Assembly (NCBI GenBank): GCA_010093515.1
Contig: MU001694.1
Coordinates: forward strand, 436,557-500,556
Length of the DNA stretch: 64,000 bases
From: Lineolata rhizophorae
Lineage: Eukaryota > Ascomycota > Dothideomycetes > Lineolatales > Lineolataceae
Direction: 5' to 3'
In this document: piece by piece, positions 1 through 64,000 of the stretch
Position numbering within the stretch: position 1 is the first letter of the stretch
Layout of the letters: each line of letters begins with the position of its first letter
Notes under the pieces: model-generated
What the model was told of the DNA's origin: nothing
What the model saw: the letters and a program-made list of their open reading frames with translations, nothing else
The model's database searches: none
Program-made: the position numbers and the translations under genes

Positions 1-830
1 AGAATACGAAGAACCCAACAAACGGTTCTAAATAGCAGTGTGAGTCTACACGGATTCAAACGCAGACAACGTTTGCTTGCATTTTTGGTCCGTTTCAACA
101 TCATCCAGGCCATCAACTTCATATGCTTACGACTAGTCATTGCAGCGTATACGTAACGGTCCACTCCCCATGGGCGTTTCCCCCGCATTGGCCCCCGATG
201 AAGCCAGATATTCACAACGGATCTGTATCAGAGAATTTTTTTTTTTTTTGTGAGGGATGTCAGACAAGCACTAGCTAGGACGGCGCGCAGGCGAAGCACA
301 GGCCAGCCGACGTTGCGATAACCTTTTGCGAACTCGCCTTAGCCCTGATCTCGGGAGCGCCTTGGACCGGGCCGCTGGGCGCGCCGACTCGAGCACACCT
401 AGTTTCTTGGCTTTACCCTGCGCCGTGGTACGGCGAATTCCGCCCCGCAGGATCTAGAAACTCGCACCCATGGGAGCTCTGGGCAATCAAGCATTGTCTT
501 GGAAGGCTTGGGAACTACTATGTACGTCCTGTCCCTGCGTTTGTGGAACCACTCGAACATTTCCGCAACATCCGGCCTCATGAGATTTTCTATGGTGTTT
601 GAATTTGGTTATTGCCCTAAGTCGCAACTGCGCAATTGATCATGAAATAACGGAATATGCTTTGATATTTTGTTCGGCGCAAAAGATGAACTTCGGCGAA
701 GAGCTGGTAAGCATTTTATCGCGACAAAATTCGTACGGAGTACATCGCCATTTCGAAGTAACAGTCAAATCCTACACAATTGTTGACCTTCACAAAGCCC
801 CTTAAAAATCCCCTCCCAGATCCTAGCGAC
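1..830. other. Intergenic, no supported gene
   Basis: No ORF here has recognisable similarity or a convincing splice structure. A T-tract lies at about 237-250. The right end is the 3' flank of the MFS transporter gene. Confidence 0.5.
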
Positions 831-2496
831 TTAATCCAGATCAGACATGTAATTGTTCAGGAACTCCCTCCTCGCGATGAAGCTCCTGATGCGCTTGCCA
901 AAGATCCACAGCGGGATCGTCAGCAAGCACACGCCGAGGAAGCAGCTCCCCAGGATGGAAAAGACCTCGAGGGCGCCCTGCTTCGCCAGCCAGTCGTTGA
1001 CGAAGTAGGTGAGGCCGAAGGTGAGGAAGTTGCGGGCGTTGATGGCGACGAAGGACTCCTCGGCGAGGTTCGGGTAGCTGTCGATGACGTAGCCGAAGAC
1101 GGACGGGCCGGAGAAGCCGAGGGCCATGTTGGCGATGCCGTACGTGAGGACCGGGCCGGACCAGTGGGTCTGGGCGTCGACGGTGGCGCCGAAGCCATAG
1201 AAGCCGACGACGCCGAGGATGACGACGACGACCATAAGCACGAGGCGGAACTCGGGCTCGTAGACGCCCCTGTTGCGCTCGGTGAGCTTGACGCAGATCC
1301 AGTCGTTGAGCGGGCCCGACACGACTTCGGCGATGATGGTCAGGACGAAGGGGCTCAGGCCCGTCAGCCCGGCCTCCCCGACGGTGAAGTTGTAAGGCGG
1401 CGCCACGAAGAGCACTCCGTTGACCACGGAGAAGACGACGATCCACGTGATGGTGGTGCCGTAGATGAGGAAGGCCCATAGCACCGCCGGGTACAGGAAC
1501 ATGACGAAGGGCCGCGTCATGATCCTGAGCAGGGGCGCGTTGGTGTAGGACCCCGTGAAGATTCGCAGCGAGCGCCAGTACGACGTCTTGGGGGGCGGCT
1601 CTACGGCCGCCGTCTCCACCTGGTACGTCTCCGACTTCTCGACGCCAGCGTTGGCGCCCTCGCTCCCGAGCTTCTCGCGCGCGGCGTTGGCCTGGTTCTG
1701 GGCGATGACCGTCGCCGCGTCCGGCCGGCGATACGACGTCTCGGGGACGAAGAAGAAGATGGCGAACATGAAGATGCCGAAGAAGATGGCGCACACGCCA
1801 AAGGTCCACTGGTAGCCCAGGTCCTCGATGATGTAGCCGCTGATGAAGGAGGCGCCGGCGATACCGCACATGAGGAAGAGGTTCCACACGGCGATGCGCG
1901 TCGCGCGCTGGTGCACGAAGTAGATGTCGCTGATGGTGGCTTGGACCAGCACCTCGTAGGGGGCCATGCCGATGGCGCCGACGATGCGGCTGGCCAGGAA
2001 GGACGGGTAGTCCTTGACCAGGGCGCCCCACACGTTGGCCGCGAACAGGATGCAGATGGCGAAAATGTAGACGGGCCGCTTGCCGAACTTCTTGGCCAGC
2101 GGGTTGATCAGGAAGACGATGGCGCCCAGCGTCAGCAGCAGCCACGCCGTCGCCTCCGAGATGGTGTTGATGGTGATGCCGAGCTCGGCGGCGATGGGCA
2201 CGAAGCCGGGGCCCAGCATCGGACCGTACGCGCCCACGACCGCGGCCGAAAGACCAACGATGAAAAGGATGAAGTCTTTCCGCCACGTCGGCCACTGTTC
2301 CGCGACTTTTCCGTTAGCATCGATGCTTCCTTGCGTGTTATCGAGCCGCGCTAGAAGTGCATACGTTCAATGGGTCGTTGGGGTCATCCGTCGGCTGCGG
2401 GATCAGCACGATATGGGCAAAACGACCCGACCCATGCTTAAGCCGCTCCGACGGCACGCCCTTCAGCTCCTCGGGCATGTCTGTCTGATCGTGCAT
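831..2496 (-). CDS. MFS transporter (two exons)
   Basis: Proton-coupled major facilitator of the fungal HOL1/multidrug type, expected in the plasma membrane; substrate unknown. Exon 1 (2496-2365) codes for the soluble N-terminus with the family motif DPNDPLN. It is followed by a 70-nt intron (2364-2295, GTATGC donor, GCTAAC branch site) and exon 2 (2294-831), which resumes with QWPTWRKDF and the first membrane helix, giving about 531 aa. The motifs GKRPVY and PETSYRRP after helix 6, a long charged central loop and a second block of hydrophobic helices fit a 12-helix carrier. The start at 2496 is chosen because it gives the usual short N-terminus; an in-frame extension reaches 2580. The antisense strand is also open but only mirrors GC-rich codons. 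Family is sure; substrate cannot be read from sequence. Confidence 0.88.
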
Positions 2497-3627
2497 CACC
2501 GCTGCAATCGGCCCCCTGTTAGCCACTGACAACCGCTGGAGTCCGCCGAGCGGGATTCGACCTACCCGTGCCGGGCACATGCTCCATGTGGCGGTCCTCG
2601 AGAATTCCGAACGGCATCTTGGGCGACGAGGAGGGCGCTCGCCTCGTGTATCAGATGGGAAAAGCGTCGAAAGAAGAAGGGCTTAAAGAGATTAAAAAAA
2701 AAAAAAAAAGAAAAAAGGACCAGCCGGGGGGCTCGGCTGTTCACCTGAACGATGGAGACAAGGACGAAAGAGAGAAAGGAACGGTCCCCTTGAGCGGGCA
2801 AATAATCCGTATATGAAGTTCCATGGTCCGCACACATCCCGAACTCTCGGTATCGGCATTTCCTAGGTATCCACTGCCGGCTCTTCTGGTTTCTCATAGG
2901 TCGCCGCATGCATATCCTGGTGGGTCAGGGCCAGGGGTTGTCCGCGAAGACGCGCGCTGGGACGGGCACAGAGCCGTGGTCCGTACCTCGCATGCCTACA
3001 CTCGTCGCGCTTTGCGAGATTCGCTCCGCGAGACGGCAGACGGCGGCGGCGTTAGGAACGGGGCTGGGGACATGGGGATGCCTTACGCCGACATCTGTAG
3101 CAGGAGCTCCCCGCATGGCCCAACTTTTACTCGACTTGGGATGTGGGGTTGGGTTGGGTGCGGAGTCCGGGGGGCAGGGCGCGGCTGGGGTTGCGGAGCG
3201 GCCGCACCGAAACAGCTGGGGAAGCAACGATCGCTTCTTGGCACTCGCCGCTTGGCAAAGCACCAACCAGAATTCGTGCGTTCCAACGCCTGGAGTTAGC
3301 GTTGCAAACCACGTGCCGGAGGACCCTTTCGAGTTCCTTGGACACTTGCTTCTAGCACGCGTGTGGTACCAAATGGGCCGGGAAGTACCACTCACGCTTG
3401 CTTGCAAGGATCGGCGTTAAGCTAGGGGCCCTTGGCATGCGTTTCAATATCAAGACCAGGGGTCCGCTCGGCAATCCGGGCAGAAGGAAGGATCAAGCTG
3501 CACAAAACCTCTCTATACATGCTCGCAAGAACCCTATGTAGATAGTAATGACATGAGAATTCTATGCAAGACCAGTTAACCCAAAATGTCAAAAATCCAA
3601 CGCGCGTCCAACCCCCTTCAGCATTAT
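2497..3627. other. Intergenic between MFS and monooxygenase genes
   Basis: It holds an A-rich tract near 2693-2709 and a GC-rich stretch (2900-3420) open in several frames on both strands. None of these frames shows a domain, signal peptide or splice pattern, so I call no gene. Confidence 0.5.
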
Positions 3628-5067
3628 CTATAGCGACGGCCTGCTCTCCCCCTGCCGCAGCTCCTTGACCACCTTCGCGTAGTTCTCGTACGTGTGCTTC
3701 TCTGCGTCGTGACCCAGCAGCCACGGCTCGCGCGGCACCTTGATGACCTCGGGGTTGTTCTTGAGGTTGTCGAAGTCGGCCTTGTGCCACATGTCGCGGG
3801 TAGTCTCGCCCGTCTTCTGGGCGGCGCGCACGCGCTCGTACCGCAGGCGCTCGTAGGCGCGCAGCGCCTCCGCCGCCGCCCCTTTGCCTGCCAGCTGCAG
3901 GCAGGCCGCCAGGCAGACGCCGTCCTCCATGGCCTGCGACGCGCCCTGGATCGACGTTGGCAGGAACGGGTGCGCCGCGTCGCCGATGAGCGCGATGCGC
4001 GCCTTGGGCGACAGCCACGTCGGCATCGGGTCGCGGTACACGAGCTTCCAGTCCACAAGGCGCTCCGGCGGCGTGGCCCGCACGATGGCGTGGCAGATTG
4101 GGTGCCAGCCCTCGAGCACGCGCACCGCCTCCTCGCGGTCGCCGGGTTCCGACCACGACTCCTCGATGTCGCGCTCGTCCTGTATAGGAGGGGACACATC
4201 AGTTAGCATTGCAGCAACGTGGCGGAACCGAGATAAGGCGGGGGAGAGAGAGGGCAGATGTCGAACTTACTTTGTGCGTGCACACCCACGAAAACTCCTT
4301 GCCGTCCTTGATGGACGCGGCCAGGAAGTGGATGTCTGGCCCCAGGTACCCGACGTGCGTGTCGCCGTGGTTGACCAGGTGCTGCGTGAGCGGGTTCTTG
4401 GCCAGCTCGTCCGACATCATCCAGGCGCGGAAGACGGCGTAGCCGGAGCTCTTGGGCTTGTCCTCGAAGCCGAGCACGATGGTGCGCGCCGTGGAGCGCA
4501 CGCCGTCGGCCGCCAGCACCACGTCGGCCGTCAGCCGCTGCCCATTGACCACGACGCCGGCCTCGGCGTCCGTCTCGAAGTACTCGCTCACGTGCTGCCC
4601 CAGCCGGATCTCGATCCCCAGCGACTTGGCGTAGTTCCACATGATCTCGTGGATCTCGCCGCGGTGCCCGTTGAACCGCTTCCCGAACTGCTCCTCGTCG
4701 TCCCAGATCTGCGTGTAGATGTGCTCGCCGTGCCAGTAGTAGAAGGACACCCGGTCGGTGTGGTGGCAGATCTTGTCCAGCTCGGCCTCGACGCCCGGCC
4801 ACCGCAGGAAGATGCGTCCCGCGTTCGAGCCGAAGCTGATAATGTCCCCGAGGATCTTGAGCTCCTTGAATGACTCGAGCACGATGGGATTGTGGCCTTT
4901 GCGGTGGCATTCGATGGCGGCTGTCAAGCCGGCGAAGCTGCGAGGTTGGCTTGTTAGCGGGACGGCGTCGGAACGTGGGCTCGTACGCCATACCCGGCGC
5001 CAATTATGATGACATTGATCCCCGTCGGAGGTGATCTGTAGTCCTTGGGCACTTGAAAGTTCGCCAT
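3628..5067 (-). CDS. FAD-dependent monooxygenase (salicylate-hydroxylase-like), three exons
   Basis: Group A flavoprotein monooxygenase that would hydroxylate an aromatic or polyketide-type substrate using FAD, NAD(P)H and O2; substrate unknown. Exons are 5067-4994, 4937-4271 and 4179-3628 (introns 56 and 91 nt), giving 430 aa. The first intron splits the FAD-binding glycine motif; splicing restores IIIGAGFAGLTAAIE at about residues 20-34. The DG motif LAADGVRSTAR and the second FAD motif GDAAHPFLPTSIQGASQA (from about residue 313) are intact. The start at 5067 (MANFQV) is chosen because the Rossmann motif then sits about 20 residues in; an in-frame extension to 5175 exists. No cluster partner is obvious, although the MFS transporter next door is on the same strand and could export or import a related compound (inference). 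Confidence 0.88.
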
Positions 5068-5833
5068 GATGCGGATACTCGAAGCAATTGGACGCAGGCA
5101 AGATGGCGTAGATGAGCTATACAAGGGAGGCGAGTAGAAGGTCGGAGTTTTCTGGAAGCAACGGATCGATGACACCGACGAGCTAATGTATCACCGTAGG
5201 TTCGATTAGCGCATTGGCCGCATATTTTGGGCGCCCGCGTGGATGCAGGGCCATGCGTGCCTACGGCTTGTGCCGAAGGCTAATTGCCGGGGGAGCAGCA
5301 GGAGCGTCTGCCTGGCGCTGGGGCCGTCTTGACCGGCCGCGAGCTCGAGATCGGCATCCGCGCAAACAGCATCACAGGGATGCAAGCTTCAGCACTACAC
5401 GTTTCGTAAGCAGGCGGCTGGGGCAGGCCGCGGGCGGAGGCGGAGCGTGAGCGCAGCGCGGAGCTGGATTTTGCGGAGGTTGCGGAGTGGCGAGGGGCTC
5501 CGCGTGCTTGCGGGGTGAGCAGCGCCCGTGTGGGGTAACATTGCGCCCCCGGCTTTCTCTCGTCTAAAAGCTCCCCACATCAGTCTCTCTCGTGATGCCT
5601 CCATCAACCGCGCAAAAGAGCTGCCGAGTGGCGCAGATCTGTCATTACGAGGCGCGGCAGACGAAATTGGACGAGTCGTACCATTGAGAGGTTTGCGGAC
5701 TCTTTTGGGATTTCTACGGAAGTCGGAATTGACGCAATTTCAGGGGAAGTAGCCCATGCCGCCGAGCTGATTACATCGAGAGAAAGAGAGAGAACCGTTC
5801 GAATCCCTATTCCAAATCGAAACATGAAGCGGT
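5068..5833. other. Intergenic, no supported gene
   Basis: GC-rich promoter side of the monooxygenase and 3' flank of the next gene. Small overlapping ORFs occur on both strands without support. Confidence 0.5.
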
Positions 5834-8297
5834 CTAGACAACAGTTACCGAAACCTCCTCAGTGCCCGGTAGGAGATGAGATTCGTGAGCGACGACGAGA
5901 ACAACTTTGGTGATCCCCTTCTTTGTCGCAAGAAATTCAAACCGACCATCATCGAACTTGGGGCCAAGCCACTGTAGCACGCTCGAATCTTCTACATGTG
6001 CCACCTTCTCCACTAAGGTGGTCGCTGCACTATCCTCTGTGATAGCCAAGGTGAAGATACCACCCACCGGAACCGTCTCCGGGGGACCTTGTCCAAGCTT
6101 CGGCGACGGCATAGGCAACTCGGGACGGCCGACCAGCCTCTGCGACATGTGCGCATCAAGCGCTCTTCCCACGGCCAGGAATTTAGGGGCGTAGTCAACG
6201 CCGGGCGCAAGGCCGTTTCCGAAGACCCGGACGAACACATTGCTCCGAGCGAAGAAGACCTCGATCGGAGACACGTACGACATGTCGCCAACGCGGTCAT
6301 TCTCGGGGCTTTTCTTGTACGGGGCCCTTCCAGTCGAGGACGAATTCAGGCGGTCTGTGACTGCCATAGCAGCGTCCAAGAGGTCCAGATAGGCGGTGAC
6401 TTCTATGAAAACAGAGGTAGGCGGAGCTTCCATGTCAGGCTCGGCGGCCACGTCAAGTCCGGCGAGAACTTGGGCCCCGGTGGTCCCGACGAGGTACTCG
6501 GACACGCCTATGGTGGTCTGTCCGAGAACTGGTTCGGCAAGCTCGTGGAGCTTCGGAACAGTCAGATCGGCACAGACAAAGTTCCGAGGCGGTTCTTCCG
6601 GGTTTGTCCCATCAAATGTAGGGTCTAGCGGGCGCTCCGTATCAGTCGCAATGTCTTCCATACTCTTGAGTGCTACGCGGGAGATCGGGGACAAAATCTT
6701 CGTGAGCGAGATAGCTTTCAGCCCAATGTCTGGCCCTGACTCCGGGGTTTGTACTACAATGCCAAGTTAGCACACATAGTATACGCTTCGCTGGGCACCG
6801 CATATGAATCCTGCTTACGACAGTCACCATTTGGGTTTGCGGTCGTCTTGGTAGTCCCATTTCCTAGAGGGTTGGGGTTGACGGTCGTTTGTATTAGTGA
6901 GGTATTCAGGTAGGCCCCACGTGGCGTAGAACCCGTTTCGGGCTGGCCACCTCTTGATAGCAGGCCTAGTGTAGCGTCTAGGACAGTGCCTGGTCCTGTA
7001 TCACCTGGAAGTACGATTTCAACCCAGGAATGCTGTGCGAAGCCTTCCAACGGATACCCGGTCGCGGTATCCACCTTAGCAACGGGGCATTCAGCGAACT
7101 TCCAGACCGCTAGAAGCTGTTAGTATTCATATCGAACGGGACTGTAAGAAAGTCACCTCTTACCGTCTTTGTTCTTCCAAGTCGGGTTATTGCAGCGGGG
7201 ATACTCGGGCCAGCCGAACAAAGTGCCTAAGAAATCAGTAACTGCACTATGCTACGCTAACAGAGATCCAACAATTTACCTGGGTTGAGAAACCCGTGAG
7301 GTCTGTGCTCTATCCACCTTGAATCTACGACCTCTATGCTATTTGGCCCGGACACGAGTACGTTGCATGCCAGCTGAACGATGGCGGCCAAATCCTGGCA
7401 GTTGCATTGGTCGAATTGGGCCTTTGCCCATCTGGACAACTGGAATGTGCCGACACCCTTGGGCGACACGCCATATGAAGGTGCGCCATTGACGTTATCG
7501 TAATGAATTTTTCGGGGTATCCTAACGCTCTTGTTGACATCGGGCGTGGTTCCAAACTTCCAAATGGTATCGACGGCCCGCTTGATGTACCATGTCTCCG
7601 GTGCAACGGGAGGATGGATGCCAGCGATGGAAAGGGCTTCAGAAAGACTTGGAAAGAAGAGTCGAAGGAGGATAACTGGGTATCGACCACCGAAATCTGC
7701 CCTCACTCGATTATTGGGTGACGTTTCAGAACTCGGGCAGGGCCCAAGCGCAAAGGAAATCTCCAACCTTGGTGTTCTTTTGGCTAGGATAGGGTTTTTG
7801 GCTAGATATGTAGTCAGCAAGCTAACTCTTGTGACCGACGAACCCATCCGTTCTTGACCTTTGGGATGATAGAGCTCCAACCTAAACTGAAAATCGCCCG
7901 ACGAACGGGTTGGCAGGCGAGTGTACGCATTTACCAATTCGACTTTGTCGATCACGACAACTTGGTCCTGAGAACCAACGATGACGGCGGCTCGAAAAAG
8001 ATCCAAGCTTCCAAGAGAGGCAGTGACGAGACCTTTGGTGTTACCATCAGGCTCGAATTCCAATGAGATAGACCCATGGATGTGAATTGGGATTGTGGGA
8101 GGGTTCGCATTCGGCAAAAGGAAAGTAGCTGGATGAGTGGACCCATCAATTGCATTCTTGAACTCATTTTCTTTTGCGGAATCCCAAATAGTGACCCTCT
8201 GGCCCTGGGGCGTTTTCACCACAGGATCGTTCCAGCTCAATGTCGAGCAGTCCGGAGTAGCTTCAATTGTGTCGATCGTAAACACAGACTCAGTCAT
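5834..8297 (-). CDS. Large protein with transglutaminase-like Cys-His-Asp triad, four exons
   Basis: Not recognised as a named family. Exons 8297-7280, 7226-7164, 7109-6819 and 6753-5834 are joined by introns of 53, 54 and 65 nt; every join keeps phase 1 and yields 763 aa. A Cys-rich block with QCNCQDLAAIV (Cys298/Cys300), then HSWVEIVLPG (His387), then TVLDATLGL (Asp405) reproduces the order and spacing of a transglutaminase/cysteine-protease-like core. I infer that fold; activity is untested. The N-terminal 290 residues and the C-terminal 300 residues show no motif I know. No clear signal peptide or membrane helix is visible. ATG 8297 is the first in-frame ATG. Single-exon views of this locus miss the small exon 2 (63 nt), and the catalytic His and Asp lie on exon 3. 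Confidence 0.72.
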
Positions 8298-10020
8298 ATT
8301 GCAAGAAGGGAAATGGTTTTGCGAAATATGAAGACTTGATTCGAGAAATCCAAGTTGTAGAAACACAAAGCCGGCCCATTATGAATGCAGGGGGACTTCC
8401 ATTATTTATTGACGTCTGAAGACGTTTTGGATTTCCGAACACAAAAAAAAAAAAATTGAGGCCATCTTCAAAACCCTCAATGTCGTGATGAGCAGCTGAG
8501 GGACACGGCTCAAGAGTGCATGACTAGCGCGAACTTTCAATGCATTCGGTTTGGGCGGGCCGAGCCGTGGCTTGCCCACTCGATGAAAGGCTCTGCGGCC
8601 TAGACCGCCGTGACCGACTGTCCAGCCCGCCACGGGCCATACGGCGTGTCTAGCGGTCCTGCAACGGCATGAACGGCTCCACAGATCTGACAAGCGTTGA
8701 TCGCATCTGGGGACGGCTGAGGCTTGGCGATTTCCCTTTTTGCTCCTTCCGCATTCTGGACCAATGGCGTGTCTCTAGATACCCTCCAGCGCATTAGCAC
8801 GTGCTGTTGTCATCACTAGTACTTCTGCTCTAAATTGTACTCCGAGAGGCTCCCTTCTAGCCACTATGTACTGCTTATGACACGGCTGTTCCCGGTCGTT
8901 CTTTAGTCGCAGCGTGATATGTACTGAAAGCTAATTGCCAAGCTCTTTGGGCTTCTCAGCTAGCCTTTGAGAACTTATCTTGAACTCTGGATGGCGCCAA
9001 GTGACTAGCGTGGAGCGTCAAATCAAACTAGAAGCTAGTTCGTTGTTCGCTGATCGGCTGAAGTCCTGAGCTTCGACGGAACAATCTTAGCAGGTTCTCT
9101 GAGAGCTGGACCACATTCTTAATCTAGTGCTGACAGAACAGTACTATTCAATACCTTGGCGCGAGTCTAAATTTGCTACGGAAGTACTGGTTTGTTTCCA
9201 AACATGTTATGCCTAGCCTTCTTAAGGCACTGCGAGGAAACTGCCAAAGCTATGACAGGAGTGTCCGCGCTACAGTAATAGTGCCCAGTCTAATGTATTT
9301 TATTCGCACTATCTTAAGGCGTTTCTAACTAATAGAAGGCGATACTCTTCTGATGTCTTGATTTCAGCCCGTTTCTCGCCAGCCATGAGAAAGTCTCTGG
9401 TGGCACCTGAATCCCACGTCTCGACCTCCCATGGGAGTCTAGCCATTTACATCCCTCTCAGCAGCAGCATCGTCCATAGATCGATGCATCTCAGCCGTCT
9501 TCGCTGCAAATCGTCATTTGAATCAGGTTTTGACACAAGAGACTATTGAATATATGCGCTTCTAGAACGACTTCAGCTCGACCATGCCAGCCATCGGCAA
9601 CTCAGCAAGCAGAGGGCTAGCTTCTTGGAGAGTTCAGCTCAGTTGCAGTACGCCATAACGTGTCTGTCGGGCCGAATTCGGGCATTTCCGAGGATCGCGG
9701 TGTGTGAATTCGTGAAAGGCTGGGATAACTTGCATTATACACTCTCTTTCATTGGAAATTGAGCTTGAAATACCTTTCTGCAAAGGAGCACATGCTCATT
9801 CCAAGTTCATCGGCGCAGCTGAAGACGTCTGGTTTCATAGCTGGCTTGAGACATACTGCTGCATTGTCCAAAGTATAAAAGCTACCCAAAGGGCCACAGA
9901 ACCGTCCAAGCTCTGCGGAAAGAACAGTCAAACATTACCTACTTATCCGTCTCCAAAGTTACTCCCAACAGTCTTTTCCCAGTTCCAAGCTTCCTTCGTC
10001 GCTGCTCTTACAAAATCGAC
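8298..10020. other. Intergenic, 1.7 kb
   Basis: An A-tract lies at about 8442-8454. The rest contains only short unsupported ORFs. Its right end holds the promoter of the small five-exon gene, listed separately. Confidence 0.5.
9874..9880 (+). promoter_or_regulatory. TATA box of the five-exon gene
   Basis: TATAAAA lies 141 bp upstream of the ATG at 10021, with a pyrimidine-rich stretch between. Position and match support a core promoter element; no transcript evidence is available. Confidence 0.5.
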
Positions 10021-10845
10021 ATGGCCTCTTATAAGTTGACCATCACTGTTCCGGACCCGGTCGTAGGCAAGGTATGTATTTACTAGAAGTTAAATGAATA
10101 ACTGACTGACAGAATCACTTTAGTTGAACGATGGCCAGTACCAATTGTGCTTTGCACGTGGCGTCTCCTCTAGCGGCGGAAGCACAGCTATGACTGTCGT
10201 CGCCCACTGCGAGAGTGAGAATATCAATGAATGCAACTTGCAAAATCATAAACGCTCATTCTAGTTGCAATACAGCTGCGGGAGACACGATCATCATCAC
10301 TTGGCAGAACAAGTATCAAATGACGGCGTCCAAATCGAGCTTCGATGCCGGAGGTGGGATTCCACCACCGAAAATTTCAAATTCTAAGCTAACGGAATGT
10401 TTTAATAGCTACATTTGAGGTGTCTAGCAAAGTTCGGGACATTGATTTCCATCAAGCGTATCATGTTCGTGATCTAGCACTACGTCACTGCTATGTTTTG
10501 CTAATGGAATTAACCTAGCTTAATGAAAACTGGACCAGTGAGATCATCTCCGGGGACAATTGCCCAGATGCATCCTTCCAGTTCAAAAATGATGCAGAGG
10601 CGTCCTGCGTAATCAATCAATTCATCAACGGGAAATCTGTCGGCATCTTCATTTCACCCACCGGTACACTGCTTCCGGGGACTGACACCCTCACTCCTGT
10701 CAATATTGTCAAAGTCTGGTGGCAGCAGAATATCACGACCGGAACAATGATCAGCTCCGATCAGACCAACGCACAGATTATTGACTACACAGGTATTACT
10801 GAGCAGGCGGTTTCCTACGATGGAACGAAGTGGACTTTGGGTTAG
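10021..10845 (+). CDS. Small conserved-looking protein, five exons (200 aa)
   Basis: Exons 10021-10071, 10124-10214, 10276-10353, 10409-10464 and 10519-10845 join in frame into a 200-aa protein starting MASYKLTITVPDPVVGK. All introns are short (52-61 nt), have GT...AG ends and either shift frame or contain stops. The protein is rich in beta-branched and polar residues, has no signal peptide or membrane helix, and contains NIVKVWWQQNITTGTM and QIIDYTG near the C-terminus. It resembles an all-beta protein of a type I have seen unnamed in fungi, but I cannot name a family. The third intron donor (CAT|GTTCGT) and the second acceptor are the weakest joins. It stands alone between unrelated genes. 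Confidence 0.7.
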
Positions 10846-11344
10846 TAACGAGCGAGATCATGCGCCATGAATCCACATGACTTCATCCGTTTTTACCTTT
10901 TTTTTTTTTTTTTTTTTTTGGACTTAAAGGGGAAGCTCAGTTCATTCGTTTTATAGCAAATGTGTTAACTCACCGGGGTGATGCGGTATTTAGATTGCTA
11001 TGTTGATCCACTCATTTATCTAGTATCGACAAGGTTATTCAAACAAAGAGCTGGAGCATCAATCTTTTTCTGACTTAGCTGTGAACTAAGAATACTGAGG
11101 TACGCTGTTTAACGGGGCAATGGAAGACGCTGCTACTTGAAACTAAAAGTCCATTACACGCGCAATATATGCCGAGCTTCCTACATCTGGCACTGACTTT
11201 GAGGAATGCATGTTCTACTTTGAATAACGTTTTACACGTAAAGATGCAGCTATGGCATGAACGAACTCTAGATAATGCACAAGACTGTAAAGAACCGCAA
11301 ATTAAGCACGAAGCTGCCACGAGACATAAGACGTGTACGCACGG
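10846..11344. other. Intergenic between convergent genes
   Basis: Contains a pure T-tract of about 20 nt at 10899-10919 and otherwise AT-rich 3' flanks. No gene is seen. Confidence 0.5.
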
Positions 11345-13036
11345 CTAGGAGTCCCCTGGATCATCAACTTTCTCAATCCACTCATGGTATCCCCCATTCT
11401 CGGCGTCTGCTCTGCCCACCCATTTCACGCCCAGTGTGCGTTCAACCAATTCCATTCGCTCCTCAATCCAAGTCCACAATTGCTTAGCTACCATTTCCCT
11501 CACGTCTTCATCCTTCACCCGACCCCAAATGGCCTCGGTGAGAACCTCAGAATACTCCGTATCACGAGCGCCATGCTCCGGTGGCCCAGGCGCCATTGCT
11601 TTGAGCAGACATTGAGAGAACGACTGGACGAACGCGGCATCGACTTTCTTCATTCGTTGGCCTAAGGAAGACGAATGAGAATTGCCGGCAGTTTTGTTTG
11701 CGCGAATAGTCTGGTACGACGCCCATTCGTCGACGAGAAGGTTTGGCGCATTGATGAGACCAAGAGAGGTAATCCAAAGGGGGTAGCAATCGGACGTTTG
11801 ATTATTCCGTGGTATAAGCTTCATTAGGCTGTGAGATGCCAAACGGCCCGCGCTCCTGTTGGCTAGAAGCCTGGAATCGAGCAGAATGGCTCTGGCACTT
11901 TCGTCCGTCAAGGTTCCTTCCTGAAAAGCAGTGATAATCCGATTGAACATTGCAAAAACAAGACCCGTAAGGGTGTCCTTGCCATTAACGCGGGTTCCGT
12001 CCGGTGGAGAAAACGACATGCTGTCCATCTTGCGCAAAAAGCGCAAGCACGCGGAGGTGTTACCATCACTCACCGCGTAGGACCATCCTTGGCGGATGAG
12101 GACTGATCGAGCGTCACGAGGGATCTCGGGGCGGGATAGCAGGACGTTGATCACGGCGAGCCATTGCCCAGCGGGTCGCCCCTCTTGAGGCTCGAGAGCA
12201 CGGGAAAGGGAGCGGGATACGCGGGGGAAGCCTAAGGCGGTCGTGACACGCATGAGAGACTGAGAAGCATGGTCGTAGTTCAAAGCGGCCGTGGCCTGCG
12301 TGTTTGCCAATGCCGTGGTTAAAACGCGTAGTATGGATGTGGGCTTAAGAGCTGAATCCAGTTGGCCGCACAAAATGTCCACAAGAGCCTCTTTCTCCAG
12401 TATCCTGGCTAAACGCTTGATTTGGTCCCGCCTGGTGGCAGGATCCGGCACGATCTCCGCTTTATCCCCTTCTTTCGGCCCGGCCCTCAATAAACGAACC
12501 GCTGTCTTCCTCAACCGCGCCGTCAGCGTTATTTTTGGGGAGAGCGTGTTCGATTCGAGGATGTCAGTATCGGATCGGTCGCATTTCTCGTTAAGGGAAG
12601 GGTTGCTCTCAGCGGATGAATTGCGGAGGTGCGGAGGTATCAAGCCGTCACGGAGATCGTCGACTGGAGAATGGAGGTTGATCTGTCGCTGGAGGCGCCG
12701 TCGTAGTGGTGGCTGGTCGACGAAGGAGAAGAGAACATGCATTTCTTCGCCCAACGGGTAGGCAGATTCGTCGTTGGATGCACTCGGCTTCCAGGGAGCC
12801 CTTCGATGGTGGATCTTCGGCTCCCATGGCAGCTGCTCTTGCTGTCGCGACCGCGCTTCTTGTTGAACTGGTCGCGACCTATGAGGCAGTGGCAGCTGGC
12901 CCTGTTCATTCAGGGATAGCGTTTTGTCTGAGGTAGTCGTACTGAGGGCCCGGCTTCCTACAACGGCGCGCACGTTGGCAAGAGCTCTTCTGCAGAAGAG
13001 ACAAACGGAGACCGGCCGGCTGGCAGGGCGAGCCAT
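11345..13036 (-). CDS. Hypothetical protein, probably mitochondrial
   Basis: Single exon of 563 aa. The N-terminus MARPASRPVSVCLFCRRAL is rich in Arg, Ser and Ala, lacks acidic residues for about 40 positions and contains a CLFCRRAL motif, as in many fungal mitochondrial precursor proteins. The rest is predicted alpha-helical (repeated Leu/Ala/Arg segments such as SILRVLTTALANTQATAAL), which would fit a helical-repeat organellar RNA or ribosome factor. That role is inference; I do not recognise the family. The start at 13036 is the only ATG that gives the targeting-like leader. Confidence 0.7.
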   Translation of the reverse strand: MARPASRPVSVCLFCRRALANVRAVVGSRALSTTTSDKTLSLNEQGQLPLPHRSRPVQQEARSRQQEQLPWEPKIHHRRAPWKPSASNDESAYPLGEEMHVLFSFVDQPPLRRRLQRQINLHSPVDDLRDGLIPPHLRNSSAESNPSLNEKCDRSDTDILESNTLSPKITLTARLRKTAVRLLRAGPKEGDKAEIVPDPATRRDQIKRLARILEKEALVDILCGQLDSALKPTSILRVLTTALANTQATAALNYDHASQSLMRVTTALGFPRVSRSLSRALEPQEGRPAGQWLAVINVLLSRPEIPRDARSVLIRQGWSYAVSDGNTSACLRFLRKMDSMSFSPPDGTRVNGKDTLTGLVFAMFNRIITAFQEGTLTDESARAILLDSRLLANRSAGRLASHSLMKLIPRNNQTSDCYPLWITSLGLINAPNLLVDEWASYQTIRANKTAGNSHSSSLGQRMKKVDAAFVQSFSQCLLKAMAPGPPEHGARDTEYSEVLTEAIWGRVKDEDVREMVAKQLWTWIEERMELVERTLGVKWVGRADAENGGYHEWIEKVDDPGDS

Positions 13037-13499
13037 CGTTGAAACAATGAATGCCTCAAGTTCAATGAGGTCATGTGGGCGGATTCCGAGGCTGTTCTGC
13101 GCAAATCACATTGAAGAAGCTCTAGCACCAACGGATGGGGACTTGATGAACGTTGCGTGAAACTTGGGGTCAGCGGAGACGCGCCGGGCCGCAGTCGCGT
13201 AAATTGTGGTCACGTGATGATTGTCGATTAGCATTCGACTCTGGGCGGTGGATTCCTGGTGGAAATTGAACTTCATGTAAGGCTTGTCGTACATCTGTTC
13301 ACAGTAGCAGAATGGATACGAACTATATTCCCCCTTGCATAACCGCGCAACCTGGTGAATTCATAACAAAGAACACCCACACCCATCGCCATCCAGGTAT
13401 CCCGAACCGCACCCAGGCCCCTCCGATCCGTCGGATTACGGCCTATGACCATTGATACGAATAATTGAAGAAATTATAAGAAGATTACACGTCGCGCAC
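13037..13499. other. Intergenic between the mitochondrial protein gene and smc3
   Basis: Promoter of the 563-aa gene plus the 3' flank of smc3. No additional gene is seen. Confidence 0.5.
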
Positions 13500-17366
<3,867 letters not shown>

Positions 17367-18090
17367 GGCGACAAGTGGGCCGGATGCCCGGCGGGGCGGA
17401 GTGCTAGACGCGACGACAGATCACCGACAAAGCAATGGAGCCGGCGAGAAGGCTACGTTTAAGGCAAGTGGCGCGTGCGCGTATTGAGCGCGACGGGTGA
17501 GAACGGCCTCGGCGGGGAGCGCATCAACGACGCTGCGCGCGCATCGACTTCTGCACGGGAGACCGCGTCTCGAGGTGGGCGTGTCGGTCGCAAGGGCAGC
17601 TCGGGTGGGTCTCGCGCGGCGAGTGGGCGTGGACGCGCACAAGCCTAGGGCGATTCGCGTTTTCATTTGCTATTCCGGATCGGGTAAGTTTGCCCAGCCT
17701 TGGCACGTCTTGCTGACTTGGCGGCCAAAATTGAATGCAGAGTTGTGGGGAGACTTAATAACTTGGTCCAGTGATGCGAGGTTCTTGTACTATATTGAAC
17801 ATTTGACCTGTTCTTTAGAAACATTCCGTATATTCGCCCAACCACCTTGAGATCCATGGACTCAAAATCGACGATTCATCAACAGAACTACTTCGGGGGT
17901 ATCTAATAACAGTACGAGGGAGGATGACAACGTGCTGCTTATGCTTTTCACAAGCCTTTGCCCACTGCAGCATAAGCGTACAAGGGTAATCCGATCCAAA
18001 GAGGAAGATATAAAAAAGAAAAAGAGAAAAAAGAAAAATACACAGGCAAGTTCATGCTCGCATGTCTTTCATAGATCACCGAAAACATCG
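17367..18090. other. Intergenic between smc3 and sconB
   Basis: smc3 promoter region (GC-rich, open in several frames) and the sconB 3' flank. A purine-rich A/G stretch occurs at about 18000-18040. No gene is supported. Confidence 0.5.
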
Positions 18091-20361
18091 TCAAGGGCTT
18101 TCTTTGCACTCCGGAGTGAAGCTGTAAAGCCTCACGTCACCGTCTTCGCTTCCGGAGACCAACCGACTATCGCTCAAACCTAGGCAAGTCACAGGACCAG
18201 TATGTCCAGTGAACGTTCTGTCGCATCTCCCAGTTTGGGGGTCCCACACCTTGACCATCCGGTCCTCGGCGCCAGACACAAAGCGAAGAGTGTCCCCGGC
18301 AAGGGCCCAGACGCCTTCCAGATGGCCGAAGAAGGTCCGAATGCATCGGCCCCTCGCGACATCCCACAGGCGGATAGTGTTGTCCAAAGAACCGGTCAAC
18401 ATGTATCGCGGGGGCAAGGGCCGGGTCGATATAGTGCCCGGCTCAAAAAAGGGGGCGTAACTCTGGTTCGACGCAAAAAGCAACGCATTGGACACTCCTT
18501 GAGAATTACGTGGGGCATCGTTCCCACTATTTTGTAGGTAGCTAGATGCGCCCGAAGAGTCCGAGACGTTCCCGTCATCCCCAGGAGCGTCGTGGTGTTC
18601 GGCAATATCATGGATTTCAAACTCGTGAGGCAGCGGCAGCACTTGCTGGACTTGCCCGACATGACCTTCAAACACCTTGAGGCATCTTCGAGTATCCAGA
18701 TCCCAAAGTCGGATAGTGCAATCGTCCGAGGCGGAGAAAACGGTTCGGGACGCTGTGTCCACTTTGACAGCGTTTACCCAGTCGGTGTGTCCGCGGAGAA
18801 GAAACGTCGATCTGTCCTGTATGTTCCAGATCCGGATCGATTTATCCATGGAGCCCGAAGCAAGTATGTTGTTTTCGAAATGCAGATTGATGATACCACT
18901 ACTATGGCCCGTGAGAGTGCGGATGCACTCACCGGTTCGCCAATTCCAAATTTTCAACGTGCAATCAAGGCCGCCGCTGATAAGTTGCGCGTCATCAAAC
19001 TGAAGACATCGTATGCCGGATGTATGACCAGTGAGCGTGCGAATCTCCTTCCCGCTCTTCATATCCCAAATTTTGATGGTGGAATCGTAGGATCCCGTAG
19101 CAAGAATGTTGTCATCAAACTGAAGGCACATCACTCCATTAGAATGGCCCCTGAAGACTTTCGTTGTGCACCTTCCGTATTTCCAGTTAGTCCCAATCAT
19201 GAAACGATCTTTGTAGACGTCCTTCCACCTTTTCTTGTTGCAGACTTTCTTCGACACCGGTTCGGCGGAAGCGGTTCCGCTATGTGCTGATCGTTTAGTC
19301 CCGGCCATTGCCGGTTGGTTTGGCGCATCTGCCTCCGCACTTGACTGTCGGGGTTCGTCCGGCCGTGTCGGCTCCGGGACGGGCGTAATGTTCGGAGACC
19401 ATTCATTCAAGCCTCGCCGGGAGGCGCGAATTTGATTCTGGCGCTTTTCTGTCCTCAGGCGCTTCCGTTCCAGAAGCGGCAAGCCCCATCCGCACTTGGT
19501 GCACTTCCTGTCAATGTGTTGTTCGCACATCTTATGCCATACCACGTCATCATCTGCCATCGTCCTCCATCTACGGCTGACTTGTGCCGCCTTACATAAC
19601 GACGTTGTGTCGAGGTACGAAAGAATCTTGAATCCAAGTTCGGGCGGAAGAGCGGAGAGAAAGTCAATTTTGATCAGTTCTCGAACGGACGCAGAAATCA
19701 TGGATAGTTGCGGAAAGCAGCATTGGGCGAGAATCCCCTCCAACATGAGATTTCGATGCTTTGAGGGCGCGGCGGAAAACAAGGACCAGACGTGCGCGAT
19801 GGCTTGTTGGTCAGCCTCGGAGAGGCTATTCAACTCCTGTAATGAGTGTCAGAAATAGATCGCATCCCACGACTGGCCGTCCAATGGCGCTTAAGGGTTC
19901 GCACTATTAGTACGTACACTTTGCAGCTGCTCCATCGAGGGCTCGTTAGCTTGACGGCGACACTTGAGGTCGGGTCGGTGCCGATAGCAATACTTCGAGT
20001 TTGACGAGGCCATCGACGAATTCAGGCTAGACGCGGAACCGAGAGGGTTGTACTGCTGTGGAATGTGTATCGCGAGGAAAGGTGCCACAGCACGTTCGGC
20101 CTGCTTGCTCGATGTCGAGATACTAATGGCGCGATCCTTTTCTTCCTTGCTCGGCCCGTCGTCCTCGCGCTCCTCGTCGTCGTAGTTGCGCCGACTTTTG
20201 CCTCCTCCGTGCTCGTGTTCTCGCAATAGCTGCAGCGTGTCTGCAGACTTCATGGAGGAAGTCGCCGCAAGGTGAGAAGAACGTCTTCGTCGATGTCGGG
20301 GCGCAGCGGCGAGCGTTGCGGACGGCGGCAACTCGTGAGGATGTCGCGACGTTGATGCCAT
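18091..20361 (-). CDS. sconB: Sulfur controller SconB/SCON-2 (Met30-like F-box WD40 protein)
   Basis: Substrate-recognition subunit of an SCF ubiquitin ligase; in Neurospora and Aspergillus the orthologue negatively controls the bZIP activator of sulfur assimilation (CYS3/MetR). Exon 1 (20361-19918) and exon 2 (19836-18091), with an 81-nt intron between MEQLQS and ELNSLSEAD, give 729 aa. The conserved block [16 protein letters not shown] closes exon 1. The F-box [19 protein letters not shown] begins near residue 204, followed by the Cys motif [16 protein letters not shown], and the C-terminal half has seven WD40 repeats (GH...IKIWD, IRLWD and similar). The start at 20361 (AAGATGGC) has good context; an upstream in-frame ATG at 20445 would add 28 residues. 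The N-terminal 100 residues are low complexity (Arg, Ser, acidic). Confidence 0.94.
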
Positions 20362-21290
20362 CTTCGCGCCGGACACGCAATGAGCGGGCGGCCTATATGA
20401 ACGGATTCCGACTGTGTACGCCCTTGGGACGGAAGGCGCTATCATGCAGTTTCGAGCTCGGGCTGGCGATGGCGTGCTAGCGGGCTGGCGAACGACAATT
20501 GTGGCCTGAGCCAAGACCCGGCGGGCACGAGCGAGCTGGTATACCTTAATTAGGGACCACGTCCTCGAAAATGCAACAGATTGGCCTCAAGGATAGAGGC
20601 GCGAGGACGCCCGCAGTAGAAAAGCGACAGAAGACGGAGACCAGCGCAGCTCGCGGCGGGTGCTGGTCCTCAGAGGACGGCATGAGGCATTATGCGGTAG
20701 CGAGACCGCTTAATTGCAAGGTTTGCCGCTGTGGCGGGAGGGGGGATGCTGGTGCACGTGACCCGACATGCCGTGCTCTGCAGGCGAGGTCGCGCCATCA
20801 CCAAAGCGCCTGGCTAACTTGTGGTAGTTAAGTTTGATCAATACCATACATAATTTTCTCCTGATTGTCTCAGTGTAGGTCTGGGCTTGGGGATTTTTAT
20901 GCGGAACTTCAGTCAGCAAGATTATAAAAGCAGTGTCATCGGAAGAAATGAAAAGCTGTTATAGTAGGCCGTCAATTTCCGTGAGCAATCGTGCTATGGA
21001 AGAACGTAGTGAAGATCTGACAGACGTATTCATATCCCTAACATCCTCCGGCTGATGAAAGTCTTGACGAATCGCTGATTATGCGGTCAAAATACCGAAT
21101 CAGACAGCCTTTTCAAAGCCACCTAACAAACGTATACACAAGTGATTCCTTCACATCTCAAGCTTCTCAAACTAATACCAGTTCCTAGTAGGTCAGCAAT
21201 GCAATCAACCTGGTCGAGCGATCCAGCAATGTCCGGTCACATCCAAATATCCTATCCGTTTCACGCGTGAGCGATAGAACTCAGCGCAGT
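20362..21290. other. Intergenic upstream of sconB
   Basis: sconB promoter side, GC-rich at 20570-20800 and AT-rich afterwards, ending at the 3' end of the first DUF6590 gene. No gene is supported. Confidence 0.5.
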
Positions 21291-23393
21291 CTACTGGCGT
21301 ACGTTGTAGTGTGAGCCACCTTCTTGAGTGTCCTCATAATCATCCTCTTCTTCTTCATCCTCTTCGTCTCCTGGTGGCTGGTTAGATTGAATACTCTGTG
21401 CACAACCGCCCTCGGTTTGATATGCTGCAGCTTGGTGCTGGGCGTATAACATCGATTTACTCCGCGAAGCCGTGTACGGATGGTTTCCCCGAGCAAGAGC
21501 AGCAGATTTTTCGTAGCCGTAAGGGGCAAGAGGTTGATTATAACCGCTTTCCGGGCTATCATACCCTGCACTTGATATACGTGGGGTATCCGATCGTTGT
21601 CTTTCATAGTGGCCACGATTGTCGTGTAGGGAAGCGTATGCTGAACCCGACGCCTGCGGAAGATCTGGTAGCTGGTATTCATTGGCACGACCGTTGTCAT
21701 CGTCGTCGTCTTCCTCGTCGCCATCATCGTCACTTGGCTTGTCTACCCAAACATCGAGAAATTGTTGCTTGAGCGCAACCCTTGAATCTTTATGGACTTT
21801 CCCGAAGTCATACACTTTAACGTTATGTTCAAGGGTATAGACTTTACCAAAGTTTATTCGTGAAAGAGGATCCATGGAATAAGATGGATCCCTGGGTTCG
21901 ACCCTAATAGCGTACGGTCGCATCCCCTTTTCGCCTTGGCTTGGTTTTTCGTCTCGAGTAGGAACGGGACATTTTTTGCCGGTATATATGATGGCATGGT
22001 CATTCTTCTTGACAGTTGGTTTGGCGACGCCTTTCCGGCTGTATGTCTGAATTGGCCTAGTACAGCGAACGTTTAGTAACAGGCCAAACGATCTAGAGAA
22101 GTAACTTACAAACACGAACAAGAGTCATTTCCCTCACGGATAACAACAAACCATCTTATCTTGGTTGCGTAGCGCTCTCCAAAGCTATCAGTGATGATAG
22201 TCACTTTTGCGTTTTCGTCTCCAAGTGGCTCTGGCCAGAGGACCTTCAAGACCTAAGAAATTTTAGCACCAAGAGTTTTGAAATGCGCGCCATCGAAAAA
22301 GTGTGAATATCAAGGTAGTAGATCATCTGCTCAATTCACCTTTCCGAACTTGAAGAAGTCACGGCCTGGGTACCGCTTTTCGAACTCTGTTCGGCATTAG
22401 CACCGAGTGTCATTAGTTATTGCGGGCGCTATGGGGTGTACCTGGGTCCAATTTTTCCCGAATTCCTTCTGTGCCGATGAGCTTTCTCTTAGACTTTATT
22501 CCGTGCTTGAGCAGCTCGGGATCGATTTTTCCAGGCTCTCCTCGCTGCATATTAAGTGCGATGTAATTATTGTCCTTTGTGGGAGGGATAAAAATGCCCT
22601 TGACGCTTCCCCGAGGTGGAGGCCTTGGACCACCTGAGCATCAAGTCAGCATGGATGAATTGCGGTATTGCATAGCGTTTGAAAGCCATACCTGGGTGGT
22701 GTCCGTAGGCATTAACATCGGCCACTTCATGACCATATCCCGATGCCGCTGAAGGACCTTCTCCAAGTGTCCAATGAGTCTAGGTTCTTTGAAGCTCTTA
22801 AATGGCATCAACGCATCCTTTCAGTAACAACCAGAAATATAGATAGACTTGTGTGAAGGCTTACTTGCGCCAAATCAAGACCTTATGAAAGTGTACAACT
22901 TACCTGGTGGCCCAACGTGCAGTGTGGAAAATTGGGCTTCAAGACTTCCTTGGTAGGGATATGAAGTGTACCCATGACGAATAAACGGCCGACCACGCTG
23001 ATCGGCCTCTGCAGTGGAAAATCCGGAGGTCGGATCATGTGCCGGGGGCCTGTTTGACAACACAGAACGGTTAGACTTGCCTTGTTCCTACCACAAAGGG
23101 GAAAATACGAACACGTATCTCGGATCTTGCTGCTCCTGCTGCTCCTGCTGTTGCGTCGTTTGGCCTTGAGCGCTATACATACACACACAAAAAAGCGAGG
23201 GGTCTCAGTAATTTATTATTCCGTTTTGGCCATTGGCGAGGAAAGAGAATGTCACGCACAACTGAGCTTGCGGTAGGTTCGAGTCGGGGTACAATTCCCG
23301 CCCGTCTCGAAATACCCAACAGCGCCGAGCATCGTCATAGTAACGATACTCGTTGTAGGAAGCATCCCATATCCAAGGCTTGGCCGGTTCCAT
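21291..23393 (-). CDS. DUF6590 protein A, eight exons (518 aa)
   Basis: Member of a fungal family of unknown function. Exons: 23393-23260, 23172-23113, 23049-22904, 22760-22692, 22633-22442, 22386-22340, 22252-22110, 22056-21291; all phases match. The N-terminus carries the short aromatic motif WIWDASYNEYRYYD followed by WVF, also seen in the two paralogues. A Gln-rich, disordered linker follows. The DUF6590 core starts near residue 201 with LDPEFEKRYPGRDFFKFGKV and LKVLWPEP, continues through SCSCLPIQTY and HAIIYTG, and ends with DPLSRINFGKVYTLEHNVKVYDFG. The C-terminus is a long disordered tail with two acidic runs (Asp/Glu) and many Tyr, Gln and Gly. It is divergent to coiled-coil gene 1 (1.2 kb apart). 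Exon 4's acceptor and exon 1's donor are the least certain. Function is unknown; acidic tail and no signal peptide suggest a nuclear or cytosolic protein (inference). Confidence 0.8.
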
Positions 23394-24612
23394 GATGGGA
23401 AGCCGGCGCCGCTGGGAGCAGCAACGGCATTGGAGTAGGCTGGCGTTGGGTATAACGGCGCGTCCCTAAGGCGTGAAACCTGCTGCATACTTATGTTCCC
23501 CGACGCAGCCGGACGTGGCTCCATAGTCGAGTGCGGCTCTGCGAGGCCCGTGGGCGGCTGGGGACAAAGTCGGTTGGGGCTTACATGATTTACAGTTCAT
23601 CAGCTGCGAGATGCCGCGTCTTGCGTGCGGGGCAGCACGGCTCTAGCCGTAGAGCCACACGATATGGACACTAGCGTGGTTGCCTTCACGGCGCCTGCAG
23701 CGACGAGGCCTTGGCTGCAGCACCCGGGCCGCGGGTGCGATGCTGAGAAGGCTGCCGACCACAGGCACGGATGGGTACTGCTGCTGCGCATCATGTTTGA
23801 GGTGGTCGCACCACCGCTCAGCTTATAACTTCCAGTCATGCCCAGTACTACAGACCAGCCAGTTACTGTAGAGACACCTAGAATCAGGTAATACGGGATC
23901 ATAGTTTTTTTCAGACCAACAGTCTCAAACGACCTAAAACAGCCACATAGCTCCGTGGCCTACATAGTGATCTTCGTATGGAACGGGTTAAAACACATCC
24001 GTTTTTCAAAACATTTAAAACGGGCGTATGCAGACCCCTGTACTGCTCCCTGTTTAAAGCGCCCGGCGTGCGTCGGAAGTAGCCAGATTCTTAGGAAGGT
24101 GCTCCGTACGTAGGTAGTACGTATGCGACATCCCACGCGCCAAGGCTGGTGGCTGCTTTAAGAGAAGGCCGCCCGGGCACGGGCCATGGCCGCATATAAT
24201 CCAACAGGGGAAGCCAGCCGTGCCCCGTTAAAACATTCCTCGCAGAAACGGCCTGGTCAGCGCATACCTATGGCGCCACGCGCCGCACTCCGTTCATCCT
24301 TGCGAGACCCAGACGTCCGTTCTCGTCCTCCCTCTGGAAACCAAACAAGCGATCGACGCGACAAACAAACGAACACCCTCCCGTCACGCACGCGTCGGAC
24401 CAAGGCTCTGTCGTCGGCTAGTGGCGAGCGGAACCACGCGTCGAACCCCGTATTGGATGGAGCCCTCTCCTGAGCATCATCCCATGGACTGTTCTTCCAG
24501 ATTTCCCAAAACGGAGATTCCTCAACCGAGTCCGGACCGACAGTAGCTGGCAAAGCCGTCCAAAGAAGTCGCGCTCACAGCCCTCGATGCTCGGCCGTCT
24601 AACCCAGCTACA
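23394..24612. other. Divergent promoter region of pair 1
   Basis: Lies between the DUF6590 gene A start and the coiled-coil 1 start. Short GC-rich ORFs at 23600-23900 and 24186-24550 overlap on opposite strands and are not supported. Presumed to contain both promoters. Confidence 0.5.
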
Positions 24613-25881
24613 ATGAAAAGCGAACTTGAATCCGCGGCTGTTCAGGAAGGTGACAAGGCCGAGCCAAATGTACTCTTCCGCCAGTACCAAAAATTATGCC
24701 GTCATCGCGCTCAGATTCTGCTGCTGCGCTCTCGGGTTTGCAACCACCGGCAGTTCTGTAAGGACCAGTACGCCATTGCAAATGCCAAGCAGACAACTCT
24801 CATGACAACCGTGGACGATGTACTCAAAGGTGCCGCACGCCTTGACGCCGTCAAGGAACTCCACCGTGAACTCCAGGAGATCAACGCCGGTATTGACAAT
24901 TACACTGACGAACTGATGAAACTCGAATACGGTTTGAGTTCCGATGAGTCTCTTCTCCGAGAAGAGGAACGCTCCTTTTACCGGCAATTAAAGGATCTTG
25001 CGGGTCCGAATGCCCCGTTTGATGTCAACGAAGAAACTGAACACATTCGGCTTCGGGCTGGCCTCTTAGATGAACTGTATTTTGACGAATCGCCAAGTTC
25101 AGACGCACCCAGTGACGAACTGCCAGCCCAGCTCAGAGACTATTATGACACAGTAGCTGCTGCCAGAAGGTCCCTGGACAATCTGGACGAACTGGAATCT
25201 GATTACAGCCACGCCAAGGCCACTTTAGAGGTGCAACGTCGGGAAGGGCGGCAAATGGACTCTGATGCCATCGACCTACTTCGCAGTTATCCGCAAAATC
25301 GAGCGGATATTGTGAAGCAAATTGGAGATTTTCAGGACGCCATCCGTGAAAAGCGTGATATCTGCTTAGAGGCAGCTATTGAGGCCAAGACATCTGACAA
25401 TTTCGAGGCTCACTTGGCGTCTCGGTACGAGTCTCTCAAAGCCACTGGTGGAGCTGGCGGTCCTTCAGAATCAAGAGATCAACTCGTCGTCACCCTTGAA
25501 GACCCAACTAGCGACCCTTTCGAACTTCTACTAGCTAGAATACCTGATCTGCATGACCGTGTGAACGAATGGATCTCCGAAGCGGAACCAACTTCTTCAG
25601 CTAGCTCCCCAGTGCGCCAGGAGCCGGAATTTAGTGATGCATTGAATTTGTCTCCTATCATCTCGCAGGACCTGGCATCATCCTTTCATTCTGGCCGTAG
25701 CATCGAAGCGTGTCACACAGAGCGCACATCCAACGAGTCAACAAATACTCTCCAGCGAGCAAGATTGAAGCAGTTCAGAGTTTTAAAGCCAGCAAGGCGG
25801 CGCTCCGAACCCATCATTCGAAAGGCATTTTCCGGTGGATCAGCCTTATTATCTCCGCAGAGCACGGGGTTGTCTTGGTAA
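24613..25881 (+). CDS. Coiled-coil protein 1 (partner of DUF6590 A)
   Basis: Intronless, 422 aa, unnamed family. The first 140 residues are predicted helical coiled coil (heptad-like Leu/Ile spacing in LHRELQEINAGIDNYTDELM). After an acidic, Ser-rich break comes a second helical block beginning LPAQLRDYYDTVAAARRSLD. The C-terminus is basic and Ser-rich, with ARRRSEPIIRK. The gene-2 product shares the layout, the L..YYD start of the second block and the RR-x-S-acid-P motif, so these are paralogues. No signal peptide or membrane helix. It is divergent to DUF6590 A. The start at 24613 is the first ATG and gives a compact N-terminus. Function is unknown; a structural or scaffold role is inference. 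Confidence 0.8.
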   Translation: MKSELESAAVQEGDKAEPNVLFRQYQKLCRHRAQILLLRSRVCNHRQFCKDQYAIANAKQTTLMTTVDDVLKGAARLDAVKELHRELQEINAGIDNYTDELMKLEYGLSSDESLLREEERSFYRQLKDLAGPNAPFDVNEETEHIRLRAGLLDELYFDESPSSDAPSDELPAQLRDYYDTVAAARRSLDNLDELESDYSHAKATLEVQRREGRQMDSDAIDLLRSYPQNRADIVKQIGDFQDAIREKRDICLEAAIEAKTSDNFEAHLASRYESLKATGGAGGPSESRDQLVVTLEDPTSDPFELLLARIPDLHDRVNEWISEAEPTSSASSPVRQEPEFSDALNLSPIISQDLASSFHSGRSIEACHTERTSNESTNTLQRARLKQFRVLKPARRRSEPIIRKAFSGGSALLSPQSTGLSW

Positions 25882-27242
25882 TTTGTTGCGCGAATCGCCA
25901 GTCATAACCGTTGTTTAGAAGTCGTCAGGCTGCAGCCATGTTCCTAACGCTGGTTGACTCCTAGACGTCGTAGCTTCATGGCCCAGTAAGTACCAAAGTG
26001 GATGATTTTAATGAAGCTTCTATTGTCTTACAACATCTAGATTCTCATTGATGCGCCTTATTTCATGGAAAGTGCTCGCGAAGGAGTCTTGGGTTTTGCT
26101 ACGGTATACCCATTTAGCTCGTTTCTAATGCTGCAGTCGTGCGTTTTCCTTTCAAAGAACAGATTATCTCTTGTTCGATTTAAGCACCTATTGTGAAAGT
26201 ATGATGTTCCTTATGTGGGCGTCGCTAGGCTATGGGTTTCAATTTGTTCTTAGTCCCATTCTCCAATTTGTGTTAGTATCTATTTATTGAGTTTCCGAAA
26301 TCTTTAGGGAGAATAGTGATGTAACTCTAGTGCTAGATTGAAAAATGGATACTTTCTCGATTTAACCCACTTATGAACGGTTGATGACCTTTCTAAGGCT
26401 ATTTCACATGAGCATGCAGTGGTCAGCATGAACTTCAAAATCCCAAATTGAAAACGCTTTTTTTCACAGCAAGGTCCACAGGTCGCTATACACAGGCACC
26501 CCCATCAAATTCCTAAGCTAGACATCTTCTAGCAGAAAATAGGGAACAGATGGCATCAAAGTTCGTAGGAGGTCAAACAATACTTATGCTCTTCGCATGC
26601 AGTGGAAATGGGGGAAATAATACCCTCTCCCTGCAAATGAATTTCTTTTTGTTTATGGTCTATCGCAACCAATATCTACAGGTGGAAAGCCAGCACACAC
26701 AATGGTTACAAGAACAAACAAAAGGTAGAGGTTCAAAAAAAATCTAGAGCGTTTAGCTTGCGAGTTATAACTAAGTTTGTGGTACATGAAAACAGTCATT
26801 CAGCCTTGTCAAGTCTTATTTGTGCTTGGGATGGAAAAAGAGGTTAGAACAGTGGTTATTAGGAAAAAGCCTTTGAATATGGCCTGACCTTGAGGATGGT
26901 CGTTCATTTTCAATGTTTTTTGATTTCAGTATGTTTCAAATAGAATCTGAATATCAAGACAGCACTCTCGGACAAAAAATAACAAAAATGATGTCGTAAC
27001 GTCGTATCATGTAGCTGCAGATGTACAAAGCTTGAAACAGCTCTGGAGAGCATTTTGAGGTAAGTGGTAAGCAGTAAGAGTAAGGCGTATATAAGGGCGC
27101 ATAATATCGCGCCTTTTGCAAAACAAAATGATTCAAGGAACTAGTGGCGCCCGCACAGCAACCAAATATGAGCGTCTTTCTGGTGTTTCCGGTAATTTAA
27201 ACCGATCGACGAAGACGAAAACCCCACCAGTTCCGTGCCTTA
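25882..27242. other. Intergenic between pair 1 and pair 2 (convergent 3' flanks)
   Basis: AT-rich, 1.36 kb, with T- and A-rich tracts and no convincing ORF. It separates coiled-coil 1 from DUF6590 B. Confidence 0.5.
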
Positions 27243-28995
27243 TTATTCTTCTTCGTCCTCATCTTCAGCCTCCCTTTCAACGTCGCCTGTCGTCTGACCG
27301 GAAGGACTAGAGACATAGGGTTGTTTGGAAGATGTTGCTTCGGCGCCCAGGGTAAATAGACGGGCTGAACTTGGCCCGCTTTCCCACACACTTCGGAACT
27401 GCTGCACAAGAAGCCAAATGTCATCCTTATGAACGTCGCCAAAATCATACACCTTAACATTGTGCTCCACGGTATAGATTTTGTTGAAATTGACACGCGA
27501 GAGGCTGTCCATTTTCTGATTGGGATTTCTTTGCCTGACCCTGATTGGTTGTAACATCCCCTTCTCGCCTTTTGCTGGAGCTTCAATGTCTAGCGGTTTC
27601 GGCGGCCTTTTGCCCGTATAGATTATCGCATGGTGGCATTTTACGATAGTATCTTTGCCGACACCTTGGCGTCTGTAAGTTTGTATTGGCCTGGATAACT
27701 TCGTCAGTTCGTCCGAAAGACTTCGTAGCCATGACATTGTGAGCACGCACAAACAGGAGCAGCAGTCGTGACCTTCACGGACTACAACAAACCATCGGAT
27801 TTTAACTGCAATATTCTCCCCGAAACGGGGCTCTGTTGCAATGGTCATATTCTCCGTAGACGTGCCCGGTAACTCCGGCCACAAGATCTTAAAGACCTGG
27901 TTAGAGTGTCTGTAAGCACTCGATCGTCAAGGTTGGCTAAGCGGCCCCTCTGCTTTTTCTACCTGAAGATCACAACGAAACGTTTGCAGCTTAGGACGTG
28001 CTTAAGGAGAATTGGAGAGGTTAAATTACGCCTTACCTTCCCAACTCCAAAAAACTGGTACCCAGGTTTCTTCACTTCATAACCTGTAGAACGTTAAATT
28101 TTGCTAATACGTAGGTTCTCTTCCGGTAATAAACTCACCAGGGTCCAACTTTTCCCTATCACCAGGAGTGCCGCGGAGCCTGGTAGATGACTCAAAGCCC
28201 TCAACGAGTAACTTGGAATTTATGGACGCGGGCTCCCCAATCAATTTGCGTACGGTTACGTCCTTGTAGTCGGCGTACACTTCGTTTGCCCCAAGCCCGG
28301 GGGCACTCTCAATTCCTGCTCGTTCCACGGGGTTTTGGAGGTATGTAGGAGATTCATAATTACGCTGACTATCTTGAGCAACCGCAACCGCCAAGGATGA
28401 CGTGGCGTTACCAGGAGCATACGGGTAAGCGGATGGCGACACTAAAATGCAGCATCCTCGATTAGCAGAGCAATTTCCTAGCGACGGGTGAAAAACAAAC
28501 AGAGAGCTTGAGCACAAAATTCGCCTACATATAGCATGAGATTGGGAGAAGTCATGGTGCAACGGAGAACTATCGTTGGTATGCTGCGTCGAACGGGTTT
28601 TATTCCAATTTCAATACAGAACGAAAATGACGCTAAGTACGTACCGCCTGGGTCTAACGAAAGATTGGACAATCCATATGACAGTTCGTTGTGACTGCTT
28701 GAGCTGGCTGCCCGGCCCTGTCTACCTTGATAGTAGCTAGCGTTTGTTGTCGGAGCGCGTGGAACATCAGGCTGTTGCGTTTGGTGCCTGTTGAGACATT
28801 AGCAATGGGGCTTCGCGGACTTCTGCAGAGCGTAGTTGACGGTCGGACGTACGGGTTAGTGTCGTAAGGCGTGGCCGGAGTATGCCACTGAGGATTCGAC
28901 GCATGCTCGCTCTGGTAGACCCATCGGGAGTTGACGCGGTCAAAGAACCTGTATTCGTTGCGTTCCGGACCCCATACCCAATGTGAAGCGCTCAT
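27243..28995 (-). CDS. DUF6590 protein B, six exons (409 aa)
   Basis: Paralogue of protein A. Exons: 28995-28853, 28787-28645, 28441-28139, 28083-28037, 27896-27751, 27690-27243; the phases close without gaps. The N-terminus MSASHWVWGPERNEYRFFD followed by RWVYQ is the same aromatic motif as in A. The DUF6590 core starts near residue 197 (LDPGYEVKKPGYQFFGVGKV, FKILWPELPG) and contains CCSCLPIQTY, HAIIYTG and SLSRVNFNKIYTVEHNVKVYDFG. The C-terminus ends in an acidic run (Asp/Glu). The linker is shorter than in A. Introns before the LPIQTY segment and around the 47-nt FF..GKV exon are in the same places and phases as in A. Divergent to coiled-coil gene 2. Function is unknown. Confidence 0.83.
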
Positions 28996-30391
28996 GCTGC
29001 GAGCCTTTAAGAAGCATCCTCGTGGCGCCCCGTCTGACCCGCTGGCTTGTACGGTGGTCTTTTTATCAAGAAACTGGGAAGCGGGGACGCGCAAAAGACG
29101 CTGGACGCAGCCTCATGCCGTCAAGGCGGCCGAGGTCGATAGGACGGGCGACGAATCAGCTTTGACAACGCTATTTTGAGCCCAGATGACCGGGCACAAG
29201 CGACAAATGAACTGGCAACAGTGGGGGGTTGGTGCCACCAATGACCGGGGCATGTGGGAGAGAGGTCAGCTCGCATCCATTTGTCCATGGCGCCCTCCCG
29301 CGGGATGTCTAGCGGCTTGCTGCATGGATCAGTGAGCCCTCACGCTCCGTTTGGCGGGAGCACCCTCTGTTCGCTCGAAGGAACAAACGCCAGTAGCCTT
29401 TGGGGTGGGGGGAGGGGGAGATGGAGCACGAGTGTACGAGTGCAAGTAATATCCTATCCTACCCCAGCCGGAACGAAGTAGAAAGTGTCGGAATGGGGCT
29501 GTTTCATATTGGTTGATTTTAGTGTATATAGTATGGTTTACGTACGCAATCTCGCGTATCGTGGTGAAACCCAACTTCCGCTCGCTTCGTAGCATAACCA
29601 ATCAACATACCATTTTTCAACAGAAAGCCTGCTACTATCTTGTAGGGCTCAAGTGCCTGCTAGCGGGCACCACAAACGCGGCGCGCGCTACTGTGGAATA
29701 TAAGTGGAGTTTGTTCTATTAGGCTCTATGGCCACTGGACATGCGGCATCCGATCTGGCCCAAAAGCCACAGGCGCGCATGTTCTGTAGCATTGTCTTCT
29801 TGGGTGATCGGACGAGATATTCTCTGCACAGTAAAAATGCGCGCCAGTTAATCTCTCGGTAAGTCACTAGCGACAGGGGCGCAAACTTGGGAGTGCATCT
29901 CAGCGCGGAAGAACATTGTTGCAGCGCCCTCCGCCATGCGAGCCCAGACGTACAGTATGAACTAATCGCGCGCTCCTATGCTCAGCACCAATTTTTTTTC
30001 TTTTCTATGATGTCAAAGCAGCCCAAGTTTGCTCCCGTGCTTGCGCCCGCTCGGAACCCCCAGCGTTCAGCCTTCGCGTCCGCAATCGCATAGCGTGAGG
30101 CCGAGCCCACCTCGGTCAACTTCGTCCTGTCATCCCGCTTGCACAACACACCTCACCACCGCCGTCAAGCTCCACGGCCCTCTGTGACTGCTTCGAACAT
30201 GGTGCTTGCCTACTCCCTGCTGCTGCTGCCGCCCGGCAAGCGTATCCTGTAAGCTGTTGCAGTAACTGCGAAAAGGACATTACTAACATGAAATGATCAC
30301 CTAGGTGATCCAGCTTATCGCGTCGTTCGTGTGCTTAGCTTCCCACCCGAAAACCCCTCCTTCTACGACTGATTACGCTTATGATGTTTCC
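28996..30391. other. Divergent promoter region of pair 2, with a probable 5'UTR intron
   Basis: Contains the DUF6590 B promoter side and the coiled-coil 2 leader. A good intron is visible at 30249-30304 (GTAAGC donor, ACTAAC branch site, TAG end). It lies upstream of the coding ATG, and joining its flanks runs into stops, so it is most likely a leader intron. A G-rich tract is at 29400-29425. Confidence 0.5.
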
Positions 30392-31612
30392 ATGCACCGA
30401 CCATCTCCACCAGGGTCACTGCTATACGCAATGAGCATAGCAATGGAGTACGGTGGCACCCCGGACGTACTAGGTCTCGTCGCCTGCAGGGCGAACATCC
30501 TCTCACGCCGAGACACGGTATTGAAGGAACGGCTTCGTCTGATGCAGCAGCGGGATCATTATGAACGACAACGCGATGCTTTCGAGACTGTGCAGGAGAA
30601 GCTGATGAGTGTGCTGGACATTGCGGAGCACGGGGCCAACAATGATGCCGTCTCAAACCTCCATCGAAGGTTGCTGGAAGAAAGCGCCGAATTGACTATC
30701 CAAAGCGACAACCTGAAGGGAATTGAAAAGGACTTGGGCAAGTCTGAGTTCGACCTAGGGCAAGCTGAACAGGATCTCTTTGTCTATCTTGATCAACACT
30801 TTGGCCCTACCTCGGTCTTTGCGGCCAACGACCACCTCCAAGGCACAACTTTCAACGGCGAAATTGCCCGTCCCCTACCGTCCAACACGTCAAGCGATTC
30901 GAGTGGCAGGCCTAAGTTATTGTCAAGGTACTACGACAAGGCTGGAGACGTCGAGGTCATTATCGATCGGCTTCGCGATTTGGACTTTGAATACGAGCAA
31001 GACCAGGACGCACGTAGCCGAAAGCGCAACCGGGAAGAGCCAGTGTTCCCCGCAGAGCCTGAATTTCTCAGACGTTATTATCGCGAACGCAACAAGCTGA
31101 TGGACGATCTCGCGAAAGCGAAACGTGATGCCCTGCGCCTGAGAGAGGACTGTGTGCGCCTGGACCTGCTGCCAGAAGGAGAGGAGCCTCGCGAATTTGA
31201 CGATAATCAGATACGTGTCGCATCCAGTCTGCTGGATCCGGACTTGTTCCCACTTTCGGGATACGCGAACTCGGAGGACCTAACTAGACGATGGGTCATT
31301 GACGTGCTCAAAAAAGCCCAATTTTCGTCCTTCGCTGGCGTGGAGAGCGATCCTGGAACGAACGAGGTATCCAAGCAGACGCATCCCCTACCTAGTGGGC
31401 GGGATTCTTGGGTTTCACTCTCTGATATGGACGGATCGATTCGAAGATCAGAGTCTCGCTCACCCAGGACGCCAAGTACCAACATGTTCTCGCACAGATG
31501 GGAAGGCGAAGCCATCCACCGAAGATATTCCGACCCAAACATTTTCTCACCAAATTTAGCGGAGTTGACGGGCTCGCCTATCTCAAAAGCGCTTACATCC
31601 TTTCCAACCTAG
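30392..31612 (+). CDS. Coiled-coil protein 2 (partner of DUF6590 B)
   Basis: About 406 aa, one coding exon. Helical block 1 contains VLKERLRLMQQRDHYERQRD and LHRRLLEESAELTIQSDNLK. Helical block 2 begins LLSRYYDKAGDVEVIIDRLR, aligned with LRDYYD of protein 1. The C-terminal tail has IHRRYSDPNIF, matching RRRSEP in protein 1. It is acidic overall, with no signal peptide. The ATG at 30392 is the first in frame; alternatives are 30431 and 30443. A short upstream ORF (ATG at 30199, 17 codons) ends within a few bases whether or not the leader intron is removed. Function is unknown. Confidence 0.78.
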   Translation: MHRPSPPGSLLYAMSIAMEYGGTPDVLGLVACRANILSRRDTVLKERLRLMQQRDHYERQRDAFETVQEKLMSVLDIAEHGANNDAVSNLHRRLLEESAELTIQSDNLKGIEKDLGKSEFDLGQAEQDLFVYLDQHFGPTSVFAANDHLQGTTFNGEIARPLPSNTSSDSSGRPKLLSRYYDKAGDVEVIIDRLRDLDFEYEQDQDARSRKRNREEPVFPAEPEFLRRYYRERNKLMDDLAKAKRDALRLREDCVRLDLLPEGEEPREFDDNQIRVASSLLDPDLFPLSGYANSEDLTRRWVIDVLKKAQFSSFAGVESDPGTNEVSKQTHPLPSGRDSWVSLSDMDGSIRRSESRSPRTPSTNMFSHRWEGEAIHRRYSDPNIFSPNLAELTGSPISKALTSFPT

Positions 31613-32553
31613 GCCAATCCCTAGCTCATCCTCGTAGGTGTATTTGTCTACAAGAAGGAACCAAGATGCCAGTGTCTTTGGTTCTGTTCTTGTATATGGG
31701 TATTTGGTGCACAGACACCTTACTTCTCCTTGCTCTCACCTGTTTCGCTCCATGTGCTAGAGTAATGATGTATTGAAAAATCTTCGCGGTCCAACATTCC
31801 ACTTTCAACGGGCTTAAAATAACCCCAGGCCCTTACCCTAGCCTAAATCTCGATTGCTCAATCGCACTAATATTTGAGTGCGATCTGATATTGTAAGGTT
31901 GGACGGGGACCCTGCTCTTTCAGTATCCTTTATAGACAGGAGGACACTGTTGTTGTGGTTGAATAAAGACCATGTTATCAATTCGCATTGGATTTTGCCA
32001 TGTGCCAAGTGTCATCGAAACTGGATGGCTTATTTACCCTACAGTCTATAAATTTGGGTGGCTGTTGTTGGTAAGTGCCTCTGCGTGAACAAATCTTATC
32101 TAAGAGCTATTCATTAAAGCTCTGACAAATGCCTAGATAATACCGTGCCTTCAAAATCACGTGTGGCTATATGTCGCTGCACGTGTAGGTCAGATTCTTT
32201 TTCTTTTCTTGATTACTATTTAGGATGGTTCACGATTCAAAGGCTCTGCTCCAAGTGTTCTGTTTATGTTGCTTTTGGTGCTGTCATGACTGCCAATCCG
32301 CGGATTTAGCGAATTTCGGGAAGATCTCCCTTACGAAGGCGTATTTGGCCCTAGCATTACAACACAGGTGAATCCAGTTCGTCAAAAAGCGTGAAACACG
32401 TTAATTTAATGTGACTGTTACGTATCTATGTGCTCATTATTGCAGCCTCAGAGCTGACCAGACAACACATCGTATAAGCGTTCTCCGAATCGGAGAACAG
32501 GAGACGTATGGGACGCATAATTCCGAAATTGCTACCATCGCGTATGTCCAAAT
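31613..32553. other. Intergenic between pair 2 and pair 3
   Basis: AT-rich convergent 3' flanks of coiled-coil 2 and DUF6590 C. No gene is supported. Confidence 0.5.
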
Positions 32554-33736
32554 TTAATCGAATCCCAAAGCACTTCGGAAATAAGAATGTAGTAAGTGGT
32601 GATGTTCCTCGGCAACAACGCCGATTCCGATCACCTTGACGTTGTGTTCAACCTTCGCTCCAGATGTCAGCCTTGACCTACGCGAGGATTATTCACGCGA
32701 AAATAGGTGCGCTCACAGTGTAAGCTTTGGCAAAGTTGATCCTGCTCATAGGATCAAGGGCGAACTCTTCTGGGTCGACATTTCTACCTAGTTCAACCCG
32801 AATAGGTCTCTTCGTAAACTCCCCTTCGTTGGAGAGTGATGTTGGGGGTGTTGTGGTCGGATCGCCACTGAAAATAACGGCATGATCGGCTACTTTAACT
32901 CCCGGTTTGGAGCAGCCTTGGCCACCATATGTTGCAATTGGACTAGGACCGTCAGATGGAACACCCAACAACTGTCGACGTTCATTTAAAGGGCATGTTG
33001 AGCGCTCTCACAGGCAGATGCAGTGTGCATCGTTGGGACTAACGACCACGAATCTGCGAAGTTTAGAATGAACTGGCTCGCCCATGTGATTGGTCGTGAT
33101 CGAGCTTTGACTCGCATCCTCCGCGTTGCCGCCCGCCGGCTCAGACCAGAGCATCACAAAAACACGACCAAACTTGAAGAAGCGCCTTGTAGGATTAGCT
33201 CGTACGCGTCGGAAGCCTGTAAGGTAGTCATAAGCCATTGCTGGATCTGCAGCTTCCAGGGTTCTACCCACGATGATCAAGGAACTCTTCATCCCTTGAC
33301 TCGTCTCTAGTCCCAATTCGTCTATAGCCACGGTTCCCGGGATTCTGATTGTCCGGAGAGCTGACGCTTTGAGCAGAGGGAAGGTATGGATGAGGTGCAC
33401 GTGACAGCCTCCTTGATGAAGCACACGTTCTCGCGTTGTAGGCCAGAGGCGCAGGGTCAAAGCCGGGCGAGGGGGAGGAAAATGCGCCGTGACTGGTAGG
33501 AGTTCTTGGTTCTTGGGTCGCGTGCGTGTCCTGGGCGGACTGACCTTGCGTAACCCTGTAACGGTTGGCGGTATCAGAAGGCGATTATGGTTATGAAACT
33601 GGATTGCAGACGAGTCTCACTGTGGAGAACATTGTGGAGGAGCCCAGTCAATCGTGGCATTGCCCTCGGAGTCCGCGACGATACGGTACGATCTCTGGCA
33701 ACCGGAGTCCCATATCCATCCGCCGGGATTCGTCAT
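32554..33736 (-). CDS. DUF6590 protein C, five exons (309 aa)
   Basis: Third and shortest paralogue. Exons: 33736-33621, 33555-33272, 33216-33012, 32942-32717, 32652-32554; the phases close and no stop interrupts. The N-terminus MTNPGGWIWDSGCQRSYRI keeps the W-x-W-D...YR motif. The core starts with LDHRFRRVRANPTRRFFKFG and RVFVMLWSEPAGG, contains CICLPIATYGGQG and HAVIFSG, and ends DPMSRINFAKAYTVEHNVKV. An intron splits YT from VEHNVKV, which is not the case in A and B. The protein stops about 25 residues later and has no acidic tail. The intron before LPIATY is in the same place and phase as in A and B. It is divergent to coiled-coil 3, only 456 bp away. Confidence 0.78.
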
Positions 33737-34192
33737 TGTGAAAATGGAGTGCTGGACCCACCGGGTCTAAGACTCCATGGTGCGCAAGGTTTGGCACCCG
33801 CGGGCCAGCAGGACGATTATATAGAGGCAGAGCGAGCGGCCTGCTACTGGAGGGGCGCAGAGCCGCAAAACCCGCCTAATGGACGCGGACCCAGCAGGGT
33901 TAGACGGGCTGAAATGCATGCATTGCAGCGCGGCCGGCGGGGTCGGGCGGCCGAGGGCCGCGCCAACCCCGGGCGGACCCGGGCCGGCGCGGGCTTATCG
34001 ACGCGCTACTGCCGCTACCCGCGCCCAGCGCGGTGGCGTGCGTCGGGCGCTTGGAGTGCTTAAAGCGGCGCATGCCGGCCTCGTTGCCGCGGCACACAGT
34101 TGTGTTCGCAGAGCCTCATCTTGCCCTCTTCTCGCCATGTTGTCCGCTTCACCTTGCCGCCGTCACTCCCGAAGTCCCACCACGGCGAGCGT
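33737..34192. promoter_or_regulatory. Short divergent promoter of pair 3
   Basis: The 456 bp between two opposite start codons must hold both promoters. TATATAA is read on the minus strand at 33824-33818, about 80 bp upstream of DUF6590 C. The half nearer coiled-coil 3 (33850-34070) is strongly GC-rich. Co-regulation of the pair is inference. Confidence 0.5.
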
Positions 34193-35518
34193 ATGACTTT
34201 CGACCAAGACACAAGTCCTAGACCTAGACCGACCAGAAGCCCCAGGTCGACGGCAAGTCCAGTGAGTTGCCAGCCGTTGTCTCCTTTCCGTCGTCAAAGA
34301 GTCCGGAACACGTCTGACCGGAGCGCGTCAAAGGATGGCGACAACATTGAAGACTACGTCGACATCTCCTTCGATGCGCCAAAGCCCTGCCTCGAGCCGT
34401 GGCGGCTTGCGTCTTTGAAGGAAGCCGCCAACACGCCACTTCGGTCCGGCCGCGGCTTCGTTATTCCTAGCATTTTCACCGAGGAGCTTCGGAACGTTAT
34501 CTCGGCCCAACGAGACGTCACGAGCCTGCGGGTCCGGGTGCAGGATGAACGCCTAGCACTTCAGCGAAAGAGGAAGAATGTCGCGGATCATGATCGTCTC
34601 TTCATGGATGAACTTCGAAGGCAATGGATCGATGGCGCCGGCCCAAACCTCGACTCTCTGGAGACGCTCTATAGCCAGAGCGCGGAAGCCCGCGATCGTA
34701 TTGGCCCGGCGGAGACGGATTACGACGACCTAGAAATGAGACTGGGACACTTAGAATTTAAGCTTGCTAAGGATACGGAGAACCTCTGGGCCAAAGTGGA
34801 ACGTGGACCCGAGAATGCTGATGATGCAAACCCGTATAGAGGATCAGAGGAGTCGTCGATAGCATTTGAAACCAATTCGGATGACGAAATGGAGCATGAC
34901 TTGGGAGAGAGTCTCCAGGATGGGCACGAGGACTGCCCTAAACCCCTATTCCCTGAGTCACCGGAATGTGTAAAGGCCGAATCTGGCGCATCTTTCAAAG
35001 CCTACGATCAAAAGCTAAATATACACACTCAGAACGAAGCAATTGTGCCGGATGAAGTGTCGCTGGATGCGCTTAGTTCTATGACCCGTAATAGCGCTTG
35101 TGCTTTTTTGGCCAGCTGGAGCGAAGGCGATGCAGACCACCTTCTTAGCTTGGAAGAACGAATCCAAAAATTTTTCGCTGACGAAGCCTCCACCATCGCG
35201 CCATTTAGTCTGGAAGTTGATCAACTTCTCAGCAAAAGTACTAGGCCACAAGTCTCGGGCTATCTCCATGGTCCATCATCTCGAGACTCGGCCAGTAGAG
35301 TCAACGAATGGATTCGAGACAACCTACGCAATTCGAGAATGGAGAGGCTTCGACTTCGGCTCGCCGCAATTCACGCCGGGGAGAAGCTGTTGAGACGTGC
35401 GACACGCTCGGACGATGTTTTGTGTTCTCATTCAAGAGCCATGCTTTCGAATACTGTTCAGGCTACCCGGAGGCCCAGAACGAAGTCTGTACACGTACAA
35501 CGGCCCCATGCTGAATGA
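34193..35518 (+). CDS. Coiled-coil protein 3 (partner of DUF6590 C)
   Basis: Single exon, 441 aa. A basic, Pro/Ser-rich N-terminus (about 45 residues) precedes a helical block with ISAQRDVTSLRVRVQDERLA and SQSAEARDRIGPAETDYDDL. An acidic middle segment follows, then a second helical block and a basic tail (RRPRTKSVHVQ). Organisation matches proteins 1 and 2, but sequence similarity is low, and the YYD and RR-x-S-acid-P motifs are not conserved. Homology is supported mostly by position, length and layout. The ATG at 34193 is the first in frame. Function is unknown. Confidence 0.72.
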   Translation: MTFDQDTSPRPRPTRSPRSTASPVSCQPLSPFRRQRVRNTSDRSASKDGDNIEDYVDISFDAPKPCLEPWRLASLKEAANTPLRSGRGFVIPSIFTEELRNVISAQRDVTSLRVRVQDERLALQRKRKNVADHDRLFMDELRRQWIDGAGPNLDSLETLYSQSAEARDRIGPAETDYDDLEMRLGHLEFKLAKDTENLWAKVERGPENADDANPYRGSEESSIAFETNSDDEMEHDLGESLQDGHEDCPKPLFPESPECVKAESGASFKAYDQKLNIHTQNEAIVPDEVSLDALSSMTRNSACAFLASWSEGDADHLLSLEERIQKFFADEASTIAPFSLEVDQLLSKSTRPQVSGYLHGPSSRDSASRVNEWIRDNLRNSRMERLRLRLAAIHAGEKLLRRATRSDDVLCSHSRAMLSNTVQATRRPRTKSVHVQRPHAE

Positions 35519-37131
35519 TGCCCTATGTAGCGAGTAGCTCTAGCACGTACAAAGACTGGCTAAGAGCTCGATTGAATGCCGGCTAGATAATAGTACAGAG
35601 TGCATTTGAAAATCGTTCCAAATATGGGTAATAACACACCGTTATGGAGAAGATGGTAGAGTAGCAAAATCAATAATAATCCTTATCTTGACCCGGTGAG
35701 GTCAACTTACCATCACTAAAGCAGCGGATTAGAAAACCCCCGCACCTTTTGCCCCGTGCCACGATTACTCGCTGGAAGTGCCGTATCTCATGAATCACCC
35801 GCTAGGGCTTGGTCATTGGACGCCCTCACAGCCACCTCGCCCCTATTGTTGCAGCAAGCCACAAATCCTCAAATACGGCCTTGCATTGCGTGAGATAGAC
35901 TAAGGCGCTTATCGGTAGATATATAACATACAGGTCCTAGTACCAACAAAGACATAGGCAAAAGTAAAAGCACATGCGGATAGTGTATTCACCTCGGAAC
36001 TGCGAAGCAATGTCAGATAAACAGAAACTGTTGGACGTTGCCAATGGGGACACCTCGTATGAGTGGTGTAGGTAAGGCGATTGCTTGCTGCAAGAGGTGA
36101 CCATTCAAGACCAAACCGAGCGTATAGTGTGGTGGTCAAGACATGTGGGGGAGAGGGGGAGAGGGGGAGGGCGTGGCCTATAAAACATGCATGCAAGAAG
36201 GCAACTGACTTGTCGCCTGCATATGGATGAAGGCAACTCCGCCATCAAGGCATCCTCCAATAGCGTGCAGCCATCCCGCACCATCTCAGGCCAAGGTACC
36301 GCCTCGTCGGGACGCCCGTATCGATTTTAAGCCTCAGTGACTGACTGGCACCCCTTGAGTGGCTAATGTCCATCTGATCTGTCCCCAGCTCTTGGCAAGC
36401 CTGATTCTGAACAGTTGCGCTATCAGACCCCAGACGACAGGTCTTAAGGGTGAGTCACATAAGGCTTTCACGCCGCTTTTGCAAATAAAACCTCACTTGT
36501 GATTCAGGGCCACACAGCCTGCTCTTAGCTGTGACTGGCTCATCGCTTGTCGGACTCATGATCCTGATGGATATCGCTCAGCAATACGTAGTTGCGCTAT
36601 GTTGCAGCGGCAGGCCAACTGCTTTTCGAAATAGAGTAAAGCCGTGGCGGTGAGGGACAGCGATGTGAATAGGCTCAACATCAAGCTTCGGCCTAGATCG
36701 AGAGCGTTCTGTTACTTTGCACACCACTGAGGAAAGAAGCCTATGGCGGGGTAAGGCTACTACCGGGATTCGCAAGTCGGACCATGCGGGAAAATTGAAG
36801 GCGAATCGCAAGTAGCAGTTCGAGAATAGTATCCGCTCACCGAGTTTTGCCTATTCCAGACTTGAAGCTTTGCACCCGTCACTGAAACAGTACTTGTTTC
36901 AGATGCCTACCTAGTATAGCTACATACATGGATTCTTCAAGGTAACATTACTAGTTTACGCCCCGGAAAACGGATGACTAATGTGTAAAAAGAACCCTTA
37001 TTCCGCCACCAAAACAGGACACAACAATACAGTACATGACCAGAACATGCTTAACGCGATACCCGAAAGGCCAAACCCGCCCGTATACTCCAACTCACAA
37101 TGCAAAAACCAACCAAAAAGGCCCACCAAAT
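35519..37131. other. Intergenic, 1.6 kb
   Basis: Holds a (GGGGA)-like G/A-rich tract at 36144-36175. A possible short start at 36223 continues for only about 30 codons. No gene is supported. Confidence 0.5.
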
Positions 37132-39553
37132 TCACGCAGTACGACCGTCGCAGTCCGGAATTTTAACACCATCCTTCAGATTCCTGTTAACATCCATCAA
37201 GCCCCACTTGTCTTCCCACTCTTTCCCATCCTCATTAAACTGGATCTTCCATGGCTCGTCAAAAGCTTCAAACCTATGAATTATGTTAGCAAAATGAATG
37301 CCTCGCGCAAGACCTCTTAGGCACGCCGATTAAAGCTCACCAGAAATATGCGGTTCCATTCGTTAAGCTCTGGCAAACCCAATGCTCCATGAACGTGTTC
37401 ATCTCGTCGATGCCGGCAACGCTTCCTTCGGTACACGACGAGGCGCTGCCGCAGCTCTTGCCGCCAGCACTCGGCCAGCCAACTTCGCTGATGTAGTTCT
37501 TCTTGTTCGTCCCCTCCGTAAGAACGACGTCTTTCGTGGTCCAGAAGTTCCACGTCCACGCGGCCGCCTCGTCGGCCGTGACGCCGGCAAAGAAGGGGTG
37601 AATGTTGGCCATGACGATGTCAACCTCCGACGCCAGCTGCTGAGTCCAGTTGTCGCCGAGATCGGAAGTGGCAAGTGGAAGATCCAAGTCCCGCTCGGTG
37701 AGGTTTGACTTCACGTCGGCCAGGACCTCGGCGAGTTCCGTGGAGGTGAGGTCTTCGCGGAAGAGAACCTCATTGCCGATGATGACGCCGGCAAAGGGGT
37801 CCGCGCCGTGGTCATCCAGCAGGGAATACATTTGGTGTAGCTGGCGATCGTTGGTCGTGTCGTTCGGACCGAGCCAGACACCAAGCCACACTTTGACATC
37901 AGTCAGTTCGAGGCGGTCAATGGCGTGAAGCACCATCTCGGTCTGGTTGCAATCGGTGCCGTACAGGCGAATCTCCTTGGTGAGCTGGGAAAGCACGGCG
38001 ACATCTCGGGTCACGTTGTTCTGGCTCGGCTTCGTGTTGATGCAGTCCGGATACTGGGCGTTGAGCGGCGTGTAGTCGATGCCGGGGAAGACCCTGTGCA
38101 GATCGTCGTTGTTCATCAGATCTTGTATCTCGTCAGAATCGACGGAAAGGTCGCCTCTGCCGTCGTCCTCTTCAGCGCTCTCCGATGAAGAGGATGAGCT
38201 GCCACCGTTTGCATCTCGACTGCTGAGGACGCCCCCAATCACACCGCCCACGATAGCCGCGACGACAATAACGACTATGATGGTCCCGACAATCCAAGTC
38301 ATCTTTCTATTGCCACGCTTCTGCTTGGCGAGCCAGGTGCTCTTCTCGCCAGTGGGACCGTCGCTGCCACTGCCGCCCGGAACCGCGCTGTACTGGCCAC
38401 TGGAATCTCGGTTGCCAAAGGAAGAGAAAGCTCCGGCGGTCCCTGCGGCGCCAGCACCGGCGCCAACGACTGCGGCGCCGGCACCTGCAGCCAGGCCGTC
38501 GCGGCTGTGATTCTTTCTCCCCAAACTTAGGACCGATCTCCGCTGCGAACCTCGTTGCGTGATGCCGTCGTCGCCATCGTCCTCGATGTCCCGAGGGTCG
38601 AAGACGGCCATATCCGGGCCCAAGGCGTTCTGCGAAGTCGAGTACTGGTTGTAGGGGCTGTCGGCGTAGAACTGGTTCTCCCGGTGAAACCGTTCCGGGG
38701 AACCGTGATGGTCGAGAGGCATTCCCCTCTCTGGCGAGAAGCCGGCCAGCGCTGCGGCGCCTGGAGATGCCGCTGCCGTGGCAAGTGGGGCGGTAGAGGC
38801 GAAGGAATCTTGCGATGGAATGGGGTAAGGCGCTGCCGCAGCACTCGTTTGTTCGTAACCGGCAGGAACATCCAGACTGCTGCCCAAACCCCTCTCCTGC
38901 GGGCCTAGGCGCGCACCACTCAATCCCCCGCCCTCGCTCCTCCCCCAGTTGTTGATATCTTGGAGCGCCTGCAACCCGCTCTCACGCTCGTTGTTCGCAG
39001 CCACGCCCAGGGCGATGCCGGCAATGCCACCGCCGGCGGCCCTCTCGCCCAGATTGTCGCTCCCGGGCGTGGTGAAGGACTCTCTTCGAGCCGAGACGGG
39101 GGAGTTGTGGTCGTACCCGACCTCGCGGCCCCATATCCTGCCGTCGGGATCCTCGTGTCCGGCCGGAAGGTCTGATCTCCTCCCCGTTGTTCCATGGCCG
39201 TACGAACCCGCGGGAGGCTGCGAGTAGCCGGCCATTGGAGGGGGCGAGACGGGCTTTCGCGAGATGGAAGGCCGGGCGTACTGCTGGTGTTGGCCTGAAT
39301 ATGAAGCGGCAGGTGGAGGCAGGACGTCGTGTTGCCGTTTGGCTTGGAGCTGGCTGAATGCGCTGGAGGGATGCATTCCTGGGTGCACTCGGTGCACTGG
39401 CGGCGGAGGCGGCGGAGGGCCGTCGTCTTGGGGCGGAGAACGCGACATCATGGGGTGTTGCTGCTGGGGCATTCCGAGGCCCGGCTGAGGCACGGACGAT
39501 CGAAGGGGGCCCTCGTCGTCATCCTCGAAGGAATAGCGATTGTGGGAGGCCAT
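37132..39553 (-). CDS. btgC: GH17 endo-1,3-beta-glucanase/transglycosidase, type II membrane protein (BtgC-like)
   Basis: Cell-wall beta-1,3-glucan-active enzyme anchored in the plasma membrane. Exon 1 (39553-37341) and exon 2 (37273-37132) give about 784 aa; splicing restores [14 protein letters not shown], the conserved end of the GH17 barrel. The cytoplasmic N-terminal 400 residues are Pro-, Gly-, Ala- and Gln-rich and low complexity. A single membrane helix [20 protein letters not shown] starts at residue 418, followed by a Ser/Asp-rich stalk and the catalytic domain. The proton donor is Glu595 in IGNEVLF and the nucleophile Glu690 in SEVGWPSAG. Several NxT/NxS sites fit a secreted domain. 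The orientation (short signal-anchor, long cytosolic head) matches Aspergillus BtgC; the exact symbol is by similarity. Confidence 0.92.
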
Positions 39554-41339
39554 GGCGCGAGGCGCAAGCGGGCGCGAAATGACGAAGGGCCTTCGCTAGC
39601 AACGGCGGTAGGAAGTCTGCAGGTTTTGGGCGCGAAGAAGCTTCGTGGCTCCGGGTTAGGGCGGCGCTGCGTGACACGAAGGGGTCGGCCGAAGCCTGCT
39701 AGGAACGGCCGTCGGCGGCAGCAGGTGAGCGAGCGGCGGACCAAAGAGCGGAAATGCCCAAGCGAACGAGCGCAGACTTGGACGGCGGACAATGCGTGGA
39801 GATGCAGGACGCTGGCGGAGAGAGTCGGGAGGGGCGATTTGCGCGGCCGTGAGAGGATACAGAGAGGCCGGCGTGGCTGAGCAGGGGCCGGCCCAGCCGC
39901 GCCGCGTATGTGCGCAGTATTTACGGCTGGCGGGCGGCGGGCGGCGGGTGGTGGTTGGCGGGCGCCCGAGCAACAGCGCGCGCCCTACCCCCTGGGCCCC
40001 CGGCGGCCAGCCCCCGCCCCGGCCAGCCCCCTCGCGCGCCGGCCTCACGAGCCCAGGCCTGCGCATCGCGTCCGGCGTGCGCGCGCGATCCGGCGATCTG
40101 TTTACCGAAACAGCTCGTTCTCGTCGCTTTCGTCTTCGGCCGTGCGCGCCGCCCGGGCCCCTTCGCCCAGTTCAGACGCCAGCTCGTTGCGTCCCCACAT
40201 CACGAGCGGCCGGCCCAACGTCGTTGGCCGCCCGTCGCCGTTCGCCCGCCGTTCGACACGGCCCGACCGTGCGCGCCGGGCTGACACCAGCCCTAGTGAT
40301 GGTCACGTCGCCGTTACGGACCAGACACCGTCTCGTCTATACTTAAACCCGCTCCTTGCGAAGTAGCACTATTCCCCCCCCCCTCTTCTTCGTTCTCGTC
40401 TGTCCCAATTGTCGGGAATCGGGAATGGTAGCAGATTGGTGCGAATTACATAGTTACATACAGCCTTTCGCGCTCTTGGAATCCGAACCCGCTGTGCTCA
40501 AGTGATCCCGATAGTCTTTTCGTCACGCTTCATCGCAGCCTAGTCTATCTTGACGCCCTCCTACCTATTCAACTGGTGGCAGTGCACTCTCGCCACTGTC
40601 ATTTCCGTCCCGCTAAGAGACGGAGCCAAGGGGCTCGTGAACCGCTGAACTAATCCGCAAGCAGCCTCAGGAAAGTTGCTACCTTTGTCGCAAACGGATG
40701 GCCGATTCTGAACTCCGCAATCGTAAGCAGTTGAACATTCGCAATTTAGAGTTTGCCAGTGCCTGAGTGCTAGCCTCGTTTTGCATAATTGTTCCCAGCC
40801 GACATTTCCAATACAAAAACCCACCACGTCCAACCTTTTTTATCCCACTCGTTGCGAGCTTGCTTTTCAATTGATGTGAGATGGCGAAGATTCACCTATC
40901 GAAGTCGCCAAAGCTGATTCGTCATTCTGCGTAATGTTTGGCACAGCAGTTTAGTTTCTTGCGGACAGGTTAGGGGAAAAAAAAAGAGTGGAGTGTAAAA
41001 AGACAAGTCTCGATGGAGCAATAACAACTCTAAGTGCGTGATGACATGGACCCCGACTTGCACGTTGAACGATATCACTTCCTCTTACTCTTCGTGGTGC
41101 TGGCCAACTCCCCATACTTCCTAAAGGCCGACGTCTACCGCATGTAGAAATTGACGACCGATGAGCTATCGGTTATGCTTATAAGAACGAGTAAGTCCTC
41201 AAACCGGAAGTAGTTCGTCATGGTGTTGAAGTGTGGGTCTTGCTTGGGTGGCTACTGCTTTCTCTTCTGATATTGATCTCTCGAGGGTGGTTGTGAGTGA
41301 GGCATTGAAGTGAAACCGAAGCGTGGTCAACGTACTTAG
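39554..41339. other. Intergenic, GC-rich then AT-rich
   Basis: The GH17 promoter side (39560-40350) is very GC-rich and open in many frames on both strands without domain support. 40380-41339 holds no supported gene. Confidence 0.5.
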
Positions 41340-41428
41340 CAGCACGGTCGCTCTGATAAATCTAGTGCAAGTTGACGCTGTCAAAGTATCTATACTCCTT
41401 GCGTGTGGGGTCCCATACCTACTATGGA
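41340..41428 (-). pseudogene. Relic of a DUF6590 gene 5' end
   Basis: On the minus strand the frame reads VWDPTRKEYRYFDSVNLH, then a stop (TAG), then IYQS. This matches the N-terminal motif of DUF6590 B (WVWGPERNEYRFFD...RWVYQSE). Two TAG codons, one just before VWD and one before IYQS, stand exactly where the family has Trp (TGG). G-to-A changes at both fit decay by repeat-induced point mutation or ordinary mutation. No DUF6590 core was found nearby. It lies 6 kb from the intact array with the GH17 gene between. Confidence 0.6.
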
Positions 41429-42345
41429 GCCTAGTCGAGATGGGAAATTGAGGAACTTGGGTCAATTAAGCGCGTGGACAACGGGCGAAACGCTCGAGTG
41501 GATCCTGTTGTTTGAGCTGCCAAAGCGAAAAAATTTCTTACACTTCCTTGGCTTTCCTATTTCGGCACTTGAAGTCACGGCAACTCTTGAGATGAGGATG
41601 CAGCAGTCTAATCCACGCGGGCAGGTTCTTGCCTGTAAGCACATTTTTGTCTCATGTCGTGGATCAGTTTCCAAGGCCTGGAAGCTGTGAAGAAACGGGG
41701 TTTGACATTCTAGGAGTGACTATTCTTGAACGTCTTGCAATTTGGTTCAGTACTCCGTCTGTGGACTGGCGTACTGTAGATACTATCCGCTACTCGAGCA
41801 TATGCCTAGGCATCTAATACGGAAGTAGTATTAGAGTCACCTCATTTTCGAACCCGTCGTGGATGACATTTCATGGAACCTCGTACGTAGGTTTTAGGGG
41901 ATAGACGGAACGCTTAGCTTAGACTCGCAAAAGTGCACTTCCGTCGACACGAAAAGGATAGCAAGACTAACTTTACATGCCCCTCTCGAATGGTATTGAT
42001 GTGTCGACCGTGGCGATACTGTCCCCCCACATCTGGGGACTACCGTAGGCGGTTACCTCATTCTGGTCTTTACTGGTCGAATCTCCTGCCCCGCGATATT
42101 ATGAACTATTGTTCCACACACGGATATCTCGGAAGCCCTCGCTGCGAGTCGGCCAAGTTGTAGACAACTATCCCTGACATTCAGCGCTAACCTAATATAC
42201 ATAAGAGAAGGGGTTGGCGGAGAGAATGCACACATGAAATACCAGAATTCGCCGAGCATCCCGACCTCAAAGCAGCGCCAGCATACTAACAATAGTCGAC
42301 CACTGATACGAGCCTTTTGACATGTGAATATAGGGCTCCAAACAT
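41429..42345. other. Intergenic, no supported gene
   Basis: Contains short unsupported ORFs. One minus-strand frame has KKFFRFG near 41520, but it lies on the wrong side of the DUF6590 relic to belong to it. Confidence 0.45.
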
Positions 42346-43628
42346 CTACTCGCGCGACTCGTCCTTCTTGATAGTCTCCTCATACTGCGGGGGAGCCTCG
42401 CCTTCGGCATCGATCTCTTCGACGATGTACACTTGCTTCTCAGAGTCCCGAACCGGGGATTCTTCCTCATCCTGGGCAACTGACTCGTACTGGCCATGGC
42501 GGCCGCCACGATGAAAACGAACATACAGGGAAGCGATGGCGCAACCAATCAGGACGCCGACGAGGTACGTGGCCATGCCGGCAGCGACGCCAATCAGAAT
42601 CGGAATGAAGATGGTGAAGAAGACGCCGAGAATGGTCCGGAGGACCTTTCGGGCGCCATGATGGCCGTGATGGCCGTGGTGGGGACCGTGGTGAGAACCA
42701 TGCTGAGGCCGACTCTGGTGGTGCGGGCCTGGGCGATGGTGAGGACGGCCGTGGCCGTGGTGAGACATGTCTGACTCGTCTTCTTGCGAAGCGGTAGGCG
42801 AGCTATGATGCGGGCGCCCGTGGCAGCCCTTTTGGATCTTGCCCTTGAACTCGTCGACTTTCTCTGCGAAGGCGGCGCGCCACCTGCAGAACCATTCGGA
42901 GAAGGTGCACTCGTCCTTGGCCTCGTCCGCTTGGGCGTGTTCGGTCGGGCTCATGTCACCGGGCGGGAGATCGGCGCTAGGTCCGACACCGGCTAACGTG
43001 AGCGAGCCGTCGGCAGCCTTGTACGCAGCGATGCCGAGGTCTACATTGACGGGCTGGCCTGACAGGGCCCGGATGCTGAGCGCGATAGGAATGAGCTCGT
43101 CCCCGCTCTCGCCAATGGTCTGCGCCTGTCCGAAGTGGAACTCGTAGCTAGAGATTTGAACGTGGGTCTTCAGGCTGTCGGACAAAGCGAGGAACTCGTC
43201 TAAGTCCTCACCTTCCTCGAACTGGGTGGTGAAGAGGGGAAGCGGAAGGAGGCTCGGGGGATAGAAGCGAACGCCGTTGAGCTCGAGAGTCGAAGGATCT
43301 TCGCCGACGGTGAAGTTCAAAATCTGCGTAGAGCGGGGCGTGTCAGCACACAGCAATTGTTATAGACGTGAGGGGGACATCAGGAACTCTCCAAACATAC
43401 CAAAGAGTTGTCTGCTTCCTGCCAAACGAACGCATCCGGGTCTCCAAGAGTCGGCCTGGCGATAAGGCACCCAGCGCACTCGACCTTGATGAGCTGGCTC
43501 TGCGGATCAGCGTCCAGAGCCTCGAAGGCGCCGCTGTGCACGTCGTCGGTCGACATGCCAGGCGGCAGCAGGAAGGCGTCAGCCGCCAGGGCCAACCAGG
43601 CCCAGAGGCCGAGCGAGCGCGGAGTCAT
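42346..43628 (-). CDS. Secretory-pathway membrane protein with His-rich linker (DUF7728-like)
   Basis: Exon 1 (43628-43401) and exon 2 (43323-42346) give 401 aa. The N-terminus MTPRSLGLWAWLALAADAF is a signal peptide, followed by a lumenal domain with VECAGCLI, LILNFTVGED (restored by splicing) and LELNGVRFYPPS. These blocks recur in a conserved fungal membrane family that I believe is DUF7728. A segment of about 36 residues contains 16 His (HHGHHGHHG repeats), then comes a hydrophobic region of about 35 residues (FFTIFIPILIGVAAG and following) and an acidic cytosolic tail with PPQYEET. The His-rich linker could bind metal ions (inference). Role unknown; ER or vacuolar membrane is a guess. 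Confidence 0.82.
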
Positions 43629-44450
43629 GATGGCGTGTTCGATTCGTAGACGAAGGGAGAAAGGAGCGGCGGTTAGCGTTGAGGGTGAGGAAAGTCGAGT
43701 AGCAGAGGAAACGGGATGGTGGCGGGAGAGCCGGAGGTGCGACTTGGTGGTCGGCGACTGCGCCCGGCTGGCACGGAGAGACAGCTCAGGTCGGACCCCG
43801 AGGCTTCGCCGCGCGGCTGACGCAAGCGGGTCCAATGTCACGTGCGCGTCTCCTGATAGCCGTTTCACGGCTCCCAAAATAAAGTCCCAGCCGCGCCCCA
43901 CGTTTCCCCTGCCCTTGTGGACTGATATGGCGCAACGCATAAGTATAGGCATGCTTGGTCATCACCGACGAGTTTCCGCACTCGCTGCTCGCTTACATTT
44001 CAAGCATTCGTCGAATTTTGGATTATGATTTGTTCGCTACATGCTGCTCTACAGAAGATCCTATTCGTAGCCGTATCGTGGCAGAAAACAAGGTCAAAAA
44101 ACAAAGACAAATTGGGGACCGAAGGGGAATCTCAACCGGCCTTTGGAGGTGGATCCAGTCATCATTCCCGTCTCTTCCATGCATTCGACCATGTTGCTGC
44201 TTCCCGAACACCTCTTCCCTGGGCAGCGTAGCGCATTCATTACGTTCATAAGCTGCTTGGCTTTGGAGTCAAGATACAAGGCAACTTTTAGGGTGCAATC
44301 TTACAAATTCATACCATCGCCAGTCGCCGACGCCGTAATCCGCCTCTCAATTGACGCCGAAGGGAAGAATCGAACTAGAGTCTGTGCATCGTGGTCAGGC
44401 CACTATGGACGGCTTTCCCCCAGAAGCGCAAAAGCCGCAGCGTGTGGCCT
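43629..44450. other. Intergenic
   Basis: Promoter of the DUF7728-like gene and 3' flank of the DUF8035 gene. No supported ORF. Confidence 0.5.
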
Positions 44451-46357
44451 TCATCTGTACCTGGTGCGTCTGCTGTCGTAGACTACGTCGCGTTCGAAAT
44501 AGCGGTCGTCGTAGGTTGGAGGAGGCAAGCGGCGACGGTTTTCGAGCTCTTCGCGCTCCCATTGAATCTCGCGGATGCGTGTGCGCCGGTCGCGACGAAT
44601 GTCTTCAGAAATTTCGACGAGGCGAAGGACATCCTCCTATAGGAGCCAGTTAGCTTGATGTCTCGTGCGATACGTCCGGAATAGCTTACGTAGCGTAAAT
44701 ACTCCATCACGTAGAAGAAATACTCGGTCTCCTCGTATTCATAGCCACGAGCGTCGAGCGCTTCCTTGAGAACCAAGTCCTTGGTGATCTCAGTCCACAT
44801 CTCGCGCGGACGAGGCTTGGGTGGTCCTGGGAGAGGGGGCACCCCGGGATCGCGGGTCGGGGCGGGGAGTCCAAAGTCGGTCGCGTAGACCTCATCGTCG
44901 GCGATGAACTTGGAGCGGCGAACGCCGTTGTAGCGCTGCCATGTAATTTCCTGCCCGCCGCCTCCCATCCCATCCATCTGGACGCGTTTAGTACCAGGCG
45001 GAACGTCGACGATGGTCCAGTCCCTCGTGGCACCGTTGTAACCCTCGCCAGGATATGCCCGCTCCATAGCCTTGCGGTTGTAGAAGTCTGCTTCGGCTTG
45101 GATGTCGTCGTCGTAATTGTTTCTCTGACGCGGTGCGCTCGATGAGCGCCTACGGGACACTTGCATGTCCTTCTCCCGTTCCTTGCGCTCGGTCACTTCT
45201 CGTTCATAGATGATGTTCTCGTCTGTGAAATTCCTGGAACCGCTGCGTAACCGTTAACTTTCGTCCGCTACCGATACCAATCGAAGGTCGACTCACCGAC
45301 GGCGAATAGCAATCTCGAGCTTTTCTTCCCTTGGAGGCGATGGCGGTGGCGGAGGAGGGGTTGGCGAGCGAGCTCTCTCAACACCTAGAGGAGCCATGTT
45401 AATACGGTCAAACGACAGGGGGCGAAGAAGCCACGTACCGTGATCAATGTGACGATGGTGAGTGATGATTTCTTGGTGAATTGGAGGCCTAATGATAGGC
45501 TCCGGCATTGGAGGAGGCGGAGGTGGAGGAGGCGGAGGCGTGGGCGACCGCTCGGTGCGGCGGATGATGATCTCCTCTTTCTCAGTCCTCGGTTCAGGAG
45601 GAGGAGGGGGTGGGGGCGACGGAGAATGGCGGTGTCTGTAGATGAATTCCTCCCGTTCGCGGGCAAGCAAGTCGCCTCGAGGCGGGGGCATGCTGCGCTC
45701 TCTGCGAGGTGGAAGGCTTCTTTCGCGGCGAGGACGGGGCGGAGAAGGGGAGACGTCGGTGTGGCGGTACACAAACTCATCCTTCTCAACCTCCTTGCGG
45801 CCTAGATCCGCTTCGCTGTGCCGAAACCTGAACTCGTCGCGCTCGTAATCGCCGCCCCGAGAGGGCGGACTCGGGCGCCTGCCTTCGCCGCGACGGATGA
45901 CGAAGGCATCGCGGTCGAAGTCGGGACGCCTGGGAGGGGGACGGCTCTCCTGTTCCTGGCGTCGAATGACCACCTCGGTCTTGTCCACCGACGAAGAGCG
46001 GGGGCGGCCGCGGGACGGTGGAGGTGGCCTGGACTCGCGCTCGTCGTGGCGGAAGGTGAACTCGTCTCGTTCATAGTCATCGCGGCCGCCGCGAGGCTGG
46101 GGGCGAGGAGGCGCGCGGTCGTAGGGGTCGCGGGCCCTGTCACCGGCCGGCACCAGGGCGCCGGCAGAGGTGCGGCCGTAGTCGTCGCGGAGGAAGTCGG
46201 GTTGGCGGCGGGACGGGTACTCGCGGTCGGGGGGAGCGGTGGAGCTGCGACTTATAGAATCGAAGTCGTCGTAGTCGCGAGCGCCGCGGCGGCCGTTGCC
46301 GTAGAAGTCGCGCTGGCGCTCGTCGTAGGCCTCGGCGATCGGGTAGCGGCGCGACAT
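44451..46357 (-). CDS. DUF8035 protein, Arg/Asp/Pro-rich, four exons
   Basis: Exons 46357-45439, 45384-45297, 45242-44690 and 44636-44451 give 581 aa. The first 54-nt intron is a multiple of three without stops, so it could be retained; I call it an intron from GTACGT/CTCTAG and a TTAAC branch site. The N-terminal half is low complexity: charged repeats of the type RDEFxFRH and ExxxxRR, and Pro runs. The C-terminus holds the conserved domain with REMWTEITKDLVLKEALD, YEYEETEYFFYVMEYLRY, EDVLRLVEISEDIRRDR and RTRIREI, characteristic of a fungal family of unknown function named DUF8035. Expected to be cytosolic or nuclear. The start at 46357 is chosen because upstream sequence is GC-rich leader. 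Confidence 0.82.
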
Positions 46358-47854
46358 GGCTGCGGCTTCCGGATGCTGCGGGCGGGACAGCGGAGCGGAG
46401 CGGCAGGCGCCGGCGAGCGGGACGTGACGGGGCGGCGCGGGGCAGGCGAGGAGCGGGGGAGCGCGGAAGCAGCGCTGGACAGAGAGCGAAAGAGGCGGGC
46501 GGGGCGGGTCAGGTAAAGTAGGTACGATGCAGCGACGAAGTGGTGACGGGAGTTGCGAGCGACTGCGGGAGGCTCCCCGGCTGGCAAGCGCGGCAAGACG
46601 CACTTATCACGGGCCCAGGTCGACCGGGGGGGGGGCGAGGTTGGCGGGCTGGCGCTGGCCCGGCGCAGGGAGAGGACGAAGCAAAAGTTGGTGGGGCGCG
46701 GTCGTGCGTCAGCTTGCGTCTGCGCCTGAAGCTGGGAACGGCGGGCCTCGCGGCCAATCAGGCGGCGGGGCCGCGTTGGGCGAGGCGGGGAGCGGGCGCG
46801 GCCGCGCGCCGGTCAGGCTTTGCTCTGCGTGACGAGCGCGGGCTGCAGCTGCCCGCGCGACGGCAGGAGAAGGACAAGGAAGCAGAAAGGTCTTCCGACC
46901 AGGACAACGGCGGCGAGCCCGCCGGTCGCTCATGGAGCGGTGGAGGAGGCGGAGGAGGTGGCGGGCGGTTGGGCCGAGGAGGCGGAGGAGGGGAAGGCGA
47001 GGGGCGCGGCGGGCGGGCAGCTTGGGCTCGAGGGCTCGACGGGCTGTCGTGGCCGCCAGCGCGCCAGGAAAGCGCCCAGGACCGGCACCGATTTAAGCCC
47101 GCGGCGCGGCCCAGTCCAACCCCGGCGCCGACCGTTTGTCGGCCCTAGAATTTCTCCCGCCCGCGCCGCATCCCGTCGCCTGCCCGCTCCTGCCTGCGCC
47201 GCGGCTCTGCGGTTCCACGTTCCTCGGGCGCCGCCTACGGCTCGAGGGAGGTCCCTTCCGTCCTGGCCCGCAAAGCACCTACCTGGTACCTAGGGCACCC
47301 TCCGGCGTGTCCCCTCCGTAGAGAAGTCGGGCCCATGCGCGCCCCATGCCGCGAGATCTCGACGTCCTCGAGCGCCGCCACGGACGCTTCTCTGCACGGC
47401 TGCGTCAAGGCGCGTGATTGAGCCTGGAATCGGGCGATGACGTCGTCGGCCGCGACAGGGGAAGCCCCGGCCCTCCGCTAAGCGAACAGGAGGCCGCGCC
47501 CGCGTCCTCTGCAGCCCCGGCAGCTGGGACCGCGGCGCCCCTGCCCTGCTCGCCGCCGCGTCCAACCTGCTCGAGCCTTGCGGAGGAAGGAACCATCTCA
47601 AACCACGGTCCGACCGGCGCCCCTGGGCCACTCGGCGTCGGTTCCCGATCCCGGGTTCCAAGGCCGGCCGCTCTCCCGCGTCGTCCGCGAGTCGTCGTCC
47701 TGCAGCGCCGCCCTCTCGGAACCAGATGGCAAGATGACGATCTCCTGCGTCCGTCCGCGCTCAAGCTCGAGCACGAGAGTCCCCAATACGTGGGTAATAT
47801 AGCTACGTTGCATCGCCGGCTATCTACCTAGGTATGTACAGGCACCCGGCCCCC
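46358..47854. other. Intergenic, very GC-rich
   Basis: Promoter side of the DUF8035 gene and 3' flank of the P450. Long overlapping ORFs on both strands are composition artefacts: Gly, Arg, Ala and Pro runs with no domain. No gene is supported. Confidence 0.5.
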
Positions 47855-49608
47855 TTACTCCACGAACGGCGTGAACTTGTCCATGTACTTCTCCGCCTCC
47901 GCGTTCTCCCGCTCCAGCACCCGTCGATGGGCCTCGCTCCGCACCCTGATGATGCACTCGAACTTCCGCGGCCGGATGTTGAAACCTTCTGTGTACGCGA
48001 AGACGTCGTACCGCCGGTTTGGAATCGGCAGGATGTCGTAGGCCCACACCAGTTTGGCGAGAGCAACGTACAGCGAGTTGGCCGCCAGGTCTGCGCCGGG
48101 GCAGATGCGCCGGCCCCAGCCGAATGAGGAATGGCCGCTCTTCGCCGGGTGAGCCCTGCCATGCTCCAAGGTGGGGCCCTTGGTCTTCTCCGCCAGGGTC
48201 GAGTCCAGGAACCGCGGAGGGTGGAAGTGCTGCGGGTTCGGGTAGTATTCGTCGTTGAGGTTGATGGCCCACGAGTTCCCCAGGATCGTCGTCCCGGCCG
48301 GGATGAAGTATCCCTGATACTTGTCGTCTTCGGTCGACGCATGCCTAATCGCGCGTCGGTTAGCTACCTGGGTTTGCCCTGTTGTTGGTTTCTTGCTTTC
48401 GGTGTAAGAGTCTTACGGTGTTCCTGTAACTGGTCAGCATCCGCTTCATTGGTGATCGAGGGTCGCCGTCACCCACCTCCGAGGACTGCGACTGGCCTCC
48501 ATCTCAACACCTCCTTTGCTAGTGCCCGTATATAAGGTAAATTCTGTTCATCCTCGAAGGCTGGCGTTCGGTCCGCTCCAATCACTCTGTCGACTTCCTC
48601 GTGCGCGGCCTCCAGTGTTTCTGGATGTGTGATGAGCGCCAAGAAGGCCGAGCAGAGCGTGGATGCTGTCGTGTCCGACCCTGCCCCGAAGAGGGACGCT
48701 GGCACAAACGCAAAGTCGCGATCGGACAGCGGGATGTGCTGCGTCTCGCGGAGCTCCAGGAGTAGCTTGCAGAGGGAGTCCGGCAGCGATTCGAGCTGGG
48801 AAGTCGCCTTGGCCCGCGCCATGTCCTGACTGACGACGTCCAGCAGTGCCAAGTTTGCGTTTGCCTCCAACTTTCCGTGTTCCTTGATGTCTCGCTTCCA
48901 TGGAGCAAGGAAATCGGGCATGTGCTTTAGGAACGGGAACGACTCGACCGCGTATCTTCCGGGCACATTGAGGGACGCGGAATATTGCATGAATTCGAAT
49001 CGCTGCCGGATGACTTCCGCGTTCAGAGAATCGATCCTATGACCGTACGCGACGGAGAACACCACGCTGGAAGTGAACCTCTCGAGCAACTTCTCCCAGT
49101 TTGCGGGATCGTGCAGGAGCTGGAAGCACAGTCGAGAAGCCTCGGCCTCCTGCACTGGCTTGTATAGGCGCAGCGCTCTCGGGGTGAGGGCGTAGTGAAG
49201 CAACTTCCTCCGAATCGACCACTCCTTGCCGTAAGGCTGCACCAGTATGGACGCATTATCCCAGTAAAGCTCCCCCATAGCCACCATTCGCGGTCTTGAG
49301 GAGTACTTGTTGCTCCTTTTCTCCATCAACTCAACAGCGACAACGGGATCTGATATAACAACTGTGGGGCGTCGGCCAATCCATATCGTGAAGATCGGAC
49401 CGTAAATTTTAGACCATTCTTGGAATTTCACCCACGGCTGTGATTTCGGAAGTACGAATTTGTTGCCGACGAACGGGAGAGGCCTCGGCCCCGGCGGCAT
49501 GCGATACTGAAGAATGACATCGTGGATGAAGATGAGTAGCGGTGCGGCCACGATGAGGGAAAGCCATGTATACGGCGACCACAAAGGAATTATCGAGGCG
49601 AGCGCCAT
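47855..49608 (-). CDS. Cytochrome P450 monooxygenase with a 7-nt microexon
   Basis: Haem-thiolate monooxygenase of the ER membrane; substrate unknown. Exon 1 (49608-48477), microexon GAACACC (48423-48417) and exon 3 (48344-47855) give 542 aa. The N-terminal membrane anchor (about 8-30) is followed by the Pro hinge MPPGPRPLPFVGN. I-helix GAGSDTTAS, the E-x-x-R motif in EVLRWRP and the haem loop FGWGRRICPGADLA (Cys461) are all present. Without the microexon the reading breaks at VAVLGG; with it the usual fungal sequence VLGGTPHASTEDD is restored. An alternative single intron with donor GTGACG would give GGGHAS, which fits the family less well. A LINE sits about 450 bp upstream of the start and may affect expression (inference). 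Confidence 0.9.
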
Positions 49609-50048
49609 AACTAATTAGACGTATCGGCAATAACGTGAAGAACTCGAGAATGTTTGCCAATGGACGCGTTCATTATTGCACCCACCATAAATACCAGCAA
49701 CTGTGCTCCCTTCGTTCGGCAGTTGTGCATCTACTAAATTCCTAGCCCCACGAAGCCCCGCCAAGCAGTTCCTCGGCGGCAGATGGTTTCCAAGGTCATG
49801 GGCCACAAATCGCAGAATTGCTAGTCGGAATAGGCTTAGGCTGCTGATTAAACAGCAAGCAATGTGGACTGGCTGCTGCACACTGGAATCGTCCAACAGT
49901 CGAATTGTAGCACCATCGATACGTACCTATTAGGTATGGAGAGATGTAAGTCGCTGCAACGGCCTTGCGTGAGAACTCGCCATCACGTGGGTGCTAGCGC
50001 CGGTGAGTCGTGCCGGGCCTGGTCGCTCCTCGTTTCCGTTCTGCACCT
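49609..50048. other. P450 promoter region up to the LINE insertion
   Basis: 440 bp between the P450 start codon and the target-site duplication of the LINE. No element is recognised. Confidence 0.5.
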
Positions 50049-50061
50049 TACCTTAACAGGT
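50049..50061. repeat. 5' target-site duplication of the LINE
   Basis: TACCTTAACAGGT, identical to 55696-55708; the flanking bases on both sides differ, so the repeat is exactly 13 bp. Confidence 0.85.
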
Positions 50062-50164
50062 AGCTGGTTGGCACGACGCTCCTAAGTGCAGACGGTGCGA
50101 AGAATATACCTACCTACCTACCTCGTGTACAAGTGGTGAGAACTTAATTAGGAGAGAAGGCCCG

Positions 50165-51463
50165 ATGGCCGCCTCAACACCAGGACGCGTGCCTTCAACA
50201 CCACCAGCTACGGCTCCGCCAGCCGCACCAACAAAAGGCCGTACAAGGAAGCCAAGCGCGAAAGTTCTCGAGGCTCAGCACTCACTTAAAACACGAGCAA
50301 CGGCGCCGAAGTCAACACAGGACGGACTATCCATAATCACGGTCAACCCCCTTGGACGCGAAGGAAGAGACACGAACCTAGAAGAAGTTGCGGCGCTCAT
50401 TCCGAACCTAAAAGAGACAATTGCACAGCAGAGCAGCATCATCACGAACCAGAATAACATCATCGAAAGTGTCAGAACCGACCTCGCAGAGATCAAATTA
50501 GAACAGCAGACTCTCAAGAGCCAAAACACCGAACTCCAGGAGGAGATCCGTTCCCTCCGAACGCAGCTTGACACCCTCTCGGCATCGCCTCCGTCAACAC
50601 AATCATGGGCATCGGTAGTGGCCAGCGGAGGCGTAGGAGGATCAGGGACAACTCTCTCGCGAACAGCACGCACCGGGAACACACGCAAGGAGCCCAACCG
50701 CCAGTTGGTGGTTGATGTCAGCCGAGCGGAAGAGGGAGCGGTAGTAAAGTTGGCGACAACCGAGGTGGCAAAACAAACCATTGTACAAGGCATGGAGGGG
50801 GTCGAAAGGCTCACCGGGACTACTCTACATGACTTCCGAGTATGGCGAGCGGACGATAAGGCAAGCGTCATCAAATTCTCGGTAGAAAAGGACAAGGAGG
50901 CCGCGTTCCGGCAGACAACCGCTCACTGGCTGGAACCGCACATCCCCGGGGCCAGGCTTGTCGGACCAAAGTGGTACGCGGTCAAAGCGGACTGGATCGA
51001 AGTCCCTCTGGCGATGGATATCGACAGCGGGAAAGTCAGCAAGTCGGCCATGGAGCGCTTCGGGGCGGAGAACGGGGTGGAGGTGTGTACGATGAGATGG
51101 CTCGGACGACCAAGGCCTAGCGGGCAGCACGCGTCGGTGGTTATCAAAGTGGCGACGAAGGAGGACGCGGAGAAGCTGCTGAGGTCGGACAGCATAACTT
51201 TCGGCGGAGGAGGAATCATCGTGTCGCCGTTCGAAGAGCGACGCACCCCGGTGGCTTGCTTCAAATGCAGGTTCGGGCACCGAGCTAGAGACTGCATGCG
51301 ACCGGAGACATGCGATATGTGTGGACAGGAGGGCCATCTCCGGTGCGAGACGGTTAACCTGCGGTGTGTGAATTGTCAGGGCCCGCACCGGGCCTCACAT
51401 CGAGAGTGCCCGGAATACAGGAGACAGAAGGCCAGGATTCTCTCACGCCAACAACATGAGTAG
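50165..51463 (+). CDS. LINE ORF1, nucleic-acid-binding protein
   Basis: 432 aa. The N-terminus is Pro-, Thr- and Lys-rich and disordered, followed by a coiled coil (about 75-140; IIENQNNII-like and LKSQNTELQEEIRSLRTQL). The C-terminus holds zinc knuckles: CFKCRFGHRARDC, CDMCGQEGH and CVNCQGPHRASHREC. It packages element RNA in the family. Start is ATG 50165; the end overlaps ORF2 in ATGAGTAG. Confidence 0.9.
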   Translation: MAASTPGRVPSTPPATAPPAAPTKGRTRKPSAKVLEAQHSLKTRATAPKSTQDGLSIITVNPLGREGRDTNLEEVAALIPNLKETIAQQSSIITNQNNIIESVRTDLAEIKLEQQTLKSQNTELQEEIRSLRTQLDTLSASPPSTQSWASVVASGGVGGSGTTLSRTARTGNTRKEPNRQLVVDVSRAEEGAVVKLATTEVAKQTIVQGMEGVERLTGTTLHDFRVWRADDKASVIKFSVEKDKEAAFRQTTAHWLEPHIPGARLVGPKWYAVKADWIEVPLAMDIDSGKVSKSAMERFGAENGVEVCTMRWLGRPRPSGQHASVVIKVATKEDAEKLLRSDSITFGGGGIIVSPFEERRTPVACFKCRFGHRARDCMRPETCDMCGQEGHLRCETVNLRCVNCQGPHRASHRECPEYRRQKARILSRQQHE

Positions 51464-54400
51464 AGAACTCCGCATCCTTCAGGTGAATTTAAAGAAGAGT
51501 AGGGAGGCACAGCACGCGCTGCACAACGATGCGGCGCTCAAAGACTTTCATTTCATTCTAGGCCAGGAGCCTAGGTGTCTGTTGGTAGAAGGGGAGGTGA
51601 AAATAACAGGGACAAATCCGCGATGGACGACATTCATCCCGAATGGCAGAAGACAGCGCCGCCCGTACATTAGATCGTGCATTTGGGCGTCTAGAGAGCT
51701 GGCAGTTACTCAGCTGCAGGCAGATTCAGCGGACATCACGGCAGTGACGACACAGGTCGGCCAAAGAAGGTTTATGATCGTATCAGTATACATTCCAGAC
51801 CTTTGTTCGAGGAGAACCAAGGAAGAGAACTTGGACGAGCTTGCCAGCAGGCTGGAGACAATCAACGGACTGGTTCAAAACGAGCTTCTGCGCGATCCAC
51901 ACACGGAAGTAGTAATTGCAGGCGACTTCAATCGACACAATCCGCTGTGGGGAGGCAGCAACATCAGCAGCGCGCTGAGCCAGGAAGAGAGCGCGCCGAT
52001 CGTCGACTTTATGGCGGAGCTGTCGCTCCAAAGCCTCCTCCCTGCGAGGCTTATCACGTTCGTGAGCGACGCGGGACGCATGTCCACAATCGACCTGATG
52101 CTTGCAACTCCTGGCCTAACGAGGGACCTGGCCAAGTGTTCGATCTGGGAGCATGAGTACGGGTCGGATCATAGGGCGATCCGTACCAGTTTCTGGGTCG
52201 ATATAGATAGGCAGGAGAGCCAAGAAAGACTGCTGTTTAAGAATGCGCCATGGGATAGGATTCGAGAAGCGGTGGAGCGACAGAAAGAGGCGGGGTACCC
52301 AACTAACGATGTCGACGAGATGGTTGGCTGTCTTAACCGATGGGTTAACACAGCCCTCGAGGCACACTGTCCTCGGGCCAAGCCGTCGCCGTACACGAAG
52401 AGATGGTGGAATGAGGACCTTACGGCGCTGAGGAAATCGTACACTTACTGGAGGAATCGAGCATGCGCGATGCGGCGGCAGGGGAGAGAGGATGCAGAGC
52501 TACGCAGCACGGCAACACGAGCGAAGAGGCTCTTCCACCGAACGATCCGGCGACATAGGAAGCTGCACTGGGACGAATTCCTCGACAATAGCGACAATGT
52601 ATGGAAAGCGGCCAAGTACCTGGACTCGCAGGCGACTGCTTCGTTCGCTAGAGTGCCGCCAATCAAGAAATCAGACGCAGAGGGGTGCTTCGTCACAGAA
52701 AACTATGATATCGCCAGAGAACTGCTCCAGGCATTCTTCCCGGTTCCTCCGCCATGCGAACAAGATGAAGAAGCTTCGACCAGCTACAACCAGCTGCCGT
52801 GGGAACCCATCGCCAAACATGAGGTCAGGACAGCGGTGTTCCGGGCCAGCCCGGACAAGGCACCTGGAAGAGACAACCTTCCAGCACGTGTGTGGAGGGA
52901 GATGTGGCCCGTCCTGGACGATGAGATTATGTCGCTCTTCACCAAGTCGCTCGAGACAGGAAAGGTGCCGCGAGAATGGAAGATCGCGAAGATTGTGCCG
53001 CTGCAGAAACCGAAGCGGAAGGATTACACGATAGCAAACAACTACAGGCCGATCTCCCTCCTCCCGACACTAGGGAAGGCGCTAGAGTCGCTAGTGGCGG
53101 AGAGGATCGCATACTTGGTAGAGGAATTCAGTCTACTGCCCAAGACACACTTCGGGGCCAGGAAGCAGAGGTCGACAACACATGCGCTATCGTACCTCTG
53201 GGAGGATGTGTTTAAAGCTTGGAGAGGAAAGAAGACGCTGTCTCTCGTGTCGTTTGATGTCAAAGGCGCGTACAACAACGTGGCCACAGAGCCGGAAATC
53301 AGGAGGCTACGGCAGCGACAGATCCCCGAGACGATAGTGCGGTGGGTGCAGGACTTTTGCACGAATCGGCGAGCCTGCATTCTCGTCAACAAGTTCACAT
53401 CAGAGGTGCAGGATCTCCCGCAAGCGGGCCTTCCGCAGGGATCAGCGCTGGCTCCAATACTCTTCCTATTCTTTAACGCGGATCTTGTGCAAAGCGCACC
53501 AAGGAACGGCAGTTCTATGGCCTTCGTCGACGATTATTCGGCATGGGTCGTAGGCTCTTCAGCGGAAGAAAACACCCAGGCCATCCAGGACGAGATTATA
53601 CCAATGCTCGAGAAGTGGGAACGGACCAGCGGCGCCAAGTTCGAAGCAGAAAAGACGTCGTTTATCCACCTCACCAGGTACAGAGATGCGGGAAGAGACA
53701 GCACCACGCCGCTGCAATTCAAAGGCAGAGAGATCTCCCCGGTAGAGAAAGTCAAGATCCTTGGGGTAACACTGGACAAAGAGCTGCGATTCAAGGCACA
53801 TCTAGCGGATAAGGCAGGCAAGGCCACCAAGGTAGCGCTCGCCCTGCGCAGATTGAAGGGACTCCAGCCAAAGAGTGTCAAGCAGCTGGCCAAGAGCTCG
53901 GTGCTGCCGGTAGCAGACTACGCGTCGCCGATATGGTACCCGCTCGCAACGTACGAGCTGATGCAGCTCCTCCAACAGGCGCAGAGGATCACAGCGCAAG
54001 CGGTCATCAGAGGATTCCGCACGGTCGCCCGGTCGATCGCGGAGGCGGAAGCTGGCCTGCTCCCTCTCGAACAGAGGTTACGCAACCAGGCCATCGCGTT
54101 CTGGGTGTCGATTCACAAGCTGGGCCAATCGCATCCGCACTGGATGATCCGAAGGCAGAGGATCTGCAGACGACACCGTTCGCCGCTCCAGAGGACGGCC
54201 ATAATGTGCGAAGGTGTCCAGGTGGACGGGCTGCTAGAGGTCAAACCATATGCGTGTCCGCCGTGGGTACCTAGACCCGACGTTGTGATATGTGAGGACA
54301 AAGAGCATGCGCAAGCTATTATCGAAGAGTACGAGCCCGGGCAGGTTGACATATACGTCGATGCATCGGTGCGAAACGGCAGGGCAGGGGTTGGAGTGTA

Positions 54401-55361
54401 TGCTACGCCATCGAGAGCATCAGTCTCGAAGACGGTAGCAAGTTCCACCCAGGCCGACGCTCACCTTACAGAACTCCTTGCGATCAGCGAGGCAGCCAAC
54501 TGGCCGTGGGGCCCGGCGTGCATGGCTAGTGACCAAGGCGGTTCTCCAACACATACCTCGAGAATACGAATATTCTCTGACTCGAAGTCGGCGCTGCAGT
54601 CGCTATGCAGCTGGAGAGCGGGAGCCTGCCAGGAAGTGGTGGCCGAGATCACTAAGAAGCTCTGGCTGAGCAATGTCACATTGTACTGGGTCCCTAGTCA
54701 CGCAGGATTCAGAGGAAACGAGGAGGCCGACAGGCTCGCCAAAGCAGCGACGAGATCAGAGAGCGAGGAGCCACTGCAGAGAGATGGCCGTCCATGGTAT
54801 CTCGTGACGCAAGCCCTTGAGAAGGCCGGCATAACGGCAGGACCGCTCTTGGCAGGAAGACCAAACACCGGCAGGTTTACAAGAAAGATTGATGCAGCAC
54901 TGCATCTAGGCAAAGCCGCGGAGCTGTACCAGCAGCTGGTCAGCTCGGAAGCTGCCATCCTCGCGCAGCTACGGACGGGCAAGTCGTTTCTGAAGGAATA
55001 CCTCCACAAGATCAACGCGTCTGAGACGGCGGCCTGCGACTGCGGGCTCACAGAATCAATACCGCACTTCCTCTTCTCCTGCAGGAGGTGGGCGCAGCAG
55101 AGAACGAAATTGAGGCAGCAGCATGGAGACCGATTTGGAGACCTGTCGTATGCACTAGGGGGCTATTCAAGCAGACATGAGGGAGGCGTGAACATCGACG
55201 GCCCAATCGAACACTGGAAGCCAGATATTAATGTGGTCAAGGCCACGATCCAATTCGCAAAGGACACTGGACGCCTTCAGCCATGTAAACAGGACGCAGC
55301 CAACGCAGGAGCTGAGATCAACGAGCGACTACTCTTGAGGATTCCCTCACCCACCTTCTAA
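51456..55361 (+). CDS. LINE ORF2: endonuclease, reverse transcriptase, RNase H
   Basis: 1301 aa, one uninterrupted frame. The N-terminal AP-type endonuclease starts with LRILQVNLKKS and has GQEPR, VVIAGDFNRHNPLWGG and SDHRAI. The reverse transcriptase (about 470-760) has NNYRPISLLPTLGKALE, FDVKGAYNNV, GLPQGSALAPILF and the active site FVDDYS. The RNase H domain (about 955-1110) has IYVDASVRNG, ELLAISEA, FSDSKSALQ and PSHAGFRGNEEADRLAKAA, so all four acidic positions and the His are present. The C-terminus has a CDCGLTESIPHFLFSC zinc-like motif. ATG 51456 lies within the last codons of ORF1, suggesting termination-reinitiation (inference). Confidence 0.93.
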   Translation: MSRELRILQVNLKKSREAQHALHNDAALKDFHFILGQEPRCLLVEGEVKITGTNPRWTTFIPNGRRQRRPYIRSCIWASRELAVTQLQADSADITAVTTQVGQRRFMIVSVYIPDLCSRRTKEENLDELASRLETINGLVQNELLRDPHTEVVIAGDFNRHNPLWGGSNISSALSQEESAPIVDFMAELSLQSLLPARLITFVSDAGRMSTIDLMLATPGLTRDLAKCSIWEHEYGSDHRAIRTSFWVDIDRQESQERLLFKNAPWDRIREAVERQKEAGYPTNDVDEMVGCLNRWVNTALEAHCPRAKPSPYTKRWWNEDLTALRKSYTYWRNRACAMRRQGREDAELRSTATRAKRLFHRTIRRHRKLHWDEFLDNSDNVWKAAKYLDSQATASFARVPPIKKSDAEGCFVTENYDIARELLQAFFPVPPPCEQDEEASTSYNQLPWEPIAKHEVRTAVFRASPDKAPGRDNLPARVWREMWPVLDDEIMSLFTKSLETGKVPREWKIAKIVPLQKPKRKDYTIANNYRPISLLPTLGKALESLVAERIAYLVEEFSLLPKTHFGARKQRSTTHALSYLWEDVFKAWRGKKTLSLVSFDVKGAYNNVATEPEIRRLRQRQIPETIVRWVQDFCTNRRACILVNKFTSEVQDLPQAGLPQGSALAPILFLFFNADLVQSAPRNGSSMAFVDDYSAWVVGSSAEENTQAIQDEIIPMLEKWERTSGAKFEAEKTSFIHLTRYRDAGRDSTTPLQFKGREISPVEKVKILGVTLDKELRFKAHLADKAGKATKVALALRRLKGLQPKSVKQLAKSSVLPVADYASPIWYPLATYELMQLLQQAQRITAQAVIRGFRTVARSIAEAEAGLLPLEQRLRNQAIAFWVSIHKLGQSHPHWMIRRQRICRRHRSPLQRTAIMCEGVQVDGLLEVKPYACPPWVPRPDVVICEDKEHAQAIIEEYEPGQVDIYVDASVRNGRAGVGVYATPSRASVSKTVASSTQADAHLTELLAISEAANWPWGPACMASDQGGSPTHTSRIRIFSDSKSALQSLCSWRAGACQEVVAEITKKLWLSNVTLYWVPSHAGFRGNEEADRLAKAATRSESEEPLQRDGRPWYLVTQALEKAGITAGPLLAGRPNTGRFTRKIDAALHLGKAAELYQQLVSSEAAILAQLRTGKSFLKEYLHKINASETAACDCGLTESIPHFLFSCRRWAQQRTKLRQQHGDRFGDLSYALGGYSSRHEGGVNIDGPIEHWKPDINVVKATIQFAKDTGRLQPCKQDAANAGAEINERLLLRIPSPTF

Positions 55362-55680
55362 TCGAATACACTGCGAGCCTCCTCCACACGTGCCTCCACT
55401 GGTGCGTCGCCAATTAAGAAGCGCACGACGCTGGAATTGCCCTGCGGACACGAGGCCTTATAAATACTCCCTGGCTCGCCTCTAAACCCCGACGTGCCAC
55501 AATTTGACGGTAACGTATCACTCTCGTTTATTTCCTTAGTTGAGCATGGCGTTAGGCAATGGATGAGCAGTTCTCATAGTTGGCTTCTGAACTGGAGCTG
55601 GTGCGGAAGTGGCAAGATGTATTTAGCTAGCACCTAGTAACGGCCCATACCCTCGATGGTGCATGGCCATAATAGAATTT

Positions 55681-55695
55681 ACATACATACATACA
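55681..55695 (+). repeat. ACAT-repeat 3' tail of the LINE
   Basis: Short tandem ACAT units directly before the 3' target-site duplication, as in fungal LINEs that end in simple repeats. Confidence 0.75.
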
Positions 55696-55708
55696 TACCT
55701 TAACAGGT
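55696..55708. repeat. 3' target-site duplication of the LINE
   Basis: TACCTTAACAGGT, identical to 50049-50061. The empty site can be read as this sequence once, joining 50048 to 55709. Confidence 0.85.
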
Positions 55709-56667
55709 CTCTTTTCTACCCCTGCCTGCCGGACAAGCCTGTGACGCTTGACTCTCCGTTCAATCTGGACAGGAATCTGGCACGCTGCTTCTGTACTTCG
55801 CGCGCTAGTCTCGCCTACTGATTTTGCGCGTGCCGAAGCGCAGCCTCGAATCAACCAAGGCAGCTACGGCGAACTAGCGATGAGTCGAAGCCGCGGGAGG
55901 CCTGCCTCGCTCTATCCCGAGGGCAGCAGCAAGTCAAGGAGCGCGGCTCGTCCGGGAGTAGGAGTGCCGTAGGAGCCAGCGGTCGGAAAATACGCGCGGG
56001 AGTAGCACACCCGTGCATCGAAGTATTTAAAGCTGCGAGTTGCTTGCTGCGGTCCTTTTCTTTTCACTCTGTGAACATATAGAGGAGCATGCTTTGCGTC
56101 CGCATTGCGTTGAGTTGTTAGCCCGTTAGGTTTGCATTCAGAACGCCTTACACCATTAGCCCGACAACTGCCTATACTCAGACACCTTTTTCAGGCCTTT
56201 TAGAACGGACCTATCGCGCTTTCAAACGGAAGAATAACTACTACGACGAGCGGATCGACAACAGAGTGGGAGGCTCGTCAGCCTGGGTGCCCGCTCCACC
56301 GATTCCAGACGACTTCACTGTCGTTCCCCCCGCTTGAGCAACTACATCCAAGCCGCCCCTTGTAGAAGAGATGGACCGCCGTGCACCCGAAATCCTTTGC
56401 CATAACGAATGGCCGCCAGCACTCGCAGCTCGTCGTAGCAGACATTTTCGTGCCCCGTTGGCAAGAATTGCAGAAGCGGCCGGACCCACTTTTTGCCGTC
56501 TTTCTTGGCAAACTTGATATGGATGGCACCAGCGAGCCTGCGCGGCTCAATTGAGCCCTGATACGAGTCATCGCAGCACGAAGGAGCGTCAACAGGCTTC
56601 GGCTGACAGGAGCATATTCCCGAGCGACCTCCCCGGCTCCGCTATCAACGAACTCGTGTACTAGGCC
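55709..56667. other. Intergenic between LINE and protease fragment
   Basis: No supported gene. Stops occur in all frames within 100-300 bp; part may be decayed upstream sequence of the protease fragment. Confidence 0.4.
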
Positions 56668-57001
56668 GTGTCGCTAGAGAAGCTCGATGGCATCAAGGTG
56701 ATGAAGTACAGGTGGATGACTAAGGCGACCGATGGGGAAAGTTGGGTGATGCTGCATCCATTGGGAACACAATGGGATGAACTTCACGGATTGGTACATC
56801 CGCAGCAAGACGGAAGGAGGCCCTTTTTCGGCCAAGGGCGATTCGGGAGCAGCCCTCGTTGATTGCAGGTCGAAGAAATGTATCGGAATGTTGCTCGTCT
56901 GCACGATGGAGAAAGGGGTAGATCTCACGCGCTTTGCGCCGTGGCATATTTTGAAAGAAAGTGTGCAGCAAACCATAGGTTCGAAAATGCACTGGGAATA
57001 A
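56668..57001 (+). pseudogene. Broken trypsin-like serine peptidase fragment
   Basis: Two overlapping frames together look like the C-terminal half of a chymotrypsin-fold peptidase. The first frame (from 56668) has LDGIKVMKYRWMTKATDGE. The second (from 56777) has GGPFSAKGDSGAALVD, with the catalytic-Ser motif GDSG, then KKCIGMLLVCTMEKG and TRFAPWHILKESV. Stops upstream in the second frame show that a frame change separates them. No His/Asp half is recognisable upstream. In fungi such peptidase domains occur on multidomain conflict-type proteins; whether this was one is inference. Confidence 0.5.
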
Positions 57002-57602
57002 GGAGGCTTAGGCGCGCTTAAAGGACTTGCACGCCCGAAGTACGTCTCCCTTCCTCGAGCGTATGCGGGAAGTCTAGCGAAGTTGGGCTTCTTGTCTAGC
57101 GCGGAGGAGAAACTCCCTCCCCCCGCCCCCCCCTCCTTTTTTTCTGCTTTAGTCTGTTTTTGGCTTTATAGATTCGGTACGGACGTCTGTGCGGAGAACC
57201 CTCTCTTTATAGGCTAACCCTGCTTATAAGGATCATGGAGATGTACCCTATCACTGATCGCTACGGTAGATTGGAGTTAGAGCGCCTACGTTACTGTATT
57301 AGCTCTGCGTCTCGTACCTAGGTAGTATGTAAGTCGTCGAGACGGACTGCACAAGAATCAATTAGCGCCCATCCATCCGCTGCTAGCTATGAATCCTTTC
57401 GCCAAGCGCCGCCTTCGTCGGCGTCGCTCTCCGTACCCCGCTCCTCGGTGATTAAAGCTCACGTTACAACAGTCCGCACAACTGGACATTCATGGTCATT
57501 CTTCGGGTCTAAGGTCTGTCCTTAATGCCACTATAGGAATATGACTTGGCTGTGAACTAATAAATAAATAGTAGCCTGACGCCCAGCTAACTGAAATTCG
57601 CA
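57002..57602. other. Intergenic upstream of the HET gene
   Basis: C-rich and T-rich runs at 57115-57145. An AT-rich segment (AATAAATAAATAG near 57561) lies about 35 bp before the HET ATG and may serve the promoter. Confidence 0.45.
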
Positions 57603-59861
57603 ATGGACCACCTGGTGTTCGGAGAGCACGACGTCCCAATCATCGTCCCTTACCTTCTTCTTGAGGATTTTGCCTACGATAATGAGGACTTCCATGCCTA
57701 TCCCGAGAGATGTGGCTGGGATTTTGACGTCTGGCTAAAGCACGATGCTATGAGACAAGGGATCGATATCAACGCTTGGCTACGAGACGGTCCGAAGAAA
57801 GCGGAGGAGTTGCCGGCATTCTTACAGTCATGGCTGTTCTTTGGGCTTTTATCCGCATGTCTCAAGACGTCTGTCGACACGAACGACTTCGTCCGGCTTG
57901 ATGAATCTAGTGGAAGCAAGGTCATAACGACGGCGAATCTAGATAGCTATCTTCGACGCTATCAGCCGCAGTTCGTTGGATGCCCCACGGAAGAAAAGAG
58001 TGAACTGCTAAGCGAATTCCTTGAAATCATGAATACGGCGGGCAAAATCCTTGGCCTGGTCCAGCTGACTATTGACTGGGGAGATCCTCCTTTCGTCGAC
58101 GCTCTACGAGAGGTCCACTTCAGCTGCTGCCTTATCGCAAGGTCTCTCACACCGGTTGTCGGCGTTACGCTCGGCGGCAGCGTTGCTCATAGCAATGTTG
58201 GCATGGGCAGAATGCCATTGATCGTTCAACGAATGCAGCGTGATGGGTGGTGTCCTCACACGGTTGCGCGGCTCACGGAGGGCCTGTACCACGACGCTCA
58301 AGCATACGCGTATTCTCTAGGGACACTGCGGGCGCGGCAGGACCATAGCAAATGCAAGACGAGCTACTGCATCGCGAACCAGGCTGGAGAGGACTTTGTG
58401 CCGAAACATCTCGAACCCGACTGCGACTGCGAGCACGTCGAGGCGCCGATAGATGCCATCGTCCAGACGCTCCAGGACGGGTTCGTGCCCGTACTCAGCG
58501 CTGAAATCTCCGAGGAAGATGGGTCTTCACCGACCTTTGCTGTCTCTAGGATGGATTCGAACACTCCATACATACCCATCTCGCACGTATGGGCCGATGG
58601 GTTGGGCAACCCGAAGGCAAACGCTATCCCCCGATGTCAATTGGAAAGTCTCAATGCCGCTCTTCGAGAAATCGAGGACAAAGAAGGCAAACACTTACCC
58701 TTCTGGCTTGATACCCTGTGCATACCCGTCGCAAAAGAGCACCAGGCTTTGCGAGACTTTTCTATTCAGCGAATGCACGACATTTACAAGGATTCCTACG
58801 GCGTTTTAGTTCTTGACCCTGACTTTGCGGTTATGTCTCCGGAAGCCGAGTTCTGGGAGACAACGAACCGTCTCTTGATGAGTGGCTGGATCACGCGACT
58901 CTGGACATATCAAGAAGGTGCATTGCCTGCTCGGCTGTACCTCCGTGTCCGCGGCGGAGTTGTTGAAGCCGAAGAAGTCATGGACCGATTCCGTTTGGGC
59001 AGGTTGCATTTGACACCCGTCACACATGCTCTTTCGCTTTCTGCCGTCAGCGGATATGCGAATTTTATGCCGCGGTTGCCGGACTTCCAAGACGACAAGA
59101 CTGACGTGCCCATCCAGAAGATCATTTTCTCCCTCGCCGGACGAATCACGAGTCGCCCGGGTGACGAGTCAGTGTGCATCGCGACATCCCTAGGTTTGGA
59201 CCCTAGCGCTATCCTCGCCTGCGACGATCCCGCGGACCGCATGTGCGAGCTCTTGAAGCTGTTGCCATTCATTCCGGCGAACGTACTTTTCTCGACGGGC
59301 CGTCGACTGACCATGAAAGGCTTTCGGTGGGCGCCAGAGACTTTTCTGCAGCCTGGAGGGTTAATTGGAAAGCCTGTTCCGGCCCGCATCCAGTTGAACG
59401 GAGAAAGTCACGAGAGGCACCTGTCGTACCTACATCCCGACGGCAAAGGGCTGGTTACCTATCTCCCCGGCATTCGCATACAGGAGCTCGATTTATCCAA
59501 GGCACGTTGGGATATTGCATTCCCGAACGGCACTTCTTTTCGAGCCGGTAACTATTTCAACGAAAGCTCGTCGACGTCTGTCATGAAAGACATCGCAATC
59601 TTGCTTCCCATGCCGCCAAATGAAGCAAGGAGCAAGGTTGGATGGACACACCAGACTGGCGTTTTGGTCGGCATATATGGCAAGACTCGGGATCCTTCCG
59701 CATCGAAGCTCAGCTTCAAGATGATTCGTTCCGGAGGAGTTATCGGGTCGGTGTTTGTAGAAAGCCAACCGAGCTTAGGCTCTCTGGGTGGCCAAGACGA
59801 CGAGTATCATGCAAAGGGAGAGATTATGGAGCCGAAATGGTGGCTTTTGGACGGAGTGTGA
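57603..59861 (+). CDS. HET-domain (heterokaryon-incompatibility-like) protein
   Basis: Intronless, 752 aa. The three HET blocks are clear: YIPISHVWADGLGNP at about 323, LPFWLDTLCIPV at about 366 and RMHDIYKDSYGVLVLD at about 389, followed by WITRLWTYQEGALPARLYL. HET domains trigger cell death or growth arrest in fungal non-self recognition; most family members are uncharacterised. The N-terminal 300 residues include a Cys/His-containing segment (CKTSYC...DCDCEHVE). No NACHT, ankyrin or WD40 repeats follow the HET domain. It sits among a LINE and two broken genes, a typical accessory setting. The ATG at 57603 starts the frame directly. Confidence 0.88.
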   Translation: MDHLVFGEHDVPIIVPYLLLEDFAYDNEDFHAYPERCGWDFDVWLKHDAMRQGIDINAWLRDGPKKAEELPAFLQSWLFFGLLSACLKTSVDTNDFVRLDESSGSKVITTANLDSYLRRYQPQFVGCPTEEKSELLSEFLEIMNTAGKILGLVQLTIDWGDPPFVDALREVHFSCCLIARSLTPVVGVTLGGSVAHSNVGMGRMPLIVQRMQRDGWCPHTVARLTEGLYHDAQAYAYSLGTLRARQDHSKCKTSYCIANQAGEDFVPKHLEPDCDCEHVEAPIDAIVQTLQDGFVPVLSAEISEEDGSSPTFAVSRMDSNTPYIPISHVWADGLGNPKANAIPRCQLESLNAALREIEDKEGKHLPFWLDTLCIPVAKEHQALRDFSIQRMHDIYKDSYGVLVLDPDFAVMSPEAEFWETTNRLLMSGWITRLWTYQEGALPARLYLRVRGGVVEAEEVMDRFRLGRLHLTPVTHALSLSAVSGYANFMPRLPDFQDDKTDVPIQKIIFSLAGRITSRPGDESVCIATSLGLDPSAILACDDPADRMCELLKLLPFIPANVLFSTGRRLTMKGFRWAPETFLQPGGLIGKPVPARIQLNGESHERHLSYLHPDGKGLVTYLPGIRIQELDLSKARWDIAFPNGTSFRAGNYFNESSSTSVMKDIAILLPMPPNEARSKVGWTHQTGVLVGIYGKTRDPSASKLSFKMIRSGGVIGSVFVESQPSLGSLGGQDDEYHAKGEIMEPKWWLLDGV

Positions 59862-60222
59862 GGCTGAGATCTCGAAGTATCTGTAGCAGCATTCCGATGT
59901 CTAGATAATCTACTTTATGTCTTGGCCCCCCTAAGCCGTGGTGCCGATGCGAACCCATACGCTCACTATTCAAAGACTCTCGCTACTAGTCTAAACTTCT
60001 TAACTTAAATTTGTAGTCCCTACGACGTATTGCGTTTCCCCAAATCCCAAACGCCATCCTGCCCTTCTGCAATCATTATAAGTCAGCAATTATCTCCGTG
60101 CGACTGAATCTAACATGTTTTTCGTACCAAATATGTACCCGTTAGCGAGCCGTTCGAATTACTGCTTGTAGTGGCAACCACGTCCGCGGCCTCGGAAGAA
60201 GCTAAACTCCACCTCGGCCCTA
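59862..60222. other. Convergent 3' flanks
   Basis: AT-rich; no gene. Confidence 0.5.
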
Positions 60223-61491
60223 TCAGGATCGAGGAGCTTGGCTGTCGACGTCGAACGCATTGAAGATGGTGTCGCGAATATGTTCGTGTAGAGGTACAGT
60301 TGGATGAGACTCTCACTCTGTCTCCGAGTATGTCCATACTCTTCGGGTAAGAGCCGTTGCGATTAGCTGCTTGCTCGAACAAGGCGTCAAAAAAAGGCCG
60401 CCCATTGATGAGACTAGTTGGGATTGCCGGCAGATTGCCGTGGTATTTTGCTTCGAGCTCCGATTCTGTTTCGACCTCGGGATCGATCAAATTTGCCACT
60501 AAGTTGCGGAGCCAAGTTTCACCCGCGTCGTTGTAGGGGTAGTGAAAGAACCAAGTTTTGCCGTCCACCACTCTTTGAAGATCGGGTTCTTCGATACCTT
60601 CCTCACAATACCGGTGTGTGTCGAGGGCACCACTGGCTTGCCAGTCGACCCAATAGACGTTTTTCTCGTAGTTCCTATCGACCGCCTTTATGACTGCCAA
60701 ATTGAGCTGGTTGGACATATCACTGAAGGTGGTCCGGAGCTCCTTGGTCATCCTTTGGTGTTCGCCTGGCTTGTTTCGGTTCCAGCTCCAAGTTACAGTG
60801 GAGCATTGGTCTGTGTCGATGTTGAAGAAGTCAGGATACCCGGTGACGTAGAGCTTGAAGTCATCTCCTATAGACCCGTCACGTCCTTTCTCGACTGCCC
60901 CTTTTATAACCCTGTCGATGTTGTCAATCAGGTCATCTGAGTTCAAGAGGTTCCACGAGTGGGCCAGTTGCTCTTCGCAGGTACGGCTTGCATATATCTC
61001 GTAGACACAGTTGCGGACCAAACCGACAAAATCAATATCGTCCCCGCCGACGGTGATTGTCGCCATTTCCGGATTGCCGAACTTTGGTCTCGACCCTGCA
61101 TTTTAATTAGCAGTCAAAAATATTCTGCAAGGGTCATGCTTACCCCATATAGGACTCCAAGAATCGGAGTCTCGGAACTGTTCGTCTAAGACATCTTGAC
61201 ATGTTGCGCCGGAACAGGCCGGGTTATGGAAAACCCTTGACCCCTCATGTTTGGATCTCCCGGCATGGGTCCGTTAGTTGAAGCTTGCATTAGTTGTGGA
61301 TATGCCTTGGAGTATCTCAAGCATCGGCCATATTCAAGTCTCAGCCCGGCACCCACACCAGTGGCATAGGAGTCCCCGAGCGCGGTCCATTCAAAGTCCG
61401 GATCCATCGATCTACGGTGAGGAGCCGGAGAATCTGCGGGCCACGCAGTGGCCGCTTGAATGAAAGCTATAACAACCAATGAGAAAAGCAT
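60223..61491 (-). pseudogene. SGNH-type secreted esterase with two frame disruptions
   Basis: Signal peptide MLFSLVVIAFIQAATAWP, then block I FEWTALGDSYATGVGAG with the nucleophile Ser. The expected block with ACSGATCQDVLDEQFRD is present but in another frame, so a frame change lies near 61235-61255. An intron (about 61144-61094) then leads to TITVGGDDIDFVGL (block III) and a continuous frame to LGDRVRV. The His block HPTVPLHEHIRDTIFNAF follows one base out of frame near 60308-60316, ending at 60223. Two separate shifts argue for decay, or for assembly errors if the gene is intact elsewhere. The family hydrolyses esters of lipids or polysaccharides; substrate unknown. Confidence 0.68.
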
Positions 61492-62953
61492 TTGAAAAAG
61501 CGAGCGTATTCAGAGAGGACAGGAACGACGAGATGCTAATGCATTGTTTGAGATCCGATTCGAGATGAAGTTTGAACTTTATAGAGATCTCCACGCCAAA
61601 ACGTGGCATTCATTGCAATTTTTGCCCGAGGACACTTTGTTCAAAGGCTCTGAACACATTTCAATGGTTTCTATCGGTTATGCGACATAAGCGACAGACG
61701 AATGACACGAACGATATTCTGTTGGAGGCGTTGAAATGTTGGATGTCATCGTTGGCAATGAAGGTAGGGGAGCACAGTGGCACGGCTAGTCCAACTTTTA
61801 AAGGAGACAAAGCATGAATAGTTCAAAAGTGTAATCTGTACCTCTCTTGAAGAATGACTATTCCGCGCCTGCGAGACATACAGTACCTGCGATGCTGTAA
61901 GATGGTGGAAACCTAGTTGGTGACCATTTATCTGGACACGCAGGATATTAGCATCAATCCACCCAAGCCGTGAAATGATGACAACTATAACTGCGTAGAC
62001 GCCTCAAATAGACGGCACTTCGGATGTTGCTGCCAGTAGTAAAGTGCGTAATAAAATGTATTTCGTTCTACCCAGGATGCTACAACCTCCAGCTCGTGGA
62101 AGAAAAAATTTGGCGACCGTAGGAAAATAGACACGTATTTCTCAACACCTAATAAGATCCAGTCACGCACACCCATGAATAATAGGCTTGAAATGCAGAA
62201 ATTAGAATGAAACTAGTTGATTGGCTGCTTCTATACACATGGCCGTATGTAGCGACCGGGCTCCACGTCTCTTCTACGCTAAGCTTCCGTAGCTTCTATA
62301 GCACGCTACGCATAGGTAGATCTTTATTTCATGCGTACGAACTAGGAAAAGCATAGACATCTCAGCCATAGGAGTGGTGTTTATACAAGGAGGCCTCCAG
62401 CAATCTTGTGCTCTTTTGCTGCGTGCTCCTGTACTGCGTACCCTTATCGTACTGCGTGCTCTTCCCGTGCTATATGCTTCTCCTATGCTCTACTGCATAC
62501 TTCTCCTTATGCTACGCTGTACACTCCTGCTTGCGCTATGCATGCTTCTGCCTCTCCGCCGCAGCACTGCTATTATACTATATGCTCCTCGTTACAGGGC
62601 CCAAGGAAGCCCTAAAAAGACGAGCAAAGCGAAACCCGAGCAAGCTCGCGAAGCAATCGCAGCTTGTCATTACCAATTATTGTTTGGGAGCAGGTAGACG
62701 CAAAGGTCGTACGACCGACTAACTTCAGCGGTAGATGAAACAGTTGTAAGGTCACAGTGGGCTGATTGGATCGTCCGTCCAGACCGCCAAGACTCAGCCC
62801 CAGTTGCTGTGCCGTAAATTCACTGGAGATGCCACATCTACGGCGCTTACTCCCCACTATATTACTTCCGCATTTCATCCACAGCACGACGTGGTCTTTA
62901 CTATTTTCTCTATTTCTTTTCACGTTGCGAAATTCAAACGAGAGTCCTATGCC
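61492..62953. other. Intergenic, AT-rich, with a degenerate repeat
   Basis: No supported gene apart from the repeat at 62400-62600 noted separately. ORFs here are short and compositionally biased. Confidence 0.45.
62400..62600. repeat. Degenerate short tandem repeat, TGCT/CTCC-rich
   Basis: About 200 bp of imperfect units of the type tgct-nnn-tgcttctcc-ta and tactgcgtgctc, open in three plus-strand frames only because of the repeated composition. Unit length varies (about 12-20 bp). Confidence 0.4.
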
Positions 62954-63697
62954 ATGTTTTTCGCATTCTTTGCCCTCACTATCCTCAAAGCGTCGCAAGC
63001 GCTGTGGATTCAAGGATTCCAAAAGCTCCTCGTCGATGACGGATATGGTAGCCTTGCCGGACCCAGCATTCCTAGTTCACCTCCATTCCACCATTGTTCT
63101 TCCGTGGACGATGACCTCTTCTTCATCGATTGGATTACTATCTTTCCCAACCCTCTTGCCGTGTACGTCTTCGTAAAGAGAAGCATCATCACATTTTCTC
63201 GCTAATCTAGGACTTATTGGATTAGGGATGCGACGTTCCTATTCCAGATGAATGGAACTTTTGCACGAGATATCGAAGCGAACGCAACGGTCTTCCTCAA
63301 CTTGACATGGAACGACAGCCCTCCACAGTTTAGGAACAACTCTTCGCTTTGGGGCACATATGATTTTTGTAGTGTTTTTGGTTCTATTGAGCAAGATAGT
63401 CTTAGAGACCAGGAATGCCCTCCTGTCAAGGGTAATGCACTCCTTAGAAAGCTTGGATTCGTCCCATTTTTGTACCCATTTGTAAGTCTATACCACCTTT
63501 ATACAATACTCTAAAGTATTTGCTGATATATCTTGGTAAAGGGAAACTATACGCTTGAGATAAACGGAAGTACTAAAGATAATAACCCTTTATTTTGCAT
63601 ACAAGGCGATTTTGAAATAAAATCTAAATTTAGCTATCTCTTAGCAGGTACTAGTATAGCAGAGCAGGGCGGCGCTACCCCTAACACCCCTTTTTAG
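62954..63697 (+). CDS. ML-domain lipid-binding protein (NPC2/PG-PI transfer-like), three exons
   Basis: Exons 62954-63162, 63226-63481 and 63542-63697 join in frame (donors GTACGT and GTAAGT) into about 206 aa. Signal peptide MFFAFFALTILKASQA, then a domain typical of secreted or vacuolar lipid carriers: ITIFPNPLAV, NGTFARDIEANATVFLNL, CPPVKGNALL, and after the last intron GNYTLEINGSTKDNNPLFCIQGDFEI. Cys residues are placed for the family's disulfides. The final 20 residues and the 3' flank look unlike the family and repeat-like, so the natural end may have been altered by an insertion (inference). The third exon is much richer in A and T than the others. Confidence 0.68.
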
Positions 63698-64000
63698 GTT
63701 TAGTTTCTTTTCCCCTAACTACACGTGATTTCTTTCCTTTCATGTATATTAGGTTTTTCTCCCCCTATATACACATATTCACTTATTCACTTAACATACC
63801 TATACGCACTACTCAAGTTGCCTTTGCTATATATATATACCAAAAGCTTTTCTTTGCTTTTCTTTGATTTCCTTTCCCCTTATCTAAAAGTTAGTTAGAA
63901 AAACAACGGTATCTCCTTGAACTCGAACTGTCACGAAAGCGGTAGAAGCGGTCGTAAGTCGCTGATGAAGAGCGCTCAGCCGCGCTAACTAGACTGATTC
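63698..64000. other. AT-rich end of window
   Basis: Runs of T/C and TATATATATA near 63828-63840. From 63900 the composition becomes balanced again. Possibly the edge of a mobile or decayed repeat; no ORF. Confidence 0.4.

Follow-up and report, generated by a model that had tools for sequence, protein, structure and literature searches.

Three tandem two-gene units are found at positions 21291-25881, 27243-31612 and 32554-35518 of the window, the whole stretch of 64,000 nt that was analysed. In each unit, a DUF6590 gene on the minus strand lies head to head with an uninterrupted gene on the plus strand that encodes a predicted coiled-coil (CC) protein, and all three units have kept both genes in identical order and orientation (Table 1). 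The preliminary description had reported three such modules in the same orientation, intronless CC genes of 406-441 aa and DUF6590 genes that can all be spliced into full frames. This was confirmed in every respect: the outer coordinates 21291 and 35518 are exact, the CC frames run uninterrupted for 422, 406 and 441 aa and the DUF6590 domain (PF20233) is complete in each of the spliced genes.

Table 1. Features of the three DUF6590/CC units, with positions in the window
Feature	Position	Strand	Remarks
DUF1, DUF6590 gene, 8 exons, 518 aa	21291..23393	-	manual splice model; PF20233 E 1.3e-47
DUF1 exons 1-4	23393-23260, 23172-23113, 23049-22904, 22760-22692	-	manual splice model
DUF1 exons 5-8	22633-22442, 22386-22340, 22252-22110, 22056-21291	-	manual splice model
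DUF1 DUF6590 domain, exons 6, 7 and part of 8	21750..22386	-	
Intergenic region, unit 1	23394..24612	.	1219 bp, head to head
CC1, uninterrupted predicted coiled-coil gene, 422 aa	24613..25881	+	reading frame, BLASTP
CC1 proline-free helical segment, aa 19-131	24667..25005	+	
CC1 C-terminal motif RRRSEP	25795..25812	+	matched in place by CC2 RRYSDP
DUF2, DUF6590 gene, 6 exons, 409 aa	27243..28995	-	manual splice model; PF20233 E 7.7e-46
DUF2 exons	28995-28853, 28787-28645, 28441-28139, 28083-28037, 27896-27751, 27690-27243	-	manual splice model
DUF2 DUF6590 domain, exons 4, 5 and part of 6	27387..28083	-	
Intergenic region, unit 2	28996..30391	.	1396 bp, head to head
CC2, uninterrupted predicted coiled-coil gene, 406 aa	30392..31612	+	reading frame, BLASTP
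CC2 proline-free helical segment, aa 25-138	30464..30805	+	
CC2 C-terminal motif RRYSDP	31520..31537	+	
DUF3, DUF6590 gene, 5 exons, 309 aa	32554..33736	-	manual splice model; PF20233 E 3.2e-51
DUF3 exons	33736-33621, 33555-33272, 33216-33012, 32942-32717, 32652-32554	-	manual splice model
DUF3 DUF6590 domain, exons 3-5	32557..33216	-	
Intergenic region, unit 3	33737..34192	.	456 bp, head to head
CC3, uninterrupted predicted coiled-coil gene, 441 aa, distant CC1/CC2 homologue	34193..35518	+	
CC3 helical segment, aa 93-205, in register with CC1 and CC2	34469..34807	+	

A PF20233 search of the source genome gave seven matched pieces in four genes, three of which are located in the window, all on the minus strand. 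The manual splice models of these three genes (518, 409 and 309 aa) start with ATG, contain no stops and end at 21291, 27243 and 32554. Their least certain parts are the junctions of introns 2 and 3 in DUF1 and intron 2 (28644-28442) in DUF2. The spliced DUF1, DUF2 and DUF3 reach 162.1, 156.3 and 173.8 bits, all above the curated cut-off of 27 bits, and cover positions 1-150, 2-150 and 1-150 of the 152 of PF20233. An intron at C|LPI (phase 2) is common to the three genes, as is a phase-1 intron directly ahead of the DUF6590 domain, for which the frame-keeping donor was chosen in DUF3. The intron GK|V (phase 0) is present in DUF1 and DUF2 only and the intron YT|VEHN in DUF3 only. Identities among the three domains are 59, 43 and 41%, units 1 and 2 being the closest. 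DUF1 ends in an acidic, low-complexity C-terminal tail; DUF3 has no acidic tail.

Searches of Pfam and NCBIfam yielded no above-cut-off match for the CC family. A hydrophobic period of 3.48-3.58 residues was the strongest one, with a shuffle p of 0.001-0.03, in four of six CC segments of our own choosing, and at least one significantly periodic segment was observed in each CC protein. Helical periodicity was not significant in the N-terminal segment of CC2 (p 0.054) and in the C-terminal segment of CC3 (p 0.20). On a home-made heptad score, CC2, CC1 and CC3 came 4th, 7th and 16th of 86 frames. The highest 19-residue hydropathy in the array proteins is only 1.08, which makes a transmembrane helix unlikely. 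CC1 and CC2 each contain a single RxxSxP, at the same place, whereas sequence comparison found none in CC3, DUF1, DUF2 and DUF3; the RRRSEP of CC1 resembles a 14-3-3 binding site. CC1 also weakly matched TPR_MLP1_2 of Pfam (E 0.054) and, as coiled coils, the PADLOC models JetC and LeoBC (E 0.02 and 0.096).

The motif sharing between CC1 and CC2 that had been noted earlier was borne out, the two being clear homologues (BLASTP E 5e-10). Their Smith-Waterman score of 145 exceeds the maxima of 87, 95 and 83 obtained from 1000 shuffles each of the whole sequence, of blocks of 40 and with heptads preserved. The link to CC3 is weaker, with pairwise E values of 0.001 for CC2-CC3 and 0.23 for CC1-CC3. 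The latter comparison is not significant alone, as 685-722 of 1000 shuffles reach its score, hhalign gave CC3 a probability of 2% (E 0.024), and searches of its own genome with CC1, CC2 and CC3 (E up to 10) did not link CC3 to the other two. These results would suit an unrelated CC3, unit 3 then being a DUF6590 duplicate that faces an unrelated helical gene by chance and the pair existing in only two copies. Such an arrangement is nevertheless very improbable, given that CC2-CC3 beats all 1000 shuffles of every one of the three types as well as 83 of 83 background frames, and that an HMM of CC1 and CC2 puts CC3 first of 755 sequences (E 0.0016; next 0.67). With the HMMER composition correction off, CC3 was found at E 0.00042 and the next sequence, the SMC frame of the window, at 0.011. 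Alignment of CC3 to this HMM also contains a second collinear patch, RVNEW, insignificant by itself. Unrelatedness of the three CC proteins in a profile comparison, which by the preliminary description would have spoken against its proposal, is not what this ranking indicates, and CC3 appears as a weaker but supported homologue of CC1 and CC2. Since simple global identities are nearly equal (24.6, 22.6 and 24.0%), the order of relatedness of the CC proteins rests on local and profile scores, by which units 1 and 2 are closest, as for the DUF domains.

Synonymous sites are saturated in nine of nine comparisons and the duplications are therefore old; no sign of recent diversification of the array was found. 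Shared DUF introns, PF20233 matches and the CC profile together support the proposal that the pair was repeatedly duplicated as a unit, and on these sequence grounds the array is best regarded as three old tandem copies of one two-gene unit. Between units 1 and 2, dN amounts to 1.08 for CC versus 0.36 for the DUF6590 domain. Fast change is not special to CC, because the part of the DUF protein ahead of the domain is fast as well (dN 0.71).

No positive support was found for the suggestion that the array diversifies as recognition or conflict loci do. It would be a two-gene allorecognition or defence locus in which CC is the partner that varies and DUF6590 the sensor or controller, which we consider unlikely. 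The faster change of CC relative to the DUF6590 domain would fit, as would the layout, fungal allorecognition systems being frequently formed by two tightly linked genes (PMC10197012). The array resembles het-S/nwd2 and gasdermin/protease clusters (PMC10197012 and PMC12881547) in layout only, two adjacent genes being kept as a unit. Unlike in these clusters, no known effector or receptor domain was detected with Pfam and a membrane helix is unlikely. At E values up to 10, Pfam found no HeLo, gasdermin, NLR, HET or protease domain in the six complete proteins, and PADLOC yielded just the weak coiled-coil matches of CC1. Further points against such a locus are the saturated divergence and the fast pre-domain part of the DUF protein. 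The HET gene at a distance of 22 kb is not a telling neighbour, as the 31 Mb genome has 67 HET matches in all.

That the products work together, as the preliminary description had held, is a fair inference for which three retained units provide modest evidence; its weak side is that tandem duplication copies neighbours regardless. The triplicated pair thus suggests, without proving, a joint working of the DUF6590 and CC proteins. We tentatively prefer the reading, held at a little below even chance, that a DUF6590 protein and its CC neighbour constitute a soluble intracellular two-protein complex that exists in three versions. An ancestral head-to-head DUF6590/CC pair would have been duplicated twice in tandem, long ago, with both partners kept and presumably co-expressed, and each DUF6590 protein would physically bind the product of its own divergent neighbour. 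The CC protein may self-associate through its N-terminal helical segment of ~110 residues and act as a fast-evolving scaffold, the DUF6590 domain being the putative conserved binding module. Close to the C-terminus of CC1 and CC2, the conserved RRxS[D/E]P may serve for docking that depends on phosphorylation. The array would then comprise three insulated versions of one machine.

Several observations count for a complex. Both genes are retained in three of three units despite saturated synonymous sites, DUF6590 intron positions are shared, and units 1 and 2 come out as the closest by DUF domain identity as well as by the CC scores. Three of the four DUF6590 genes detected in the genome adjoin a CC gene, and no CC-family gene was found outside the array in genome searches with CC1, CC2 and CC3, whose sensitivity is too low to reach CC3 from CC1 or CC2. 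The 3.5-residue-like periodicity in four of six CC segments and the matching place of RxxSxP in CC1 and CC2 point the same way, whereas the lack of RRxSxP in CC3, the insignificant periodicity of the CC2 N-terminal and CC3 C-terminal segments and the middling heptad ranks count against it.

The main rival, plain tandem segmental duplication, is a real possibility, although we rate it as somewhat short of likely. The two genes would be neighbours by history, copied together and with separate functions, and an array of this kind is the expected product of repeated unequal crossing-over in a segment of two genes, so that tandem duplication alone produces the pattern. The intergenic regions are in keeping with this explanation: two of the three are longer than 1.2 kb and no motif common to all three was found beyond chance. 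For k-mers of length 7 to 11 compared with 200 first-order Markov resamplings, the all-three counts stayed within range, and the five 11-mers common to regions 1 and 3 equal the maximum of the 200 resamplings. Fungal gene pairs that diverge from a bidirectional promoter are also arranged head to head (PMC7012866), but here the pair itself is triplicated and its intergenic regions have no such common motif. For the fourth DUF6590 gene (L008), which is divergent and lies in one frame, the surrounding 9.9 kb, apart from 1611 withheld bases, shows no CC-like frame. Coupling to CC is therefore not demonstrated for DUF6590 genes in general, and both this gene and the intergenic regions count against the complex. 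What plain duplication accounts for less readily is the survival of both genes in all three units over a time that saturated synonymous sites, together with the CC family being found, by the low-sensitivity searches above, nowhere else in the genome.

On a broader and improbable reading, DUF6590 proteins and the unnamed CC family would represent an undescribed two-protein system of filamentous fungi that is kept as a head-to-head unit. The DUF6590 module would be its conserved part and cooperate with a helical partner that evolves quickly, and each tandem copy would acquire a specificity of its own. Pfam gives no function for DUF6590 (PF20233), neither name was found among the papers searched, and a function is often reached most quickly through a partner gene. 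Recurrence of the pairing across fungi would make it a two-protein system open to testing and give a first hold on the CC family; otherwise the array would be no more than an old tandem duplication.

DUF6590 and CC alignments compared with bacterial/archaeal and viral collections gave 99, 44, 96 and 73 pattern-matched stretches, among which no relative was confirmed. One of the three DUF6590 domains weakly matched PHROG 7840, of unknown function (E 0.0052), and the N-terminal part of DUF2 weakly matched PGC7_Stella (E 0.0058, 17.1 bits for a cut-off of 32.3). The sequence of DUF6590 bears a possible likeness to PemK/MazF proteins and their SH3-like barrel. A structure model of the fourth DUF6590 protein, made from six alignment rows, gave no usable fold (mean pLDDT 37.8). 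Among solved structures, DUF6590 weakly matched a cell-adhesion molecule (E 0.73), and CC weakly matched NucC (E 0.7) and lamin (E 0.024), the last of which was treated as a generic coiled coil.

The PF20233 search returned 7 matched pieces, which fall in four DUF6590 genes of the 31-Mb genome: three are minus-strand genes of the window, the final 64 kb of a 500556-base contig, and one lies on another contig. The genome's gene content, including its 67 HET matches, suggests a filamentous ascomycete. None of 14 control genomes was matched by this search. The three window genes (DUF1 to DUF3), each head to head with a predicted coiled-coil gene (CC1 to CC3), were spliced by hand on GT/AG sites. 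As the preliminary description had claimed, full frames without internal stops were obtained for all three, and the complete proteins covered the domain almost entirely (162.1, 156.3 and 173.8 bits for DUF1, DUF2 and DUF3). The uncertain junctions (introns 2-3 of DUF1, intron 2 of DUF2) are all outside the domain. A phase-2 intron between C and LPI is common to the three genes, as is a phase-1 intron immediately ahead of the domain, whose DUF3 donor was picked to keep the frame open. DUF1 and DUF2 alone share a phase-0 intron between GK and V, and an intron between YT and VEHN is DUF3's own. The N-terminal 44 residues of DUF1 (WIWD...NEYRYYD) matched only DUF1 itself and DUF2 (E 0.005) in the genome.

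Features of the window and of the fourth DUF6590 locus
Feature	Position	Strand	Description	Basis
DUF1	stop 21291	-	518 aa, 8 exons	manual splicing
DUF2	stop 27243	-	409 aa, 6 exons	manual splicing
DUF3	stop 32554	-	309 aa, 5 exons	manual splicing
CC1		+	uninterrupted frame, 422 aa, faces DUF1	
CC2		+	uninterrupted frame, 406 aa, faces DUF2	
CC3		+	uninterrupted frame, 441 aa, faces DUF3	
Fourth DUF6590 gene	L008 (other contig) 4820-5572	-	divergent, single frame	PF20233 search
SMC-hinge protein frame	window 14239-17058	-	940 aa	
Non-LTR retrotransposon	window 50057-55361	+	ORF1-like frame and ORF2	
HET-domain gene	window 57591-59861	+		

No above-cut-off match was found in Pfam or NCBIfam for any of the CC proteins. 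By sequence comparison, CC1 and CC2 are homologues (BLASTP E 5e-10; Smith-Waterman score 145, where three sets of 1000 shuffles peaked at 87, 95 and 83), which bears out the motifs reported earlier for this pair. Pairwise evidence for CC3 is mixed: E was 0.001 against CC2 and 0.23 against CC1, and hhalign gave a probability of 2% and E 0.024 with the register unchanged. The CC2-CC3 Smith-Waterman score of 76 exceeded 1000/1000 shuffles in each of three sets and was higher than that of any of 83 background frames, whose best scores were 63 with CC2 and 62 with CC3; the CC1-CC3 score of 41 was reached by most shuffles. With a CC1+CC2 profile, CC3 ranked first among 755 sequences (E 0.0016; runner-up 0.67), a set made of CC3, 451 frames of at least 150 aa (antisense ones included) taken from 21 loci as well as the window, 300 shuffles that preserved the heptads, and 3 reversed sequences. 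Without the HMMER composition correction, CC3 reached E 0.00042 and the runner-up was the window's SMC frame (E 0.011). A second collinear CC3 patch, RVNEW, aligned to the profile and is by itself not significant. On these results we regard CC3 as a distant paralogue of CC1 and CC2.

In genome searches with each CC protein (E <=10), CC1 and CC2 matched each other and CC3 only itself; no further family member was found at this threshold, at which members as distant as CC3 are missed. The fourth DUF6590 gene is surrounded by an asparaginase-like gene, a family-less frame and an alpha/beta hydrolase, and none of 10 frames (at least 120 aa) of this 9.9-kb locus, less 1611 bases, scored above 46 against the CC proteins.

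Repeated duplication of the pair as a unit, already proposed in the preliminary description, was confirmed. DUF6590 domain identity is 59% (1-2), 43% (1-3) and 41% (2-3), and local and profile scores likewise make CC1 and CC2 the closest pair; global CC identities are near-equal (24.6, 22.6 and 24.0%). Synonymous distance was undefined, that is saturated, in 9/9 comparisons (three each for the domain, the pre-domain part and CC), and inter-unit DNA similarity (20000-37300, E <=0.01) was restricted to three short blocks, each between DUF1 and DUF2. Such saturation and scant similarity indicate that the duplications are old. The intergenic regions measure 1219, 1396 and 456 bp in units 1, 2 and 3, and no motif common to all three was found beyond chance. 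Directly upstream of the CC2 coding frame, positions 30249-30304 (GTAAGC...CTAAC...CTAG) resemble a 5'-leader intron.

A helical period of 3.48-3.58 residues was strongest in 4/6 hand-chosen CC segments; periodicity was not significant in the CC2 N-terminal (p 0.054) and CC3 C-terminal (p 0.20) segments. On a home-made heptad score CC2, CC1 and CC3 ranked 4th, 7th and 16th of 86 frames, which makes the predicted coiled coil probable in CC1 and CC2, and less firmly so in CC3. The top 19-residue mean hydropathy of the six proteins was 1.08, so that a transmembrane segment is unlikely in any of them.

Functional coupling of the DUF6590 proteins with their CC partners is something we only infer, because tandem duplication carries neighbours along whatever their function; plain co-duplication of neighbouring genes is nearly as likely as the reading that we prefer, in which the three units would encode three paralogous forms of a soluble complex of two proteins. 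The recognition or conflict locus suggested in the preliminary description is an idea whose layout has precedents in two-gene cell-death clusters, which resemble the DUF6590-CC pairs in this respect (PMC10197012, PMC12881547). It found no backing here, however: a Pfam scan of the six complete proteins, N-terminal DUF parts included, revealed no effector domain of known kind, the units diverged long ago, and the genome has 67 HET matches, among which the HET gene at a distance of 22 kb is a single case.

The window also holds a non-LTR retrotransposon, whose ORF1-like frame is without Pfam match and whose ORF2 contains endonuclease, reverse transcriptase and RNase H domains. ORF2 had 26 matches in the genome, of which 5 span the whole query at 99-100% identity, 4 of these 5 without stops, which shows that the element was mobile recently. 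One copy (C19) is located 1.6 kb from the end of its contig.
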